Assembly (NCBI RefSeq): GCF_026427715.1
Contig: NZ_CP107558.1
Span: 2,779,001-2,843,000 of the forward strand
Source: Methylocystis sp. MJC1
Lineage (GTDB): Bacteria; Pseudomonadota; Alphaproteobacteria; Rhizobiales; Beijerinckiaceae
Direction: 5' to 3'
Length of the DNA: 64,000 nucleotides
In this document: positions 1 through 64,000 of the stretch, piece by piece
How positions within the stretch are numbered: position 1 is the stretch's first letter
Layout of the letters: each line of letters starts with the position of its first letter
The notes under the pieces: generated by a model
What the model saw: only the letters and a program-made list of their open reading frames with translations
What the model was told of the DNA's origin: nothing
The model's database searches: none
Position numbers and translations under genes: made by a program

Positions 1-30
1 GCTGTTGGCGCTGGGCTTGGGTGAGGAGCT

Positions 31-237
31 TCATTTGGCGTCTCCTTCATCCTTGGCTTCGCGCATCACGATGTCGGAGCCGTCGATGGGCAGGAGGGAG
101 AGCTTGATGTTGAAGCCCTTGCCATCCTGGTTGGCCCAGGCTGCGCCGATTTGGGTCCACAGGCTCTTCTCGCCGTTGGTTTTGCGGACCGCATAGACCC
201 GGTGCGTCGGGCGCTTGGAGCTTTCGGTGTTCGACAT
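31..237 (-). CDS. Small conserved protein of the plasmid/ICE type, 68 aa, unknown function
   Basis: A 68-residue soluble protein starting MSNTESSKRP and ending REAKDEGDAK. The open frame extends further upstream, but the residues before this ATG are Arg/Pro-rich and unlike a protein start, so I chose the ATG at 237. From memory, short proteins of this pattern (THRVYAVRK, then W..IGAAW, then GFN.KL..LP..G.DI) occur beside conjugation and replication genes on rhizobial and sphingomonad plasmids and integrative elements. That recollection is the only functional hint. No catalytic motif is visible. If correct, it marks the left flank as mobile-element DNA, in line with the defence genes that follow. 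Confidence 0.6.
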   Translation of the reverse strand: MSNTESSKRPTHRVYAVRKTNGEKSLWTQIGAAWANQDGKGFNIKLSLLPIDGSDIVMREAKDEGDAK

Positions 238-836
238 GATGTGTCCTTTCGGGCTGTGAGGTCGCCGGGCTGGCAACCTCGTTGCCCGTTCGCTCGCCGA
301 GGCGGACCGAGCGCAGCGGTCAAAAGCGCGCAGCGCCGTGCCGTAATGGGGGGCAGCCCGTAGGGGGGAACCGTTCGGTTTTGACGGCAAGCGCCGCCTC
401 GGTAGAACCGGGCAGAGTGAGAGGTTGCTGGCTTGGCGTCGCTTGTCGAAAGGACATGACGACAGCGGATACTCACCGACCTAGGCTCTACAGTAATTAT
501 TCAAGCCGAGATGCCAGTTGCCGCCATAGTCTAATTGTGGCGGACCGGAGATCCGTGAGCCAACTTGAAAAGCCGACAGAAAAAGGAAAGAAAGAGCCGT
601 AGATAGATAAGAACTACAAGCTGAAGCGAATGGCTACATCGCTTCAAACCAGCATGGGGTGGGAAAGTCCGGTTTGCGGGCTGACGGACGCGTTTCGCCC
701 TCGTCGCCTACCTCGCGTGATCGACGCTGACCTGCTCGACAGGCGGTAGCCGCTGGCCAAAAAGTTGGACATTTTATTATACGGTTGTACCCTGCATGGA
801 CTCGCCGATTAGCTGCTCGTTTTAAAGAAACCTTCC
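238..836. other. Intergenic stretch upstream of the SIR2 gene
   Basis: About 600 bases without a convincing gene; the open frames here are short and of atypical composition. It contains an inverted repeat with 8-base arms (TGAAGCGA at 622-629 and TCGCTTCA at 639-646). The last 80 bases are AT-richer and presumably hold the promoter of the SIR2 gene, but I cannot assign clear -35 and -10 boxes. Confidence 0.5.
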
Positions 837-3800
837 ATGCGTTTCCACCCAGACGGACCCGACATACCTGACGAACTTGTCGCTCTCCAAGAAAAAGGAG
901 AGGTCATCTTTATTTGTGGAGCTGGGATTTCGAGGGCAATCGGCCTTCCTGATTTTCGGGGGCTTGTTAGTAAGATCTATGAGGAGCTAGGGGAAAGCTG
1001 GGAAAGGCATCCCCCTGAATGTGAAGTTATGCGGGAGGGAGGACGGCTAGCCCACCAATATGATCGTTGCCTGCGCAGCCTTGAGAGACGCCTTGCCGCC
1101 TCTGATCTCCCTAGAAATAAAGGGATGCGCGAACGTATGCGGATCGCCATCCGCAGGGCTTTGTCAGTCCCCGAAGGAGCTAATCTAGCCAATCATCTAG
1201 CACTGCTAGCACTTTCTCGAGGCGCAGAAGGGCAGACAAGGCTGATAACGACAAACTTTGACACCCTGTTCGAAAGAGCATGGCTTGAGAAGTACCAGAA
1301 AGCTATCGCCAGTCACGCAAGTGCAGCTATGCCAGCACCCAAAGCCTCTGGGTTTGAAGGCGTCTTGCACTTGCATGGTCGCCTTGCTGATGACAGCCCC
1401 AAACTCAGTTTGGCGGAGACAGATCTTGTACTAACGAGTTCTGAATTTGGTGACGCGTACCTGCGCTCGGGCTGGGCTTCGCGTTACGTCTACGACGTCG
1501 TACGCGCCTGCACGGTTGTGCTCGTTGGCTATTCAGCCGACGATCCTCCGATGCGCTACTTGCTGGAGGTTCTGGAGGCTGACCGCGAACGATACAGCGA
1601 TTTGCACCGAGTATATGCGTTTGCGGCGAGCAAGGATGAGGAAGAGGAGCTCGAAGCCGCGCTCTGGCGTGCAAAAGGAATTGAGCCAATCCTTTACCGT
1701 CCTAGTGAAAATGATCATTCTGCCCTTTATAAAACATTAGAAGAATGGAGGGATTACGCGAACGATCCGACCGCTTGGCGGAGGGAAGCTCTTCGCGTGA
1801 TTTTTACTCAATCACCTAAGGAGCAGGGTGAGGATGAGCTTGCACGCTGCGCAGCGTTGCTACGCCACAGGGATGCGGCTCAGCTCTTAGCCGAGCTATC
1901 ACCACCTTCCGATTGGCTTTCGCCTCTGAATGATCGCCGCGTGTTTGCCGAACAAGAAAGACATGCCGGGCAATGGATTGCAGCGCGACTTAATGATGCC
2001 GACATGATCCGCGCATCGATCTCTTTGCCGTATTTTAGCGATGAATGTGCCTGGTATATTGAGCTCGCAATCGAGCAAAAGCGGGCTGAGCTATCACCGG
2101 TTCGATTAAAGGCGTGGCAATTGATTCTGAGAAGCAAGCGGCAAGTGCGAATTCCGTCGCGCATGCTCGATGACAACTGGTACACCGTGTCGAGATATAT
2201 CCGACAAGGAGATGCCGGGTACCACATTCGGCAAGTTGTTCGAAAATTGCTTCAGCCTCGCCTTACCGTGGCGAAAGCCTTTCGCTTGTCAGAACGAACT
2301 ACAGAAAATGAACCTGAGAGACTTTTCGATCTGTTGCGGATCGATTTTGACGCTCCCGATCATGTGCCTATCCGCGAAATTTTGCTGTGTTGGCCGGAGA
2401 GTTTGGATAAAGAGCTCGCTTTGTTCCGTGTATTGGAGCGGGCGTTGACCGAAGCGCTTGAAGAAGCGCACGATCTAGGCTTGCTGGATGGCTGGGACTG
2501 CGCAAGCGGCGATGTTCCATCTATTGGGGATCATCCGCAAAACAAGCACCGCCGCGGATTTTATCCAATTATCCGTGTTTTAGCTGACTTGTGGGGACGA
2601 ATTGCCTCGCGCGATCCAGAGACAGCGCGGACTCTTATTTCCAGCTGGTGGAGCTCGCCATACTTGTTGGAGAGGCGTTTTTATCTTTCGGCGCTGTGCT
2701 CCGATTCAGTGTTTTCTTGTGAGGAAGTTTGGAGTGGCTTAGACCGCCTCAGCCCGGAGGACTTCTGGTTGGGAGGAGCTCAAGTCGAGATTATGCGGCT
2801 GGTCACCCTACGTTGGCGCGAATTCGCACCAGCACAAAGGCAAGCTTTTGAAGCCCGTATATGTTCGGGCCTTCCTCGCGACCTTTTCCAGGAGGGATCT
2901 TTTGAAAAAGATGAGTGGGGTTCCGTATATGACTCGGCTGTGATGAAGCGGCTAAACCGACTTAAGTTAATGGGTTGGCCGCTAAATAATGATAGCGAGA
3001 CTCTTCTACGAGAAATCGCATCTCGGCATCCCAGATGGGCCCCGGGAGAGGGTGACCGGGATGATTTTTCTTCATGGCACGAGAGTCATTCTGGGCCTGA
3101 CGGACAGCCCGAGCTGCTGGCGAACATCGCAGATAGCGCCCTCGTATCCGAGGCTATGCGCCTGCAACGTGAAAGCCGCTGGCAGCAGGGCGACGTTTGG
3201 CGCTTGTTCTGTGCCGCCGATCCAGAGCGTGCACAGCTCGGTTTACGCAGCGAGGCGAAGGCCGGTCGCTGGGAGGTGGATGCATGGCGCGACTTTATAT
3301 GGTCTGCTACTGAGAGGAGCGAGGACACACTACAGCTTGAGCTTGCCGCATCATTGCTTGCTATGCCTGAGGCGGTTCTAACGCAGCTCTTACCGGCTGC
3401 GTGTCGTTGGCTACAAAAGCGTCGACAACTGTTGACGCGCCTCGCTTCACGTGAGGGTAATTTCCTCACACTATGGGACCGGCTAGCTGAGCTGGCCTAT
3501 CCGGCCAACGCGCCTAGCGTTGATAAGGAAGAACGCGGTGCTTACGACAGGGCATTGAATGATCCCGCGGGCGAACTAGCGGATGCTTTGCTGCGACATA
3601 TTGATGCAAGAAAGCCAGAGCAAGGCGGCGGCTTTACCGAAGAGGAAGCAATTCGGTTAAATCGCATTGTCCATTCTGATGGGGATCCAGGACTTTTGGC
3701 GCGGGCAACCCTTTGTCGATTTTTGGCCTATCTTGAAGCGACTGACCCCGATTGGGTGTTGTCGCAAATGCTGCCGTTTCTCAGTTGGGATCAGCCACAT

Positions 3801-4496
3801 GCCGCTTCTTTGTGGCGATCACGAGCATTTGACAACATCGGTACAGCGCGGCTGTTCAATGCGACGAAGACATTGATGCTTGAGGCTTTCGTAAGACCTG
3901 GCTTGGGCGATGATGAACTCGAAGGTCTAATGACGCAGTTGCTCACGATAGCCTTCGCGCACCGTCGACAAGAGCTTATAGATTACGCTTTGTCGAGCGC
4001 TGAGATCAAAAATGCCCTGGCCGCAGGTTCTGATCGACTTCGGACGAACGCCGCATGGCAGTTTTGGCGCGCAATGGGAGATGAGGCCGATAAAGCTGCA
4101 CGCTGGAATGAAATGATTGGGCCTGTTTTCCGTGGAATGTGGCCATTAGATGCCGCACTCAGAAACGAAGGCGTGTCTCAGAACCTCGTGCTAATGACTT
4201 TGGAATGCGGAGAAGCTTTTCCAGATGCTGTTGATGCTGTGATTGTTTTCCTCGTGCCTTATCAGCTTTATCTCATGGCACATACGTTACGGCTAGAGTC
4301 CGCGCATGACGATCTAATACGAAAGTTCCCACGGGCGGCATTACGGCTTGCAAGTGCAATTATCGACCCAGACAAATATCCGGTGCCTAGTGATCTCTCT
4401 TCGTTTCTGGAGTTATGTATCGAATCTGACGCTAGCGTTGCCTCTGAACCTTCATATATTCGGCTTTTCGGTTTGCGGCGGCAGCGCGCGGCATAG
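837..4496 (+). CDS. Large SIR2-domain protein, probable anti-phage NADase effector (1219 aa)
   Basis: The N-terminal 300 residues are a SIR2-type NAD-binding fold: GAGIS at residues 28-32, TTNFDTLFE near 138-146, HLHG near 179-182 (His in the catalytic position) and GYSADDP near 231-237. The remaining 900 residues are helix-rich with no motif I recognise. Stand-alone SIR2 proteins with long C-terminal regions, such as the DSR type, are known abortive-infection effectors that deplete NAD+ when a phage component is sensed; here the long C-terminus would be the sensor (inference). The gene is single, with no close partner upstream, and converges on the hsd operon with only 31 bases between the stop codons. 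Codon use is more AT-tolerant (TTA, CTA and AGA are common) than in the core genes right of 24 kb, consistent with transfer. Confidence 0.8.
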   Translation: MRFHPDGPDIPDELVALQEKGEVIFICGAGISRAIGLPDFRGLVSKIYEELGESWERHPPECEVMREGGRLAHQYDRCLRSLERRLAASDLPRNKGMRERMRIAIRRALSVPEGANLANHLALLALSRGAEGQTRLITTNFDTLFERAWLEKYQKAIASHASAAMPAPKASGFEGVLHLHGRLADDSPKLSLAETDLVLTSSEFGDAYLRSGWASRYVYDVVRACTVVLVGYSADDPPMRYLLEVLEADRERYSDLHRVYAFAASKDEEEELEAALWRAKGIEPILYRPSENDHSALYKTLEEWRDYANDPTAWRREALRVIFTQSPKEQGEDELARCAALLRHRDAAQLLAELSPPSDWLSPLNDRRVFAEQERHAGQWIAARLNDADMIRASISLPYFSDECAWYIELAIEQKRAELSPVRLKAWQLILRSKRQVRIPSRMLDDNWYTVSRYIRQGDAGYHIRQVVRKLLQPRLTVAKAFRLSERTTENEPERLFDLLRIDFDAPDHVPIREILLCWPESLDKELALFRVLERALTEALEEAHDLGLLDGWDCASGDVPSIGDHPQNKHRRGFYPIIRVLADLWGRIASRDPETARTLISSWWSSPYLLERRFYLSALCSDSVFSCEEVWSGLDRLSPEDFWLGGAQVEIMRLVTLRWREFAPAQRQAFEARICSGLPRDLFQEGSFEKDEWGSVYDSAVMKRLNRLKLMGWPLNNDSETLLREIASRHPRWAPGEGDRDDFSSWHESHSGPDGQPELLANIADSALVSEAMRLQRESRWQQGDVWRLFCAADPERAQLGLRSEAKAGRWEVDAWRDFIWSATERSEDTLQLELAASLLAMPEAVLTQLLPAACRWLQKRRQLLTRLASREGNFLTLWDRLAELAYPANAPSVDKEERGAYDRALNDPAGELADALLRHIDARKPEQGGGFTEEEAIRLNRIVHSDGDPGLLARATLCRFLAYLEATDPDWVLSQMLPFLSWDQPHAASLWRSRAFDNIGTARLFNATKTLMLEAFVRPGLGDDELEGLMTQLLTIAFAHRRQELIDYALSSAEIKNALAAGSDRLRTNAAWQFWRAMGDEADKAARWNEMIGPVFRGMWPLDAALRNEGVSQNLVLMTLECGEAFPDAVDAVIVFLVPYQLYLMAHTLRLESAHDDLIRKFPRAALRLASAIIDPDKYPVPSDLSSFLELCIESDASVASEPSYIRLFGLRRQRAA

Positions 4497-4527
4497 CCAT
4501 TAACGGCTTGAACTGTCGCGAGGCTTT

Positions 4528-5244
4528 TCAGTAGGCCCAGTCGGCCTGGGCAAGAGGGCCCTCATTCAATGTCCGACGGACGGATTGCCAGTTCGGCATA
4601 TGCCGCTCCATGAGCGTCGTGAAGCGGTCATTATGGCGGCGTTCGATCAAGTGAAGCAACTCATGGATTACTATATATTCGAGACACTCGGCGGGTTTTT
4701 TCGCGAGATCGACATTGAGGCGGATATTGCGAGAATTTGTATTGCAGCTTCCCCACTTGGTCTTCATCTTCTGAACGAACAGCTGGTTGGGTTTAACGCG
4801 AAGGATGCGCTGCCATTTGATAAGCAGCTCTTGTGCAGCGTGTTTGAGAAGAGATCGATACCAGGCATCGAGGACGGCTTGCCGCTTTGCGGATGAGCTG
4901 CCTTTGCGAACGTTTAGAAGGATGTGGCGGTGGCGTAGCATTACATTTGGCGGCGCGTCACCTTCCACGACCTTGAGGAGGTAACGCTTGCCCCAGAGAT
5001 AATGGCTCTCGCCACTTAGGAATTCACGCGCTGTTTCTCGCTCCTGCCGTTGAAAGCGCTTCTGCTGGCGCTTAATCCATTCGAGCTTTGAGATTGCAAA
5101 AACCCGAACGGTATCGAGCTTCATGCGCGTTGGTGCTGCGATGCGTACGTGGCCGGAGGGAGGATTGACGCTCAGATGGACGTTCTTGATGTTTTTGAAG
5201 ACGACTTCCACCTCAATCGAGCCAATGCGTAGCCGATTTGCCAT
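4528..5244 (-). CDS. YgjP/M48-type metallopeptidase at the end of the type I RM operon
   Basis: A 238-residue protein of the YgjP-like (DUF45, SprT-like) family. The zinc motif HELLH occurs in IVIHELLHLIERRHNDRF, followed by the family's usual C-terminal MPNW. WGSCNTNSRNIRLN upstream matches the conserved WGSC core. The start codon ATG shares one base with the hsdR stop (TGATG), so translation is probably coupled to hsdR; a TTG one codon earlier is an alternative. Such peptidases are often found beside hsdR in type I systems. Their role is unproven; turnover of HsdR or of the translocating complex is a reasonable guess. Because the IS66 insertion breaks hsdR upstream, expression may be reduced by polarity. 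Confidence 0.8.
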   Translation of the reverse strand: MANRLRIGSIEVEVVFKNIKNVHLSVNPPSGHVRIAAPTRMKLDTVRVFAISKLEWIKRQQKRFQRQERETAREFLSGESHYLWGKRYLLKVVEGDAPPNVMLRHRHILLNVRKGSSSAKRQAVLDAWYRSLLKHAAQELLIKWQRILRVKPNQLFVQKMKTKWGSCNTNSRNIRLNVDLAKKPAECLEYIVIHELLHLIERRHNDRFTTLMERHMPNWQSVRRTLNEGPLAQADWAY

Positions 5245-6359
5245 CAATACTCGCTCTGCGCCTTGACGATGAGGAAGATGCGTTCGACCCCGGCAACGTC
5301 TTTGAGGATATCATAGAGCCCTTGCTTGATAACCTGCTCCCGCGGTGCGACGCCTCGCCAATCATCGGGGCGCACGGCCTTCACCTTAGCATCAATTTGC
5401 AGCGCCAATTCTTCGTTCTGGTCGAGATTGCTCCATAGCGCACGTTTGCCTGGCGTATTGAGGCTCACCGGCGTATCTGACGCAACACCCGCCTCAACCT
5501 TTGTTGCCAGCGCGGCAATGCGCTTGAGATACTCCTCGTACTCGATAGCCTTAGCCTTACGCGCGGCTATGACTTCGTCCAACAGCGCGGACATTTTCTC
5601 GTAGAAAGCCGGGTCGCTAAGCTGCTCTTTGATAATTTTCGAGCGGACGTTGTTTTCAATGGTTTCCGCGATCGCGTCCTTATTTCCTTTGAGGCTGCTC
5701 AGCTTTTTGCTGATAGCGTCGCCAATGCCGGTTTTGACGATGAGTTCAAGCAAACCCATTGAGTCGAATGGCGATATTTTTCTCGGCTCGGAAGCCTCGA
5801 TATAGGTATCGATGAGATGACGCATATCCGCTTCGTACGCTTTAAGGTCGAGGGTCTCGCCACTCGCGTTGCGGATAATGTCTCGCAGACTTGTGTAATG
5901 CTCGATAAGCTGTTTGATACGGGAAATGTCTGCCGCGTTGTAGCCAACGCTTTCGAGCTCATCCGCGATGTTGGCATACGCGCGCAGGAGAGCGACGGTT
6001 CCCTTGTACAGGGCTGCGCGTTGAGGTTCTCTTTCCGCAAGGTCCGAGGGGATTTCGGTGTTGCCGCAGAAATAATGAATATGTTCGAGCTCGCCGTGCG
6101 GAGGCTGCACAGGCTCGCAGAGAAGGGCGAGTGCTTCAATGGCGCTGTCGAGTCGTTCCTTGCCCTTTTTCAGTCGGTCTTGAACCATGACTTCCGGCGC
6201 TGCGCCACCTGAGCTGTGATCAAGTTCCGACGTGTAGACTGAGATGGCGTTTTCAACCTTTTTGAAGAGGTCCTTGTAGTCGACGATATAGCCGAAGTCC
6301 TTGTCCTCGCCATCAAGCCGATTGGTACGGCAGATCGCCTGGAAAAGGGCGTGATCTTG
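5244..6359 (-). pseudogene. hsdR: hsdR, C-terminal fragment (type I restriction endonuclease subunit R), separated by IS66
   Basis: Reading from 6359 down, the frame opens with QDHALFQAICRTNRLDG, the conserved end of the HsdR helicase motor, and runs through the helical C-terminal domain that docks on the methylase core, ending in KAQSEY. The frame has no start of its own at the break; the first ATG is internal (about 6188). The missing N-terminal two thirds lies at 9146-11085 on the other side of the IS66 element. Joining the two halves with one copy of the 8-base target duplication gives one uninterrupted frame of 1015 residues, the normal length of HsdR. The fragment alone lacks nuclease and Walker motifs and cannot act as a restriction subunit. 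Confidence 0.9.
6352..6359. repeat. Left copy of the 8-bp target site duplication of the IS66 element
   Basis: TGATCTTG directly abuts the left end of the IS and is identical to 9146-9153 at the right end. Eight-base duplications are the hallmark of IS66-family transposition. Confidence 0.92.
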
Positions 6360-6386
6360 GTAGCCATCCGGCGTAGGCCGCAGGCG
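6360..6386 (+). repeat. IS66 left terminal inverted repeat
   Basis: Starts GTAGCCATCCGGCG and matches the reverse complement of 9119-9145 with a few mismatches and one indel; the outermost GTA is shared. Confidence 0.85.
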
Positions 6387-6402
6387 ATGCAGTCGGGCTG
6401 TT

Positions 6403-6636
6403 TCAGCGCCTGAGGAGCGTCGGATCGTTTTTATGCATTTTGATTAGTTCGATTAAATTCTCGACGCCGAAGTCGGTGAAGGCCATCACGGCGTCGTCGC
6501 CGATCCCCGACACCCATATGAGCCCGTCCTCGGGCTCCATCTCGGCGGCGACGTCGAACAGCCAATCCTCGTTTTCGCCGAGGTCCGAGGCGACCCGATT
6601 GATTGTCGTGACGTGAGAGACTTTGTTGACGTGCAT
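6403..6636 (-). CDS. Small passenger protein of the IS66 element, unknown function (77 aa)
   Basis: A 77-residue acidic protein starting MHVNKVSHVTT and ending NDPTLLRR. A TTG two codons upstream (6642) would overlap the tnpC stop; the ATG at 6636 lies 3 bases after it. The composition (many D/E, few R) is unlike a frame shadow, and the gene lies entirely inside the IS ends, directly after tnpC. Similar short genes accompany some IS66 elements in rhizobia (recollection), but no role is established. I see no DNA-binding or catalytic motif. Confidence 0.55.
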   Translation of the reverse strand: MHVNKVSHVTTINRVASDLGENEDWLFDVAAEMEPEDGLIWVSGIGDDAVMAFTDFGVENLIELIKMHKNDPTLLRR

Positions 6637-6638
6637 GA

Positions 6639-8249
6639 TCAAGCTGCACGAGCGGAGATTACCGGACCTTGTATCGCCCAGTTCCAGGGCAGCAACTCTT
6701 CAAGCCGATGTGCGGGATGGGCGGCGATACAGGACAAAACGTCTGCGAGCCATGCCTGCGGATCGACGCCATTCATTTTGGCCGTGACAATGAGACTATA
6801 CATGGCCGCAGCGCGCTGCCCTCCGCGATCGGACCCGCAGAACAGCCACGATTTTCTTCCCAGCGCGATGCCTCTTAGCCCTCGTTCTGCAGCGTTGTTG
6901 GACAAGCACACGCGTCCGTCTTCAAGGAAAAGCGTGAACGCGGCCCAGCGCTTGAGCATGTAACTGATAGCCTTGACCAGGTCGTGCCCGCGCGAGAGCC
7001 TGGCCGCCTGCTCGCGCATATAGATCCGCAGATCATCGACCAATGGACGGCTCAGCATCTGGCGGACCGACAGGCGTTCTTCCGCGCTCTTTCCATTGAT
7101 GGACCGCTCGATTTCGAACAGCGCGTCGATGCGACGCACCACCTCGATCGCGATGGGCGACAAAGGGATTTCCTTCTTGCCAGCAGCCTTGCGTCGCGCG
7201 TTCTCATCCAGATCAGCCATGGCGAAGAAGGGGCGTCGCGCATGGACCCAGCACGCCGCCTCGCGGATCGGGCCCGGCTTGCGGTCCGCTAGGTAGAGCC
7301 TGTTGTAGCCGTCATAGGCGTCGGCCTGCAGGATGCCAGCATATCCCGCCAGATGCGCCTGCGGATGTTCGCCTTTGCGGTCGCGTGAGTAATAAAAGAT
7401 GGCCGCCGGCGGCCCGGCGCCGCCGAAGGGCGCGTCGTCGCGGACATAAACCCAGCACCGACCCGTGTCGGTTTTGCCCTTCGCCAGCACGGGAACCGTG
7501 GTGTCGTCGCCGTGTAGGCGCTCGGCGGCCAGGACATGCGCCTCGATGAGACGCCGCAGCGGATCCAGCGCCGCACAGATGGAGCCGACGGCGTCGGCCA
7601 TGGTCGACAAGGAGATCGGCGCGCCTTCCAACGCATAGCGCTCCGCCTGACGGTTCAGCGGCTGATGTTGGCCGAACTTCTCGAAGGCGATCATCGCCAG
7701 AAGGCTTGGCCCCGCCCAGCCGCGCGGAACGGCATGGAACGGCGCCGGCGCCTGTGTGATCTTCTCGCAGTCCCGACAGGAGAATTTCTCTCGCACGGTC
7801 TCGATCACTTTCCACTGACGCGGCGTCGTCTCCAGCGTCTGCGTCACGTCTTCGCCGAGCTTCCGCAGCCGCGATCCGCCGCAGCAAGCGCAGCTCGTCG
7901 GCGCCTCGATTACGACGCGCTCGCGCGGTAGATGTTCCGGGAATGTGTGGCGCTCGGACCGTTTGCGCGTGAAGCCCGCGACCAGCGTGGTTTTCGTGAC
8001 CGCCTGCTCCGCCGCGAGCTCATCTTCCGTCGCGCTCGCTTCCAGCTCTTCGAGCTCGAGCGACAACTGATCGATCAGCCGCGCAGCGCGCTCCGACTTT
8101 TGCCCGTAGATCTGCCGCTGCAACTTGGCGATCTGAAGCTTTTGCGCGGCGATCAGCGCCGTGTCTTCCGACGCCTTCGCCCGTGCGACGGCCAACTCTG
8201 CTTTCAGCGCAGCATTTTCGTCGAGAAGGGCCTGGGCAGCAGCGTCCAT
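6639..8249 (-). CDS. tnpC: IS66 family transposase TnpC
   Basis: The 536-residue main transposase of the element. It has an N-terminal coiled-coil with leucine-rich heptads (about residues 1-75), then IYGQKSER, a zinc-finger-like CACCG and CRDC pair (about 118-155), and the DDE catalytic region. [10 protein letters not shown] supplies the first Asp, [13 protein letters not shown] the second, and [20 protein letters not shown] the Glu near residue 470. The length is normal for IS66 TnpC. It ends at 6639, and the passenger gene begins 3 bases later or overlaps it. It is separated from tnpB by 70 bases, the usual IS66 layout. Confidence 0.95.
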
Positions 8250-8319
8250 AGGCGAAGTGAATCACATATCTTGCGATTTGTGGCGCCCCAAAATGCCTCC
8301 GCCCTGGATTTTTTGCGAT

Positions 8320-8667
8320 TCACCCCGCGCTTTGCGGCCGAAAGGTCATTTGCGGATTTCGCCAATCTATCCCTTCGAGCATATAGGCCATCTGCGCCGC
8401 CGAGATCGACACCGCGCCCGCCGTCGCCGAGGGCCATATGAACTTTCCGCGATCGAGGCGTTTTGCATACAGCGACAGTCCGACGCCATCATGCCAGAGA
8501 ATTTTTGCGAGGTCGCCCCTGCGCCCGCGGAAAATGTAGAGATCGCCGGCGTGCGGGTCGCGCTTCAACTGCTCCTGCACCTGAAGGGCGAGGCCCTGCA
8601 TGCCGCGTCGCATGTCGGTGTGGCCGGTGGCGATCCAGACGCGGCAGCCCGCCGGCAACGGGATCAT
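8320..8667 (-). CDS. tnpB: IS66 accessory protein TnpB
   Basis: 115 residues of the IS66 Orf2-like (TnpB) family: CRVWIATGHTDMRRGMQGL at the start, DLYIFRGRRGD in the middle and LSLYAKRLDRGKFIWP, all characteristic. The start MIPLPAG at 8667 overlaps the tnpA stop as ATGA; the longer open frame upstream reads through tnpA in another frame and is not used. It is required together with TnpA for efficient IS66 transposition in characterised elements; its biochemical role is unknown. Confidence 0.93.
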   Translation of the reverse strand: MIPLPAGCRVWIATGHTDMRRGMQGLALQVQEQLKRDPHAGDLYIFRGRRGDLAKILWHDGVGLSLYAKRLDRGKFIWPSATAGAVSISAAQMAYMLEGIDWRNPQMTFRPQSAG

Positions 8668-9035
8668 CGCCGCAGCGCCTTCACGACCCGCGACAGCGCG
8701 GCTGCCTCGACATCGGACCACACGAGGATCCGGTCACCCTCGGCGAGGACGATCTCCATCTGGCCGGTCGGCCCCGGAGCGGAATGCTCCCCCACTGTGT
8801 CCGGCGTGATCGTCACGGGCAGGATCGGCGCGAGGTCCTGCGGCGCAGCCAGATCGACGCCGAACTGCCGGCGCCAGGTGAAGAGCTGGTTGGTGTTGAG
8901 GTCGTGCCGTCGCGCAACCTCGGCGATCGAAGCTCCGTCCTCAAGGCTCTCCTCGACGATCCGGCGCTTCTCTTCGAGAGACCAGGATCGGCGTCGGCGC
9001 CGGAGAGCCGGCGGATCGTCATCGTTGCGCGACAT
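8664..9035 (-). CDS. tnpA: IS66 accessory protein TnpA (helix-turn-helix)
   Basis: 123 residues with an N-terminal IS3/IS66 OrfA-like helix-turn-helix: RSWSLEEKRRIVEES, then IAEVARRHDLNTNQLFTWRR. This is a Trp-bracketed HTH that probably recognises the IS ends. The stop overlaps the tnpB start by 4 bases (ATGA), indicating coupled translation. It is the first gene of the element, about 110 bases inside the right end. Confidence 0.93.
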   Translation of the reverse strand: MSRNDDDPPALRRRRRSWSLEEKRRIVEESLEDGASIAEVARRHDLNTNQLFTWRRQFGVDLAAPQDLAPILPVTITPDTVGEHSAPGPTGQMEIVLAEGDRILVWSDVEAAALSRVVKALRR

Positions 9036-9087
9036 CGGCGATAGTGTCCGCTTGTAATAGAAGTGGACACGATCATCGCGCCACCCG

Positions 9088-11085
9088 TCAGGCAGCTATC
9101 TCAAAAACCGCAATCAACGCCAGGCGGCCGCCGCCGGAGGGATACTGATCTTGCATCGATTTGTCAATGTAAAGGTAGGTGCAAGGAGGGGCGTCAAAGC
9201 CGGTAAGGAGCTTGTCGACGACCACCAAAAGCTTCATGTTGGCGGGCTCTTTGATGAAAAGTTTCTTGGCCCATTCTTCATAGGTCTCGGTCTTTGTCAT
9301 GCCCGGCTTGGGCTCGATATTTTTGAGCAGTTCCGTGTAGGTGTTGAAAATGAACTGCTTGTCGGTTTCGGTATTGGCCCCGGTTTCCTCCAGCGTCACA
9401 TCCTTATTTTGCGGGTTGTAGGAGGTGATGACCGCGCACTTTCCCTTGAAAACTGTTTTTTGGAAAAGCGAAAAACATTTACAGGCCTCGTAAATGCTCG
9501 AGGCGACCAGGATGGCGTTACCGCGCTCGCTTGAAAGGCGCGGCTTGACGCTGAAGTCGAAAATGATGTCGCTCACAACGCGATCCATGCGTGACTTTGA
9601 ACTCAGGATCGTTTGGAGCGTGCCCCATTTCTTTTTCAGCTCGTCCTTCTGCCAGTCATTAAGGCCTTTGGTCTTGGCCTCGAACCATGCGTCAATCTTA
9701 TCCGTTGAGCCCAGCTTCTGGTCGATGTCACGCGCCTCGTAGATAAGATCGAGCACAACCTCATCCTCGACCGCTTCACTGAATTTATAGGTATGAATGT
9801 AACTGCCAAAGACTTCGAGGCTGGTGGCCCGATCCTTCTTGAGGAGAGGGGTGCCGGTGAAGCCGATGAAGACTGCGTTAGGCATTATCGCCTTCATCGC
9901 GCGATTAAGCTTGCCGCCTTGGGTGCGATGACATTCGTCGACAAAAACGAAGACTTCGCCCACCGTGGAGCTCGGCTGTGCCTCCAACTGTTTGATGAAG
10001 GCATCAAAGTCGTCGACATCTTTTTGCCCGAACTTATGAACGAGCGAGCAGAGAAGGCGCGGCTTGGCTTGGCCCAACTGGCTCAGGAGATCACGCCCAC
10101 TGTTGGTACGCTTGATCGGTTCGCCGGCCTCGGTGAAGACCCGTTCGATTTGCTTATCGAGCTCGTCGCGGTCGGTGATGATCACGACGCGTGCATGGGG
10201 ATTGTTTTCGAGGATCCATTTGGCGAGCAGCACCATGACGATGCTTTTGCCGCTGCCCTGGGTATGCCAAATGATGCCGCCCTTCTTCTCCCAAATGTAT
10301 TTTTGGGCCGCCTTGATACCAAAATACTGATGCACCCGCGGCAGCTTCTTCACGCCGCCGTCAAACAGGACAAAATCATGCATTAGCTCGATAAGCCTGT
10401 CCTTGGCGCAGAGTTTGAGGAGGTATTTGTCTAGCTTAAGACGGCTGTTGTCTTCTTCATCTTCTCTCCAAGTGAGGAAGAGCTTCTCAGGCGTCCCGAT
10501 CGTTCCGTATCTCAGGCCTTCCGTGTCGTTGCCGGCAAATACGAACTGAATGGTAGTGAAGAACCAAGCATTAAATTCAGGCAGTTGGTTCGAGAGGTTT
10601 TGCCTGATGCCATCGGCGATCGAGGCGCGACTGCGCTTCAATTCGATCACGCCGATCGCGATGCCATTGACGTAAAGTACCAAATCAGGGCGACGCTCGG
10701 CGGATCCTTTAAGGGTTACCTCCTCGGCGACCGCAAAATCGTTGTCGTGCGGCTCGTTCCAGTTGATCAGTTGAACCAGCTCAGTAACTTTTCCGGCCTC
10801 AACCTTGACCGGGACGCCATAACGCAAGAGCGCATAGACAGCCTCGTTGTTGGTATAAAGGCTCCGGCTGTGATTGTTGGCCTCGGTGCGCAGCTTGTGC
10901 AGCGCGCTGCTGATCTGCGCCGATGTGTAACCGCGACGGGCGAGAAAGTCGTTGAGGAGGTTTTCCTCGATGTTGCTATTGCCCGAACGGTCCGTCCAAT
11001 CGCCAAGATAGCGATAACCAAGCTCATTGCGAAAGAGCTCAAGAACTCGGTTTTGGGTGGCGCGTTCGGTTTTGCCAATCATCAT
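9088..11085 (-). pseudogene. hsdR: hsdR, N-terminal fragment with IS66-derived tail
   Basis: Type I restriction subunit R, the ATP-dependent translocase and nuclease of the HsdRMS complex. Native sequence runs from 11085 to 9146 (about 647 codons) and contains the nuclease core PD (133-134) and ELK (148-150), Walker A HTQGSGKS (274-281), the Walker B/DEAD-type DECHR (383-387), FTGTP (about 409-413) and LLTGFDAP. After YIDKSMQD the frame runs into the IS66 end and stops about 20 residues later. The start ATG overlaps the stop of the DUF262 gene. The missing C-terminus is at 5244-6359. The truncated product keeps the nuclease and most helicase motifs but loses the last motor motif and the docking domain, so restriction is probably lost while modification by HsdMS can continue. 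Confidence 0.92.
9146..9153. repeat. Right copy of the 8-bp target site duplication of the IS66 element
   Basis: TGATCTTG, identical to 6352-6359; together they bracket the element exactly. Confidence 0.92.
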
Positions 11086-13034
11086 GTTTGCAATTCCTGG
11101 ACAAGAATTTCAGCTTTCACGTAAGCCTTAAAATCATCGATGTTTGTGAAACAGCGGAAGCCAGCTTGGCTGGCGGCAGCGATCGTCTCCGCACCCTCGT
11201 TCAAAAGAACCGCGACCGGCTGCGTCAACTCCTCTTGCAAGCCGGTAGGCCACGCTAGATCTAAGACCGCGCGCTGCTCACCCGTCGCCTGGTCAATCAA
11301 TTCGAACGAAATTGCGCCGCGAGGTAGGTTGTGCGTTTCGATCCAATCATCCAACGCTTCGAGCTCTTCTTCCTCAGCTTCGCTGGTAATGGCTCCGATA
11401 GTTGCGCTTGCCGATGCGATCGGCTTTGAGGCTCCGGTTAACCAGCGGGTGTCGCCGTGGAGCAGCTCTTCCATGCGGCGGTTCACTTCAGCGGCGAGCA
11501 GAGCTTGACGGGCTTCAAGGAATTCGGGGAAGTGTTCAATTTTCCAGAGGCTCGCGTCGGCGGGGATCCATTGCGAGGCCAATGCGCCAGGATGGCGCTT
11601 CTCGATTTCTGGGAAATACTCTTCGGGTAGGCGATCGCTGATATTGAGGTTGGTGTCCTTGGTTAGGAAGCAGAAATTCGCAAGCGCGTTGACCTGCGGT
11701 TTTGAATATTTGCGCTTGTAGAGCTGCGCTTTCGGAAAAATATGATGCACTTCAAGGCTGCTCATTTTGCCAAGAAGGCTTGCCTTCAACGCTAGGCCTG
11801 TTCCCCAATCGCGGGCTTCGCCCATGCGGGTAAGCATGTAGAGGACTGGATAAAAACGCGCGCCGAGGCTCCAGCCGGTAAAGTGTCCAGCCTCGACACG
11901 GAGGCCGCCGTGCCACAGACGCAATTGCTCAAGGAGTTTTTCAAGACCACCATCAAGGCCTTCAAGCGCAGCCAAGTCCTGATCGATATAGCTTTCAGTC
12001 GACCCGGAAAAACGTCCCCACATGCCCGATTGGACAAACCAGAACAGGAGCTTGTCCCGTTCCTTTTCGTCCATCGGGCCTTTGCGCTGATCGAGGTAAC
12101 GAACCATTACCGGCACACCAAAACGGCCGAAAAACACTTGATCGTGATCGAGGCCGAGACGTCCGCCGATCAGATTGAGGCAGGTATCGATGTGTTTGGT
12201 GGCGCGCTTGAGAGCGTCTTGAATCTCCTCGGCGCTCTTGTCATGAAGGAACTGGAATTTAGCTTCGCCGGTCAGAACTGTATTCATCGAGCGAAGCATC
12301 CAATCCAGGTTGAAATGATAGTCGGCCTTACTCCATTCCTTGAGCTTGCCCTTCATGGCGTCACGTGCCTCAGGCCAATCGGCACAAATTTTCGCTAGGG
12401 CGAGATCGCCGTTTGAGAGCTTGGTGCCGCCGCTATTGACCTTGTTGAATATATCCACCACGACATCGAGGGTTTTGTCAGTGCCGGTGATTTCCTCGAC
12501 ATGTAGCGTTACATCGAGGACGCCCAAAAGGTGGCTGAGGCGGGCAACATAGTCGCCGATCATTGGGGCCAAGGCAGGGTCCGCGCTAAGACGCGTCACA
12601 TATCCGCTCAGGCCTGCCGTGCCTTTCCCTATCAGCTCGGTAACATCGATCCAAAGCGGGTCGCCTTGCATCTTTAAAGGCTGATAGAAAGCGAAAGTCT
12701 CCGTACCCAGATGGAACTGCAGGCCCGTGAACGCTTGCGCATTGCCATCGAAAAATTTGGGAGGACGGCCGCGCGCTACGCCATACAGTGAGGTCATCCG
12801 TTGCTGGCCATCGAGCAGCATCTTCACGATGCCCGCTGCTAGCTTGCCGTCCCCACGGTGTGCCGCCGTCTTGGACTCGGTAGCCCAAACGAGCAAGCCG
12901 CCGATCGGATGGCGCTTGTAAATCGAGTCAAAGAGACCGCGAACCTGATCGCGGTTCCAGACATAGCCGCGTTGGAATTCAGGTAGGGCCATATGGCCGC
13001 TGTCAATGTGATCGAGGATGGTGGAAATTTTCAT
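11082..13034 (-). CDS. DUF262/HNH (GmrSD-like) protein embedded in the hsd operon
   Basis: A 650-residue protein. The N-terminal DUF262 domain shows LPEFQRGYVWNRDQVRGLFDSI near residues 17-38 and the ParB/Srx-like nucleotide motif DGQQR at 75-79, followed by FNKVNSGGTKLSNGDL. A DUF1524-type HNH motif LEVHHIFPKAQLYKRK lies near 428-443. This combination is that of GmrSD/BrxU-type modification-dependent restriction enzymes, which use NTP and cut modified DNA. The C-terminal 150 residues are acidic and unassigned. The start overlaps the hsdS stop and the stop overlaps the hsdR start (ATGA type), so the gene is translationally coupled inside the operon and was presumably acquired as a fixed part of it. 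A role as a type IV partner guarding against phages with modified DNA is inference. Confidence 0.88.
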   Translation of the reverse strand: MKISTILDHIDSGHMALPEFQRGYVWNRDQVRGLFDSIYKRHPIGGLLVWATESKTAAHRGDGKLAAGIVKMLLDGQQRMTSLYGVARGRPPKFFDGNAQAFTGLQFHLGTETFAFYQPLKMQGDPLWIDVTELIGKGTAGLSGYVTRLSADPALAPMIGDYVARLSHLLGVLDVTLHVEEITGTDKTLDVVVDIFNKVNSGGTKLSNGDLALAKICADWPEARDAMKGKLKEWSKADYHFNLDWMLRSMNTVLTGEAKFQFLHDKSAEEIQDALKRATKHIDTCLNLIGGRLGLDHDQVFFGRFGVPVMVRYLDQRKGPMDEKERDKLLFWFVQSGMWGRFSGSTESYIDQDLAALEGLDGGLEKLLEQLRLWHGGLRVEAGHFTGWSLGARFYPVLYMLTRMGEARDWGTGLALKASLLGKMSSLEVHHIFPKAQLYKRKYSKPQVNALANFCFLTKDTNLNISDRLPEEYFPEIEKRHPGALASQWIPADASLWKIEHFPEFLEARQALLAAEVNRRMEELLHGDTRWLTGASKPIASASATIGAITSEAEEEELEALDDWIETHNLPRGAISFELIDQATGEQRAVLDLAWPTGLQEELTQPVAVLLNEGAETIAAASQAGFRCFTNIDDFKAYVKAEILVQELQT

Positions 13035-14302
13035 ATCAGTCGAATCCGTCCGGTCAGTAATTCTTGCATCATGCCTTGTTTGATCTCGAGGATCTTGGTG
13101 AGTTTCGATTCAAGCACGGTAATTTGAGTTTCGTAGTCGATAAGAATTTCTGTGATTGCAGCTTGCTCGCCTATCGTTGGCGGTAATGGCACCGGCAAAG
13201 CCGCATATTCCTTCCCGTTTATTCCTGGCTGCCCACTACGCATAGAATTCTCCTTTACCCAATTCCAGTAAGGCCGACTTTGCATATAAAGCGACAGGAA
13301 TTCCGGGAGGAGGCAATCGCTATTTGGGCTTAACCGTATTAGAAATCCCGCAAAAACGAGCATGCCATCAAGGGGGTTGTAAAGGTACGATTTGCCGACA
13401 CTCGCGCCGGTTCTCGCGACAGCAATGTCACCGGGCTCAAGTTCATAAGAACTACACATTGGATGGGCTACAGACGCCTTTGCTGTGTGTTCGAATTTGC
13501 CGTGCTCCGTAATGTCGGTGATTCGAAGATACGTTGGATATCGAGTATCAAAATCAGTTGCAGGTGCGTTTATGCCGTACTTGGGCGCTCTGCGGAGGCA
13601 TTTCTGGAGCGAAACCACGTCCCAATCGCTTGGAATCGTGCCAATATCCGTTTGTTTATAGCCTTCATTACGAGAAAAACTCGGTAAGCGCCTCTTCCCT
13701 GTCAGCAACTCCTGCATTGCGCCCTGTTGGAGGTCGCGCTTTTTCGCGATGAGCTTTTCAAGAGATTCGATATAACCATTCGTCGCGCTTAGGGCCGCAG
13801 CGATTGCCTCTTGTTCCTGCTTGCATGGTGGATAGGGGAACTGAAACCCTTCCATCTGCCATTTTTGGACGTGAACTAGAGCCGATGCTCCGTGCGCCCA
13901 TCCTTCAATGTAGGTTGTGAGCTGTTTCAGAGCATGAAAAAGGAAGCTCTTGTCGATCTCCGACTCGAACGCATTTATTTTCCACGTATGGTAATTAAGT
14001 AATCCGAGAGGACCGGACCAAATATGAGGTCCGAAGGAGGTGCCACGGCTGCCGGACCACGCAAAAAGCAGTTGGCCAGGCTCGATCTCGAGTTTTTTGG
14101 CGTAAGATCCGTCGAAGAAATTGAAATCATCGGATCCATTCAGATTCTGAATTCGAATGATTGGGAGGCCAGAAGTTTTCCATTCGAAAGGCTTGAAGCC
14201 CCTGCCATTGATTAGTACGCAAACGCTATCGATCCGACGCGGTTCCCAATCGTTGGGGATAACACCGACTTCGGTCTGCTTGTATCCAGGTCTTACTTCC
14301 AT
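13031..14302 (-). CDS. hsdS: Type I restriction-modification specificity subunit S
   Basis: 423 residues with two target-recognition domains in tandem, each introduced by a matching motif: GYKQTEVGVIPNDWEP at the start and GYKQTDIGTIPSDWDV near residue 215. Each ends in a coiled-coil spacer closing with MQELLTGKRRL and MQELLTGRIRLI respectively. This two-fold symmetry is standard for HsdS and implies a bipartite recognition site. It overlaps hsdM by 10 bases upstream and the DUF262 gene by 4 downstream. The target sequence cannot be read from the protein alone. Confidence 0.95.
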   Translation of the reverse strand: MEVRPGYKQTEVGVIPNDWEPRRIDSVCVLINGRGFKPFEWKTSGLPIIRIQNLNGSDDFNFFDGSYAKKLEIEPGQLLFAWSGSRGTSFGPHIWSGPLGLLNYHTWKINAFESEIDKSFLFHALKQLTTYIEGWAHGASALVHVQKWQMEGFQFPYPPCKQEQEAIAAALSATNGYIESLEKLIAKKRDLQQGAMQELLTGKRRLPSFSRNEGYKQTDIGTIPSDWDVVSLQKCLRRAPKYGINAPATDFDTRYPTYLRITDITEHGKFEHTAKASVAHPMCSSYELEPGDIAVARTGASVGKSYLYNPLDGMLVFAGFLIRLSPNSDCLLPEFLSLYMQSRPYWNWVKENSMRSGQPGINGKEYAALPVPLPPTIGEQAAITEILIDYETQITVLESKLTKILEIKQGMMQELLTGRIRLI

Positions 14303-16692
14303 GTGAATCCCATCCTTTCCAGATGGCAGTTCACTTTCTCCTCCAATTCAGAAACCAGGGTCATCAATTGGGGCGCAGTTGTCTCGTAGCGTTCAGCCAG
14401 CTGCTTGATCCGCTGAGTGAGAGCCTGACTGATGCGATCCATTTCGCCGTGAATGGCTGTGTCGAGCGCGGCGAGCCACTTATCGTCAACGACCAAAGCT
14501 TTAATTTCCGGCTCGGCCAGCTTTGGATATTTCGCAAGCGCCTTGGCGTCTAGCGCTGCCTCGGCGTCCTTAAGGCGTTTTTTGAGTCCGGCTTCTTCTT
14601 CAGCAAGCTTCAGCCATTCATTGAGTATCGCAGCCTCATCTTTAGCGTCCTTATCGCCTTTGATCTCTTTCAGCCGTGCAGTGACATTCGCCTTGTTTAT
14701 CTTGTCGATCTCCGCGAATGCAGCTTCTTCGCCACCATGTTCTTCTTCCAGTTCGGTTCGCTGCGCCTCCACGCCTTCCAGCTGCGCGGTTAGCGTTGCG
14801 ATCTCCTCTTGGTCTTTCGAGAAAAAGCGGGCGACAATGAGCGCCTTCGGGATAAGGTCACAGGTCCAACCCTTGTCCCTTTCCTTGCCCTTCTTATCGG
14901 TCTCGATAATCCGGTAGGTCTCGGCTTTCCAACCGTCGGCGGAAATCAGATAGCAGTCGTCCTGCATCACCGTGGCCCAGTAATCCATGAGATGCTGGTA
15001 GACCGCGTATTTGTCGATAAGTGGCTTGTCAGCGTAGTGCGCCAGCAAATCCTCGGAGAGTTCCTCGATCAGCTCTTTCGGGTGGAAGCCAGGCTCTAAA
15101 TCTTTGAGGAGCGCCGCGCTCTTGTCTCGCCATTCGACAAAGTGCGAGTTCATATCCGCGATGAAGGCGCTGAATTGTGGATGGTTGTAAATCGTGGATT
15201 TGATCGCGGATTTGTCGACCGCAAGGTCAACATAGCCGGGGCGATTGTCCTTGAAGAGAGCCTTGCGAAGATCGGGACAAACCTTCCAGTAGCGACCCAG
15301 CGCATCGATGTCGCGCTGCGGAACGCCGCCGCGCAAATGTGCCTCAATATCCTGGAGGTCCTCTTCCTGCTGGCTATCGATATAGCGCGGCAGGTTGAGA
15401 TTGAACTCGTTTTTCTCGATCTCTGCAAAAGAGACCATGCGGCTGTATTTCGGAATTTCCAGCTGCCGCGAAAAGGCGTCAACGATTTGGTGCATATCCT
15501 GCGCCCGCAAACGGTTTTTGGGTCCGTCTTTCATGAAGCCTTGGCTGGCATCAATCATGTAAATGCCCTTACGGGCAGCAGCCTCGGCTTTGTCGACCAC
15601 CACGATGCAGGCGGGAATGCCGGTTCCATAAAAGAGGTTAGCCGGCAGGCCGATAATGCCCTTGATATAGCCTTTTCGTACGAGGTTGCGCCGAATGTCC
15701 GCTTCGACATTGCCGCGGAACAGGACGCCATGCGGCAAAATGCATGCGCCGCGACCTGTGCTTTTTAGCGACCGGACGATATGCAGTAGGTAGGCGTAGT
15801 CGCCCTGCTTTGCCGGCGGCACACCGAAAGATTCAAAGCGTTGGTAATCGTCGTCGGCCGGGTCAAATCCGGTGCTCCAGCGTTTGTCCGAAAAAGGCGG
15901 ATTAGCGACGACAAAATCAAAACTCTTGAGAGCGTCGCCATCCTTGAATTTCGGGTCGGCGAGGGTATTGCCCTGCACGATCAGTGCAGTCGGATTGTTG
16001 TGGAGGATCATGTTCATGCGAGCGAGACTGCTCGTCGCTGAATCTTTCTCCTGCCCATAGAGGGTTACGGCGGTGCCGGCTTCGTGGCCAACTTTTAGGA
16101 GCAGCGAGCCCGAGCCGCAGGTTGGATCGTAAACCGTCGTCGCGGCGCTGGTCTTGGCTTCATGGATGCCAATGATCTGTGCGATGACGCGGCTTACTTC
16201 GGCAGGCGTGTAGAATTGGCCCTTGCTCTTGCCGCTTTCAGTCGCGAAATGCCGCATGAGATATTCGTAGGCGTCACCCAGAATGTCGTCGCCGTCGGCC
16301 CGATTCTTCGAAAAGTCGAGCGCCTTGTTCTCGAAAATAGCTATCAGGTTCGTGAGTCGGTCGACCATTTCCTTGCCACTGCCAAGCTTATTGGCATCGG
16401 CAAAGTCCGGCATGTCAGACAGCTTATTGGCGTCAGCGAGGGGGGTGATGATCTTTTTATTGATTTGGTCGCCGATATCGCTCTTGCCTTTGAGCGCGAC
16501 CATATCTTTAAAGCTCGCCCCTTCGGGAATAGTAATCGGCGCGAAAGGCTGCCCGGCATATTTATCGCTGACGTATTTTATGAAGAGGAGGACGAGGACG
16601 TAATCCTTATACTGGCTCGCATCCATACCTCCACGGAGTTCATCACAGCTCGACCACAGCGAAGAATAGAGTTCAGATTTTTTAATTGCCAT
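14293..16692 (-). CDS. hsdM: Type I restriction-modification DNA methyltransferase subunit M
   Basis: A 799-residue N6-adenine methyltransferase. It has an N-terminal HsdM helical domain (YKDYVLVLLFIKYVSDKY), the SAM-binding motif DPTCGSGSLL near residues 190-199 and the catalytic NPPF near 262-265. GQFYTPAEVSRVIAQI precedes motif I as usual. The C-terminal 200 residues form a charged coiled-coil that lengthens it beyond the common 500-residue HsdM; this long form is typical of the subtype paired with HsdR of about 1000 residues. It is the first gene of the operon; the promoter should lie in 16693-17224. Confidence 0.95.
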   Translation of the reverse strand: MAIKKSELYSSLWSSCDELRGGMDASQYKDYVLVLLFIKYVSDKYAGQPFAPITIPEGASFKDMVALKGKSDIGDQINKKIITPLADANKLSDMPDFADANKLGSGKEMVDRLTNLIAIFENKALDFSKNRADGDDILGDAYEYLMRHFATESGKSKGQFYTPAEVSRVIAQIIGIHEAKTSAATTVYDPTCGSGSLLLKVGHEAGTAVTLYGQEKDSATSSLARMNMILHNNPTALIVQGNTLADPKFKDGDALKSFDFVVANPPFSDKRWSTGFDPADDDYQRFESFGVPPAKQGDYAYLLHIVRSLKSTGRGACILPHGVLFRGNVEADIRRNLVRKGYIKGIIGLPANLFYGTGIPACIVVVDKAEAAARKGIYMIDASQGFMKDGPKNRLRAQDMHQIVDAFSRQLEIPKYSRMVSFAEIEKNEFNLNLPRYIDSQQEEDLQDIEAHLRGGVPQRDIDALGRYWKVCPDLRKALFKDNRPGYVDLAVDKSAIKSTIYNHPQFSAFIADMNSHFVEWRDKSAALLKDLEPGFHPKELIEELSEDLLAHYADKPLIDKYAVYQHLMDYWATVMQDDCYLISADGWKAETYRIIETDKKGKERDKGWTCDLIPKALIVARFFSKDQEEIATLTAQLEGVEAQRTELEEEHGGEEAAFAEIDKINKANVTARLKEIKGDKDAKDEAAILNEWLKLAEEEAGLKKRLKDAEAALDAKALAKYPKLAEPEIKALVVDDKWLAALDTAIHGEMDRISQALTQRIKQLAERYETTAPQLMTLVSELEEKVNCHLERMGFTWK

Positions 16693-17182
16693 TGGACCGG
16701 GCTTTGTTTTTGAACAGGTTTATGGTGATTCCGAGATGCGCAGCTTAGCGAGCAGAAGGGGCTTTGTGAATCTGCTTGTGCACGCGAGGGGAACCGCCAG
16801 AGCCAAGGACGTGGCGGGCGACAGCCTGGGCACTTTACCGGCGTCTCTCACTTCGCATTTGCCTCACCTAGCGAAGGGGAGCCCATGGCGGTAGAGGAGA
16901 GTCGGGACGCGAATGCAGCGCTTGATCCACCTCGTGGAGGTGATCGACACGGCCCACCTCACCGACCTCCAAAAAAACTGCAAACCTTAGATCATTGGCC
17001 GCCTGGCGCTTCATCATAAATGAGGCCCCCGGTCTGTCGCTCGGATACCACAAAAATATCTGGTTAAAAAATCTTCACGATAAAAAAATTGAACGACTTC
17101 CCTAGAAATGGGAACTAATACCCAAGAATGAGCAGCTTAATGCCTTGTAAACCAAGCATTCCGCTGATTAGTTTCGGCGTCC
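16693..17182. other. Divergent intergenic region between hsdM and the nucleotidyltransferase gene
   Basis: About 490 bases with no credible gene; the few short frames are of atypical composition. The right 150 bases are AT-rich and must contain the promoter of the rightward gene. The left part should hold the hsd operon promoter. I see no terminator-like hairpin. Confidence 0.5.
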
Positions 17183-17213
17183 ATCCATACAATCATTTTC
17201 ATATTGCATGGAT
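17183..17213. promoter_or_regulatory. Inverted repeat abutting the ribosome binding site (candidate operator)
   Basis: Arms ATCCATACAAT (17183-17193) and ATTGCATGGAT (17203-17213) match with one mismatch across a 9-base spacer. The right arm touches the AGGA ribosome binding site of the gene starting at 17225, a position suited to repression or translational control. Confidence 0.5.
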
Positions 17214-17224
17214 AGGAATTTCAT

Positions 17225-17932
17225 ATGACGGAACATTTTGTTTTAGACCATGAAAAGATTACGAACGCTTTGAGTGAGCTTGGATCAATCATCGGTGCAA
17301 CGCTTCAGCGTAGCGTGACCGTCAGGATATATGGGGGAAGCGCGCTCATCCTTGCCTCCAATTTTCGCCGCACTACATTCGATATCGATTTTATCGGAAA
17401 CAAAATCCGGCCTGTCCCGCAGCTATTGAAAGACACAAGAAGAGATAGTCCAGAAAATGATTTTCTGGTCGCCGCTGCTGAAATCGTCGGCAAGAAATTC
17501 GGTTACAAGGAAGGGTGGTTCAATTATCAGGTGGCGAGAACGATTAGCGGTGCTTTTGATCATCACGACTTGGCCCACCATGAGCCGGTTGGACGCTTCC
17601 CGGAAACGGGGCATGGCCTTGAGGTGCACGTTCCATCCCTCGATTATATTTTGGCCATGAAGCTGCAGGCTCAGCGCATTAAGCCTGCTGAAGAGTATAA
17701 AGATTTGAGGGACTTAATATGCTTAACGCGGATCAAGGGGGATGAAATCAAAAACCCCGACGATCTTATCGAAATTCATGCTAGGTTTTACAGACCCCGC
17801 CAACGGCGCATGGATTTTGAGGATAGAATTGAACAGCTTTGGGAACATCATATTACGGGAAAGGTCCCTGTGGCTGTCCGACGCGCCGGAATCCCCGCAG
17901 CGCCGCGATACCTTGGCTATGGTCGCTCATGA
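17225..17932 (+). CDS. DUF6036-like nucleotidyltransferase-fold protein (AbiEii-type toxin superfamily)
   Basis: 235 residues with the start of a polymerase-beta-type nucleotidyltransferase fold: YGGSALIL near residues 36-43, then TTFDIDFIG near 50-58, matching the G-G-S...D-x-D signature. YILAMKLQAQR and EYKDLRDLICL further on match the AbiEii/DUF6036 helical part. AGGA sits 7 bases before the ATG. The next gene starts inside the last 14 bases of this one, so the pair is probably one operon. AbiEii-type proteins are toxins of type IV toxin-antitoxin systems that modify tRNA or other targets. Here the usual AbiEi winged-helix antitoxin is not seen, so the toxin role is inference. Confidence 0.7.
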   Translation: MTEHFVLDHEKITNALSELGSIIGATLQRSVTVRIYGGSALILASNFRRTTFDIDFIGNKIRPVPQLLKDTRRDSPENDFLVAAAEIVGKKFGYKEGWFNYQVARTISGAFDHHDLAHHEPVGRFPETGHGLEVHVPSLDYILAMKLQAQRIKPAEEYKDLRDLICLTRIKGDEIKNPDDLIEIHARFYRPRQRRMDFEDRIEQLWEHHITGKVPVAVRRAGIPAAPRYLGYGRS

Positions 17933-18482
17933 GCATATGTCGGGTATCCGCGATATCAGCTTAGGCATTTTTACTTTCATCGACACCGTATATCGCCAAG
18001 CGCTTTTTGTGCCGGTGGCTTGCTATGAAAACGGCATTGGCACGCGCGAGGAATGGGGCTCTCTTTCTGAGGATCAATTCCTAGCTTACTTCCGGCTAAA
18101 TGTTCCGGAAGATGGGAAAGAATTCTTGCGCGAGAAGTTTAGGGAACGTCCGGTAATAAGCGAATTGAGGACCAGGATTCATTTTGCCGCGATGACACAT
18201 CATTTCCATCGGATTTTCGGATTAGGACCATCCCCTGAATGGACGGAAAGCCCCGATCTGAAAGCGGCTAAGCTCTACGATATTAAGCCGCTCATCAACC
18301 GCCCAATCAGCTGGGCCATGAGAGACCCCGAGGAGAGGATCGCCCATTTCAGCAATCTCGATGCAGCGCGCTACGCCGTAAAGGAAGGAGCCTTGAATCT
18401 CCTTGATCAAGGCCGACATGGCGATGTTGGCCGTCTTATCCTTGAAGGCATGAAACGCGCTAATGGGCTTACCCTTCCGTGA
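17919..18482 (+). CDS. Unknown protein translationally linked to the nucleotidyltransferase gene
   Basis: About 187 residues, starting MVAHEHMSGIRDIS and ending MKRANGLTLP. The reading frame is open for another 59 codons upstream, inside the preceding gene, but those residues are a shadow of it. I took the first ATG in the overlap (17919); an ATG at 17937, after the upstream stop, is the alternative. The protein looks soluble and mixed alpha/beta, with no motif I recognise. Tight coupling to the nucleotidyltransferase suggests a functional pair (antitoxin, cofactor or co-effector), but nothing in the residues proves this. Confidence 0.6.
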   Translation: MVAHEHMSGIRDISLGIFTFIDTVYRQALFVPVACYENGIGTREEWGSLSEDQFLAYFRLNVPEDGKEFLREKFRERPVISELRTRIHFAAMTHHFHRIFGLGPSPEWTESPDLKAAKLYDIKPLINRPISWAMRDPEERIAHFSNLDAARYAVKEGALNLLDQGRHGDVGRLILEGMKRANGLTLP

Positions 18483-18692
18483 TTAGCTTGCAGCTGCAAA
18501 AATGGGCGGCTCTAAAAGACTGAATTAACGCCACCCTCCTCTGTTAGAGTGAGCTACGGCCATATGCGCCCTTTCCTTTTATCAGACAGACGCCGAAGAG
18601 GTCCGGTCAGGCATCGAGCCGATAGAAGCGGGCCGTATTGCACGCCGATCGGTTCGGCGAAATGAGAATGAGTTCGCCACTGGCAGAGACGA

Positions 18693-19133
18693 TCAGCGCG
18701 ATCCTCCCAACCATTTTTTGATCAGAGCTTTAGCCATATCCCAGCCCTCTAGCACACGCTGAACGATTGCATGAAGTGGGCCAACGCGAACTTTCCCAAG
18801 CTCGATTGCGTCGTGGAGGTCTTGCGCCTTCACCGCCGCGATCATTTCAGGCGACATCGCGCCCGCCCATTGGACGTGACTTCCAGTTATCCAATAGTGT
18901 GATTTGCAGGGGAAGCTCCAATTGCCGATAGACGGAGCTAGCGACACAGCCCCGGCACGATCGGTGAGATGCCACTTTGCGGGATTGAGAGGCGTGACGA
19001 CTTCCATTCCGCACCCGCAGCAGCATTGATGTGAGGCTGTTGAATACCGCCGCGAGATATACAGAACGCCCGGTTCCAGACATTCCGGTATAAATTCGAC
19101 GAATTCCGGCTGAAGCTCTAGAATTTTGTTCAT
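18693..19133 (-). CDS. DUF6527 family protein, third gene of a ubiquitin-like/E1-like operon
   Basis: 146 residues with HQCCCGCGMEVVTPLNP near residues 35-51 and SIGNWSFPCKSHYWITG near 68-84, which together look like a metal-binding Cys/His site. This matches my memory of the DUF6527 pattern, a small family found beside ThiF-like enzymes and multi-ubiquitin proteins. The start ATG overlaps the stop of the E1-like gene by 4 bases (ATGA), so the two are co-translated. Function is not known. Possible roles are a conjugation partner, a deconjugating enzyme or a zinc-dependent adaptor replacing the missing E2 or JAB peptidase (inference). Confidence 0.72.
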   Translation of the reverse strand: MNKILELQPEFVEFIPECLEPGVLYISRRYSTASHQCCCGCGMEVVTPLNPAKWHLTDRAGAVSLAPSIGNWSFPCKSHYWITGSHVQWAGAMSPEMIAAVKAQDLHDAIELGKVRVGPLHAIVQRVLEGWDMAKALIKKWLGGSR

Positions 19134-20302
19134 GCCAATCCTTCAACAACGGTCTCGCCGCTAGCTAACGAGTAGCCAGCGTAAACTTCTTTGCGAGTAT
19201 CATTATACACGCCGAAAAGCTTTTTCCATCTGATCACCGCCATAGCGGCGTTCAAAGCGTTCAACTCGGCAATCTGGATGTTGCTCGAATACTCGTTCGC
19301 TCCAACGTCGCCCTCAGCAAATGAGATATGCCGCGCCGCGCTGTCTCGCGTGTCGGCGGTGCTCGTCGTCGTCCGCACGATACCGGATAACCGTCCGTCA
19401 TTGACCACAACCCCCATTCCGACATCGATAAAGGGTACGCCGCGGTTGACAACGTGTTCGATAAGCGCCCGCTTTGTCGAACCTACGTCCATGCAGACGA
19501 AAATAAAGTCGAGGCCGTCAAGGAGAGCGAAGTTATCGGGCTCGAGGAAGGCGTCGTGTACGGTAATTCCCCGACGCATGTTGGAGTAAATCGCGGCGAA
19601 CCGGGTCACCTTTTGAGGCTTAGCCTGCAACTCCTCGATCGAAGGTGCTCCCGGAGAGCGGAATGCGTTGTGTTGCGAGAATATGTCGCCATCAAAAAGA
19701 CGTATCTCCGCTACGCATGTTTTAGCCACAAAGTCGAGGATGTAGGAGCCAGTGCCTCCGAGGCCCGCGATGCCAATCCGCAACCCATCCAGCCTAGCGT
19801 TGATCACGCCAATCCCTGCGCGACTAGTTGCCGTATCGATGTATTTGAAAACGCTTTCGTTCTCGCCCGTGGGGATCACCGGGAAGGTGCAGGCTGTTAC
19901 GCTTGGGTCGAGCTTGGCGGCTTCTCCTGAAATGCGGCCCATATAGGTCGTCATTTTATGGTAATAGTCGCGATAATCTGCCTTAGCGGAAAACGTGAAA
20001 TCGGCGCGCACACCTGGAGCGAGATCCTGAGGTGCGGAGGAATTCTCGATTGACGAGATTTTTGAGCCGTCGGCATGACACGGATGTGTGCCAGTCCAAT
20101 AACAGACATGGGTATCAGGCTTTTCGGCAATATCGCCGGATAGTTTAAGCGTCGAGATCAGCATGCCTCGGCGCACTGCGCGCTGTGAGTCGATAAACGG
20201 GACGTCCCTGACGAGCAGGAAGCCATCCCCGATATCGATATCGTAACCTTCGTTCTGCAACCGCAGAAGATCAGGGCTAAGAGCGATTGGTCGACGTGAC
20301 AT
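19130..20302 (-). CDS. ThiF/E1-like adenylyltransferase with N-terminal DUF6791-type domain
   Basis: 390 residues. The C-terminal half is an E1/ThiF Rossmann fold: IAGLGGTGSYILD with the nucleotide loop at 180-186, LFDGDIFSQHNAFR near 202-215 (the D...N...R signature of E1-like enzymes) and FVCMDVGSTKRAL near 268-280. The N-terminal 165 residues carry THVCYWTGTHPCHADG (64-79) and DYRDYYHKMTTYM, a pattern I associate with DUF6791. I chose the second ATG (20302) because GGGA/GGAA lies at a suitable distance before it; an ATG at 20317 is possible. The start lies inside the end of the ubiquitin-like gene, and the stop overlaps the DUF6527 gene. Likely reaction: ATP-dependent activation of the ubiquitin-like C-terminus. 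C270 and the N-terminal C67/C75 are candidates for a thioester cysteine. Confidence 0.82.
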   Translation of the reverse strand: MSRRPIALSPDLLRLQNEGYDIDIGDGFLLVRDVPFIDSQRAVRRGMLISTLKLSGDIAEKPDTHVCYWTGTHPCHADGSKISSIENSSAPQDLAPGVRADFTFSAKADYRDYYHKMTTYMGRISGEAAKLDPSVTACTFPVIPTGENESVFKYIDTATSRAGIGVINARLDGLRIGIAGLGGTGSYILDFVAKTCVAEIRLFDGDIFSQHNAFRSPGAPSIEELQAKPQKVTRFAAIYSNMRRGITVHDAFLEPDNFALLDGLDFIFVCMDVGSTKRALIEHVVNRGVPFIDVGMGVVVNDGRLSGIVRTTTSTADTRDSAARHISFAEGDVGANEYSSNIQIAELNALNAAMAVIRWKKLFGVYNDTRKEVYAGYSLASGETVVEGLA

Positions 20303-20561
20303 CGAATTCCATCCCATCCTTCACTTTGACCGACTGCCCCTCGACTAAGGTACCGGCCGGCTTGTTGCCCTGGCCGCGCGTGTACTGGACCGTGAACTGG
20401 ATGCCGTCACCGGATGGCGGATTGGGAAAGGCAAGAGAGACTACCTGATCGAAGGTGATCTCCTCATTCTTAGGCACTGTCTTCGCGCGGCCGTTGACGA
20501 TAATGGTTACGGTTTTAGTCTCTTCGGCCTTGCTGTGCTCTTTAACGTCTTCACTGCTCAT
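20277..20561 (-). CDS. Ubiquitin-like (multi-ubiquitin family, single domain) protein
   Basis: 94 residues. After a 17-residue charged leader comes one beta-grasp domain: VTIIVNGRAKTVP, ITFDQVVSLAFP, FTVQYTRG, then LVEGQSVKVKDGMEFDV and the tail TSTNRS. This agrees with the Multi_ubiq family pattern as I remember it; many members have several domains, this one has one. The tail has no Gly-Gly. An excellent ribosome binding site (AAGGAG, 8 bases before ATG 20561) decides the start over the longer open frame. It is the first gene of a leftward operon with the E1-like and DUF6527 genes. The likely job is a protein modifier activated by the E1-like enzyme; anti-phage function is inferred from related bacterial ubiquitin-like systems and the island setting. 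Confidence 0.8.
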   Translation of the reverse strand: MSSEDVKEHSKAEETKTVTIIVNGRAKTVPKNEEITFDQVVSLAFPNPPSGDGIQFTVQYTRGQGNKPAGTLVEGQSVKVKDGMEFDVTSTNRS

Positions 20562-20617
20562 AGGGATATCTCCTTCCGAAACACCACAGAGAATCGCGGT
20601 GTTCCAATTTTTCAATT

Positions 20618-20634
20618 GATTGCGAATTCGCAAC
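20618..20634. promoter_or_regulatory. Palindrome 1 in the divergent promoter (candidate XRE operator)
   Basis: GATTGCGAATTCGCAAC contains the perfect palindrome TTGCGAATTCGCAA. It shares GATTGC..A..TCGCAA with palindrome 2 at 20664-20681; the centres are about 46 bases apart. It lies between the ubiquitin-like gene and the XRE regulator gene. Confidence 0.6.
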
Positions 20635-20663
20635 TGACCTGGTATATAACATTGACCAAAGCT

Positions 20664-20681
20664 GATTGCAATATCGCAATC
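20664..20681. promoter_or_regulatory. Palindrome 2 in the divergent promoter (candidate XRE operator)
   Basis: GATTGCAATATCGCAATC has inverted GATTGC/GCAATC arms and is closely similar to palindrome 1. It is positioned 29 bases before the XRE start codon, suited to autoregulation and control of the leftward operon. Confidence 0.6.
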
Positions 20682-20709
20682 GATAGCTTTTTAGCAATAC
20701 GGAGGTCGG

Positions 20710-21054
20710 ATGGCGGAAAATTTCGACATGGAAGCCTTCTATGCGGCGTTGAACGCCACGCGCCTGAGTCGACAGAAGACATGGAAGGAGGTTGCCCAGG
20801 AGACAGGGATTGCTGCATCGACCCTCTCACGAATGGGGCAAGGCGCGAAGCCCGACGTGAACGGTCTTGCAGCGCTTCTGAAATGGTCGAACCTCAAAGC
20901 CGAGATGTTTATCCCGGGGGCTAGCAAGAAAGACGCGCCGCCAATTGCTAAGCTTACTGCGCTTCTGCGCGCTGATCCTCACCTTACTCCGCAAAATGCC
21001 AAGCTGATGGAAGAGATCGTGGTCAGCACGTATAACAGGCTGCGGGACGGTTGA
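20710..21054 (+). CDS. XRE-family helix-turn-helix regulator
   Basis: A 114-residue protein with an HTH_3-type DNA-binding domain: TWKEVAQETGIAASTLSRMGQG near residues 25-46, followed by LAALLKWSNL. A strong GGAGG precedes the ATG by 5 bases. The ImmA/IrrE-type peptidase starts one base after its stop, so the two form an operon. Regulator plus peptidase pairs commonly act as de-repression switches, with the peptidase cleaving the repressor. The twin palindromes just upstream are its probable binding sites, which would place the ubiquitin-like operon under its control (inference). Confidence 0.85.
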   Translation: MAENFDMEAFYAALNATRLSRQKTWKEVAQETGIAASTLSRMGQGAKPDVNGLAALLKWSNLKAEMFIPGASKKDAPPIAKLTALLRADPHLTPQNAKLMEEIVVSTYNRLRDG

Positions 21055-21055
21055 A

Positions 21056-21616
21056 TTGGCTTTTCGTCGAGGATTCAAAGCAGAGTCAAATCGCATTGCA
21101 CTGAGCGTCCGCGAGCAGATGGGCCTTGGGCCGCTCGATCCGATCGATCCCATCCAGGTGTGCGCCCACTACGATATTGTACTCCTTAAGCTCAGCGAGC
21201 TCGGCTGTGATTCATCATCCTTCCTCGGGGCCAGCCGCTCCTCCTTCTCAGCGGTAACCGTCCCCTGCGGTTGGCGGACTGCGATCGTTCACAATGATTC
21301 GCATCACCGCTACCGCCAGCGCAGCAACATCTGCCATGAACTTGCTCATTGCTTTCTCGGTCATCAGTGCACGCCGCCGCTCACCGAAAGCGGTGGACGC
21401 GCTCACGACGGCGGCATTGAGGCTGAAGCAAACTTTCTCGCCGGCACCCTATTGATTCCGAATGAGGCGGCGATTCATATCCTCCGCCAGGGGCTCATCC
21501 CTACTGCGCAAACCATCTATGGTGTAAGTCAGCCGATGCTGGACTACCGTCTTCGCGTGAGTGGGGCTTACACAATCCATGCGCGGCGTATGGGGAGAAC
21601 CCGCGCGGATTCCTGA
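21056..21616 (+). CDS. ImmA/IrrE family zinc metallopeptidase
   Basis: 186 residues. SNICHELAHCFLGH gives the HExxH zinc site (H94, E95, H98), and EAEANFLAGTLLIP near residues 122-135 supplies the downstream Glu and conserved helix. Both are diagnostic of ImmA/IrrE peptidases that cleave XRE-type repressors (ImmA on ICEBs1 ImmR; IrrE/PprI on DdrO). The start is a TTG one base after the XRE stop, with GGGACGG upstream; no ATG fits. The likely substrate is the adjacent XRE protein, releasing the divergent operon upon a damage or infection signal (inference). Confidence 0.85.
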   Translation: MAFRRGFKAESNRIALSVREQMGLGPLDPIDPIQVCAHYDIVLLKLSELGCDSSSFLGASRSSFSAVTVPCGWRTAIVHNDSHHRYRQRSNICHELAHCFLGHQCTPPLTESGGRAHDGGIEAEANFLAGTLLIPNEAAIHILRQGLIPTAQTIYGVSQPMLDYRLRVSGAYTIHARRMGRTRADS

Positions 21617-21899
21617 ATAGCGCTCGCTAGTTTTGGGTAGGGGTGCACCCCGTCTGAGGGGCTATGTGGATCCGACGGCGCATACGGACTATTCCCTAGT
21701 TCGATCGGCCGCCAATCATTCCCTCGTCCCGATCTGGCTTTCCGAACCCGCAGCCTCGCAGAGCCGTCAAAGGCGCGCAGCGGCACCGCAGTCACGCGCA
21801 GCCAACGGCGAGCATGGCGAGGAGCCACCCTTTGACGGGTCGAGAAGCGTAGGGATCATTACCTGGACGGGCGAGAGCGGTCCGAAAATCCTCTTCAGG
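21617..21899. other. Convergent intergenic region, no gene seen
   Basis: 283 bases between the peptidase gene and the end of the fic gene. No credible open frame, and no clear terminator hairpin with a T run. Confidence 0.45.
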
Positions 21900-23072
21900 T
21901 TAGCGCGCGAAAGGCTCCGTGCCCTGGTTGAGGATATCGAGATAGGCTTGGTAGACAAAAACCTTGTGCCGTTCTTTGCCGGTCGCTTCCCGGACAATAC
22001 CCAACGCTTCGAGCGTTGCGAGACCGCGCAAAGCGGTCGGCAGTGAAACCTTGCAGGCTTCCTTGATGCGGGTGGTGGTGGCAACCGGGTGGCGCTGCAG
22101 ATAGGCATGAATGGCGAGAACGGTGGCGGTCGATTTGCCGGAATTTGCGATTTTTGCTCGGTCTTCGCTGAAGAGCGCGAGGACGGCCCGCGCGGTATCT
22201 GTCGCCTGATTGGCGACCTCGATAACGCCCGTCAAAAAGAATTTGATCCAGGCTTCCCAGTCGCCGGTCGTGCGGACGGATTGCAGATGATCGTAGTAAG
22301 CTTGGCGGTTCGCTTTCAGATAGAGGCTGAGATAAAGCAGCGGTTCTTTAAGCACGCCTTCGGCACACAGGATGAAGGTGATGAGCAGCCGGCCAAGGCG
22401 GCCGTTGCCGTCAAGGAACGGGTGGATCGTCTCGAACTGCACGTGGGCAAGAGCGGCCTTAATCAGGACCGGAAGCTTGACCCTTTCGTCATGCAAGAAT
22501 TTTTCAAACGCATCGAGCGCTTCATTCAGCCGTTCGGGCGGTGGCGGCACGAACAGCGCCTTGCTTGGGCGTGATCCGCCGATCCAATTTTGCGTGCTAC
22601 GAAATTCGCCGGGCGTCTTATCGCCACCGCGCGCATTACTCATGAGCTTGGCGTGAATCTCGCGCAGCAGTCTGAGAGAAAGAGGCAGGCTCTTCAGGCG
22701 TTCGAGGCCATAATCCATAGCCGCGACGTAGCAGGAGACTTCCGTCACATCGTCCATAGGTACGCCGGGGGCTTCGTCGGTCTCAAACAGGAGCAGGTCG
22801 GACAAGGAGGATTGCGTTCCCTCGATCTGGGAGGACAGCACCGCTTCCTTGCGGACGTACATATAAAGGAAGAGAGCTGCGTCCGGCAGGACCATGCTCA
22901 TCCCGTCCAGGCGACCAAGCGCCGTATTCGCCTGATCAAGCAGCGGGTAAAGCGCGCCCATGTCTAACGGCGGGTCGGGCGGAAGATTAGCGGGGACATA
23001 GGCTTCGTAGGCTTCGCCACCGACCAGGCTCGACCTTATCAGCTGTCCCACGCGATTGTTTGTGCAGGTCAT
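21900..23072 (-). CDS. Fic family protein adenylyltransferase, class II, with C-terminal winged helix
   Basis: 390 residues. The Fic core motif HPFLDGNGRLGR (217-228) has all catalytic residues (His, Asp, Asn, Arg) for transfer of AMP to target hydroxyls. The N-terminal inhibitory motif SSQIEG (80-85), of the (S/T)xxxE(G/N) type, marks a class II enzyme whose Glu blocks the ATP site until displaced. EFRSTQNWIGG matches the Fic_N-Fic linker. The C-terminal 80 residues (TTTRIKEACKVSLPTALRGL) look like a winged helix-turn-helix, suggesting DNA binding and autoregulation. The gene stands alone; its promoter carries two matching inverted repeats. The target is unknown. Many free-standing Fic proteins of this type are chromosomal, so a defence role is only suggested by position. 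Confidence 0.9.
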   Translation of the reverse strand: MTCTNNRVGQLIRSSLVGGEAYEAYVPANLPPDPPLDMGALYPLLDQANTALGRLDGMSMVLPDAALFLYMYVRKEAVLSSQIEGTQSSLSDLLLFETDEAPGVPMDDVTEVSCYVAAMDYGLERLKSLPLSLRLLREIHAKLMSNARGGDKTPGEFRSTQNWIGGSRPSKALFVPPPPERLNEALDAFEKFLHDERVKLPVLIKAALAHVQFETIHPFLDGNGRLGRLLITFILCAEGVLKEPLLYLSLYLKANRQAYYDHLQSVRTTGDWEAWIKFFLTGVIEVANQATDTARAVLALFSEDRAKIANSGKSTATVLAIHAYLQRHPVATTTRIKEACKVSLPTALRGLATLEALGIVREATGKERHKVFVYQAYLDILNQGTEPFAR

Positions 23073-23083
23073 GACGGATCAAA

Positions 23084-23107
23084 TAACAAAATTGGACAGA
23101 TTCGTTA
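23084..23107. promoter_or_regulatory. Fic promoter inverted repeat 1
   Basis: TAACAAA, 10-base spacer, TTCGTTA; it begins 12 bases before the fic start codon. It differs from repeat 2 by one base in the left arm. Confidence 0.55.
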
Positions 23108-23153
23108 GTAGGCCGAAGATAGCTCACGCGGATGTTAGTTGCAAGGAATTAAG

Positions 23154-23177
23154 TAACGAAATGTATTGAATTCGTTA
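23154..23177. promoter_or_regulatory. Fic promoter inverted repeat 2
   Basis: TAACGAA, 10-base spacer, TTCGTTA, with perfect 7-base arms. It lies exactly 70 bases from repeat 1, about seven helical turns, so both sites face the same side of the DNA. Confidence 0.55.
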
Positions 23178-23557
23178 GTTATCGGATAGCGGCGCCCTCC
23201 CCCCTCTGAACGGCCCTTCAAGCTAAACGAACGCTCTTCGAGCTCCGTGATTCCGAAGGTCACCCTATTTTCGATAGGACGGGAGGCTCCCAAAAGGCCG
23301 GTTCGAGACTAAAACCAAGCAACGCTAGTTTTCGGGCGCTGGCGGGGGATTTGAGGTGCGGGGCACACGGTAGATTGGTGTCATAAACGATTGAATTAAC
23401 GCTAAAATCTCGTCTGTCGGCGCGAGCCAAAAAGTTCGGTATGCCTCTACGAACTTCAGCCAACAGCTTCCCAAAACTTGTCAACACCCCCGCTATTCCC
23501 TTACGGGATGGATATCTGCGACCGACGCGCTCCTCCCGCGGGGGCCTGTCTTCCCCA
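23178..23557. other. Intergenic stretch between fic and the next gene
   Basis: About 380 bases with no credible gene and no clear hairpin. It marks the transition from AT-richer island DNA to GC-rich core sequence. Confidence 0.45.
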
Positions 23558-23902
23558 CTAGTTCGGCTTCTCCCTTTGCGCTCTCTCCTCCATCAGCGCC
23601 GAAACGGTGTCGAGTAAGCGGATCGCTGCGGGCAGACGCGCATGGGAGTCGCGCTGTTTTTCATCGGCAGGCTCCAGAGCGCGCCACCAATCGATGAAAC
23701 GTCCGATCAGCGCGCGCGCCGGGATTTTCTCGAAAGGCGCGCCCGGGAACGCCTCGAAGCCGAAGGACGCCTCAACATCCCGCAGGCATGCCTCGATGTA
23801 ACGGGCGTCTTCGTCGCTTAGGGCGAAAGGCCGCTCCGGCGCGCGGCGCACCATGCGGACCTCACTGAGCTCGGGAATGTAGTCTTTCTTCACTGTCGCC
23901 AC
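23558..23902 (-). CDS. Hypothetical protein, 114 aa
   Basis: A soluble, charged 114-residue protein; the GTG start at 23902 reads (M)ATVKKDYIPEL. It contains RRAPERPFALSDEDARYIEA and ALIGRFIDWWRALEPADEKQ; the WW pair and flanking helices look like a real fold, but I do not recognise the family. Codon use matches the neighbouring core genes. It diverges from the beta-helix protein gene at 24063. No functional assignment is possible. Confidence 0.6.
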   Translation of the reverse strand: MATVKKDYIPELSEVRMVRRAPERPFALSDEDARYIEACLRDVEASFGFEAFPGAPFEKIPARALIGRFIDWWRALEPADEKQRDSHARLPAAIRLLDTVSALMEERAQREKPN

Positions 23903-24062
23903 GCCCCACCCGCGGGCCGGGCCATGTTTGGAGCGCCGGCGAGCCGGCTTTCCCTATCAATTCTCGTGCCGCCGGCCCGAATCCACGCTGAGCGATGCGC
24001 ACGCTTCTGTTTGGCGCGATGCTTGCTTTTTGATCGGACGAAAAGCCAACGCCGGAACAGCA

Positions 24063-24680
24063 ATGAGCGCAGCCGAACCGATTTCGCCGATGGACACACG
24101 GGGTCCGATCCCGGCGGCCCTGAAGCGTTTTATTTGGGACATTCAGTCCATGGTCGAACTCGCGGAGAGCGAGCGCGAGATTCTCTTGATCGGCCGCGAT
24201 TTGATGGCGCGTCTTATCTGCAGCGCCGACGTCTTGCCGGCGACCTTTTCCGTCGCGCCACCAGGCGCCGGGCGTCAGTTCCAGATCTACAGCGACGGCA
24301 TGGAGCGCTTTTGCGTCGTGAGCACGATATTGGCGGGCGGCGCGGCGCTCTCGATCGCCCAACCCGCCGCCTGGGAGATCATGGGCGTGTTGGCCGGAGC
24401 GATCGATCGAGGCGCGCTCGACGGCGCCAGCGGCGGCCGGCTGCTGAGGCCGGGCTCGGTCGAGACTCTGGGATCGAAAAGCGGCGACGCGCTCCGCCTG
24501 TCCAACGCCCTCGATGATCGCCTCTCGGTCTCGATCCACGTCTATGGCGGCGAGATCGGCAGGCTCAGCCGCCGCCCGCTCGCGCCGGACGGAACGACCG
24601 CGCCGCCGCTCGGCTACGCCAATGGCGAGAACGCCCCGCCCTACGATATTTTTTCCATCCAAACGGACATTCGGGATTGA
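24063..24680 (+). CDS. Cysteine-dioxygenase-like double-stranded beta-helix protein, unknown substrate
   Basis: 205 residues from the ATG at 24063 (MSAAEPISPMDTRG); the frame is open further upstream but that part is Arg-rich shadow. YSDGMERFCVVSTILAGGAALSI and SIHVYGGEIGRLSRRP near the end fit predicted metal-dependent enzymes of the double-stranded beta-helix (cupin) superfamily related to cysteine dioxygenase. However, the two early His ligands of true cysteine dioxygenase are not obvious, so the activity is uncertain. It converges on the Hpt gene. Confidence 0.6.
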   Translation: MSAAEPISPMDTRGPIPAALKRFIWDIQSMVELAESEREILLIGRDLMARLICSADVLPATFSVAPPGAGRQFQIYSDGMERFCVVSTILAGGAALSIAQPAAWEIMGVLAGAIDRGALDGASGGRLLRPGSVETLGSKSGDALRLSNALDDRLSVSIHVYGGEIGRLSRRPLAPDGTTAPPLGYANGENAPPYDIFSIQTDIRD

Positions 24681-24725
24681 GCGGCCGGCCGACCGGGTTT
24701 TGATGAAGCCCGACGCCCATCGCCT

Positions 24726-25112
24726 TTAGAGCAATTCTCCAATCTCGCGATGCGCGCGTTCGATCTCGGCGACGAGCCTTTGGCATAGCGCCAGGCTTCC
24801 CGCTTCGCCGCGGCGCAGCGCGGATTCATAGGCCTCCGCCGCCTCCCCCAGCGCGAAAGCGCCGACGGCGCGCGCGGAGCCCTTCAGCGTATGGGCGAGA
24901 TCGGCCCGCGCGCGGGCGTCGTCGGATTGGCGCGTTTCGCGCAGGCGGGCGGCGAATTGGGCGTTCTGGCGGTCGAACAGCCTCAGCAATTCGCTTTCGA
25001 GCGCCTGGTCGCCGAGCGTCTGCTGGGAAAGGTGGACGAGATCCAGCGCCGGAGCCGCCTCATCGCTTTCCAATCGATTGCCCACATGGTTAACGGCCGC
25101 AGACTTGGGCAT
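24726..25112 (-). CDS. Histidine phosphotransfer (Hpt) domain protein
   Basis: 128 residues from ATG 25112 (MPKSAAVNHVG); an upstream in-frame ATG at 25184 is possible but adds a basic unrelated leader. The helical bundle carries AHTLKGSARAVGA with the phospho-accepting His at the centre of the HxxKGxA motif. Stand-alone Hpt proteins relay phosphate between hybrid kinases and response regulators. It is transcribed divergently from the GPR-like gene, with about 280 bases between them. Partner kinases are not in the window. Confidence 0.85.
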   Translation of the reverse strand: MPKSAAVNHVGNRLESDEAAPALDLVHLSQQTLGDQALESELLRLFDRQNAQFAARLRETRQSDDARARADLAHTLKGSARAVGAFALGEAAEAYESALRRGEAGSLALCQRLVAEIERAHREIGELL

Positions 25113-25395
25113 TCGACAATGCTCCGCTTTTCCCCGCCTATGCTTTGCATCCACTGAAAAGCCGCACTTATAGGGCAAATTCACGCAGACGGCGGGTGGC
25201 TTCCGGGGGGTCCTGCAAAGAAGATTGACCGGCAGTTCTGAAACCGGCGTTAACGAAGTTTCGGATTACGCCCTCAGCCTGTGTTTCAATTGCAGGTGAG
25301 GGGCTGTAATGTTTGGTTAATTCTTTTTTTGGCGCCCGGGGGGACCGGGTGTGGCAGGGGGCGGCCGCCTCGACGGCTGCTCGGAGAGACTGACG

Positions 25396-28300
25396 ATGTC
25401 GAAATCGGGCAAGATTCAGGACGCGGCCGCCGCCGCTCTTTCCGCGATCGAGGAGGCGCTCGACCTTGGCGCACCCCCGGCGACGGAAAGCGCTGCGCCC
25501 AAGGCTCCAGCGCCCAAGATTGAAGCGCCCAGGACCGAAACGGCCAAGTTCGAAGCGACCAAGTCCGAAGCGGCCGCAGCCGATTCCCGCTCCATGACCG
25601 CCAGCGCCGCCGACATCGCCCAAGCTATGTCGCGCAAGATTGAGCGCAGCGAGACGCCCAAGCCCTCGCCCGTGGCGCCGTCCATCGCGCCCGCCAACGA
25701 CGACCGCCGCTCCGTGGGCGAGTTGCGCGCTGCGCTGCAAATCCAGCCGAACCGCGGCATTTTGGCGATGACCTTCGCCTCGATTGCGCTCTGGGCGGTT
25801 TGCTGGACGCTTTATGTCTATTTCCATCGCGGCGAGATTCTCGACGCCGACGGCTCTTTCTTTGCGCCCAAGCCGCTTTTGACCATCGCGGCGCTATTGG
25901 GTCCGACGATCTTTCTTTTCATCACCGGCGTCATGGCGCGCCGCGCCCATGAGATGCGGCTCATCGCCAATTCGATGACGGAAGTCGCGATTCGCCTCAT
26001 CGAACCCGAAACCATCGCCACGGAGCAAGTGGTCTCGCTTTCGCAGGCGATCCGTCGCGAGGCGGCCTCCATGGGCGACGGCATCGAGCGCGCCCTGGCG
26101 CGCGCCGGCGAGCTCGAAGTGATCGTGCGCACCGAAGTCAGCAATCTCGAACGCTCCTATACAGAAAACGAGCGCCGCCTCCGCCAGCTCATCGATGAAT
26201 TGACGCGCGAGCGCGAGGCGATCGTCGTCAACGCCGACAACGCCCGCACCGCCCTTTTCGGCGCGCGCGACATGCTTTCGCAGGAGCTCGCTGCGACGTC
26301 GGCGCATCTCGCCGAGGCCGTGAGCGACGCCGGCGCGCGCGTCACGTCCTCGCTCGGCTCGAAGGGCGAGGAAATCAAGCTCGCGCTCGACAGGGCGGGC
26401 GACAATTTCGAAATGACGCTGGCCTCGCATGGCGACAGGGTCGTCGGCGTTTTGACCCAGACGGGCGACGTGCTCACTGAAAAGATCGCGGGCGCGAGCG
26501 ACGATGTGACCCGACGCTTCGTCGAAGGCGTGGACGATGTCGGCGCCAGGCTGCAATCGACGGGCGACGCCCTGGCCATCGATTTCGGCGCGCGCAGCGC
26601 GGCGCTTCTCGAGCGTTTCGAGGAGCTGGGCGTGCATTTTGCCGACTCGATCGGCGAACAGGGCGAGCGGCTCACGGTTCGTCTTGCCGAGAGCGGCTCG
26701 GCCATAGAGGAAACGATCCGCGTGCAGGGCGGCGCGCTCGACAAATCGCTGGCGGAGACCACCGAGCGTCTCACCTCCAACGTCTCGCAACAGGTGGCGC
26801 AAGCCAAATCCACCTTCGAGAGCGCGGAAACGCAGCTGGTCGCCCTGCTGGAGGAAACGAACGCCAAGGCCCATGAGACCTTCGAGGAGCGCGGCAAGGC
26901 GCTGCAGGACTCGCTCACTTTCAGCCTCAGCGAGACGGCCTCCATGCTCACGGAGCAGGCCGAAACGCTGCAGCAACGCTTTGTCAGCGTCGCGAGCGAC
27001 GCGGTTTCCGCGCTCGGCTCGCACAGCGACCGCGTAAATGAGACGCTCGCCGAAAACCTCGAGAATTTCGAGCGCATGGTGCTCGAGCGCGGCGAAAAGA
27101 TGATCGACCGCGTCTCCGAACGCGGCGGCCAGCTCGAGACCACTCTCGCCGAGCGGCTCGCCGCTTTCGAAGACGCGGTGGTGAGAAACAGCGCCGACGC
27201 CGCGATGCGGGTCGCGGAGCATGGCGACCGCGTCAGCGCGGCGTTGAGCGAAGGACTCACGGCTTTCGAGGAGACCTTCAGCCGCCAGGGCCAGGAAATG
27301 ACCGCCCGCATCGCCGAGCACACCGAGCAAAACGCCGCGGCGCTCTCCGAACGGCTCGCGGCTTTCGAAGAGGGTTTCGCCACGCGCGGCGAGGAGCTTG
27401 CGGCCCGCGTCACGGAACATGGCGACCGCGCCGCAAGCGCGGTGACGGCGCAGCTCGAGGAATTCCAGGGCGCTATTTCGCGCGGAGCGGAAGACTTGGC
27501 GACCCGCGTCGCCGACCGCGCTGAATATGCAACCACGACTTTGTCCGGCCGCCTCGCGGATTTCGAGGCCGCCGTCGCCCAACGCAGCGACGAAGCCGCC
27601 ACGCGCCTCTCGGAGAATGGCGCGCGCGCCGCGGCGACAATCGCCGAGCAGCTCGGGAACTTCGAGACGGCGGTCGCGCTTTACGGCGAGGAACTGACGA
27701 CGCGCGTGTCCGAACAGGGCGAGCGCTCGACGGCGGCGCTGGCCGAAAAACTTGCCGCCTTCCAGGAAGCGGTGACGACTCAGACCGAGACGCTCGCGAC
27801 CCGCGTCACGGAACAGGGCGATCGGGCGCTCGGCAATCTGTCGGTCGGCCTCGCCGCCTTCGAAGACGCCGTTCTCCAGCGCAGCGAGGCGATCGCTGCG
27901 CGCCTGGCGGAACAGGGCGGCCGCGCCTCCTCGGAAGTCGCCGAGCAGATCGCCGCCTTCGAGTCCGCCGTCGCCCGCCATGGCTCGGACGTCGCCGCCC
28001 GCGTCGCCGAACATGGCGAACGCGCCACGACTATTCTCGTGGATCGCCTCGCCGCTTTCGAGGAAAGCGTCTCCCGCCGCACGGCGGATATCTCAGCGCT
28101 CGTCGCGCTGCATGGGGAAAGCGCGAACGAGGAGCTCACCCGCCAGATCGCCTCCTTCCAGGAGACCGTCGCGCGGAGCCGCGAAGAAGTCGCGGCGCTC
28201 GCCGCCGCGCATGGCGAGCGGGCGACGGAGGAGCTCAGCCGTCAGATCGCCGCGCTCGAGGACACCGTCTCGCGCAGCAGCGAGCAAGTCGCGGCGCTGG

Positions 28301-31300
28301 TGGCCTCGCATGGCGATCGCGCCACGAGCGAAATCGGAAAGCAGATCGCGGCCTTCGAAGAGACCGTCAACCGCAAGAGCGAAGAGGCGGCGACGCGCGT
28401 CACGGAACAGGGCGACCGCGCGCTGAACAACCTGTCGCTCGGCCTGGCGTCTCTGGAGGACGCGATCCTGCGCCAGAGCGAAAACGTCACCGCCAGCGTC
28501 GCACAGCGCGGCGAACAGGCCGCCGCCGCCATCACCGACGGCCTCGCCGCATTCACGGAAGCCGTGACGCGCCTGAGCGGCGAAGCCGCCGCACGCGTCA
28601 CATCCAAAAGCGAAGAAGTCAGCGCAGCCTTCTCCCGGGGCCTGTCCTCCTTCGACGACACTTTCTCGCGCCAGGAAGAGATCGCCCGGCGCGTCCTCGA
28701 TCAAACGACGGCCACGGGCGACAATCTCGCTGCTCGACTGCAGGCTTTCGAGGCCGCCGTGCAACAGGCGAACGCCGAGACAACGAAGCGGCTCGAAGAG
28801 GAAAGCGCCCGTATTTCCGGCACGCTCACGAGCGGCGTCGGCGCCTTCGAAGACTCTGTGAAACGCCACAGCGAGAGCGTCTCCGCGCTGGTCGCCGAAC
28901 ATGCGAAGCGCGTCGACGAATTGCTCATCGAGCGCATGGCCACTCTGGAAAGCGCTGGCGCCCTTCTCGCGGAAACGCTGGAGGAAACGCGGGAGCACGC
29001 CGCCGGGGCGTTCGAGTCCCATGGCGCGGCCTTGCGCGAGAGTTTGCAACGCAGCGTCCAGGAGGCCGCAGCGGCCCTCGCCGAGAATTCCGAAGCGCTG
29101 CAGGATCGCTTTACGATAACGGCGAGCGACGCGGTTCTCGCGATCGCCACGCAAGGCGAGCGCCTCAACGAAACGCTTGCCGAGCGTCTCGTCGCCTTCG
29201 AGAGCTCTGTGCTCGACCAAGGCCGGGAAGTTGTCGGCGCGCTTGCCTCGCACAGCGAACAAATCGCCGCCACTCTCGGCGATCAACTCGTCCAGTTCGA
29301 GAACACACTATTGCGCGACGGCGGCCTCCTTGCGGATCGCGTGGCGGAACACGCCGCACGCTTGAGCCAGGATGTCGCTGCGCGGCTGACGACCATTGAG
29401 GAAGTCATCGGCGCGCGTGGCGGTGAGCTCGTCGAGAATCTCGCGGCGCGCGCCGAAGACGCCGACGCCCGCATCGGGGCGCAGGCCGAACGCTTCGTCG
29501 CGAGCGTCGATGATCGTCTCAACGCCATCGACCAGACCATCGCCACTCAGGGCGGCGCCCTTGTCGAGCGCCTGGCGGCGCAGACCGACGAATTTGCCTC
29601 CCGGATCGGCGACAACTCGCGCCACTTCGCCCAGGAAATCGATGCGCGCCTGAGCGCCCTCGACGACGCCGTTTCCTTGCGCGGCGCCGCGCTCGTCGAG
29701 CAGATCGCCGCACGGACCAACGAGATGACGGTCCGAATCGGCGAAACGTCGCAGCAGCTGTCGCAGCAGATCGACGCCAAGATCGGCGAGCTCGACCACA
29801 CGATGAACGCCCAAGGCGGCGCCTTCGCCGACCGGCTCGCCGAGCAAATCGATCAGTTCTCGGCGCGCATCGGCGACAACTCGCGCCACTTCGCGACGGA
29901 GATCGACACGCGCCTGGAGACCATCGACGACGCGATTTCCGTGCGCGGCGGCAAGCTGGTCAGCGAACTCGACTCGACGACGGTCACGGCCTTCTCGCGA
30001 CTCAGCGAGCAGGTCGGCAAGCTGGCCGACGAGGTCAACTCGAAGCTCGACGCCATCGACAACGCCCTTGGCGAGAAAGGCGAGCAGCTCGTCGAAAAGC
30101 TCGGCGAGCGCGCCGAGAGCCTCGCCACGACGATGTCGAGCAAGATCGAAGCCTTTGAGACCGTCAGCGACGCGCGCACCCGCGAGGCCGCCCAGCGCAT
30201 CGAAGCTCTCGTCAAGCATATGGACGCGGGCTTCGGCGTCGGCGGCCAGAAACTCCAGGAATCGCTCGCCAAGCATGCGGTCGAGATCGCCCGCGTGATG
30301 GGCGAAGGCGGCCGCGAGGTCGTCAGGACGCTCGACGAGAAAATCAAGGACGTCGATTCGACGCTTGTCGCGCGCTCGAGCGAGATGGCGCAGACGCTGT
30401 CCGCCAAGGCGTCGGAGATCAACGAGACGCTCGACGGCCGCGCGAAAGATCTCGCCAACACGCTCGATGGCCGTATCGAGCGCTTCGAAAGAAACGTGGT
30501 CGAACGTCTCGGCGCCGTGTCGTCCGAGATCGACGATCGCGGCCGCGAGGTTGTCGAATCGATCACCTCACGCCTGCAGGACATCAACCACACCCTCGCC
30601 GAAGCGCGCCGCGAGCTCGACACCACGATGCACGCGCGCACCGGCGACCTCGGCCAGTCGCTCGTCGAGAAAGTCGGCGACATCAGCGGCGCCCTCGACC
30701 AGCGGCTGACGCAGATTCAGACGGCGCTCGATGAGCGCATGGCGCAAATCGAATCGACTTTCGGCGAACGCGGCGGCGCGGTGACGCAGGAGCTTGCGAG
30801 CGTTGGCGAGCTGGTCGCAAAGACAATCGAGACGCGCGGCGCCGCGATTGTCCGTCACCTCGGCGACAAGCGCGAGGAGCTGACCCAGGCGATCGACCAA
30901 TCGACGTCCTCGCTGACGGCGGCGCTCGACGCCGGCGCGGAGAACTCGATCGGCGCCCTCGTCGCAATGAACGAGAAGATCCGCGCCGAGCTGCCGACAT
31001 TGCTCGACAAGCTCGGCCAGACCAACACGTCTCTGCACACCATCATCGACAAGACGGGCGGCAATCTCGTCGCTCTCGAGCGCGAGCTGAGCGCGCGCGT
31101 CGGCGAGTTCCAGGAGGCGGTCGAAGCCGTGTCCGACCAGGTTCGGCGGATGAGCGACGTGGCGGGCGGCACCGTCAACAATGCGCATGAACTCGTCGAC
31201 GCGCTCGGCGAACGTCAGGATGCGCTGGCGCAGAGCGCCGAGCGGCTCACGCACAGCCAGCAGGCGCTCGACGCCGCCTTCGACGCACGCCAACGTTCGC

Positions 31301-32379
31301 TGGAAAACGTCGTGTCCCTCGTCGATCAGAAGCGAAGCGAGGTCGAGAATGTGATGGTGACCTTCGCGCAGAAGATGCAGGAGACTTTCGACGCGGTCGA
31401 AAGCCGCTCGCAGGAAGTCGGCGGCGCATTGTCCGCCGCCACCAAAGAGACGGCCAATCTCGTCGAGACGCGCTTTGCCCATCTGCGTTCGACCGCGGAA
31501 AGCCAGCGCGCTGAAACCGAACAGACCTTGCGCGCGACCTTCGGCAACGCGAACGAGGAGATCAACCGCCTGTTCTCCGAAGCGAATGCGCGCTTCCAGG
31601 CGACGGCCAACGACATCCGCAACCTGTCGCGCGAGATTCACCGCGAGCTCGAGGAGACGCGCGAAGAAGTGCGGCGCGGCGCGACCGAGTTGCCGCGCGA
31701 GACCGCCGAGCAGGCCGCCGCGCTGCGCCGCGTCGTCGGCGATCAGGTGAAGGCGCTGAATGAATTGACGGACATCGTAGCGCGTTCGGGCCGCGTCTAT
31801 GACGTCGCGGAGCAGGCTCCGCCCGTCGTCGGACGCCGGGCCTTCGAGCCCGCGCAACAGGCCGAGGCGCCGAAGCCGCGGGTTGCGCCGGCGGCCCCGG
31901 CCCCTGCCCCGGCTCCTCGCAACGCCCAACCGGCGCGCGACGCGCAAGGCGGCTGGCTGACGGATCTCCTCGCCCGCGCATCGCGCGAGGAAGCGCCGCA
32001 AAAGCCCGCCGCCCCAGCCCCGGCGCGATCGGCCCGCGCCGGCGCGCTCGATAGCCTGACTCTCGACATCGCCCGCATGGTCGACAGCGCGGCAGTGGCG
32101 GAGCTGTGGCGGCGCTACCAGCGCGGCGAGAAGGGCGGCTTGTTCGGACGGCGTCTCTACACCGCGCAGGGCCATCAGACCTTCGAGGAAATCCGTCGCC
32201 GCTACAATGTCGATCCGGAGTTCCGCGCGACGGTGGACCATTATGTCCGCCACTTCGAGGAGCTGCTGGTGGAGACGAGCCGCGCCGATCGCGAAGGCGC
32301 CAAGGCGCTCGATCTTCTGACGGGCGACGCGGGCAAGGTCTACACCATGCTCGGTCACGCCGCCGGGCGATTCGATTAA
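25396..32379 (+). CDS. Giant apolipoprotein-like coiled-coil membrane protein, growth pole ring (GPR/RgsE) family
   Basis: 2327 residues from ATG 25396, the start with GGAGAG upstream. Layout: a low-complexity Ala/Pro/Lys N-terminus (1-110); two membrane helices (about 120-143 and 159-180); about 1950 residues of almost unbroken amphipathic helix; a Pro/Ala linker (APAAPAPAPAPR); and a compact C-terminal domain (LDIARMVDSAAVAELWRRY to the end). The helical part is built from 11-residue units arranged as 33-residue repeats (27025-28707) and 44-residue repeats (29485-30012). This architecture matches GPR of Agrobacterium and RgsE of Sinorhizobium, which form a ring at the growing pole of unipolarly growing Hyphomicrobiales. 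The family call rests on architecture and length, not on alignment. Confidence 0.78.
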   Translation: MSKSGKIQDAAAAALSAIEEALDLGAPPATESAAPKAPAPKIEAPRTETAKFEATKSEAAAADSRSMTASAADIAQAMSRKIERSETPKPSPVAPSIAPANDDRRSVGELRAALQIQPNRGILAMTFASIALWAVCWTLYVYFHRGEILDADGSFFAPKPLLTIAALLGPTIFLFITGVMARRAHEMRLIANSMTEVAIRLIEPETIATEQVVSLSQAIRREAASMGDGIERALARAGELEVIVRTEVSNLERSYTENERRLRQLIDELTREREAIVVNADNARTALFGARDMLSQELAATSAHLAEAVSDAGARVTSSLGSKGEEIKLALDRAGDNFEMTLASHGDRVVGVLTQTGDVLTEKIAGASDDVTRRFVEGVDDVGARLQSTGDALAIDFGARSAALLERFEELGVHFADSIGEQGERLTVRLAESGSAIEETIRVQGGALDKSLAETTERLTSNVSQQVAQAKSTFESAETQLVALLEETNAKAHETFEERGKALQDSLTFSLSETASMLTEQAETLQQRFVSVASDAVSALGSHSDRVNETLAENLENFERMVLERGEKMIDRVSERGGQLETTLAERLAAFEDAVVRNSADAAMRVAEHGDRVSAALSEGLTAFEETFSRQGQEMTARIAEHTEQNAAALSERLAAFEEGFATRGEELAARVTEHGDRAASAVTAQLEEFQGAISRGAEDLATRVADRAEYATTTLSGRLADFEAAVAQRSDEAATRLSENGARAAATIAEQLGNFETAVALYGEELTTRVSEQGERSTAALAEKLAAFQEAVTTQTETLATRVTEQGDRALGNLSVGLAAFEDAVLQRSEAIAARLAEQGGRASSEVAEQIAAFESAVARHGSDVAARVAEHGERATTILVDRLAAFEESVSRRTADISALVALHGESANEELTRQIASFQETVARSREEVAALAAAHGERATEELSRQIAALEDTVSRSSEQVAALVASHGDRATSEIGKQIAAFEETVNRKSEEAATRVTEQGDRALNNLSLGLASLEDAILRQSENVTASVAQRGEQAAAAITDGLAAFTEAVTRLSGEAAARVTSKSEEVSAAFSRGLSSFDDTFSRQEEIARRVLDQTTATGDNLAARLQAFEAAVQQANAETTKRLEEESARISGTLTSGVGAFEDSVKRHSESVSALVAEHAKRVDELLIERMATLESAGALLAETLEETREHAAGAFESHGAALRESLQRSVQEAAAALAENSEALQDRFTITASDAVLAIATQGERLNETLAERLVAFESSVLDQGREVVGALASHSEQIAATLGDQLVQFENTLLRDGGLLADRVAEHAARLSQDVAARLTTIEEVIGARGGELVENLAARAEDADARIGAQAERFVASVDDRLNAIDQTIATQGGALVERLAAQTDEFASRIGDNSRHFAQEIDARLSALDDAVSLRGAALVEQIAARTNEMTVRIGETSQQLSQQIDAKIGELDHTMNAQGGAFADRLAEQIDQFSARIGDNSRHFATEIDTRLETIDDAISVRGGKLVSELDSTTVTAFSRLSEQVGKLADEVNSKLDAIDNALGEKGEQLVEKLGERAESLATTMSSKIEAFETVSDARTREAAQRIEALVKHMDAGFGVGGQKLQESLAKHAVEIARVMGEGGREVVRTLDEKIKDVDSTLVARSSEMAQTLSAKASEINETLDGRAKDLANTLDGRIERFERNVVERLGAVSSEIDDRGREVVESITSRLQDINHTLAEARRELDTTMHARTGDLGQSLVEKVGDISGALDQRLTQIQTALDERMAQIESTFGERGGAVTQELASVGELVAKTIETRGAAIVRHLGDKREELTQAIDQSTSSLTAALDAGAENSIGALVAMNEKIRAELPTLLDKLGQTNTSLHTIIDKTGGNLVALERELSARVGEFQEAVEAVSDQVRRMSDVAGGTVNNAHELVDALGERQDALAQSAERLTHSQQALDAAFDARQRSLENVVSLVDQKRSEVENVMVTFAQKMQETFDAVESRSQEVGGALSAATKETANLVETRFAHLRSTAESQRAETEQTLRATFGNANEEINRLFSEANARFQATANDIRNLSREIHRELEETREEVRRGATELPRETAEQAAALRRVVGDQVKALNELTDIVARSGRVYDVAEQAPPVVGRRAFEPAQQAEAPKPRVAPAAPAPAPAPRNAQPARDAQGGWLTDLLARASREEAPQKPAAPAPARSARAGALDSLTLDIARMVDSAAVAELWRRYQRGEKGGLFGRRLYTAQGHQTFEEIRRRYNVDPEFRATVDHYVRHFEELLVETSRADREGAKALDLLTGDAGKVYTMLGHAAGRFD
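27025..28707 (+). repeat. Seventeen tandem 99-bp coding repeats (33 aa) in the GPR-like gene
   Basis: Units begin with a G/S-D/E-R-type tripeptide (GDR, GER and variants) and recur at 99-base steps: 27223, 27322, 27421, 27520, 27619, 27718, 27817, 27916, 28015, 28114 and on. Each has the pattern L..F...V...... ..A.RV.E. The 33-residue period equals three 11-mers, typical of apolipoprotein A-type amphipathic helices. Confidence 0.88.
29485..30012 (+). repeat. Four 132-bp coding repeats (44 aa) in the GPR-like gene
   Basis: Units start at 29485, 29617, 29749 and 29881; each contains IDxRLxxxDxxxxxxGG-type sequence and ends near RIGDN/RIGET. The 44-residue period is four 11-mers. Confidence 0.85.
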
Positions 32380-32442
32380 GGAGACGCGGGAAAAACAGCC
32401 CGCGCCTGCGATCCGGGCGGCTATTCCTGCTCGGTGTTGATC

Positions 32443-32600
32443 ACTCCCAAGGCGGCCTCGTCCTTCGAGACGCGAGCTTCGCTCGCTCCTCAGGATGAGG
32501 CCTAAGTGTTTGGCCTAGAAGCAGAAGCCCCTCATGCTGAGGGGCCTGCGCAGCAGGCGTCTCGAAGCACGAGGGGCGCCAACACCGCTTTGTCAGCAGC
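32443..32600. repeat. Dispersed intergenic repeat C, copy 1
   Basis: About 158 bases beginning ACTCCCAAGGCGGCCTCG and ending TTTGTCAGCAGC, closely similar to 39193-39361. It contains palindromic stretches (CCTCATGCTGAGG; GCCTGCGCAGCAGGC). It lies between converging genes, 24 bases from the stop of the reductase gene. Confidence 0.85.
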
Positions 32601-32623
32601 CTCGGCACTCGAAGACAACGAGT

Positions 32624-34150
32624 CTATCCGAGTGCGCCCGCTTCTTCGAAAGCGAGTTCGGCGCGCAGGCTGTCGAGATCGCGACCGAGCGTCGCCACCG
32701 CGAGTTTGCGGCCGCCCTGCAAATAGTCGACGGCGCAATTGCCCGACGCCGGATCGCCAGACAATTCGCAGCGGTCCCACTGCGGCGCATGGCCGACATA
32801 AGAGATCGTCTGATCGTAATGCTGGCTCCAGAAGAAGGGCGCTGCGTCGAAGCGCTCGTTATGGCCCAGAATATTGCGGGCTGCTGTCTGCCCTTGGCGC
32901 TCGGCCACGGCCCAGTGCTCGACTCTGACGCGCTCGCCCGAGATCCGATCCGGCCAGCGCGCAATGTCGCCGGCCGCGTAGACGCCCAGCGCGCTCGTCG
33001 CGAGATAGGCGTCGACCAGCACGCCTTTATCGACAGCGAGACCCGCGCTCTCAGCGAGTGAGAGATTCGGCCGCACGCCGACGCCGATCACGACAAAGTC
33101 GGCCGCAACGGCGGCGCCGCTCTTCAAACTCAAAACGTCGTCGCCGATTTCCGTCACCGTGTCCTCCAGGTGGAAGACGACGCCATGCGCCTCGTGCAGG
33201 CGCTGGATATGCGCGCCGAGCTGGGGGCCGAGGATGCGCGCCATGGGAACCGCCTCCGGCGCGATCACGTCGACGGCAAGGCCGCGCGTGCGTAACGACG
33301 CGGCGACCTCGAGGCCGATGAAGCTCGCGCCTATGACCGCAGCGCGAGATGCGCCGCCGCAGGCGGCGATGATTCGGTCGGCGTCCGCGAGTTGCCGCAG
33401 ATAAAAGACATTGGGCCGATCCGCGCCCGGAATGGAGAGGTGCACGGGGTCCGCGCCCGTCGCGAGGAGCAAAGCGTCGTATCCGACCTTGGAACCGTCG
33501 TCCAGCGTGAGCAGCTTTTCTGAAACATCGAGCGTCTCGGCCCGCCGCCCCAGACGCAACACGACGCCATTGTCGTGATACCAGGCGGGATCGCGCAGCG
33601 GCAGCCATTCCGGCGGCGCCGTCCCGGCGAGGTAATCCTTGGAGAGATTGGGCCGGTCGTAAGGCGCGGCGAAATCGGCGCCGATCATTTCCAGCGCGCC
33701 GCTATAGCCCTCCGCGCGCAGCCGATGGGCCGCCGCGAAGCCTGCCGCCCCTGCCCCGACGATGACGATTTTCTCGGGCGCGCTTCTTGGCGCCGGCCTC
33801 GCCGCGGGGCTGGGTAATTTTTCGCGGGCGAAAATTTTGCCGTCGATTTCCTCCACCCGCCAGCGCGGCAGCGAATCGAACGCCGGCGCACGAATCGCCT
33901 CGCCGCTGCGCAGGCTGAAACAGGCATGATGCCAGGGGCATCGAATCGTCTCGCCGACGACCAGCCCTTCGGCCAATGGCCCATGATAATGCGTGCATTC
34001 GGCCCCGACGACGAAGACTTCCGCCCCTTTGCGAATCATGATCGCGGCCTCGCCGTCGATAGAGCCGCGTAGCGGAACGCTTTCGTCGAGCGCGTTCAGC
34101 GCCACCCCCTTGCTGAAATTCGGCAGCTCGGACTGTCCGCTTTGAGACAT
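32624..34150 (-). CDS. Rieske-FAD-dependent NAD(P)H oxidoreductase (AIF-like ferredoxin reductase)
   Basis: 508 residues from ATG 34150, chosen because GGAAGGA lies just upstream; longer starts read through a Pro/Arg-rich leader. The N-terminal Rieske domain has the cluster ligands C-T-H and C-P-W-H in CTHYHGPL and RCPWHHACFSL. The FAD domain has VIVGAGAAGFAAA, and NAD binding is seen in AVIGASFIGLEVAASL. YAAGDIARWPD is the second FAD motif. It resembles apoptosis-inducing-factor-like reductases that pass electrons from NADH to ferredoxins or oxygenases. It stands alone and converges on the GPR-like gene, so its partner is not visible. Confidence 0.88.
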   Translation of the reverse strand: MSQSGQSELPNFSKGVALNALDESVPLRGSIDGEAAIMIRKGAEVFVVGAECTHYHGPLAEGLVVGETIRCPWHHACFSLRSGEAIRAPAFDSLPRWRVEEIDGKIFAREKLPSPAARPAPRSAPEKIVIVGAGAAGFAAAHRLRAEGYSGALEMIGADFAAPYDRPNLSKDYLAGTAPPEWLPLRDPAWYHDNGVVLRLGRRAETLDVSEKLLTLDDGSKVGYDALLLATGADPVHLSIPGADRPNVFYLRQLADADRIIAACGGASRAAVIGASFIGLEVAASLRTRGLAVDVIAPEAVPMARILGPQLGAHIQRLHEAHGVVFHLEDTVTEIGDDVLSLKSGAAVAADFVVIGVGVRPNLSLAESAGLAVDKGVLVDAYLATSALGVYAAGDIARWPDRISGERVRVEHWAVAERQGQTAARNILGHNERFDAAPFFWSQHYDQTISYVGHAPQWDRCELSGDPASGNCAVDYLQGGRKLAVATLGRDLDSLRAELAFEEAGALG

Positions 34151-34496
34151 TTTGTGTCCTTCCATTTTGTGCGGACCTGAACGTGGCCGCCCCTCAAGGG
34201 AAAGTGGGCCGGCGAAGCAGGCCGGCAAGCGAGTTTCCTTAATCGCCACGCCGAATCAACCATTAAGGACGCCGGACCCGCGCGTCGCGGAAGCCTTGAT
34301 CGGGTTGAAGGCGCTTAACAGAAGATAAATTTCTCAAGATCGGAGGCCGGCCATAATGTGACATCGCAGCAACATATCCGGACAATCCGTCAGTCTTGCC
34401 TATTCGTTAGGCAAATGCAATTTCGATAAGCTTGAACGAAGTCTTCGCTGCAGCTGATATTCATGCAGGTTTCTTTTCCAGACCGGAGTTCCTGGC
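34151..34496. other. Divergent promoter region of the reductase and porin genes
   Basis: About 346 bases with no gene. GCCTATTCGTTAGGC (around 34397-34411) could form a small hairpin in the porin leader. No confident promoter boxes. Confidence 0.45.
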
Positions 34497-35999
34497 ATGA
34501 AATGGTATAGTCTTCCCCTTGTGACTGCGGCGTCGCTCGCGGCCGGCGTGGCCCTCGCGGCCGATCTGCCGAAGAAGAAAGCGCCGGTCGCTCCGCCGCC
34601 GCCGCCGGCCTGGCTCGATACGCTCACCGTCGACGGTTATGTCGAGGGCGGCATCGCCATCAACTTCAACCAGCCCTACAACAAGCTGAACTGGGGCCAT
34701 CTCTACACCGATCGCGCCAACTGGCCGACGTTCAACGGCGCCGTTCTGACTGTCCAGCGCCCGATCGACCCCAAGGCGACGACCTATGACTTCGGCTTCA
34801 AGCTGCAAGGCCAGATCGGCGAAGACGCCCGCTACAACCATCTCACTGGCTTCCTGGATTATCTGATCCACGACCGCACCCAGATCGCCATTCTCGAAGC
34901 CAATGTGCAGGCCCATCTGCCCTGGACGAGCATCATCTCCGAAGGCGGCGTCGACGTTAAGGCCGGCATCATGCCGACGTACAACGGCGCTGAGCTGATG
35001 TATGCGAAGGACAATCTGTTCTACTCGCACTCCTACATCTTCAACTTCGGGCCCTTCCTGCACACCGGCCTGATGACGACGACGCATGTGCGCGAGTGGC
35101 TCGATGTTTACGCCGGCGTCACGACGGGCGTGAACAACTGGATCGGCTATCCGGGCCAGCCGAACGCCTCGCCCTCCTTCCACGGCGGCTTCGGCCTCAA
35201 CCTGCTCGAGGGCAATCTGACGGTCCTCGGCATTGTTCATCACGGTCCGCAGAATTCGTCGCAGGGCCGGTTCAATTACCTCTACACGCCGGCCGCCCTC
35301 ACGGCCTCCGCGTGGCCGAATGGCGTGCTGGGCGGCATTCCGCAGGCCTGCATCTGCGAGCCGAACACCGCCAACCGCACCTTCGCCAACCTGACGACGA
35401 CCTGGAAGGCGACCGAGAATCTGACGCTCATCACGGACATCGCCTATAACCGTGAAAGCGGCTGGAACCCGATTTCCACGGTCACGGGCATTCCGCAGAA
35501 CCAATATGGCGCGTTCGACGGCATTGCGGCCGGGATCAATCCGGCTTGGCCCGGCCTAGCCGCGCTGCCGCAGAAGCCGCAGGGCGCCGAGTCCTATGCG
35601 ATCGCGCAATATGCGTCCTATAAGATCAACGACATCTTCAAGATCAACGGCCGCATCGAATACTACCGCGACAACAAGAACTTCTTCGTGACGGGCTTCC
35701 CGGGCTACTTCGACTCGGTAAACTCCTTCCATGGCTTCCCCTGCCCGTCCTGCATCTTCCAACCGGCAAACGTCGGCACCAGCTATCTGGCGCTCACCAT
35801 CGGCACGACGATCACCCCGGAGATTCCGAAGCTGCCGATCATCACCGGCCTGATCCTGCGTCCGGAATTCCGTTGGGACACCTCGGTCAACGGCACGCAG
35901 CCCTTCTTCCGGGGCCAGAACAGCGGCAACTGGGTCGCCCGCAGCTCCTCGCAGGGCATGTTCAATATGGACGTGATCATCCCCTTCTCGCTGCTCTGA
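34497..35999 (+). CDS. Outer-membrane beta-barrel porin (OmpL/BBP2-like)
   Basis: A 500-residue precursor with a clear Sec signal peptide (MKWYSLPLVTAASLAAGVALA, cleaved after ALA), a Lys/Pro linker, then alternating amphipathic strands rich in Tyr, Asn and Gly (VDGYVEGGIAINFNQPYN; LHTGLMTTTHVREWLDVYAG). The C-terminus is aromatic/hydrophobic (DVIIPFSLL), as in outer-membrane barrels. The pattern fits the putative beta-barrel porin-2 family, probably a diffusion channel; the substrate is unknown. Strong codon bias and a perfect downstream terminator suggest high expression. CACICEPN-like and PCPSC segments may form a disulfide in a loop. Confidence 0.8.
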   Translation: MKWYSLPLVTAASLAAGVALAADLPKKKAPVAPPPPPAWLDTLTVDGYVEGGIAINFNQPYNKLNWGHLYTDRANWPTFNGAVLTVQRPIDPKATTYDFGFKLQGQIGEDARYNHLTGFLDYLIHDRTQIAILEANVQAHLPWTSIISEGGVDVKAGIMPTYNGAELMYAKDNLFYSHSYIFNFGPFLHTGLMTTTHVREWLDVYAGVTTGVNNWIGYPGQPNASPSFHGGFGLNLLEGNLTVLGIVHHGPQNSSQGRFNYLYTPAALTASAWPNGVLGGIPQACICEPNTANRTFANLTTTWKATENLTLITDIAYNRESGWNPISTVTGIPQNQYGAFDGIAAGINPAWPGLAALPQKPQGAESYAIAQYASYKINDIFKINGRIEYYRDNKNFFVTGFPGYFDSVNSFHGFPCPSCIFQPANVGTSYLALTIGTTITPEIPKLPIITGLILRPEFRWDTSVNGTQPFFRGQNSGNWVARSSSQGMFNMDVIIPFSLL

Positions 36000-36058
36000 G
36001 CGAGACGCCGTCATCCAGGGTCGCTCGCGAAACGTGCGACGGGGATCCAAAAAAATCA

Positions 36059-36085
36059 GCCGGCGACCTTCGGTCGCCGGCTTTT
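36059..36085 (+). terminator. Rho-independent terminator after the porin gene
   Basis: A perfect 10-base-pair stem (GCCGGCGACC/GGTCGCCGGC) with loop TTC, followed by TTTT; 60 bases after the porin stop. The reverse strand lacks a good T run, so it mainly serves the porin. Confidence 0.88.
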
Positions 36086-36111
36086 GATTTTGCGGATACT
36101 TTAGGAGCCCG

Positions 36112-37098
36112 CTATTGCGGCCGCTCATCCTGCGGAGGCGCCTCTTCCTTCATGACGACCTCGACATCGGCGTCCCTCGTCGACTGAACTCGGAACGTGT
36201 TCTGATAGGTCTTTCCTTCGTGCCGCGCGATGGCGACATATTCGCCTTCCGCCAGGACGAGCGACGGAAAAGCGCCGATCAATTCGCGAATGACGTCGCC
36301 ACCCGGAGTCAGCACCGAAAAGCTGGTGTTCGCCAGCGCCTCGCCTCCAGGCGCCTTCACGAGCTTGAGCGTGATGGTGGCGGCGTGATGCTTCAGCGTC
36401 GCCTCGATCAGCTTGCCGGCGGGGACCTTTAGATCAGCGGTAACCACTGAGTTTGTCGTATTATTGCCGCCCTGCGCGCCCTGCGTCGTGTCGAGCAAGG
36501 TCGAGACAATATGGTAGGCGCCTTCCGGCAAGCAGATGACCTCGTCGCCTTTTGCATTGGCGGCGACGAGCTTGGCTTCCGAATTGCCGCGCTCGGGGAC
36601 ATAGATCGAGATAGCGAGACGATGTGGCGGGATCTTGGTCTCACCGAGCATATCGATGAGCTTCAAACCGCCGGCGTTGAGCGGCAGCCGCTCCGAGACA
36701 TTATGCCCCTCCACGACGACGCGCCGTGTCGCGCCCGCCAGACCATAGGCCGCGTGCACGACATAGGCGCCATCCGGCAATGGTAGGGTCGGCGTCGCTT
36801 CGTTCGACTGCGCGACGAGTTTATGGGAGCCGTCCGGCTGGGCGGCCTCCTCGAAAACGCGCCACACCATGCCGGAGCGGACAGTCTGCGAATCGCTCGC
36901 GCCGAGAGTCGCGCTCAGGCGTAGCGTCGCGAGGCCCTCGGTATTGGCGGGCGCCGCGGGCGCCGGCGAGGATTGCGACGGGCCGGCGGACGCGGGCGCA
37001 GCCTGCCCCCGCCGGGCAAGCGCCTCATCGGTTGCGACGGGCAGCGCGAGCGCCACGGCGAGAATATAGCCGGCCCTGCGGAAGTCTCTCTTGATCAT
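36112..37098 (-). CDS. Exported protein of unknown function (328 aa)
   Basis: Starts MIKRDFRRAGYILAVALALP, a Sec signal peptide ending near ALA; an upstream ATG at 37122 is possible. The mature part begins with an Ala/Pro/Ser linker and continues as beta-rich sequence with recurring segments of the type LPDGAYVVHAAYG, LPEGAYHIVSTLL and LAEGEYVAIARHEGK, each preceded by about 90 residues, which looks like three tandem beta-sandwich repeats. It ends in an acidic tail. No catalytic motif seen. It probably sits in the periplasm. It lies 37 bases downstream of the CitE-like gene on the same strand, so they may be co-transcribed. Confidence 0.65.
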   Translation of the reverse strand: MIKRDFRRAGYILAVALALPVATDEALARRGQAAPASAGPSQSSPAPAAPANTEGLATLRLSATLGASDSQTVRSGMVWRVFEEAAQPDGSHKLVAQSNEATPTLPLPDGAYVVHAAYGLAGATRRVVVEGHNVSERLPLNAGGLKLIDMLGETKIPPHRLAISIYVPERGNSEAKLVAANAKGDEVICLPEGAYHIVSTLLDTTQGAQGGNNTTNSVVTADLKVPAGKLIEATLKHHAATITLKLVKAPGGEALANTSFSVLTPGGDVIRELIGAFPSLVLAEGEYVAIARHEGKTYQNTFRVQSTRDADVEVVMKEEAPPQDERPQ

Positions 37099-37135
37099 CG
37101 CCCGTTCTATGGCGCCGATCATGGCCTTTTGTCGA

Positions 37136-37783
37136 TCACGGCGCATCGAAGACCGCCTCGATCGCCGCGATCTCCTCTTCCGAAAAGGCCATGAACCCCT
37201 CAAAACCCTCGCGCCGCGCGACCGCCAAAGCGGCGCCCGGCGCCTCTATGGCCGAAACGCCGGCCGCCGCAGCGCCTAAAGCGAGTAGCGCGCGCGTCGT
37301 CGCCCGAGCTTGCGCGCCGCCCGGCAGCCCGCTTTCGTCCAACGCCAGAGCGGCAAGACGCGGCGAAGCGCCTTTATATCGGCCCAGCTGAAAAACAGCG
37401 GCCGGCGTTTGGGCGGCGAGCGCGACGATCTTCAGCGCGCCAGCTGGCAGGCCGCTCTCCGCCTCCATGACCGCAAGCTTGACGGCGAGCCATTGCACGT
37501 CGGCGCGCCCCTCGCAGCCTTCGAGGAAAACGCCGTCGAGGCCCTCGCCCACGATCGCCTTTAGGTCATCGTCGACCTCCCCGCCATTCACAGGCGCAAC
37601 CTGCACGAAGAGTCTCGGGCGCCGTTCGCGCTTTCGCGCGATTTCGACAAAGGCTCTCGCGCGCGAGCGCGCCTCGGCGCGGGAAGGCGCGCCGCCGAGG
37701 CGCATGAGCAGCGCGGCGGCGCCGCTCTCGAGCGCGCGCATCGAAAGCCGCTCATTGGCCGAAAGGACGAGCACAGAGCGCAT
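37136..37783 (-). CDS. HpcH/HpaI (CitE-like) family protein, probably catalytically inactive
   Basis: 215 residues from MRSVLVLSANERL (ATG 37783); a longer in-frame start at 37846 adds an unrelated leader. The TIM-barrel signature of the CitE/malyl-CoA lyase family is recognisable: ALESGAAALLMRLG, GEGLDGVFLEG, GALKIVALAAQTPAAVF and SPRLAALALDESGL. Compared with active members, the substrate Arg-x-Asn motif reads VQVAPV, the first metal ligand Glu is Gln (AAQTPAAV) and the second acidic ligand after LALD is displaced. It is also shorter than the usual 280-300 residues. It may be a pseudoenzyme or decaying gene. Confidence 0.68.
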   Translation of the reverse strand: MRSVLVLSANERLSMRALESGAAALLMRLGGAPSRAEARSRARAFVEIARKRERRPRLFVQVAPVNGGEVDDDLKAIVGEGLDGVFLEGCEGRADVQWLAVKLAVMEAESGLPAGALKIVALAAQTPAAVFQLGRYKGASPRLAALALDESGLPGGAQARATTRALLALGAAAAGVSAIEAPGAALAVARREGFEGFMAFSEEEIAAIEAVFDAP

Positions 37784-37891
37784 TTTGTCGAGATTTTTCA
37801 GTCGGGCACACCATGATTTAAGCCAGAATTTACCATAAATCGCCATAATCCGTTTACGTAAGCCGCTGCGTTAACGGAGGTCTCAGCGTCC
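37784..37891. promoter_or_regulatory. Divergent promoter region with a CtrA-like half-matched site
   Basis: AT-rich 108 bases between the CitE-like and DUF2336 genes. TTAA-N7-TTTACC at 37818-37834 is one mismatch from the CtrA box TTAA-N7-TTAAC. GTTAACGGAGG before the DUF2336 start supplies its ribosome binding site. Confidence 0.35.
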
Positions 37892-39148
37892 ATGATCGTG
37901 CGTAATTTCCTGTCTTGGGCGCAGACGGCAAATGCGGCGCAGCGGGCCGAGGGCGCGGGGGCGCTCGCGCGGGCCTATCTCTACACGGATCTCGAGCCGC
38001 AGGAGCGGCGCGCGGCGGAAATCGCGCTGATGTCGCTTCTCGACGATCCCTCGCCGCTGGTGCGCCGCGCGCTTGCCGATAATTTCGCGAGCGCCGTCGA
38101 CGCGCCCCATGCGATCGTCTCCGCGCTGGCAAGCGACCAGTCTGATATAGCCGCGCCGGTTTTGTCGCGCTCGCCGCTCCTCACCGAGGCCGAGCTCATC
38201 GATTGCGCCGCCATCGGCGACGCTTTCGCCCAGAGCGCCATCGCCTTGCGCGCCCGCGTGCCGGCGGGAGTCTGCGCTGCGCTGGCGGAAGTCGGCGCGC
38301 GCGAGGCCGCGATTTCGCTGGCGGTCAATCCTGGCGCAGACTTGCCGGAATTTTCCATGCGTCGCATGATCGAGCGCTTTGGCGACGACGGCGAAATGCG
38401 TGAAGCTTTGCTCGCCCGGCCCTGGCTGCCCGCGACCGTCAGGAATGACCTTGTCAAAGCCACAGCGGCGGCCCTTTCCGCTTTCGTCGTCGACTGCGGC
38501 TGGATGACCAATGAGCGTGCCGAGCGCCTCTCTCGGGAAGAGCGCGACAAGGCCAATGTCATCATCGTCACGGAGACCGCCGAGCGGGACGGCCGCCACG
38601 GCGTGCGGGAGCTTGTTTCGCATCTGCGCGCCTCTCAACAACTTACCGCGAGCCTGGTGCTGCGCGCGCTGCTCAGCGGCAATCGCGACCTCTTCGAGGC
38701 GGCGCTGGTCGAGCTTTCGGGCTTGCGCGCGGAAAAAGTCGCGGGGCTGCTGCGCGACTTCCGCGGCGCCGGCTTCGCCGCGCTCTACAGTCGCGCCGGA
38801 CTGCCGGAGAAATTCCTGCCCGCCTTCCGCGCGGCGCTCGAAGCCCAGCACGAATATGGAGACAGTCACGCCGGCGAGACGCGTCTCTCGCTCATGATGA
38901 TCGAACGCGTGCTCACCGCCTGCGACGAAATCAACGGCGGCGAACTCGACCGGCTGATGGCGTTGCTGCGCCGCTTCGAGATGGAGGCCGCGCTCGACGA
39001 CGCGCGCTTAGAGGCCGCCCGCATCGCGGCCGAGGCGCAAGCGCCCGAGGTTGCGGCGCCCGCTGCTTTCTCCGGCGTGCCGGCCCGTTCGGCGCCGCTC
39101 ATCGATCTGGCGGCGTTTGAAGCGGAGCTGATGCAGATCGCGGCGTGA
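37892..39148 (+). CDS. DUF2336 domain protein
   Basis: 418 residues of mostly HEAT-like helical pairs. YTDLEPQERRAAEIALMSLLDDPSPLVRRALA near residues 30-61 is the family signature and recurs in weaker form. The C-terminal 60 residues are Ala-rich with a final hydrophobic helix. The family is common in Alphaproteobacteria and of unknown biochemical function; some members are linked to cell-cycle or surface regulation. GGAGG lies before the ATG. No partner in the neighbourhood. Confidence 0.82.
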   Translation: MIVRNFLSWAQTANAAQRAEGAGALARAYLYTDLEPQERRAAEIALMSLLDDPSPLVRRALADNFASAVDAPHAIVSALASDQSDIAAPVLSRSPLLTEAELIDCAAIGDAFAQSAIALRARVPAGVCAALAEVGAREAAISLAVNPGADLPEFSMRRMIERFGDDGEMREALLARPWLPATVRNDLVKATAAALSAFVVDCGWMTNERAERLSREERDKANVIIVTETAERDGRHGVRELVSHLRASQQLTASLVLRALLSGNRDLFEAALVELSGLRAEKVAGLLRDFRGAGFAALYSRAGLPEKFLPAFRAALEAQHEYGDSHAGETRLSLMMIERVLTACDEINGGELDRLMALLRRFEMEAALDDARLEAARIAAEAQAPEVAAPAAFSGVPARSAPLIDLAAFEAELMQIAA

Positions 39149-39192
39149 TCGGTGATCAATGCGCGCCTGAAGGCGCGCCAGTTTGTCGGCTA

Positions 39193-39361
39193 ACTCCCAA
39201 GGCGGCCTCGTCCTTCGAGACGCGAGCTCCTCAGGATGAGGCCTAAGTGTTCAGGATGAGGCCTAAGTGTTTGGTGTAGACGCAGAAGCCCCTCTTGCCG
39301 AGGAGCCTGCGCAGCAGGCGTCTCGAAGCACGAGGGGCGTCAATACCACTCTGTCAGCAGC
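39193..39361. repeat. Dispersed intergenic repeat C, copy 2
   Basis: About 169 bases similar to 32443-32600. It carries an extra 20-base tandem duplication (CAGGATGAGGCCTAAGTGTT at 39236-39255 and again). It also lies between converging genes and overlaps the pdxJ stop codon by a few bases. Confidence 0.85.
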
Positions 39362-40106
39362 CCGCCCGCCCCTCGTCCATGGCTTTGCGCATCTGGCGGA
39401 TCGACTCGGCCAGGCCGACAAAAACAGCCTCGCCAATCAGGAAATGGCCGATATTGAGCTCGACCACCTGCGGCAGCGCCGAGACCTGACGCGCGGTCTC
39501 GTAATCGAGGCCGTGGCCGGCGTGGACTTCGAGCCCGCGCTCGCCCGCATAGGCCGCGGCAGCCGTCACCCGCGCAAATTCGCGCTCGACCTGAGCCGCA
39601 TCGCCGACCTCGACCGCATGGCACCAGGCGCCTGTATGCAGCTCCACGACCGGCGCCTTGATGGAGACGGCCGCGTCGATCGCCTCGGTGGACGGCTCAA
39701 CGAAGAGCGACACGCGAATGCCGCCGCGCGCGAGCTGATCGACATAAGGAACGAGGTAATCATGCCCGCCGACGACGTCGAGCCCGCCCTCGGTCGTGCG
39801 CTCGGTACGCTTCTCGGGCACGAGGCAGACGGCGTGCGGGGCGGTGGCGAGGGCGATGTCGAGCATCTGTCCGGTCGCCGCCATTTCGAAATTGAGCGGC
39901 TTGGAGATGGCCGCCTTCAACCGTGCCATGTCGGCGTCGAGAATATGGCGGCGATCCTCGCGCAGATGGGCGGTAATCCCATCGGCGCCGGCCTCGATGG
40001 CGAGCAGCGACGCGCGCACGGGGTCGGGCCTGGGGCCGCCGCGGGCGTTGCGGATGGTGGCGACGTGATCGACGTTGACGCCGAGACGGAGAGGTTTGGC
40101 GCTCAT
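39354..40106 (-). CDS. pdxJ: Pyridoxine 5'-phosphate synthase
   Basis: 250 residues; joins 1-deoxy-xylulose 5-phosphate and 3-amino-2-oxopropyl phosphate in the last step of de novo vitamin B6 synthesis. Family motifs: [17 protein letters not shown] at the start (DxDHxATxR), [41 protein letters not shown], and ELHTGAWC and [13 protein letters not shown] near the end. The TIM-barrel length is normal. The last codons and stop overlap repeat C, so the repeat has shaped the extreme 3' end. It usually sits near acpS or rsh in this order; here accessory genes separate it from rsh. Confidence 0.97.
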
Positions 40107-40309
40107 GCGCTTTCATAACCCGCCGCCCCCCGCTTGTCATTGGGGCGTGGCGCCAGGCGTCGCGTTCAGACGAAGGCGCGCGCCCGCTATGGGACCTCAT
40201 CCCAGCTTAACCGAATCTGCATCTGTGTCCGCCTTGAATGGCTGCGGCGGCAGACGAGCATTCAGCGCAATCTTCGATGCCGTGACCTCTCGCAAAAAGC
40301 GGCGAAAAA

Positions 40310-41944
40310 ATGAAAATCTCAGCGCATCCATTTGTCTCGAGCTTCAAAGCCACGGCCATATTGGCCTTCATGCTGTGCGGCTACTCAGCGAGCTTCAATG
40401 CGCAAGCCGCGCAACAAGACGAAACAGTCGCCAAAACCGACAAGGGGCTGGCGCGCGGCGTCGTGCATGACGGCCTACGAGAATTCAAGGGAATCCCTTA
40501 CGCCGCGCCGCCCACGGGCGAGCTGCGTTGGGCGATGCCGCAGCCGGCGCACGCCTGGAGCGGAATTCTCGACGCGACCAAATATAAGAGCGCCTGCCCG
40601 CAGGCCGCGCGCTATGGCATCCCCGAATCCAGCGACGACGAAGACTGCCTCTACGCCAATGTGACGGCGCCCTGGTCAGGCAAGGCCGACAAGCGCAAGC
40701 GTCCGGTCATCGTGTGGATTCACGGCGGCGCCTTCGTCGGTGGATCGAGCGCGCTTTATCCGCTCGACCATCTGGCGCGCGCCGGCGACGCCGTCGTCGT
40801 GTCCTTCAATTACCGGCTCGGCGTCTTCGGCTTCATCGCCCATCCCGCCTTCGAACCGGATCACAACGGCGGATATGGGCTAGAGGATCAGCGCGCCGCG
40901 CTGCGCTGGGTGAAGCGCAATATCGCAGCCTTCGGCGGCGATCCGAATAACATCACGGTCGCAGGCGAATCCGCCGGCGCGGCCGGCGTCTGCATGCATA
41001 TTCTCGCGCCCGACGAGACGAGAGGCCTCTACAACAAGGCGATCGTTCAGAGCGCGGGCTGCGTCACCCCGCTCCCGACCGTCGCGGAAGGCAAGGAGAT
41101 CGGCAAGAAGATGTCCGATCTCGTCGGCTGCAAGGACGAGTCGACCGCCCTCGCCTGCCTGCGCAAGAAGCCCGTGAAGGATTTGCTCGACGCTGGCGTG
41201 ACGATCGCCGGCGGCAATATCGTGACCTTCCTGCCGGTCACCGGCACGAAGACCGTGCCGCAGCCAGGCGCCGTGGCGATCCCCGCGGGGAAATTCGTGC
41301 ATGTGCCGGTCATCATGGGCGGCACGCGCGACGAGCTTCGCCTCTATGTCGCCTATGCGGTTCAGGCGGGCCTATCCGTGACGAAGGATAATTACGCCAC
41401 TGAGCTCGCGCAGACCTATGGCAAGAACGCAGACGCGATCGCCGCGAAATATCCGGTCGCCGATTATTCCTCGGCCCCTGCCGCTCTCGGCACGGTCTGG
41501 TCCGATTTCCGGCCGGACGTCGGCATCAACAATTGCATCTATCTCCAGACGGCGAAGCTGTTGAGAAAGTCGGTTCCGGTCTATGAGTTCGTCTTCGCCG
41601 ATCGTAACGCGCCGGCCGTCACCGCGGATCCGGGTTTCGAGATGGGCGCCGTGCATTCATCGGAGTTGCCCTATCTGTTCCCGCATTTCGACAACACGCG
41701 CAACGTCGCCGGCCCCGATCTCCAGGGCGGATCGAAGCTCATCTCGGAGCAGATGACGGGCTATTTCACGAGCTTCGCGAAGACTGGCCGTCCAGCGGCC
41801 GCCAATGCGCCAGCCTGGCCGCTTTTCACGGCGGATGGCGATGTGATGCGCTTCGCGCCCGGCGAGACGGGCCGCTTCGACGCCTCCAGCGCGCATAAAT
41901 GCGGGTTCTGGAAATCGCTCTATCCATCGATCCTCACGCAGTAG
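40310..41944 (+). CDS. Type B carboxylesterase (secreted)
   Basis: 544 residues with a signal peptide (MKISAHPFVSSFKATAILAF to about AQA, residue 33). Alpha/beta-hydrolase of the cholinesterase/carboxylesterase B class: EFKGIPYAAPPTGELRW, EDCLYANVTAP, oxyanion-hole HGGAFVGG, nucleophile in TVAGESAGAAG, and the Glu-His pair later (GGTRDELRLY; GAVHSSELPYLF). It probably hydrolyses ester substrates in the periplasm. It is followed by the AraC-type gene on the same strand, with a palindromic repeat between. Confidence 0.9.
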   Translation: MKISAHPFVSSFKATAILAFMLCGYSASFNAQAAQQDETVAKTDKGLARGVVHDGLREFKGIPYAAPPTGELRWAMPQPAHAWSGILDATKYKSACPQAARYGIPESSDDEDCLYANVTAPWSGKADKRKRPVIVWIHGGAFVGGSSALYPLDHLARAGDAVVVSFNYRLGVFGFIAHPAFEPDHNGGYGLEDQRAALRWVKRNIAAFGGDPNNITVAGESAGAAGVCMHILAPDETRGLYNKAIVQSAGCVTPLPTVAEGKEIGKKMSDLVGCKDESTALACLRKKPVKDLLDAGVTIAGGNIVTFLPVTGTKTVPQPGAVAIPAGKFVHVPVIMGGTRDELRLYVAYAVQAGLSVTKDNYATELAQTYGKNADAIAAKYPVADYSSAPAALGTVWSDFRPDVGINNCIYLQTAKLLRKSVPVYEFVFADRNAPAVTADPGFEMGAVHSSELPYLFPHFDNTRNVAGPDLQGGSKLISEQMTGYFTSFAKTGRPAAANAPAWPLFTADGDVMRFAPGETGRFDASSAHKCGFWKSLYPSILTQ

Positions 41945-41961
41945 AGGCTAGGCGGAAGACG

Positions 41962-42101
41962 GATCCTTTCCGTTTTGAACAGCTCGCATGGGCTCCTGTC
42001 ATTCCCGGCGGCCCGGAGGCCCGACCGGGATCCAGAGCCAAAATCGCTGTTTTCTGCTCTGGATTCCCGATCACTCGCTACGCGAGCCTCGGGAATGACA
42101 G
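41962..42101. repeat. Palindromic repeat family A, copy 1 (after the esterase)
   Basis: CCTTTCCGTTTTGAAC, then TGTCATTCCCGG...; the outer ends TGTCATTCCCG and CGGGAATGACA are inverted, and CCAGAGC/GCTCTGG pair inside. It starts 18 bases after the esterase stop. Other copies: 43061-43198, 49907-49978 and 53911-54015. Confidence 0.85.
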
Positions 42102-42170
42102 CAGCCGGCCGCATCGTGCGTGGCAAAAAGCAATCTCGGTCAGGAAGCGAGAGCCCGGTTCCACTACCTT

Positions 42171-43058
42171 ATGCGTATGGAACAAGAAGCGACCCGCCAG
42201 GAAAGAGAGTATGCGCGACGCATCAATCGCGTGCTCGATTACATTGACAAGCATCTCGATGAAAAGCTTTCGGTCGACCGCCTCAGCGGCGTCGCCAATT
42301 TCTCGAAATTCCACTTCCATCGGCAATTCTCTGAATATTGCGGGATAAGCCTCTCGCGCTACGTCCAGCTCATGCGCCTCAAGCGCGCCTCCTACCGGCT
42401 CGCTTTCAATCCCCGCGCGCAGATTATCGACATCGCGCTGGATGCGGGTTTTGAAAATCCCGAATCCTTTTCGCGCGCCTTCAAGAACAGTCTGGGCCAA
42501 ACGCCGAGCGGTTTCCGCAAAAAGCCCGATTGGGCCTCGTGGAGCGAACGCTATCGAATTCCCCTCCCCCCTCGTGAAAGGACCAATGAAATGGACGTCA
42601 AGATCGTGGAAGTCGCACCTGTATTGGTCGCGGCGCTCGAACATCGCGGCTCCCACACTTTGCTCAACGCCTCGGTGCAGCGGTTCATCGAGTGGCGGAA
42701 GGCCTCCGGCCTCTCGCCAATCAATGAATGCGAAACCTACGGCGTTCCCTACAATGACCCGAACGTCACGCCGCCCGACGAATTCCGTTTCGACATTTGC
42801 GGGTCGCTGACGGAGCCGGCGCCCGCCAATTCGCAGGGAATCGTGACAAAGACGATCCCTGGCGGCCGTTGCGCCATGACGCTCCACGCCGCCTCGCGCG
42901 AGCGGATCAGCGAAAGCGTCTATGCGCTCTATCGAGACTGGCTTCCGAAAAGCGGCGAGGAGCTTCGGGATTTTCCAGTCTATTTCCACTATCTGAATCT
43001 CGATCACGATACGCCGGAGCAGAGCCATTTGACTGAGATCTATTTGCCGCTCAAGTAA
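42171..43058 (+). CDS. AraC-family regulator with GyrI-like effector-binding domain
   Basis: About 295 residues. The N-terminal double helix-turn-helix of AraC type: NRVLDYIDKHLDEKLSVDRL, FSKFHFHRQFSEYCG, then IDIALDAGFENPESFSRAFK and LGQTPSGFRK. The C-terminal GyrI-like domain (VKIVEVAPVLVAALEHRG... to EIYLPLK) ends in the characteristic EIYLPLK. It is of the SbmC/Rob type that binds small hydrophobic molecules. I start at ATG 42171; an ATG two codons later (42177) is equally plausible, and the more upstream GTG lies inside the repeat. Possible target: the esterase gene just upstream (inference). Confidence 0.88.
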   Translation: MRMEQEATRQEREYARRINRVLDYIDKHLDEKLSVDRLSGVANFSKFHFHRQFSEYCGISLSRYVQLMRLKRASYRLAFNPRAQIIDIALDAGFENPESFSRAFKNSLGQTPSGFRKKPDWASWSERYRIPLPPRERTNEMDVKIVEVAPVLVAALEHRGSHTLLNASVQRFIEWRKASGLSPINECETYGVPYNDPNVTPPDEFRFDICGSLTEPAPANSQGIVTKTIPGGRCAMTLHAASRERISESVYALYRDWLPKSGEELRDFPVYFHYLNLDHDTPEQSHLTEIYLPLK

Positions 43059-43060
43059 TG

Positions 43061-43198
43061 CCGTTTCCGCATGAGCAGCTCGCTTGGGGCATTGTCATTC
43101 CCGGCGGGCCAAAGGCCCGACCGGGAATCCAGAGCCACAAGAGCGTTGTTTGTGTTCTGGATTCCCGATCGCTCGCTGCGCGAGCGTCGGGAATGACA
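43061..43198. repeat. Palindromic repeat family A, copy 2 (after the AraC-type gene)
   Basis: Begins 3 bases after the stop; the outer inverted ends ATTGTCATTCCCGG and CGGGAATGACA and the inner TCCAGAGC are as in copy 1. Confidence 0.85.
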
Positions 43199-43344
43199 CG
43201 GTCGCACCAGACCACGCCAGCTCTATGAGAGCGCGCGCCCAAGTCCCTGCTGGACCAAGCGAAATTACGCTATGTGGCACTAGGAGTTCGGGCAGAGTCG
43301 CTTCAATTGACGCCCACAGCCTCAACTTAAGATGGGCGACAGCC

Positions 43345-44193
43345 ATGACTCTTCCCCCCTCATTATCCGTTTCCACCGTCTGGAGATATCCGGTCAAATC
43401 CATGATGGGCGAGGAGCTGACCGCTTCCGTCGTCACGCCCGCGGGCCTGCTCGGCGATCGCGCCTTTGCGCTCGTCGACGTCGAGACCGGCAAGGTGGTC
43501 AGCGCCAAAAATCCCAAGAAATGGCCGGACTTCTTCTTCTACCGAGCCGCATATGCGTCGCCGCTCGACGCGCAGTCCGCTCCGCCGATCTGGATCAGCC
43601 TCCCATCGGGGCAAATGGTCCGCACCGACGCTCCCGACGTCGAGGACGTGCTCTCGGCGGCCTTGTCGCGGCGCGTGCGCCTCAGCGCCTCGGCGCATCA
43701 GAAACCGACGCTGGAGCAATATTGGCCCGAGCATGAGGGCGAGGCGAACGAAGTGAGCGAGGAAGCCGTCGCCGGAGACGCGCCGGCGGGCACCTTTTTC
43801 GATTACGCCACGGTGCATCTGTTGACCACCGGAACGATCAACCGCTTGCGGGAGCTTTATCCCGAAGGCCGCTTCGAGGCGCGGCGTTTCCGCCCCAACA
43901 TTGTGATCGACACCGGCAAGGCCGCGGAATTCGTCGAAAATGACTGGGTCGGCAAAACCATCCGCATCGGCGACGTTCGCCTGCAGATCACCGACCCTTG
44001 CCCCCGCTGCATCATGCCCACGCTCGCCCAGGGCGATCTGCCGAATGATCTGGGCATCCTTCACAAGGGGGTCTTGCAGAACAAGGTCTACGTCCCCTTC
44101 GCCGGCAAGGCGCTCCCTTCGGTCGGCGTCTACGCCCGAGTGATTTCTGGCGGCGCACTGAAGCGCGGCGACGCTGTCGAGATAGAAGCCTAA
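43345..44193 (+). CDS. MOSC domain protein
   Basis: 282 residues from ATG 43345. The N-terminal MOSC_N beta barrel (VSTVWRYPVKSMMGEELTAS...GLLGDRAFALVD) is followed by the MOSC domain with FRPNIVIDT and the conserved Cys in ITDPCPRCIMPTL, the probable sulfur or molybdenum-cofactor ligand. It resembles the YcbX/mARC group that reduces N-hydroxylated compounds, but lacks the C-terminal ferredoxin domain of YcbX, so it would need a separate electron donor. Stands alone. Confidence 0.9.
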   Translation: MTLPPSLSVSTVWRYPVKSMMGEELTASVVTPAGLLGDRAFALVDVETGKVVSAKNPKKWPDFFFYRAAYASPLDAQSAPPIWISLPSGQMVRTDAPDVEDVLSAALSRRVRLSASAHQKPTLEQYWPEHEGEANEVSEEAVAGDAPAGTFFDYATVHLLTTGTINRLRELYPEGRFEARRFRPNIVIDTGKAAEFVENDWVGKTIRIGDVRLQITDPCPRCIMPTLAQGDLPNDLGILHKGVLQNKVYVPFAGKALPSVGVYARVISGGALKRGDAVEIEA

Positions 44194-44235
44194 AAGCATT
44201 TTTGCTCGAAGGCATGGACGCCGGAAAAGATCGAA

Positions 44236-44249
44236 TTGAGAAAGATCAA
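44236..44249. promoter_or_regulatory. FNR/FixK-like box upstream of the cytochrome c peroxidase
   Basis: TTGAGAAAGATCAA differs from the consensus TTGAT-N4-ATCAA by one base. It lies 226 bases before the peroxidase start codon. Confidence 0.4.
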
Positions 44250-44474
44250 GTCGAACTGGGCCGGCGTCTCAGAAAAACCTGCATTAGAAGCGCGGTAGTT
44301 TCTTTGTCTTCAATAAAAACGACGTCTGCCCGCCATGACTCCGCCTCATAAAGTTGCAAGATCACGCAAGGCTACTCGTTAAAGAGCCTATTTTTGATAT
44401 TTCTCAAGATTCGACATCATTCGAGGCTTTTTGAGCAGCCTTTTCGAAGCAACGCTGACTGGCGGAGGCGTATT

Positions 44475-45872
44475 ATGACGAAATATAGACAGTTTTTCTT
44501 CCCGCGCGGGCTTTTGTGGCGCACCGCTGACCCCCGAAAGACGGTTCTCGCCGCAATGGCGGCGGGCCTGATCGCAACATCTTCACAACCCGCGGCGGCG
44601 TTGGAGCGTTTGCTGACGCCGAGCGAATTCGAGGCGATCCGGCATGCGCTGCAGAGCGATCTCCAGCATTCGCGCTTCAACCCGGCCAAAGAAGCGCAAA
44701 ACTGGCCGGAGCGGCTTCTCGGCGAGAAGCTTTATTCCGACAACAATCTTTCCCTGAACAGAAACCAGTCTTGCGCGACGTGTCATCAGCTCACGCCGGC
44801 CATCGATCCGGTTACCGGGCAACCCTATCAAGCGCCTGGGTTTGTCGACGCCGATAATGTCGAGAAAGGCACGCCCGTATCCGATGGCTCGGTTGCGGGA
44901 GCCTTCGGCGCCCTCAATGCGCCCAGCGCCGGTTACGCCTCCTTCACCCCGCCGTTTCATTGGGATGCGGGGCAGAAGCTTTATGTCGGCGGCCAGTTCT
45001 GGAACGGTCGCGCCTCGACGCTCGCCGAGCAAGCCGGCATGCCGCCGCTCAATCCGGCGGAAATGGCGATGCCGAGCAAAGCCGCGGTCATCGAGCGGCT
45101 GAAGGAGAACGCCGCCTATCGCGCGCTCTTCTGGGCCGCCTATCGGCTGAATATCGCCGGTTTGCTGTCTGCGGCGGAAACGGACGTCGCCTATAACGCC
45201 ATGGGGAAGGCGATCGCCGCTTTCGAGCGGACGCGCTCCTTCGGTCCGTTCACGTCCAAATATGATTACTTCATTGCCGGCAGAACCGAGTTGACGCCGC
45301 AAGAGCGGCTCGGCCTCGATCTCTTCAACAATAAAGCCCAGTGCGCGAGTTGCCATGTCAGCGCGCCGACAAAGAACCAAGCGGGGACCTGGACCCCGGC
45401 GCTGTTCACCGATTACACCTACGACAACATCGGCGCGCCGCGAAATCTCGACATACCGGGCAACCCAGAGCCCAATAAGGGATTAGGCGGTCGGCCCGAC
45501 ATCATCGCCGTCGATCGGCAGGGGCTCGAAATCGGCAAGCACAAGACGATGTCCTTGCGCAACATCGCCATCACGCCGCCCTATGGGCACAATGGCGTCT
45601 TCAAATCTCTCGAGCAGATCACGCATTTCTACAATACGCGCGACACGCTCGGGCGCGTTCCGGACAATCGTGACCCCGGCTTCGGGATCAAAGGCTGGCC
45701 GCTTCCCGAGGTTCCTCAAAACATCAACGCCACTACCATCGGGAACCTTGGCCTCACCGCTCAAGAGGAAGCCGCGATCGTCGCCTTTTTGAAAACATTG
45801 ACGGACGGCTATCCGATCTGGGGACGCGATCCGCGCGTGTCGTCGAATGACCCGGGGCCGTATGAGCACTGA
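44475..45872 (+). CDS. Di-haem cytochrome c peroxidase (CcpA/MauG family), periplasmic
   Basis: 465 residues from ATG 44475, which follows GGAGG by 7 bases; an upstream in-frame ATG has no such site. Signal peptide through about PAAA (residue 43). Two haem-c motifs: CATCH (about 100-104) and CASCH (about 290-294). MSLRNIAITPPYGHNGVFKSL near the end is the conserved CCP region. It should reduce hydrogen peroxide with electrons from cytochrome c, or act as a MauG-like oxidase; the tryptophan/tyrosine distinction cannot be settled by eye. A candidate FNR-type box upstream fits microaerobic control, like the cbb3 cluster in the same window. Confidence 0.88.
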   Translation: MTKYRQFFFPRGLLWRTADPRKTVLAAMAAGLIATSSQPAAALERLLTPSEFEAIRHALQSDLQHSRFNPAKEAQNWPERLLGEKLYSDNNLSLNRNQSCATCHQLTPAIDPVTGQPYQAPGFVDADNVEKGTPVSDGSVAGAFGALNAPSAGYASFTPPFHWDAGQKLYVGGQFWNGRASTLAEQAGMPPLNPAEMAMPSKAAVIERLKENAAYRALFWAAYRLNIAGLLSAAETDVAYNAMGKAIAAFERTRSFGPFTSKYDYFIAGRTELTPQERLGLDLFNNKAQCASCHVSAPTKNQAGTWTPALFTDYTYDNIGAPRNLDIPGNPEPNKGLGGRPDIIAVDRQGLEIGKHKTMSLRNIAITPPYGHNGVFKSLEQITHFYNTRDTLGRVPDNRDPGFGIKGWPLPEVPQNINATTIGNLGLTAQEEAAIVAFLKTLTDGYPIWGRDPRVSSNDPGPYEH

Positions 45873-45965
45873 GCGTTGCGCGTAATGGGAGCGTCCGCGC
45901 GCGTCGCGGGCGCTCTTCCCTTGCCGAATAGGACTCAGTTGTCGCCAATCGCAAGCAAATAGAGC

Positions 45966-46048
45966 CGTCATTGCGAGCGAAGCGAAGCAATCCAGGGCCG
46001 CGATGGCTGCTCTGGATTGCTTCGTCGCTACGCTCCTCGCAATGACGG
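45966..46048. repeat. Palindromic repeat family B
   Basis: CGTCATTGCGAGCGAAGCGA ... inverted at the right end as CTCGCAATGACG, with CAATCCAG/CTGGATTG inside: a large stem. It lies between the converging peroxidase and rsh genes and could act as a bidirectional terminator or mRNA stabiliser. Confidence 0.85.
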
Positions 46049-46085
46049 GCGGTGGCCGTTCTGGCCCGCCGGCCTCAATGCTCGC

Positions 46086-48302
46086 TCATCCGATCATCCG
46101 CTCGACTTTGCTCACCAGCGGCGACGCGCGCAGCCGTGTGAGCACCTCCGTCAGATGCTTCAGATCCGCCACCTCGAGATCGAAGGTCATTTCGCGGAAA
46201 TCCGGCGAATGGGCGCGGAAAGTGATGTTGTCGATATTGGCGTGGGTCTCGCCGATGAGGCTCGCGAGGGCGCCGAGTGTGCCGGGCTCGTTGATCGCCG
46301 TGGCGACGATGCGCGCGGGGAAGAGCACGCGGGTTTCCGGATCGACGTCCCAGCGCACGTCGAGCCAGCGCTCGGGCTGATCGTCGAAGGCCGTGAGCGA
46401 GGGCGATTGGATCGGGTAGATCGTGATCCCCTCGCCCGGCGAGAAAATGCCGACGATGCGGTCGCCCGGCACGGCGCCGCCCTCCGGCGCGAAACGCACC
46501 GGCGAATCCCCCCGCAGCCCGCGGATCGGGATGGCCCCGGCGGCGCCGTCCCCCGCTGCGCCCGGCGCCTTGAAGACGACATTGGCGTTGGCCTTCACGC
46601 CGAACCAGCCGGGTTCGCCCGGCGCGATCGGCGCCATCGGAGCCTTACGCTCCTCGATGAAATCCGGATAAACCGCCTTCACAACGTCGCCCGAGTAGAT
46701 TTCGCCGCGTCCGACCGCTGCCAGAACGTCCTCGACCGAAGGCCGGGCCAAGCGTGTCACAGCGGCCCTCAGCTTGTCCTCCGAATAGGCGCGGCTGGCG
46801 CGTTCGAAAGCGCGCTCCACGATCTGGCGGCCGAGCCCGGCATATTGCTGGCGCACAGCCTCGCGCGTGGCGCGGCGGATGGCGGCGCGGGCCTTGCCGG
46901 TCGCAACCGCCGCCTCCCAGGCGGCCGGCGGCACATGGCCCTCGGCGCGGATGATCTCCACCTCGTCGCCATTCTGGAGATATGAGAGCACCGGCGCGAC
47001 CCGGCCATTGATCTTGGCGCCCACCGCCGAGTCGCCGAGCTTGGTATGGACGGCATAGGCGAAATCGATGGGCGTCGCGCCGCGCGGCAGCGCGATGAGC
47101 GCGCCCTTGGGCGTGAAGCAGAAGACCTGGTCCTGAAACAGCTCGAGGCGCGTGTGCTCGAGAAATTCTTCGGGATGGCTGTCGCCATGGGCGAGCAGCT
47201 CGAGCGTCTCCTGCAGCCAGCGGAAGGCGCGGCTCTCCTTGGCGAGCTCCTCGCGCCCCTCGTCGCCGGTCGCGTCTTTGTAGAGCGCGTGCGCGGCGAT
47301 GCCGAAGCGCGCGATCTCGTGCATTTGCGCCGTGCGGATCTGCAACTCAACGCGCTGATGGCCGGGGCCGATCACTGTGGTGTGGAGCGAGCGATAATCG
47401 TTTTGCTTGGGCGTCGAGATGTAATCCTTGAACCTGCCCGGCACGCTCGGCCATTTGGTGTGGATGACGCCCAGCGCGCTATAGCAGTCCTCGACCGAAC
47501 CCACGATGATCCGGAAGCCGAAAATATCCGAAAGCTGCTCGAAGGAGATAGATTTGCGCTCCATCTTGCGCCAGACGGAATAGGCGGTCTTCTGTCGGCC
47601 CGTGACCGCCGCCTCGATGCCGCGCTGCAAAAACTCACCGGCCAGCTCTTCCTCGATGCGCTTGATGATGCGCCCGTTTTTCGTGCGTAGGTCATGCAGG
47701 CGCTGTTCGATCGTGCGATGCGCCTCCGGCATAAGATGCCGGAAGGCCAGGCCCTCCAATTCCTCGCGCAGGCGCTGCATGCCCATGCGCCCGGCGAGCG
47801 GCGCATAAATGTCGAGCGTCTCCTGCGAAATGCGCGCGCGCTTTTCCGGCGGCACATAATGCAGCGTGCGCATATTGTGGAGACGGTCGGCGAGCTTCAC
47901 CAGCAGCACGCGCACGTCGTCGGCCACCGCGAGCAGGAGCTTGCGGAAATTCTCGCCCTGGCGCGCCTGTTTCGAGACGAGGTCGAGCTTCTCGATTTTC
48001 GTCAAGCCATCGACGAGCTTGCCGATCTGCGCGCCGAAGAGACGGTCGATTTCCTCGCGCGTCGTCTCGGTATCTTCGATCGTGTCGTGAAGAACCGCGG
48101 CGACGATGGTCGCGTCGTCGAGCTTGAGGTCGGTGAGGATCGCGGCGACTTCGAGCGGGTGGGAAAAATAGGGATCGCCGGAGGCGCGCGTCTGCTGACC
48201 ATGCGCCTTCATGGCGTAGACATAGGCGCGGTTCAGCAAATCCTCGTCGACGTTCGGATTATACTTCCGAACCCGTTCGACGAGCTCATATTGACGCATC
48301 AT
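46086..48302 (-). CDS. rsh: Bifunctional (p)ppGpp synthetase/hydrolase
   Basis: 738 residues from the ATG pair at 48302/48299 (MMRQYELVERV, the usual rhizobial start). Domains in order: HD hydrolase (SHPLEVAAIL, HDTIEDT, ADRLHNMRTL); synthetase (GRQKTAYSVWRKM, FGFRIIV, DYISTPKQNDYRSLHTTV); TGS (VFCFTPKGALIALPRGATPIDFAYAVHT); helical; and C-terminal ACT (VATAINEPGTLGALASLIG). Both catalytic halves have their motifs, so it should make and break the stringent-response alarmone. It lies 151 bases downstream of rpoZ on the same strand, the normal order in the group. Confidence 0.97.
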   Translation of the reverse strand: MMRQYELVERVRKYNPNVDEDLLNRAYVYAMKAHGQQTRASGDPYFSHPLEVAAILTDLKLDDATIVAAVLHDTIEDTETTREEIDRLFGAQIGKLVDGLTKIEKLDLVSKQARQGENFRKLLLAVADDVRVLLVKLADRLHNMRTLHYVPPEKRARISQETLDIYAPLAGRMGMQRLREELEGLAFRHLMPEAHRTIEQRLHDLRTKNGRIIKRIEEELAGEFLQRGIEAAVTGRQKTAYSVWRKMERKSISFEQLSDIFGFRIIVGSVEDCYSALGVIHTKWPSVPGRFKDYISTPKQNDYRSLHTTVIGPGHQRVELQIRTAQMHEIARFGIAAHALYKDATGDEGREELAKESRAFRWLQETLELLAHGDSHPEEFLEHTRLELFQDQVFCFTPKGALIALPRGATPIDFAYAVHTKLGDSAVGAKINGRVAPVLSYLQNGDEVEIIRAEGHVPPAAWEAAVATGKARAAIRRATREAVRQQYAGLGRQIVERAFERASRAYSEDKLRAAVTRLARPSVEDVLAAVGRGEIYSGDVVKAVYPDFIEERKAPMAPIAPGEPGWFGVKANANVVFKAPGAAGDGAAGAIPIRGLRGDSPVRFAPEGGAVPGDRIVGIFSPGEGITIYPIQSPSLTAFDDQPERWLDVRWDVDPETRVLFPARIVATAINEPGTLGALASLIGETHANIDNITFRAHSPDFREMTFDLEVADLKHLTEVLTRLRASPLVSKVERMIG

Positions 48303-48453
48303 GCGCGAAAGCCACAGCAAGGCAATGCGGGCCCCGCCATTCTGCGCTATGCGCGCTGACGCCGCCCGACAGGCGGCGCAAGGCCGCCGGGATCAAAGGA
48401 GAGTGTAGCCCAGCTTCGCCGCCGCCTCTAGTGCGGCGCGAAAAAGACGACGC

Positions 48454-48840
48454 TTACTCGCCGTCCTCTTCGACCTCGGCCGGAGGAACGAGGCCTTCGA
48501 GGCCGCGCAGCAGATCTTCCTCGGTCATGCGGTCGAACTGGGCTTCGCCCTCGATATCGCCGCCGACGGCGGGAGTCAGCGCCGGAGCGGCCTCGGCCTC
48601 GGGCTCGTCGACCTCGACGTGGCGCTGCAGCGAATGGATGAAATCTTCCGAAAGATCCTCCGGCGAAAGGTGGGTCTCGGCGATCTCGCGCAGCGCGACG
48701 ACGGGATTTTTATCGCGGTCGCGGTCAACGAGGATCGGCTGTCCGGAGGAGATCAGCCGCGCGCGATGCGCTGCCAGCAGAACCAGATCGAAGCGGTTTT
48801 CAATCTTGTCGATGCAGTCTTCGACGGTGACGCGCGCCAT
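48454..48840 (-). CDS. rpoZ: RNA polymerase omega subunit
   Basis: 128 residues: [20 protein letters not shown] at the start, [33 protein letters not shown] as in alphaproteobacterial omega, and an acidic tail. Omega stabilises the beta-prime subunit and mediates part of the ppGpp response, in keeping with rsh just downstream. Confidence 0.97.
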
Positions 48841-49293
48841 TTTTCTCTGGCTCCTACTTGAACAGGGGGAAGAGCGCTGCTACAACAGCTTTGCTGATTA
48901 ATCAATCATATTCGCGTTATCTTCAAGATGGCGGCCTTGCCCAAAATGGGCATAGAGCTTTTGCGGAACTGGAACTTTTCGACGTTTCCGCAATGATTTA
49001 TGCGTAAAAATGCCTCTATCCTCTTGACCTGACGCCCTAGAGCGGCAATTTATCGAAGATGACGCTTTGGCGTCTCGACTTCGACAAAGCGAAAATCGCT
49101 GTGGCGGCGGCGCCGGCGACGTGAGTCGACGGTTAAGCCGGGTTCAAACCTAAAAAATTTGAAGTCGGCCCGAGAGCCGAGCAACGCTAAAATTGGACGC
49201 CCAACGATCACGACGAGTTCGATAGTCGCGAGGCGGCAAGACGGCGGCAGACATCAGGCAACGCCACAACAACAGCTTGAACGCGAGAAAAAA
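48841..49293. other. Divergent intergenic region between rpoZ and the NYN gene
   Basis: About 450 bases, AT-richer than its surroundings near rpoZ, holding both promoters. The open frame of the NYN gene runs back into it, but no good start is found there. GGGTTCAAACC near 49140 recalls a tRNA T-arm, but no cloverleaf can be built around it. Confidence 0.45.
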
Positions 49294-49905
49294 ATGGCAG
49301 ATATCGAACGAATTGCGCTATTCATTGACGGCGCGAATCTTTATGCGACCGCCAAATCGCTGGGATTCGATATTGACTATAAACGTCTATTACGCGAATT
49401 CCAGGGCAAGGGCCGTCTCATTCGCGCCTTTTACTACACGGCGTTGATCGAAGATCAAGAGTATTCTTCGATCCGCCCCCTGATCGACTGGCTCGACTAC
49501 AATGGCTACGCCGTCGTGACGAAGCCGACGAAGGAGTTCGTCGACTCTCTCGGCCGTCGCAAGGTCAAGGGCAATATGGACATCGAGCTCGCGGTGGACG
49601 CGATGGAGATGGCCGAGCACATCGATCACATGGTGCTCTTCTCGGGCGACGGCGACTTCCGCTCGCTGGTCGAGGCCGTGCAGCGCAAGGGCGTGCGCGT
49701 CTCGGTGATCTCGACGATCACCACGCAGCCGCCGATGATCGCCGACGAACTGCGCCGCCAGGCGGACGAGTTCATCGATCTCATCCATCTCGTGGGCAAG
49801 ATTGGCCGCGACCCGGGTGAGCGCGCCGAGCGTATGCAGCGCTATCAGGAACGCCGCCCCATGCCGGCAGCGGCTCCCGTTGGGCACGAGGAAGAGGAAG
49901 AGTAA
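49294..49905 (+). CDS. LabA-like NYN domain protein (predicted ribonuclease)
   Basis: 203 residues from the ATG at 49294 (MADIERIALFIDGANLYATA). PIN/NYN fold with the acidic site residues in LFIDGANL, KGNMDIELAVDAM and LFSGDGDFRSLVEAV, as in LabA/DUF88 proteins. These are predicted metal-dependent RNases; the physiological target is unknown. The C-terminus is a charged, Glu-rich tail. Followed by a family A repeat and a bidirectional terminator. Confidence 0.9.
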   Translation: MADIERIALFIDGANLYATAKSLGFDIDYKRLLREFQGKGRLIRAFYYTALIEDQEYSSIRPLIDWLDYNGYAVVTKPTKEFVDSLGRRKVKGNMDIELAVDAMEMAEHIDHMVLFSGDGDFRSLVEAVQRKGVRVSVISTITTQPPMIADELRRQADEFIDLIHLVGKIGRDPGERAERMQRYQERRPMPAAAPVGHEEEEE

Positions 49906-49906
49906 T

Positions 49907-49978
49907 CCTCCTTTCGCTTGAACGGCTCGCCTCGAGCCTCATTCCGGGCGGGTGGGCGGCGGCCCGACCGGGAACGAA
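49907..49978. repeat. Palindromic repeat family A, shortened copy (after the NYN gene)
   Basis: TTTCGCTTGAACGGCTCGCC, then CTCATTCCGGGCGGGT and GCGGCCCGACCGGGAACG. It resembles the left half of the other copies and begins 2 bases after the stop. Confidence 0.65.
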
Positions 49979-50000
49979 CCAATCAAACGGATTTCTCATC

Positions 50001-50030
50001 AAAAAAGCCCGGTCTAGGCCGGGCTTTTTT
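50001..50030. terminator. Bidirectional terminator between NYN and smpB genes
   Basis: AAAAAAGCCCGG, loop TCTAGG, CCGGGCTTTTTT: a GC stem with A and T runs on both sides, serving the converging NYN and smpB genes. Confidence 0.92.
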
Positions 50031-50058
50031 GCGTTCCTATTGGGGGGAGGAGAGAGGC

Positions 50059-50535
50059 TCAGCCCTTCTCGCGCATGAGCCGCCCTTTTTCGCGGCTCCA
50101 GTCGCGCTTCTTTTCCACTTCGCGCTTGTCGTGGATCTTCTTGCCGCGCGCCAGCGCAATCAGCAGCTTCGCCCGGCCCTTGTCGTTGAAGTAGAGCTTG
50201 AGTGGCACGATCGTCATGCCCTCGCGCTCAATGGCCTGCGACAGCTTGGCGATTTCGCGCGACTTGAGCAGCAGCTTGCGCGGCCGCTTGGGCTCGTGGT
50301 TGAAGCGGTTGCCGGAGAGATACTCCGGGATATTGGCGTTTACCAGCCAAGCTTCGCCATGCCGATCGACATGGGCGTAGCTCTCGGCGATCGTCGACTT
50401 GCCGCTGCGCAGCGACTTTACTTCCGTGCCGGTGAGCACAAGCCCGGCCTCGAAGGTCTCGCCAACTTCAAAATTGAAGCGCGCCCTGCGGTTGTCGGCG
50501 ACGACCTTGTGATTTGGCTCTTGCTTAGCGGCCAC
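50059..50535 (-). CDS. smpB: SsrA-binding protein SmpB
   Basis: 158 residues: [32 protein letters not shown] and [11 protein letters not shown] with the basic C-terminal tail RLMREKG. It binds tmRNA and positions it in stalled ribosomes for rescue. It lies 9 bases downstream of dapA, so the two are probably one transcript. Confidence 0.97.
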
Positions 50536-50544
50536 GGATTACCT

Positions 50545-51438
50545 TCAAGCCGGCAGCACGCCGGCGTGGATCATTGCGGCGCGGATGCGGTCCTTCGTCG
50601 GCTGCGTCGAGGGCACCAGCGGAAGACGCACTTCCTCACGCGCCTTGCCGAGCAGCGACAGGCCATATTTGGCGCCCGTCACGCCGGCTTCCAGGAAGGT
50701 CGCGACATGAAGCGGCACGAGTTTATCCTGAATTTCCAGCGCCTTGGCGTAATCGCCCGCAAGGCAGGCGTTCTGCAGGTCGGCGCAAAGCCGCGGCGCG
50801 ATATTGGAGACGACGGAAATGCAGCCGTGGGCGCCCGCCGCCATGCAGGAAAGCGCGGTGAGGTCGTCGCCCGAGAGCTGGATGAAATCCGGCCCCATCG
50901 CGTCGCGCTGCAGGGAAATACGCCCGATATTGCCGGTCGCGTCCTTCACGCCCACGATATTCTTGAGCTCTGACAGCCGCTTCATCGTCTCGACGCTCAT
51001 ATCCACCACCGAGCGCGGCGGAATATTATAGATGATGATCGGAATCGAGACGGCGTCGTTGATCGCCTTGAAATGCAGATAAAGCCCTTCCTGATTGGGC
51101 TTGTTGTAATAGGGCGTGACGATCAGCAGGCCATCGGCGCCGGCGCGCTCGGCATGACCGGCGATGGCGATCGCCTCGCGCGTATTGTTGGAGCCCGCGC
51201 CGGCGATGACTGGCACGCGCCCACGCGCGGCGCGGATCGTCTCGGTGATGACGCGGCCATGCTCCTCATGGGACAGCGTCGGGCTCTCGCCGGTCGTGCC
51301 CACAGGCACGAGCCCATGCGTTCCTTGCTCAATCTGCCAATCGACGAGCGCCCGGAGCGCCTCGAAATCGACCTCTCCATTGGCAAATGGCGTGACGAGA
51401 GCGGTGTTCGACCCGTGAAAAATAGGCTTTGTTCTCAT
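50545..51438 (-). CDS. dapA: 4-hydroxy-tetrahydrodipicolinate synthase
   Basis: 297 residues from the ATG at 51438 ([18 protein letters not shown]); the longer open frame adds a non-family leader. Class I aldolase TIM barrel: [14 protein letters not shown], the Tyr in [11 protein letters not shown], and the Schiff-base Lys in [12 protein letters not shown]. First step of the lysine/diaminopimelate branch. Divergent from the lytic transglycosylase gene, with about 206 bases between them; both serve the cell wall. Confidence 0.97.
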
Positions 51439-51644
51439 AGAATCAGGAACTTCCCTGCGCCTCACAGCCGCCGTATTCGCGTCCGTATCATGGAAGCGCC
51501 CTTCATAGCCGCTGGGCGCTTGGGAGAAAAGCCCCACCTTCGCTCTACATGTCTTGGGCAAGGCCGGAGCGCGGCGGCGGGGACTTTGGTTGACGCTTCG
51601 AAAATGATTAGAGAGCAGCTTCTGCGCAACGGGGAACCACGCCG

Positions 51645-53909
51645 ATGACGTTGCCTGCACGCGTCTCGATTCGCCTCCAGCTCCTTGCGACGGCGACGGC
51701 GATCGCCGTCATCACGCCTGCCTTCACGGGCTTCGACGCTCTGCGCGACAAGGAGGCGACGCCGAAGGCCGCCCGCTGGGTTCCCTATATCCCCTTCAGC
51801 CTCGGCGCCTGGCGCACACGCGTCGGCAATTTGGAAGAAACGCTGCGCGGATTTGTCACGGGTGAGGCGCCGCATACGGAGGCGGCGCATCCCGCTCAGC
51901 CCTCGCTCTTCGGCTCCGAGGACCCCACATCGACGCCCCTCGCCGATTACGCGCCGCCAGACGGCTGGCTGCGCGAAACGCCGGCCGCGCTCGACCCTGC
52001 GAAGATCCTCGGCGACGATTCGGAAGCTTTCTACCAGGCGCTCGCCGCCTTCAAGAACGCCGATTTTGCGGCTGGCGACGCCGCCGCCGCTAGCCTCGAT
52101 AGTGGACTCGCCCATACGGCGGCACATTGGACGGCGCTCAAGCTTCACCCGCGCGAGGCCGGATTCAAGCGGATCGCCGCCTTTCTGGACTCCCATCCCG
52201 ATTGGCCGGCGGCCGACTGGCTGCGCCGCCGCGCCGAAGAAGCGCTCATCGCCGAGCACCAGCCCGACAAGGTCGCCAAGGCCTGGTTCGATGATAAGCC
52301 GCCGCTCACGCCTTACGGCAAATATGCTCTGGCCAAGGCGCTCGGCCGCGACGGCGATTTCGACACGGCGGCCTTCTACGCCCGCGACGCGTGGCGGGAA
52401 GACGATCTCGGCGGCTTCGAGAGCCAGTTCCTCAAGGAACTCGGCGAGCTTCTCACCCCCGCCGACCATAAATATCGCGCCGACCGCCTGCTCTACGCCG
52501 GCAAGAACGCCCAGGCCCTGCGCGCTGCGGAGCTCGCCGGCAAGGATGTGACGCTGCTCGCCCGCGCCCGCATCGCGGCGAATGTCGGAGCCGCCGGCGA
52601 CAAGGTTTTCGCCTCTGTGCCGCCGGCGCTGCAAAACGATCCCGGCCTGTTGTTCTCACGCGCGCGCATGCTCAACGCCGCGAAGAAATTCGCCGACTCC
52701 GGCGCGCTGTTGAAAAAGGCGCCCACCGATCCCGGCAAGGTGATCGACGGCGACGCCTGGTGGGCGGAGCGGCGCCAGACCTCGCGCAAGCTGCTCGATC
52801 TCGGCGACGCGGACAGCGCATATATCGTCGCCGCCCAGCACAACGCCCGCTCGACCAGCAACAAGGTCGAAGCGGAATTCCAGGCGGGCTGGATCGCGCT
52901 GCGCTTCCTTGATGACCCCTCCCGCGCCGCCCGCCATTTCGCGACGCTCGAGCAGGTCGCCGAAACGCCGTTGCAGAAATCGCGCGCTCTTTACTGGCGC
53001 GGCCGCGCCGCCGAGGCCTATCGCACGCCGGACGACGACGCGAGGGCGCGCGACTTCTACCGCCAGGCAGCCGCCCATTCGACGACTTTCTACGGCCAGC
53101 TCGCCTGCGCCAAGCTCGGCGCGGAAGATCGCCCGCTGCGCCCTGCCCCCACGCCGGCCAGGGACGCCGAGCGTCACGAGGCCGTGAGAGTGGTGGAGCT
53201 GTTGCTTGCCACTGGGGACAAGGACGTCGCCGCGCCGCTCGCGCTCGACGCCGCCAAGAACATGCGCGACATCGCCCAGGTCGCGGCGCTCGGCGAGGTC
53301 ATCTCGAAACAGCGCGACGCGAAAATGTCCCTCGTCTTCGGCAAGAGCGCCTCTTACCGCGGCGTGCCGCTCGACGACGTGGCCTTCCCCTCTTACGGAA
53401 TCCCGAACTTCGATGCGCTGCCGAATTCGGCGCCGCGCTCGGTCGTCTATGCCATCGCGCGTCAGGAAAGCGCCTTCGATCCGAAAGCGGTTTCCTCCGC
53501 CGGCGCGATGGGTCTGATGCAAATGATCGCGTCGACCGCGCGTCACACCGCCTATACGCATGGCGTCGCCTTCGATCTCCCGCGCATGCTGAGCGAGCCC
53601 GCCTTCAACGCCAAATTGGGCGCGGCGCATCTCGGCATTCTGCTCGGCGAATATAGAGGCGCTTATCTTCTGACCTTCGCCGCCTATAACGCCGGCGGCG
53701 GCCGCGTGAAGCAATGGATCGACGCCTATGGCGATCCGCGCAAGCCCGGCGTCGATCCGATCGACTGGGTCGAGCGCATCCCCATCTCCGAGACGCGCAA
53801 TTACGTGCAGCGCGTGATGGAGAATTTCGTAGTCTATCGCGCCAAATTCGGCGACAGGGACACGCGCGCCCCGCAGGTGGAGCTGGCGCATGCCGGCGTC
53901 CGGCTGTGA
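51645..53909 (+). CDS. Soluble lytic murein transglycosylase (Slt70-like)
   Basis: 754 residues with an N-terminal membrane/signal segment ([17 protein letters not shown], about 11-27). A long alpha-superhelical region of TPR-like pairs follows. The C-terminal SLT domain has [15 protein letters not shown] (catalytic Glu near residue 607), [15 protein letters not shown] and [15 protein letters not shown]. It cleaves glycan strands between MurNAc and GlcNAc, forming 1,6-anhydro ends, in the periplasm. The length and order match Slt70-type enzymes of rhizobia, which usually diverge from dapA as here. Confidence 0.93.
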
Positions 53910-53910
53910 G

Positions 53911-54015
53911 ACCCTTTCCGTTTGAACGGCTCGCAGCGGCTTGTCATTCCCGGCGGGCTGAAAGCCCGACCGGGGAATCCAGAGCCACAATAGCGCTGGT
54001 TTTGCTCTGGATTCA
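53911..54015. repeat. Palindromic repeat family A, copy 3 (after slt)
   Basis: CCTTTCCGTTTGAACGGCTC, then TTGTCATTCCCGGCGGGC...GCCCGACCGGGGAATCCAG and CTCTGGATTC. Begins directly after the stop; the right end is degenerate. Confidence 0.82.
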
Positions 54016-54035
54016 CCAACGCGGCCTCTCAAAGG

Positions 54036-54743
54036 CTATCGCGTTCGTTCACTTGGATATCTGCTGAAGTCTTCTTCCAAGGTCATTATAGATCCATGGA
54101 GGGAGTCGAGCCCGCGCTCCGCCAGCGTGCGAAACTGCATGGCTTTCTCGATCGGCACAATGGAAACGCCAATCCCGAAACCAATCGCTCCGGCGACAGA
54201 AGCGGTGATCATAAAAGAATACAAACCGCGCAGGATTTTGCGCCCGACTCCAACTTGAACGTTCTCCGCCTCCTTGTGGGTGCGGGCTTTCATAGGAGCT
54301 CTTAGTAGCCTCTCCTGTTCATCGAGCGCCACGGTTGCAGCCGCCTCTGACGTGAGCCCTCTGTCATTGGCGGGGCGGATGGCTTCGACCTGTTGGCGCT
54401 CGATCCTCGCTTCGCCAAGCTCAGCTAAGTCGCTGAGGAGCGCCTCCTTGCTGCGTTGCTTTTCTTCCAGCAATAGGGGGCGAACCGCCTGAGGCGGCTC
54501 AGGCTGTTCTTTCTGAGGCCGCCCTTCTTCTCTTTTTTCCAGCGCTGCGAGCCTTTGCTCTATAGCAGCGAATCTCTTTTGTAGAGCGGCGACAGTCCAT
54601 TCGCCGCAGAGTATTTCATTGCTGCGCTGCTTTTCCTCGCTCGACCGGACGCGAGCCGCCTCGTCCCGCTCCTTGCTGCGGCGCTCTTCTTCTCTTTGTT
54701 CGAAAGCGTCGAGAGTCCAGTCGCTGAGGAAACCTTTTTTCAT
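54036..54743 (-). CDS. Coiled-coil protein with one membrane helix, unknown
   Basis: 235 residues. The N-terminal 150 are highly charged (Glu/Arg) coiled coil with a three-fold echo of the type SDWTLDAFEQREEE, CGEWTVAALQKRFAA and EEKQRSKEALLSDL. One membrane helix lies near residues 175-197 (GLYSFMITASVAGAIGFGIGV), followed by a short tail. No family recognised. It may be a stomatin-like scaffold or sensor; nothing decides. Converges on slt. Confidence 0.6.
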   Translation of the reverse strand: MKKGFLSDWTLDAFEQREEERRSKERDEAARVRSSEEKQRSNEILCGEWTVAALQKRFAAIEQRLAALEKREEGRPQKEQPEPPQAVRPLLLEEKQRSKEALLSDLAELGEARIERQQVEAIRPANDRGLTSEAAATVALDEQERLLRAPMKARTHKEAENVQVGVGRKILRGLYSFMITASVAGAIGFGIGVSIVPIEKAMQFRTLAERGLDSLHGSIMTLEEDFSRYPSERTR

Positions 54744-55269
54744 GCGTCACTCCCGTTCGTCAGTTTCTTATAACTTGCCAGATTGAACTTCCGGCTTTTT
54801 GGCCCCGCTATGATGCAAAGCGCTGGCGCTGCGGTTGCAGCTCCAATCAACTCTACTTCTCTGTCAGACGCGGAACAACTTCCGCCGCCCGTCGGACACG
54901 GAGAGCGCTTCTCAACTTTCATTACTCAGATCGAAAGCTGCTATCTGGAGAAGGGAAGAAGCAAACTAGGCGAATTTGTGAAGAATCCGCTTCGGCGCCG
55001 AACAATCTCGTTACACAAGTTCTCGGACGCACATCTGGTCGCAGTCGCGGTCAAGACTTTCACAGGAGGGGCCATTTTTGGCGCCACGCGGTCCAGTGCG
55101 GAAGGCTGCTCTTGACCCGGAGCAGCCATTGGCAGTGTCTCAGTTTAAAGTTCAGCATTGCATGGGAAGGGGTGCTCAAATCAAATGGCCGTCCTGCCGG
55201 ACGGTACCGTCTGGGCCCTCGGGAGAAATCCCAGGGGCCTCGATGTCCGCGCAACTTGCCAGCCCCATC
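54744..55269. other. Intergenic stretch, no gene supported
   Basis: About 525 bases. A plus-strand frame (54783-55115) and minus-strand frames exist but show no domain, no ribosome binding site and mixed composition. Short inverted repeats (GGCCCTCGGGAG/CCAGGGGCC type near 55210-55240) lie before the hydrolase stop. Confidence 0.4.
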
Positions 55270-56433
55270 CTATGGGCACTGGGGAGTCGTTGGCGGGCGT
55301 GGGAATCTCGAGGGATTTGCCACATTTTCGCGGAGCGCGCCCAGCAAACGACGTCCTGCTTGATCGAGAGCGGTCCCTGGGTGCGCGGCTTTGTTCCCAC
55401 CACTCGTATTGCCAAACAAGAAAACGCCGATTTTGGCACCACGATCAAAGGCCATGTAGGTTTCATAGCCGTTGAGGCCGCCGTTCTTGTCGAGGTAATC
55501 ATTCGACAATTGCCACCCGAGGCCCATGGAAAGTCCCTCGGATCCCGAGTAGGCTTGCTGGGTCTCGGTCATTGCTGCGCCGAGGGGATTTGGCGGCGGG
55601 CTGATGGAAGCCTCCAAGAACGTCAGCATGTCCTTAAGCGTCGATGACAGCGCGCCCGCGCCGAGGCCCGCAGACGTCAGCGCCCAATTGGGCGGATCGA
55701 CGCGATTATAGGCTGGCCCGCCGGCAGCGTCGGTATAGATATGGCCCTGCGCCACCCGCCCAGATACATTGCTGTAGTCGACTTGTGTACTTGCCATTCC
55801 GAGCGGCGCGGAGATGTTGTCGACCACCACTGCCGGCCAGTTCTGATATGTGGCGTCCCAGTCCGAGCTCGCGCCGCCGCCATAGGCATGTGACAGCAAA
55901 ACGCCCAGGAGAGCGAAGCCTTGATTGCTGTAGACCCAGTATTTGCCCGGCGCATAAGACGGCTCGAAGTTACTCAGAAATCGCCCCATCAATGTGAACG
56001 AATAGTCGCCGAACGGGTGAGCGCCGCACGTCCCGTCCGGATATCCGGCGCTGTGCGTGGCCAGGTGCCAAAGGAGAATTTCGCCATACGGTTGGTTGAT
56101 GCTGACATTCGATGGCAGAAGGCTCGCGACAGATGTTGAGGGTGTGACGGGATTATTCGCCGACGAAGCCGCGAGCGCCAGCAAGGTCGCTGTAAAGACC
56201 TTGCTGTTCGAGCCAATGAAAAACACGATATCCTTGATGTGGACGCTGTCCCTGATTTGGGCGCTTCCGCTTGCCAGATCAACTTGACCGTAGTGGTAGT
56301 AGTATCGAACGCCGGCATAGGTCACGCCGACGAGGATCCCTACGGATTTATTTGGTTCTGGATCTTTTGAAGATCCGATCAGCGGAGAAATATGGTTCTT
56401 GACGAACTCACCAATTTGGTTTGGGTTCAACAT
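55270..56433 (-). CDS. Beta-lactamase-fold serine hydrolase (class C/EstB-like)
   Basis: 387 residues. FIGSNSKVFTATLLAL gives the SxxK nucleophile and base (S-N-S-K, near residues 74-77), and WVYSNQGFALLGVLLSH gives the YxN motif. HLATHSAGYPDG and LSSTLKDMLTFLEA are typical of the beta-lactamase family (PF00144). No signal peptide is visible, so it is probably cytosolic, or exported by another route; an esterase or peptidase role is more likely than antibiotic hydrolysis. Unusually few Arg/Glu and several Asn/Ser-rich stretches compared with neighbours suggest transfer. Confidence 0.82.
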   Translation of the reverse strand: MLNPNQIGEFVKNHISPLIGSSKDPEPNKSVGILVGVTYAGVRYYYHYGQVDLASGSAQIRDSVHIKDIVFFIGSNSKVFTATLLALAASSANNPVTPSTSVASLLPSNVSINQPYGEILLWHLATHSAGYPDGTCGAHPFGDYSFTLMGRFLSNFEPSYAPGKYWVYSNQGFALLGVLLSHAYGGGASSDWDATYQNWPAVVVDNISAPLGMASTQVDYSNVSGRVAQGHIYTDAAGGPAYNRVDPPNWALTSAGLGAGALSSTLKDMLTFLEASISPPPNPLGAAMTETQQAYSGSEGLSMGLGWQLSNDYLDKNGGLNGYETYMAFDRGAKIGVFLFGNTSGGNKAAHPGTALDQAGRRLLGALRENVANPSRFPRPPTTPQCP

Positions 56434-56666
56434 TGCCGTCCTCCTGAAAGCATAAGAAATTCTTGTAAACGCTCAACGAGCCTTCCATCCCTCTCATCGA
56501 GTCTCCGGCGAGACTACATCGCCGGAGGGAGGGGTGGGCCCTTCCATAATCACCGTCCACACGGCTGCGCTACGCACGCGCGTGGGTGTCCTACGCTCTG
56601 TCCAAAGCGGTCGTTCGCAAACCCGCGACCGGAGTCTGCTTGAGGCGCTTTGCTGTACTTTGACTA

Positions 56667-57782
56667 TTAAACCGCCAAAGCCCCTGCGGCCGCCGCTCCA
56701 AGCAGGCATACATCATGTAATGCAAGCGCAAGCCGCGACGGGCGCGCGCCTTCATGCAGGAGACGCAGAGCCGCAACATTCACAGCGCCCCATCCGATCC
56801 CGATTGCAAGCAGCCCCACAGTCACACTCGCGACCGATGCGGCCGAAAGCACTGCGGCGGCGCCCGCGAGCATGGCGGCAAGACCGATTCCAATAATCGC
56901 CAGCGGCGGGAAAAGCGCCGGCCAGCGTGCGGCGAGCGCCGCCGGTCCATACATCGAGAAGAGATGCCATCCCATCGCGCCGCCGATGAAAGCCGGCGCG
57001 GCCGAACAAACGGCGAGCGTCAGCGGCCCGTGCAACATGCCCGCCGACATCACGAACCAGGCGAGCGCGCCCGCAACCGTTGCAATCACGAAACCACGCG
57101 AGAGGCGCCATTCGGCTGCGCCCGGCTTGCCGACGCGCGCATGCGGCATGCGCACCGAAAGCGCGAGCGCCGCGATATGCAGGCCTGCGGCCGCCAGCAG
57201 CATCGCGCCGGGGCTCTCCAGAAGCGACACGAAGAGCGGCGTCAGCAACGCCGCGCCGGCGCCGCCGGCGAGCACGATCAGCCCGTCGCGCGGCGCGCCT
57301 TGCGCGGCGATATGGCGGTAGAAGAGCGCGAAGCCCTGCGCGAGTCCGAGCCAGAAGGCGCCCAGGCACAGGCCGAAGAAATTGCCTTTGGCGATCGAGA
57401 AAGCGCACAGCGCCCCGCCCGCCGCGCCAAGGCTCGCGCCAAGTCCGAAGGCCGCGCGGCGCCCGAAAGAATCGACGAGCATTGCAGCGGGAAAGCTCGC
57501 CATCGCCGCGCCGATGAGCAGGAGTGCGAAGGGCCAGCCGATGCGCTCGGCGCTCGGCGCGATGAGGCGGCTTTGCTCGGGGAGAACGGTGAGAACCAGC
57601 GCCTGCGCCAGCACCGCGAGTCCGAAGCCCGCTGCGAGGGTCAGCCGATGATCGGTGATGTCGGCGCGCGGCAGCGAGGCCGGACAAGCGCAGACGATCT
57701 GCCCGGCGCGCATAGCCGTCGCACTATCTTCGTCCTGCGGAGCCGACCTCCCCAGGACGAGATCATCGAGATTCACGCTCAC
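56667..57782 (-). CDS. MFS-type transporter overlapping ccoS
   Basis: 371 residues, about ten to twelve hydrophobic helices, with the MFS loop signature in AMLVDSFGRRAAFGLG. The start is GTG at 57782, overlapping the ccoS stop (GTGA), so it is translated with the cbb3 assembly genes. Its N-terminal 45 residues carry CACP, an unusual cytosolic leader. The substrate is unknown; CcoA-type copper importers of the MFS also serve cbb3 assembly, but the CcoA Met/His motifs are not evident here. Confidence 0.75.
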   Translation of the reverse strand: MSVNLDDLVLGRSAPQDEDSATAMRAGQIVCACPASLPRADITDHRLTLAAGFGLAVLAQALVLTVLPEQSRLIAPSAERIGWPFALLLIGAAMASFPAAMLVDSFGRRAAFGLGASLGAAGGALCAFSIAKGNFFGLCLGAFWLGLAQGFALFYRHIAAQGAPRDGLIVLAGGAGAALLTPLFVSLLESPGAMLLAAAGLHIAALALSVRMPHARVGKPGAAEWRLSRGFVIATVAGALAWFVMSAGMLHGPLTLAVCSAAPAFIGGAMGWHLFSMYGPAALAARWPALFPPLAIIGIGLAAMLAGAAAVLSAASVASVTVGLLAIGIGWGAVNVAALRLLHEGARPSRLALALHDVCLLGAAAAGALAV

Positions 57783-57934
57783 TTTTTTCCCTCGAGATCG
57801 TCATCCATCAGCACGCGATGCGCCGCGCCGTCGAGATCGTCGAACTGGCCGCGCTTGAGCGACCACATGAAGGCGACGAGCGCCAACAGGCCGAGCAACA
57901 ATGCGAGCGGGATGAGAAAGAGAAGCACCGTCAT
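57779..57934 (-). CDS. ccoS: cbb3 oxidase assembly protein CcoS (FixS)
   Basis: A 51-residue gene read directly from the sequence: MTVLLFLIPLALLLGLLALV, a membrane helix, then FMWSLKRGQFDDLDGAA and LMDDDLEGKK. The FxWxxxxGQFDDLxG-type motif is diagnostic of CcoS, needed for cofactor insertion in cbb3 oxidase. The start overlaps the ccoI stop (ATGA) and the stop overlaps the MFS start (GTGA). Confidence 0.95.
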   Translation of the reverse strand: MTVLLFLIPLALLLGLLALVAFMWSLKRGQFDDLDGAAHRVLMDDDLEGKK

Positions 57935-60222
57935 TCCGCGGCCTCCAATCTTGTCACGCGTTCCCGCGCATCGGCCGAGGCGGCGCCCTGCTCTCTCTCC
58001 CGCGAAGCGGGGGAGAGGTGGAGAGGGGGCGCTTCGGGAGTCGGCGATCCTTCGCCGCCTGCCCCTGCCCGCAAGGCGTTCAACGTCACCAGGATCGACG
58101 ATCCCGACATCGCCGCCGCAGCGATTAAAGGCGTGAGAAGCCCCGCCATCGCCAGCGGCACAGCCAGGACATTGTAGATCACCGAGAGCGCCAGATTCTC
58201 ACGCATCAAGGCGCGCGCCTGACGCGCAACATCCAGCGCGGTGAGGACAGGCGCGAGGCGTTCGCCGAGAAATACGGCGTCGGCCGCGGCCTGGGTGATC
58301 TGCGTGGCGTCGATCGGCGAGATGGACACATAGGCCGAGGCGAGCGCCGGCGCGTCGTTCAATCCGTCGCCAACCATCAAAACCTTGCGGCCCTCAGCGC
58401 GCAACGCCTCGAGTCGCGCGACCTTCCCGGCGGGCTTCAAGGCGCCGGACCATGTCGAAACGCCGAGCGCGCGAGCGATTTTTTCGACAGCCTCGACACG
58501 ATCGCCCGACAGGATTTCAATTGCGAAGCCGCGCTTTTTCAGCGTGGCGATCGCCTCGACGGCGTCACTGCGCAACACCTGCCGGATTTGGAAAAGCGCA
58601 TGCGCGTCGCCATGCCGGAAGGCGACGAGCGAAACATCTCCGTCGAGCGCATCGAGACGCGCAGCTTCTTCGTTGAGCCCGCAGAAATGCGGCGAGCCGA
58701 GCCGCGCCTCGACGCCTGCGACCATGGCGCTGACGCCCTGCCCATGATCCTCCCGCGCATCGAGCGCCGTTGCGCGCGGCCGCTGCTGAGCGACGGCGCG
58801 CGCGAGCGGATGGCTGCTCGCCCGTGCGAGACGCGCCGCTAGCTCCATCACGCCCGCGTCTATCTCACTTGCATTCACCACGCGCGGCTCGGGCGTGGTC
58901 AACGTGCCGGTCTTGTCGAAGACGATCGCGTCGGCTTCCGCAAGGCGCTCGATAGCGTCGGCGCTGTTGAGCAGCACGCCGGCGCGAAACAGCGCGCCGC
59001 TCGCCACGACCTGCACCGCCGGCACGGCGAGCGCCAGAGCGCAGGGACAGGTGATGATGAGCACGCAGATCGCCGTGATGAGCGCATCGTGCAGGCTTGC
59101 GCCACGCCACATCCAAAAGAGCGCAGTGGACAGCGCCGCGAGATGGACCATGGGCGCGTAAAGCCGCGAGACCCGATCGGCGAGGCGCCGATAACGTGAG
59201 CGCGCATTGGTGGCCTTCTCCAACAGTCGCTCGATGTCGTCGAGCAAGGTCTCGCCATTGCCGGCTTCCACACGGATGGTGAGCGCGCCGTCGTAATTCA
59301 TGCTGCCGGCATAGACCTGATCGCCGGATAGAACCGCGCGCTGCTTCGTCTCGCCGGTGATGAGGCTTTCGTCGAGTTGCGACGCGCCTGTTTCGATCAC
59401 GCCGTCGACGGGAAGGCGCTCGCCGGGCTTCACGCGCACGATGTCGCCGGGGAGAATTTTCGCGAGCGGAACCAGCGTCTCGGCGCCGTCGCTCGACAGG
59501 CGGCAGGCGAGCGGCGCGCGCAGCGCCGCGAGATTGGCCGCAACCGCGCGCGTCTTGCGCCGCATGGCGTGATCGAGGAAACGCCCAAGCAGCAGAAACG
59601 ACAGCAGCATGGTTGCACTGTCGAAATAAGCGTGCTCGGCATGCGTCAGCGTCTCATAGACCGACATGCCGAGCGCCAGCACCACGCCGAGCGAAATCGG
59701 CACATCCATATTGAGGCGCCCGGCGCGCAACGCGCCGAAGGCGCTCTTGAAGAACGGCTGGCCGGCGAAGGCGGCTGCCGGCAGCGCGATGAGCGCGGAC
59801 ACGCCGTGGAAAAGATCGCGCGTCGCCGGATCGATGTCGCCGCCGACCCAGACGCCGACGGAGAGCAGCATAATGTTCATCGCCGCGAAGCCCGCGATGG
59901 CGAGGCAGCGTAATAGCCAGCGCGAGGTTTCGATCTCCTCGCGTTCGCTCTCCGCGAGCTCGAAAGGGTGCAGCGTATAGCCCATGCGGCGCAGGCGCTC
60001 GAAGGCGGCGGCGAGATCGAAGGCGTCGCCGCGCCATTCCAATGCCAGGCGCCGGTTTCCGTAATTCACCCGCGCATTTTCGAGGCCCGGCAGATCGCTC
60101 AAGCCCTGCTCGATCTCGGCGATGCAGGCCGCGCAAGTCATACCGTCGATCGCCGCCTCGAAGCGGCGCGCGCCATTTTCGCTGCGGGTGACGAGAGAGT
60201 CGAGATCGAAAGCGGCGGTCAT
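57931..60222 (-). CDS. ccoI: Copper-exporting P-type ATPase CcoI (FixI) for cbb3 assembly
   Basis: 763 residues. N-terminal metal-binding domain with MTCAACIAEIEQGL; eight membrane helices; the copper-site CPC in ITCPCALALAVP; DKTGTLTTPEP with the phosphorylated Asp; HP in SSHPLARAV; and the hinge GDGLNDAPALA. It delivers copper for the cbb3 active site. AGAGG precedes the ATG. The last 35 residues (from about GGEGSPTPEAPP) are atypical: they encode a copy of a palindromic intergenic repeat (57991-58030), extending the C-terminus beyond the usual end. Confidence 0.95.
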   Translation of the reverse strand: MTAAFDLDSLVTRSENGARRFEAAIDGMTCAACIAEIEQGLSDLPGLENARVNYGNRRLALEWRGDAFDLAAAFERLRRMGYTLHPFELAESEREEIETSRWLLRCLAIAGFAAMNIMLLSVGVWVGGDIDPATRDLFHGVSALIALPAAAFAGQPFFKSAFGALRAGRLNMDVPISLGVVLALGMSVYETLTHAEHAYFDSATMLLSFLLLGRFLDHAMRRKTRAVAANLAALRAPLACRLSSDGAETLVPLAKILPGDIVRVKPGERLPVDGVIETGASQLDESLITGETKQRAVLSGDQVYAGSMNYDGALTIRVEAGNGETLLDDIERLLEKATNARSRYRRLADRVSRLYAPMVHLAALSTALFWMWRGASLHDALITAICVLIITCPCALALAVPAVQVVASGALFRAGVLLNSADAIERLAEADAIVFDKTGTLTTPEPRVVNASEIDAGVMELAARLARASSHPLARAVAQQRPRATALDAREDHGQGVSAMVAGVEARLGSPHFCGLNEEAARLDALDGDVSLVAFRHGDAHALFQIRQVLRSDAVEAIATLKKRGFAIEILSGDRVEAVEKIARALGVSTWSGALKPAGKVARLEALRAEGRKVLMVGDGLNDAPALASAYVSISPIDATQITQAAADAVFLGERLAPVLTALDVARQARALMRENLALSVIYNVLAVPLAMAGLLTPLIAAAAMSGSSILVTLNALRAGAGGEGSPTPEAPPLHLSPASREREQGAASADARERVTRLEAAE
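57991..58030. repeat. Palindromic element (CTCCCGCGAAGCGGGGGAG type) inside ccoI
   Basis: CTCTCCCGCGAAGCGGGGGAGAG, the same core as the inverted pair at 62437-62552; here translated as part of the CcoI tail (HLSPASRERE). Confidence 0.82.
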
Positions 60223-60265
60223 GCGAGCCTCTTTGAAGCAACCAGGCTAGGGAGTGAGCCCTATA

Positions 60266-60390
60266 CCTCCCCTTTACGGGGAGGTCGGCGGTCGTAGACC
60301 GCCGGGTGGGGTTCTCGCCGCTACGACTCGGGTTAAGGCGGACCCCACCCGTCGCGCTACGCGCGCCACCCTCCCCGTAAAGGGGAGGGA
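60266..60390. repeat. Large inverted repeat between ccoI and ccoH
   Basis: CCTCCCCTTTACGGGGAGG at the left; CCCTCCCCGTAAAGGGGAGGG at the right; between them GGTCGTAGACC and other palindromes (ACCCCACCCGTCGCGCTACG). The form is common in Alphaproteobacteria. Confidence 0.8.
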
Positions 60391-60418
60391 TGGGCTCACG
60401 CCCACGTTCGCCAATACC

Positions 60419-60949
60419 CTATTCCACGTCGATCCTGTTCTTCGAGCGGAACACTTCATCGCCGCCGCGCGTCGCCGTCAAGACGAGATCGCGCTGGCCC
60501 GCGGGGATCACGCCCTTGCCCGCATAGCGCCCTGGCGCCGTCTCCACGAGCTTCACGCGAACATCCTTTGACAGATCGGCGGGCGCCGCGAACAGCGCCG
60601 TCATCTGCGCGCCGGACACATCGCCCCCCTCGCCGTCGCGCGCGACGACGCGGATTTCCGTCTCGCCGGTCGCGAGGCGCGCAAGCCGCGCGTCGACCTT
60701 CCAGTCGCGCATCCCCTGCTCTCGCGCACGCGCAATGTCACGATTATAGGCGAGGCCGCGCTCATAAGGATGCGCCACCACTTCGCCCGAAAAGGTCTTC
60801 ACCGCCTTGTAGATCATCACGCCATTGACGGCGCCGACGAAGAGGAAGAAGCCGACGATCATCGCCAGCACCTTCCGCCCGCTGAGCGGCTTGCCGCCGG
60901 CCTCATAGTCGGATTTCGTATCGCGCGGATTGCTCATGACCATGCTCAT
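60419..60949 (-). CDS. ccoH: cbb3 assembly protein CcoH (FixH)
   Basis: 176 residues: a cytosolic start, one membrane helix (VLAMIVGFFLFVGAVNGVMI, about 28-47), then the FixH periplasmic domain with SYERG-like HPYERGLAYNR and a beta-sandwich (VRVKLVETAPGRYAG). GAGGA lies 8 bases before the ATG at 60949, fixing the start. It lies 9 bases after ccoG. Confidence 0.92.
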   Translation of the reverse strand: MSMVMSNPRDTKSDYEAGGKPLSGRKVLAMIVGFFLFVGAVNGVMIYKAVKTFSGEVVAHPYERGLAYNRDIARAREQGMRDWKVDARLARLATGETEIRVVARDGEGGDVSGAQMTALFAAPADLSKDVRVKLVETAPGRYAGKGVIPAGQRDLVLTATRGGDEVFRSKNRIDVE

Positions 60950-60958
60950 GTCGGTTCC

Positions 60959-62410
60959 TCACGGCCAGATGAAAACGTCCGTCACCAGCGTCGCCTCGCC
61001 GCTTGCGGCGTCGGTCGTGGTGAAGGTGACGGGAACTTGCTTCTTGCTTCCGCCCGCGCCGTGGGTCGAGAGCAGAACGCGCGCTTCGCGGGTTTGATCC
61101 GGGCCGACCTCGATCACGACCTTGCCTTTGTCGTCCGGCGCTACGCCCACGATCTCCATCTGCGCGCCGGCGATCCCGGAGACGGCGATGGTGAAGCCCC
61201 GCGCCTCCGCCTTCTTATTGGCGAAGCGCAGCGTATAGCCATTCCGCACGCCGCCGTCTTTCAGGCGCACGGCGAGCGGATTGCGGTCATGCAACACGCT
61301 CACATGCATGTCGTCGCGCGTCGCGAGCGTCACCGACATGAAGCCGCCGATGGCGAGAATGAGCACGGCGTAGAATACCGTGCGAACGCGGAACGGCTTG
61401 TAGATCGCGCTCTCGCCGCATTGCCGGCGCTTGACGTTCATCTCCGTATCGTAGCCGATGAGCCGTGCGGGACGATGAATCTTCTCCATGATCGCGTCGC
61501 AGGCGTCGATGCAAAGGCCGCATTGAATACAGCCGAGCTGCGCCCCCTTGCGGATGTCGACCCCCGTCGGACAAACGGCGACGCATTGGCCGCAATCGAC
61601 GCAATCGCCCGAGGGCAGGTTCGCCGCACGCGCCGCGGTCGCTTGCTTGAGAGACATGCGCGGCTCGCCGCGATCGTAGCGATAGGTGACGTTCAGCGCA
61701 TATTCGTCGGTCAGAGCCGCCTGAATGCGCGGCCAGGGACAGGCGTGCAGGCAGAGCTTCTCGCGCATCACGCCCGCGAAGACGTAAGTCGTGAAGGTGA
61801 GAATGCCGATCCAGAGATAGGTGTCGAAAGCGCCGTTTCGGAAGGTCGCCAATTTCCAAACTGTTGTCGGCGCGTCGGTGTAATAGAGCACCCAGGCGCC
61901 GCCGGTCCACCAGGCGATCAGCAGCCAGACGAGATGCTTCGAGACCTTCTTGCGGATTTTGTCACGCGTCCACGGACTTTCGTCGAGCTTGATACGGTCG
62001 CGCGCGTCGCCCTCGATCCAACGCTCGGCGGAGAGGTAAAAATCCGACCACACCGTCTGCGGACACATATAGCCACACCAGATGCGGCCTGCGACGGCGT
62101 TCATGAGGAAGAGCACCAGGGCCGCGAGGATGAGGAGGCCGGTGGCGTAATAGACTTCCTGCGGCCAGATCTCGATGAAGAAGAAATAAAAGCGCCGGTG
62201 CGGGAAATCGACGAGTACGGCCTGGTTTGGCGCGTCTGGCCCACGATCCCAGCGCACGAAAGGCAGGAAATAATAGATCGCAAGCGTCGCGAATTGAATG
62301 CCCCATTTGATGCGACGGAATTGGCCGTCCACCTTCTTGGGATAGATCTTATGCGCCGCTTCGACGATGGGTTCGTCGAGAAGGGTTGATTGGGTTTCCG
62401 CGCTGGACAT
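60959..62410 (-). CDS. ccoG: cbb3 accessory ferredoxin-type membrane protein CcoG (FixG)
   Basis: 483 residues. Membrane helices in the first half, with CLHACPWPRIQ and GYMCPQTVWSDFY (NapH-like Cys motifs), then two 4Fe-4S clusters in CVDCGQCVAVCPTGVDI and CIQCGLCIDACDAIM. A C-terminal Ig-like domain follows. It reduces copper during cbb3 assembly. Start MSSAETQ at 62410. Confidence 0.96.
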   Translation of the reverse strand: MSSAETQSTLLDEPIVEAAHKIYPKKVDGQFRRIKWGIQFATLAIYYFLPFVRWDRGPDAPNQAVLVDFPHRRFYFFFIEIWPQEVYYATGLLILAALVLFLMNAVAGRIWCGYMCPQTVWSDFYLSAERWIEGDARDRIKLDESPWTRDKIRKKVSKHLVWLLIAWWTGGAWVLYYTDAPTTVWKLATFRNGAFDTYLWIGILTFTTYVFAGVMREKLCLHACPWPRIQAALTDEYALNVTYRYDRGEPRMSLKQATAARAANLPSGDCVDCGQCVAVCPTGVDIRKGAQLGCIQCGLCIDACDAIMEKIHRPARLIGYDTEMNVKRRQCGESAIYKPFRVRTVFYAVLILAIGGFMSVTLATRDDMHVSVLHDRNPLAVRLKDGGVRNGYTLRFANKKAEARGFTIAVSGIAGAQMEIVGVAPDDKGKVVIEVGPDQTREARVLLSTHGAGGSKKQVPVTFTTTDAASGEATLVTDVFIWP

Positions 62411-62436
62411 GGCGATGACTCTACTTGCGATGAAGG

Positions 62437-62552
62437 CCCCCTCCCCAACCCTCCCCCGCTTCGCGGGAGAGGGAGCGCGTCGGCGCCTTCATCGAGTGCG
62501 CTGATCGTGAGGGTTCCCTCTCCCGCGAAGCGGGGGAGGGACAGGGAGGGGG
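62437..62552. repeat. Inverted repeat pair between ccoP and ccoG
   Basis: CCCTCCCCCGCTTCGCGGGA at the left is the exact reverse complement of the right arm (TCCCGCGAAGCGGGGGAGGG). It can form a long stem between the structural and assembly genes and may attenuate transcription between them. Confidence 0.85.
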
Positions 62553-62568
62553 TCTTGCATCTTGTCCC

Positions 62569-63489
62569 TTACTGCCCGCCGCCGAGCGAATGCACATAGA
62601 CGGCGAGCGCCTTGATCGTCGTGTCGTCGAGCCTGCCTTTCCAGGCCGGCATCACCGCGCCGCCGCCATTGGCGATGCGCGCGATGATGGTCGGCTTGTC
62701 GGCGCCATAGAGCCAGATCTGGTCGTAAAGCGCCGGCGCGCCCATCTCGGGATTGCCCTTGCCTTCGACGCCATGGCAGCTCGCACAATTCTCCGCGTAG
62801 AGCTTCTCGCCCTCCGCCGTCGGCGCGTCGGAGTCCGGCGTCTCGGCATAGGTGCGCACGTGATCGGCGACGATCGAGATTTGCTCCGGCGTCAGAATGC
62901 CGTCGCGCCCGAAGGCCGGCATAGCGGAAGAGCGGGTCGCCTTGTCGGCCTCCCAACGCACGCCATGCTCGATCGTCTGCTGTATGTCGGCGAGCTTGCC
63001 GCCCCAGATCCAATCGTCGTCGTTCAAATTGGCGTAGCCCTTGGCGCCCTGCCCGCCGGCGCCGTGACACGAGGCGCAATTCGTCGCGAAAGCCACCTTG
63101 CCGACCATGCGCGCCGCGGCGAGCAATTCAGGATCGGACTCGATCTTGTCGAGCGGCGCGGCGGCGATCTTCTCGAGCACGGGACCGCGGGTCGTCTGCA
63201 AATCCGCCACGTCGGACGCCACCTGCGTGCGCGAGCTCCAGGCGAACAGTCCCTGCGTGCCGCCGGACAGCGTCGGCCAGGCGGGATAGACGATCGTATA
63301 GCCGACGCCCCAGATGATCGTGATCCAGAAGGTCCACACCCACCAGCGCGGTAGCGGCGTATTCAGCTCCTCTATGCCGTCCCACTCGTGACCCGTGGTC
63401 GGCACGCCGGTCGCCGGGTCGATTCTGACTTTGCTTGTTTTCGGCTCGCCCGTTCTTGCTTGGCCATTGTCAAACGTGTCGTCAGACAT
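62569..63489 (-). CDS. ccoP: cbb3 oxidase di-haem subunit CcoP (FixP)
   Basis: 306 residues from the ATG at 63489 (MSDDTFDNG), where GAGAGG lies 9 bases upstream; an ATG at 63498 has the site too close. One membrane helix (WWVWTFWITIIWGVGYTIVY, about 49-68), then two cytochrome c domains, each with CASCH (NCASCHGAGGQG; NCASCHGVEGKG). It passes electrons from cytochrome c to CcoN/CcoO. Its start overlaps the ccoQ end by 8 bases. Confidence 0.96.
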   Translation of the reverse strand: MSDDTFDNGQARTGEPKTSKVRIDPATGVPTTGHEWDGIEELNTPLPRWWVWTFWITIIWGVGYTIVYPAWPTLSGGTQGLFAWSSRTQVASDVADLQTTRGPVLEKIAAAPLDKIESDPELLAAARMVGKVAFATNCASCHGAGGQGAKGYANLNDDDWIWGGKLADIQQTIEHGVRWEADKATRSSAMPAFGRDGILTPEQISIVADHVRTYAETPDSDAPTAEGEKLYAENCASCHGVEGKGNPEMGAPALYDQIWLYGADKPTIIARIANGGGAVMPAWKGRLDDTTIKALAVYVHSLGGGQ

Positions 63490-63670
63490 CGTCGTCATCC
63501 TCTCGAAAGGGAATTCGGGCGTCCTGTTCGAATTGCTTCCGGCGCGACGGCCAGAAGACGTAAACGATGACGCCCAGGAAAATCAGGCCGAAGAACATCA
63601 GCCCCCAGGAGGCCGCGAAGGCGCGCAAGCTTTCATAGGTGGAGATGATTTCGGCGTTTCCAGCGTTCAT
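63482..63670 (-). CDS. ccoQ: cbb3 oxidase small subunit CcoQ (FixQ)
   Basis: 62 residues from ATG 63670 (MNAGNAEIIS): one membrane helix (WGLMFFGLIFLGVIVYVFWP) and then a charged RRKQFEQDARIPF with an acidic tail, as in CcoQ. AGGTGA, which overlaps the ccoO stop, serves as the ribosome binding site. Confidence 0.93.
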   Translation of the reverse strand: MNAGNAEIISTYESLRAFAASWGLMFFGLIFLGVIVYVFWPSRRKQFEQDARIPFREDDDDV

Positions 63671-63674
63671 CGGA

Positions 63675-64000
63675 TCACCTGACATTCGCCTTGTCGTCGT
63701 AGATTTTGAAATCCACCGAGACGCCGAGATGCTGCAGATAGGCGACGAGCGCATCCTCCTCGGTCGCGCCGGCTTTCGACGGCGTATCCGTGAAGGCGGC
63801 GTTCGGATAGCGCTTCAGCATCTCGCTCGCGCCCTGTGCGTCGGCGGAAAGCTGCGCCGCGAGATCGACCGACGCATTGTCGATCTGCTCGTCGGTGTAA
63901 GGCACGCCGACCATCCGCAGCGTCCGCATCTGCTCGGCGAGATGCGCGCCGTCGAGCGGCGTCTGCGACAGGAAGGCGTAGCCAGGCATGATGGAGGACG
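63675..64000 (-). CDS. ccoO: cbb3 oxidase mono-haem subunit CcoO (FixO), C-terminal part, cut by the window end
   Basis: The visible 108 residues begin SSIMPGYAFLSQTPLDG and run to YDDKANVR: the conserved CcoO end (MPGYAFL; ...VAYLQHLG). The haem motif and the rest, with ccoN, lie beyond the right edge. The order ccoO-Q-P-G-H-I-S is canonical. Confidence 0.93.
   Translation of the reverse strand, partial: SSIMPGYAFLSQTPLDGAHLAEQMRTLRMVGVPYTDEQIDNASVDLAAQLSADAQGASEMLKRYPNAAFTDTPSKAGATEEDALVAYLQHLGVSVDFKIYDDKANVR

Follow-up and report, generated by a model that had tools for sequence, protein, structure and literature searches.

Within the window (the whole stretch of 64,000 nucleotides (nt) of Methylocystis sp. 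MJC1 DNA that was analysed), positions 18693–20561 of the minus strand carry three intact open reading frames, encoding in 5′ to 3′ order a ubiquitin-like protein (Ubl) of the Multi_ubiq family, an E1-like DUF6791–ThiF protein and a DUF6527 protein. The Ubl and E1-like genes overlap by 26 nt if the latter starts at its inner ATG (20302), and the E1-like and DUF6527 genes by 4 nt. On the opposite, plus strand, a helix–turn–helix (HTH) gene and then an M78 peptidase gene run divergently. An earlier note had described three such overlapping genes, with a single-domain Multi_ubiq-type protein, a ThiF/E1-like enzyme bearing an extra N-terminal domain and a DUF6527 protein, next to a repressor–peptidase pair; Pfam profile matches and the overlaps bear this out, and identify the extra domain as DUF6791 (PF20590, E 5.8e-52). 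The features are as follows (L numbers, here and below, label individual loci).

5244–6188, 6639–8249 and 9088–11085: split hsdR and the intervening IS66 transposase gene
18693–19133, minus strand: DUF6527 protein, 146 amino acids (aa), with conserved C-x-C-G-C, P-S and C-x-S-H (PF20137, E 1.2e-22)
19130–20302, minus strand: predicted E2-like/E1 fusion (DUF6791–ThiF), 390 aa from the inner ATG (PF20590, PF00899, conserved overlap)
19793–20302, minus strand: DUF6791 stretch as modelled, residues 1–170, predicted E2 (UBC) fold
19988–19990, minus strand: Ser105 (Ser110 in the 395-aa numbering), proposed E2 nucleophile, conserved in 89/89 loci
20078–20080, minus strand: Cys75 (Cys80 in the 395-aa numbering), rival candidate nucleophile, conserved in 86/89 loci
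20277–20561, minus strand: Ubl, one Multi_ubiq domain, 94 aa, ending in FDVTSTNRS (PF14452, E 8.7e-19)
20280–20282, minus strand: codon of the C-terminal Ser of the Ubl, within the 26-nt overlap, Ser in 87/88 loci
20620–20633, no strand assigned: putative operator, 14-nt palindrome TTGCGAATTCGCAA
20666–20679, no strand assigned: second putative operator, TTGCAATATCGCAA, 46 bp from the first
20710–21054, plus strand: HTH protein, 114 aa, candidate repressor (weak HTH matches under the Pfam cut-offs)
21056–21616, plus strand: M78 (ImmA/IrrE-like) peptidase with HELAH, CapP-like (PF06114, E 6e-11; PADLOC capP, E 6.8e-11)

The defence-island setting claimed earlier is also found, with Dsr1, type I restriction–modification (R–M), AbiEii and Fic genes nearby in DNA of lower GC content; no metabolic genes occur among the neighbours scanned. 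The Dsr1-like SIR2 protein (1219 aa) is encoded at 837–4496. In the type I R–M operon, hsdR is split in two (model positions 4–661 and 718–1029) by the IS66 transposase gene, hsdS and hsdM occupy 13031–14302 and 14293–16692, and a GmrSD/HEC-05-like gene (11082–13034) lies within the operon. Positions 17225–18482 hold an AbiEii-like nucleotidyltransferase gene and an overlapping 246-aa open reading frame without a clear family. An Rfam scan of 16000–23500 gave no match, and promoter and terminator scans performed no better than on shuffled sequence.

The gene order is conserved across relatives from many phyla, far above chance. In a random sample of 385 genomes of the class, DUF6791 occurs in seven, each with the Ubl gene directly upstream and the DUF6527 gene directly downstream. 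A phylum sample of 398 genomes contained DUF6791 in 8, DUF6527 in 19 (18 over the cut-off) and Multi_ubiq in 15 (13 over the cut-off), and the three genes adjoin in all 8 DUF6791 genomes. Since the Methylocystis genome itself is in both samples, these amount to 14 distinct DUF6791 genomes, and the trio, for which the earlier note had named missing co-conservation as a refutation, is present in 14/14. A scan of species genomes yielded at least 578 relatives, the best 80 of which were retained for locus analysis; together with the seven class-sample loci (the Methylocystis locus included) and two viral contigs they make up 89 loci. Record titles of the best 80 name Proteobacteria, Acidobacteria, Bacteroidota, Cyanobacteria, Actinobacteria, Verrucomicrobia, Planctomycetes, Nitrospirae and one archaeal bin. 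The Ubl gene is present in 88 of the 89 loci, the exception (L088) beginning at a contig edge, and DUF6527 likewise in 88, being absent from L043. Of 7999 candidates scored in 90%-identity clusters, 7994 are relatives at E 1e-10, so that the family numbers at least that many, and 120/120 of the relatives listed carry both DUF6791 and ThiF.

The distribution is patchy (7/385 and 8/398), and the system is present on 114 plasmid records. DUF6791 is absent from the one same-genus and the 11 same-family genomes listed, and the first 24 kb of the window has a GC content of mostly 0.51–0.59, versus 0.58–0.68 beyond; from these two features, the operon region has probably moved horizontally. On two predicted viral contigs (L088 and L089), an E1 relative is encoded together with DUF6527, and in L089 also with the Ubl, so that genes of the trio travel in this way too. 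In plasmid copies from Klebsiella and Acinetobacter and in an E. coli copy (L167, L168 and L171), two small genes and a UvrD-helicase gene precede the trio, and the first small gene of L171 has a weak sigma-70 match. An IS element separates these upstream genes from the trio in the Acinetobacter copy, both plasmid copies have Tn7-like transposition genes nearby, and the Klebsiella trio DNA is matched in 3/5426 E. coli genomes.

The E1-like gene can be read from an outer ATG (19130–20317), giving a 395-aa protein with DUF6791 at residues 15–162 and ThiF at residues 175–317 (PF00899, E 6.3e-12). The true start is probably the inner ATG, because in 88/88 loci having both genes a start codon is so placed as to give a 26-nt overlap with the Ubl gene, stop codon included (86 ATG, GTG in L051 and TTG in L072), and the identical database protein has 390 aa. 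The adenylation residues of the E1 module are invariant in the 89 loci; the GGTG and HN-FR-PG motifs served as search patterns for relatives, so that their invariance is partly due to selection, whereas D209, D211, K236 and D277, and all DUF6791, Ubl and DUF6527 residues considered, lie outside these patterns. The module has no conserved Cys (best column 55/89). Its profile matches BubC (9ea5, E 6.8e-8, profile positions 166–300) as well as the TcdA and MccB structures. Profile searches found no JAB or Prok-E2 model matching the three proteins at E 0.1 and no rhodanese domain in the E1-like protein.

Ubl relatives range from 84 to 301 aa. The sole solved structure matched by the window Ubl is 9cd2 (E 7.8e-9), a ZDHYS365 multi-ubiquitin domain protein of the same family, which is 222 rather than 94 aa long and has a TDKS tail; all ten listed of the 20 plasmid relatives of 9cd2 overlap a ThiF gene. 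The tail of the window Ubl lacks Gly-Gly, and the last residue is Ser in 87 of 88 loci and Ala in L006. The Ser codon begins on the wobble (third) base of E1 codon 7, and this base is T in 72/72 two-fold pyrimidine codons and in 15/15 four-fold codons, counts inflated by kinship among the sequences. At the AGY, AAY and GAY codons of these genes, C exceeds T (2747 C, 1843 T). We reject the idea that the C-terminal Ser simply follows from the overlap, because C, which would be silent for the E1 but give Pro in the Ubl, is used in 0/72 two-fold cases.

The DUF6791 domain seems to adopt an E2 fold, as judged from one predicted model (pLDDT below 50 for residues 144–170) and its comparison by VIA-align, in which the next-best fold matches are to the inactive TSG101 UEV domain. 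Foldseek alone returned nothing significant for the model (best E 0.39, CorA first). Alignment with Prok-E2_E by hhalign gave E values of 0.07, 0.014 and 0.92 (global) with probabilities of 0.8, 3 and 0.03; none is significant, and we rejected DUF6791 as a sequence-recognisable Prok-E2_E domain. It was also rejected as a JAB analogue, with no JAB/MPN protein among 50 fold rows, although an absent row is not proof. In the model, the invariant H65, G71, P74, G79 and Ser105 group near strand 4 and ahead of the last helix, with Ser105 five residues before Tyr110. Prok-E2_E proteins carry a conserved Ser (mostly in WSRH; FSWH in L162 and L163) 5 to 10 residues upstream of a Trp that itself lies ahead of the last helix, and we infer that both serines occupy the catalytic-Cys position of E2 enzymes.

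In the DUF6527 protein, C37, C39, C41, P67, S68, C76, S78 and H79 are each conserved in 87 or 88 of 88 loci. In RefSeq, the E. coli ES2 record calls the third gene of the trio ‘ubiquitination-like system serine protease family protein’, an annotation of one record where others read DUF6527, and the protein is likely a deconjugating or processing protease. Its structure model is confident (pLDDT 92); compared with solved folds it has no match (Foldseek best E 0.64), and the best VIA rows cover just its two C-terminal helices.

Relatives of the HTH gene are likewise divergent from the Ubl gene. The operator-like motif recurs as two sites each in L008, L009, L013 and L018 and as one site in L010 and L153, and is absent from 4/10 other promoters tested (L047, L020, L030 and L033). 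An M78 gene lies upstream of the Ubl gene, at most 2.5 kb away, in 52/70 testable loci (18 lack it) and downstream in 0/71; L084 has one farther away. The 52 upstream genes comprise 26 divergent ones, 3 short co-directional ones and 23 encoding co-directional proteins of at least 800 aa, many of them close relatives. The one of the 23 long proteins that was scanned (L062) and the E. coli protein of L171 combine M78, UvrD-helicase and PD-(D/E)XK nuclease domains. AAA ATPase and S8 subtilase genes lie upstream of the trio, with no M78 gene found, in L078 (1078–4752) and L027 (2050–5524), an arrangement that L024 and L085 resemble by the first residues of their upstream proteins. In CapH+CapP modules, the peptidase cleaves the repressor upon sensing single-stranded DNA. 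The window shares with these modules an HExxH-type M78 peptidase beside the operon (here HELAH, with the PF06114 and capP matches), but its HTH match is weak with no capH-named row; two palindromic sites lie in the divergent promoter. A 2026 study reports that 219/544 Bub operons carry regulators of the CapW or CapH+CapP kind, which respond to DNA damage (EMBO J 2026, PMC13373217), and by analogy the trio operon might be derepressed upon DNA damage.

Among the closest known systems are the Bub operons, for which we take the structures 9ea4, 9ea5, 9ea8, 9eae and 9eav to represent BubB/BubCD, BubB being a Prok-E2_E protein and BubD a JAB domain on the E1. The window shares an E1 module homologous to BubC (9ea5), whereas its E1 carries DUF6791 in place of JAB, its E2-type domain would sit on the E1 rather than on the Ubl, which ends in a free Ser, and no BubB-type Prok-E2_E protein (PF14462) is matched in its genome. 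Prok-E2_E occurs in 8/398 phylum-sample genomes (5 over the cut-off), none shared with the DUF6791 genomes; the chance expectation is 8 × 8 / 398 = 0.16, so that we dropped mutual exclusion as an argument, and the zero means just that DUF6791 operons manage without Prok-E2_E. The five genomes over the cut-off have DUF6527 in 5/5 and Multi_ubiq in 4/5 (one of them under its cut-off). Their loci include Multi_ubiq–E2_E fusions (L147 and L148) and JAB–ThiF proteins (L147, L148 and L151); JAB is under the cut-off in L149, and L149 and L150 also have kinase-like genes. In the 46 fusions listed, all near L147, the junction TTEG precedes the E2 domain (L148 differs), so that Ubl tails differ between the two versions. 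If the predicted fold is right, the E2-type domain is attached to the Ubl in one version and to the E1, with JAB gone, in the other.

Cap2-type E1–E2 fusions of CBASS place the E2 domain ahead of the E1 in a single chain. The DUF6791–ThiF protein shares this order, but PADLOC E1–E2 models match its ThiF part and not DUF6791, the window has a dedicated Ubl gene, and, with respect to type II CBASS, the genes scanned include no cGAS-like cyclase, and the nucleotidyltransferase nearby is AbiEii-like. Bil (BilABCD) shares Ubl conjugation, as proposed here, but has separate E2 and JAB genes, neither of which is among the window neighbours scanned; the BilA structure 8u38 matches longer Ubl relatives and not the window Ubl. 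The earlier expectation that E2 and JAB roles are fused, replaced or absent holds, in that the E2 role seems fused through DUF6791 and JAB is absent from the trio.

The suggestion of an under-described system, in the sense of undescribed, is not supported. Iyer et al. 2006 (PMC1779556) already list the trio within operon type 6e, as the subset with ‘domain X instead of JAB’, in which a metal-binding protein and Ubl repeats accompany an E1 whose JAB is replaced by another domain, and they suggest that domain X may act like JAB. The window shares with type 6e one to three Ubl repeats (here one PF14452 domain), a rhodanese-less E1 with JAB or domain X at its N-terminus (here DUF6791–ThiF), a separate metal-binding protein and a patchy distribution. 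Domain X would correspond to DUF6791, for which the predicted fold is that of an E2 rather than JAB-like. The zinc signature given there, C-x3-C-x(35-38)-H-x2-C, is close to C37-x3-C41-x34-C76-x2-H79 of the window protein, with the C/H order swapped. A 2024 review restates the polyUbl operons (PMC11354881). Beyond these two sources we found no paper on the trio among the matches listed, and no mention of DUF6527 or DUF6791, in the literature searched, which left out most subscription papers and, for the trio, the bioRxiv library. The arrangement, a variant of the Bub/6e kind, is thus known since 2006 and uncharacterised in that literature, and can now be given a specific mechanism.

We consider it fairly probable that the trio forms a compact Ubl conjugation system, a rearranged relative of Bub/6e, working as follows. 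The ThiF module would adenylate the C-terminal carboxylate of the Ubl (a Ser end, not Gly), and the activated Ubl would pass directly to the E2-fold DUF6791 domain on the same chain, where the acceptor is most likely the invariant Ser105, before a target receives it. DUF6527, as a predicted serine protease, would strip or edit the tag, so that JAB would be unneeded, and a maturation cut would be unneeded as well, since nothing follows the Ubl in its chain; the Prok-E2_E relatives seen differ in carrying an E2 domain behind the Ubl in one polypeptide. The HTH–M78 pair would repress the operon through the two operator sites until a stress signal, probably DNA damage, relieves repression.

Such a system might serve a stress response rather than act against phages, a reading that we find quite conceivable while leaning slightly away from it. 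The 2026 study states that phage protection by Bub operons was not demonstrated (PMC13373217), and the viral contigs L088 and L089 themselves carry trio genes; on the other side, the trio sits among Dsr1, type I R–M, AbiEii and Fic genes, and annotated phages have a lone DUF6527 gene with no E1 or tested-Ubl match.

The same cascade could instead run on thioester chemistry, with Cys75 of DUF6791 as the E2 nucleophile charged straight from the adenylate. This is on balance unlikely: Cys75 is nearly invariant, which makes such chemistry possible, and lies in a G-x-x-P-C motif directly after the fourth model strand, but it is replaced by H in L005, Y in L006 and F in L086 while Ser105 is never replaced, and Prok-E2_E proteins hold Ser, not Cys, ahead of the last helix.

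Improbable, in our estimate, is that DUF6791 is a non-catalytic E2-fold docking domain of the UEV/RWD kind and that DUF6527, acting as a serine acyl-enzyme, transfers the Ubl or just cuts. The TSG101 matches and the near-constant presence of DUF6527 would suit it, but the invariant residues of DUF6791 cluster as an active site would. Biosynthetic adenylation of the ThiS/MoaD or MccB type, with a small molecule or a modified peptide as product instead of protein conjugates, would accommodate the TcdA and MccB matches and the Ubl without Gly-Gly. It is highly improbable, as the scanned neighbours include no metabolic genes, DUF6791 has a predicted E2 fold, DUF6527 is present in 88/89 loci, the distribution is patchy and there are 114 plasmid records.

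Returning to the conjugation system with Ser105 as acceptor, its most specific form would be a cascade with neither Gly tail nor thioesters, in which a Ser-ended Ubl, an E1 module with no conserved Cys, an oxyester on the Ser of the fused E2 domain and a DUF6527 eraser are countered by the bare DUF6527 core of tailed phages as an antidote; that every part of this holds is doubtful. If the proposal is true, a large DUF-labelled family becomes a directly testable E2–E1 fusion in a minimal three-gene Ubl system, the E2 domain has switched partner between Ubl and E1, JAB is dispensable and a ubiquitin-like tail may end in Ser.

Lone phage DUF6527 genes, as candidate counter-defence deconjugases, offer a ready test of anti-phage action by such systems. 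They occur in Erwinia phage pEa_SNUABM_29 (L172:2986-3255), Dulem virus 40 (L173:3998-4282) and Burkholderia phage FLC9 (L174:2956-3270), and encode proteins of 89–104 aa that score 65–80 bits to DUF6527, share 44–53% identity with the window protein and retain C37, C41, P67, S68 and H79, the C-terminal helices being missing. Searches of 50,697 phage records with the window E1 and with two Ubls gave no match. A gene bearing a molybdenum cofactor enzyme annotation lies 2 kb from the DUF6527 gene of Dulem virus 40, so that phage DUF6527 may have other roles. More distant DUF6527 proteins are encoded at L156:2429-2758 (phrog_3362), L155:2224-2541 (phrog_15183) and L175:2501-2830, by genes that adjoin large-terminase genes or sit one gene away, and the L156 query has matches in 277 phage records.
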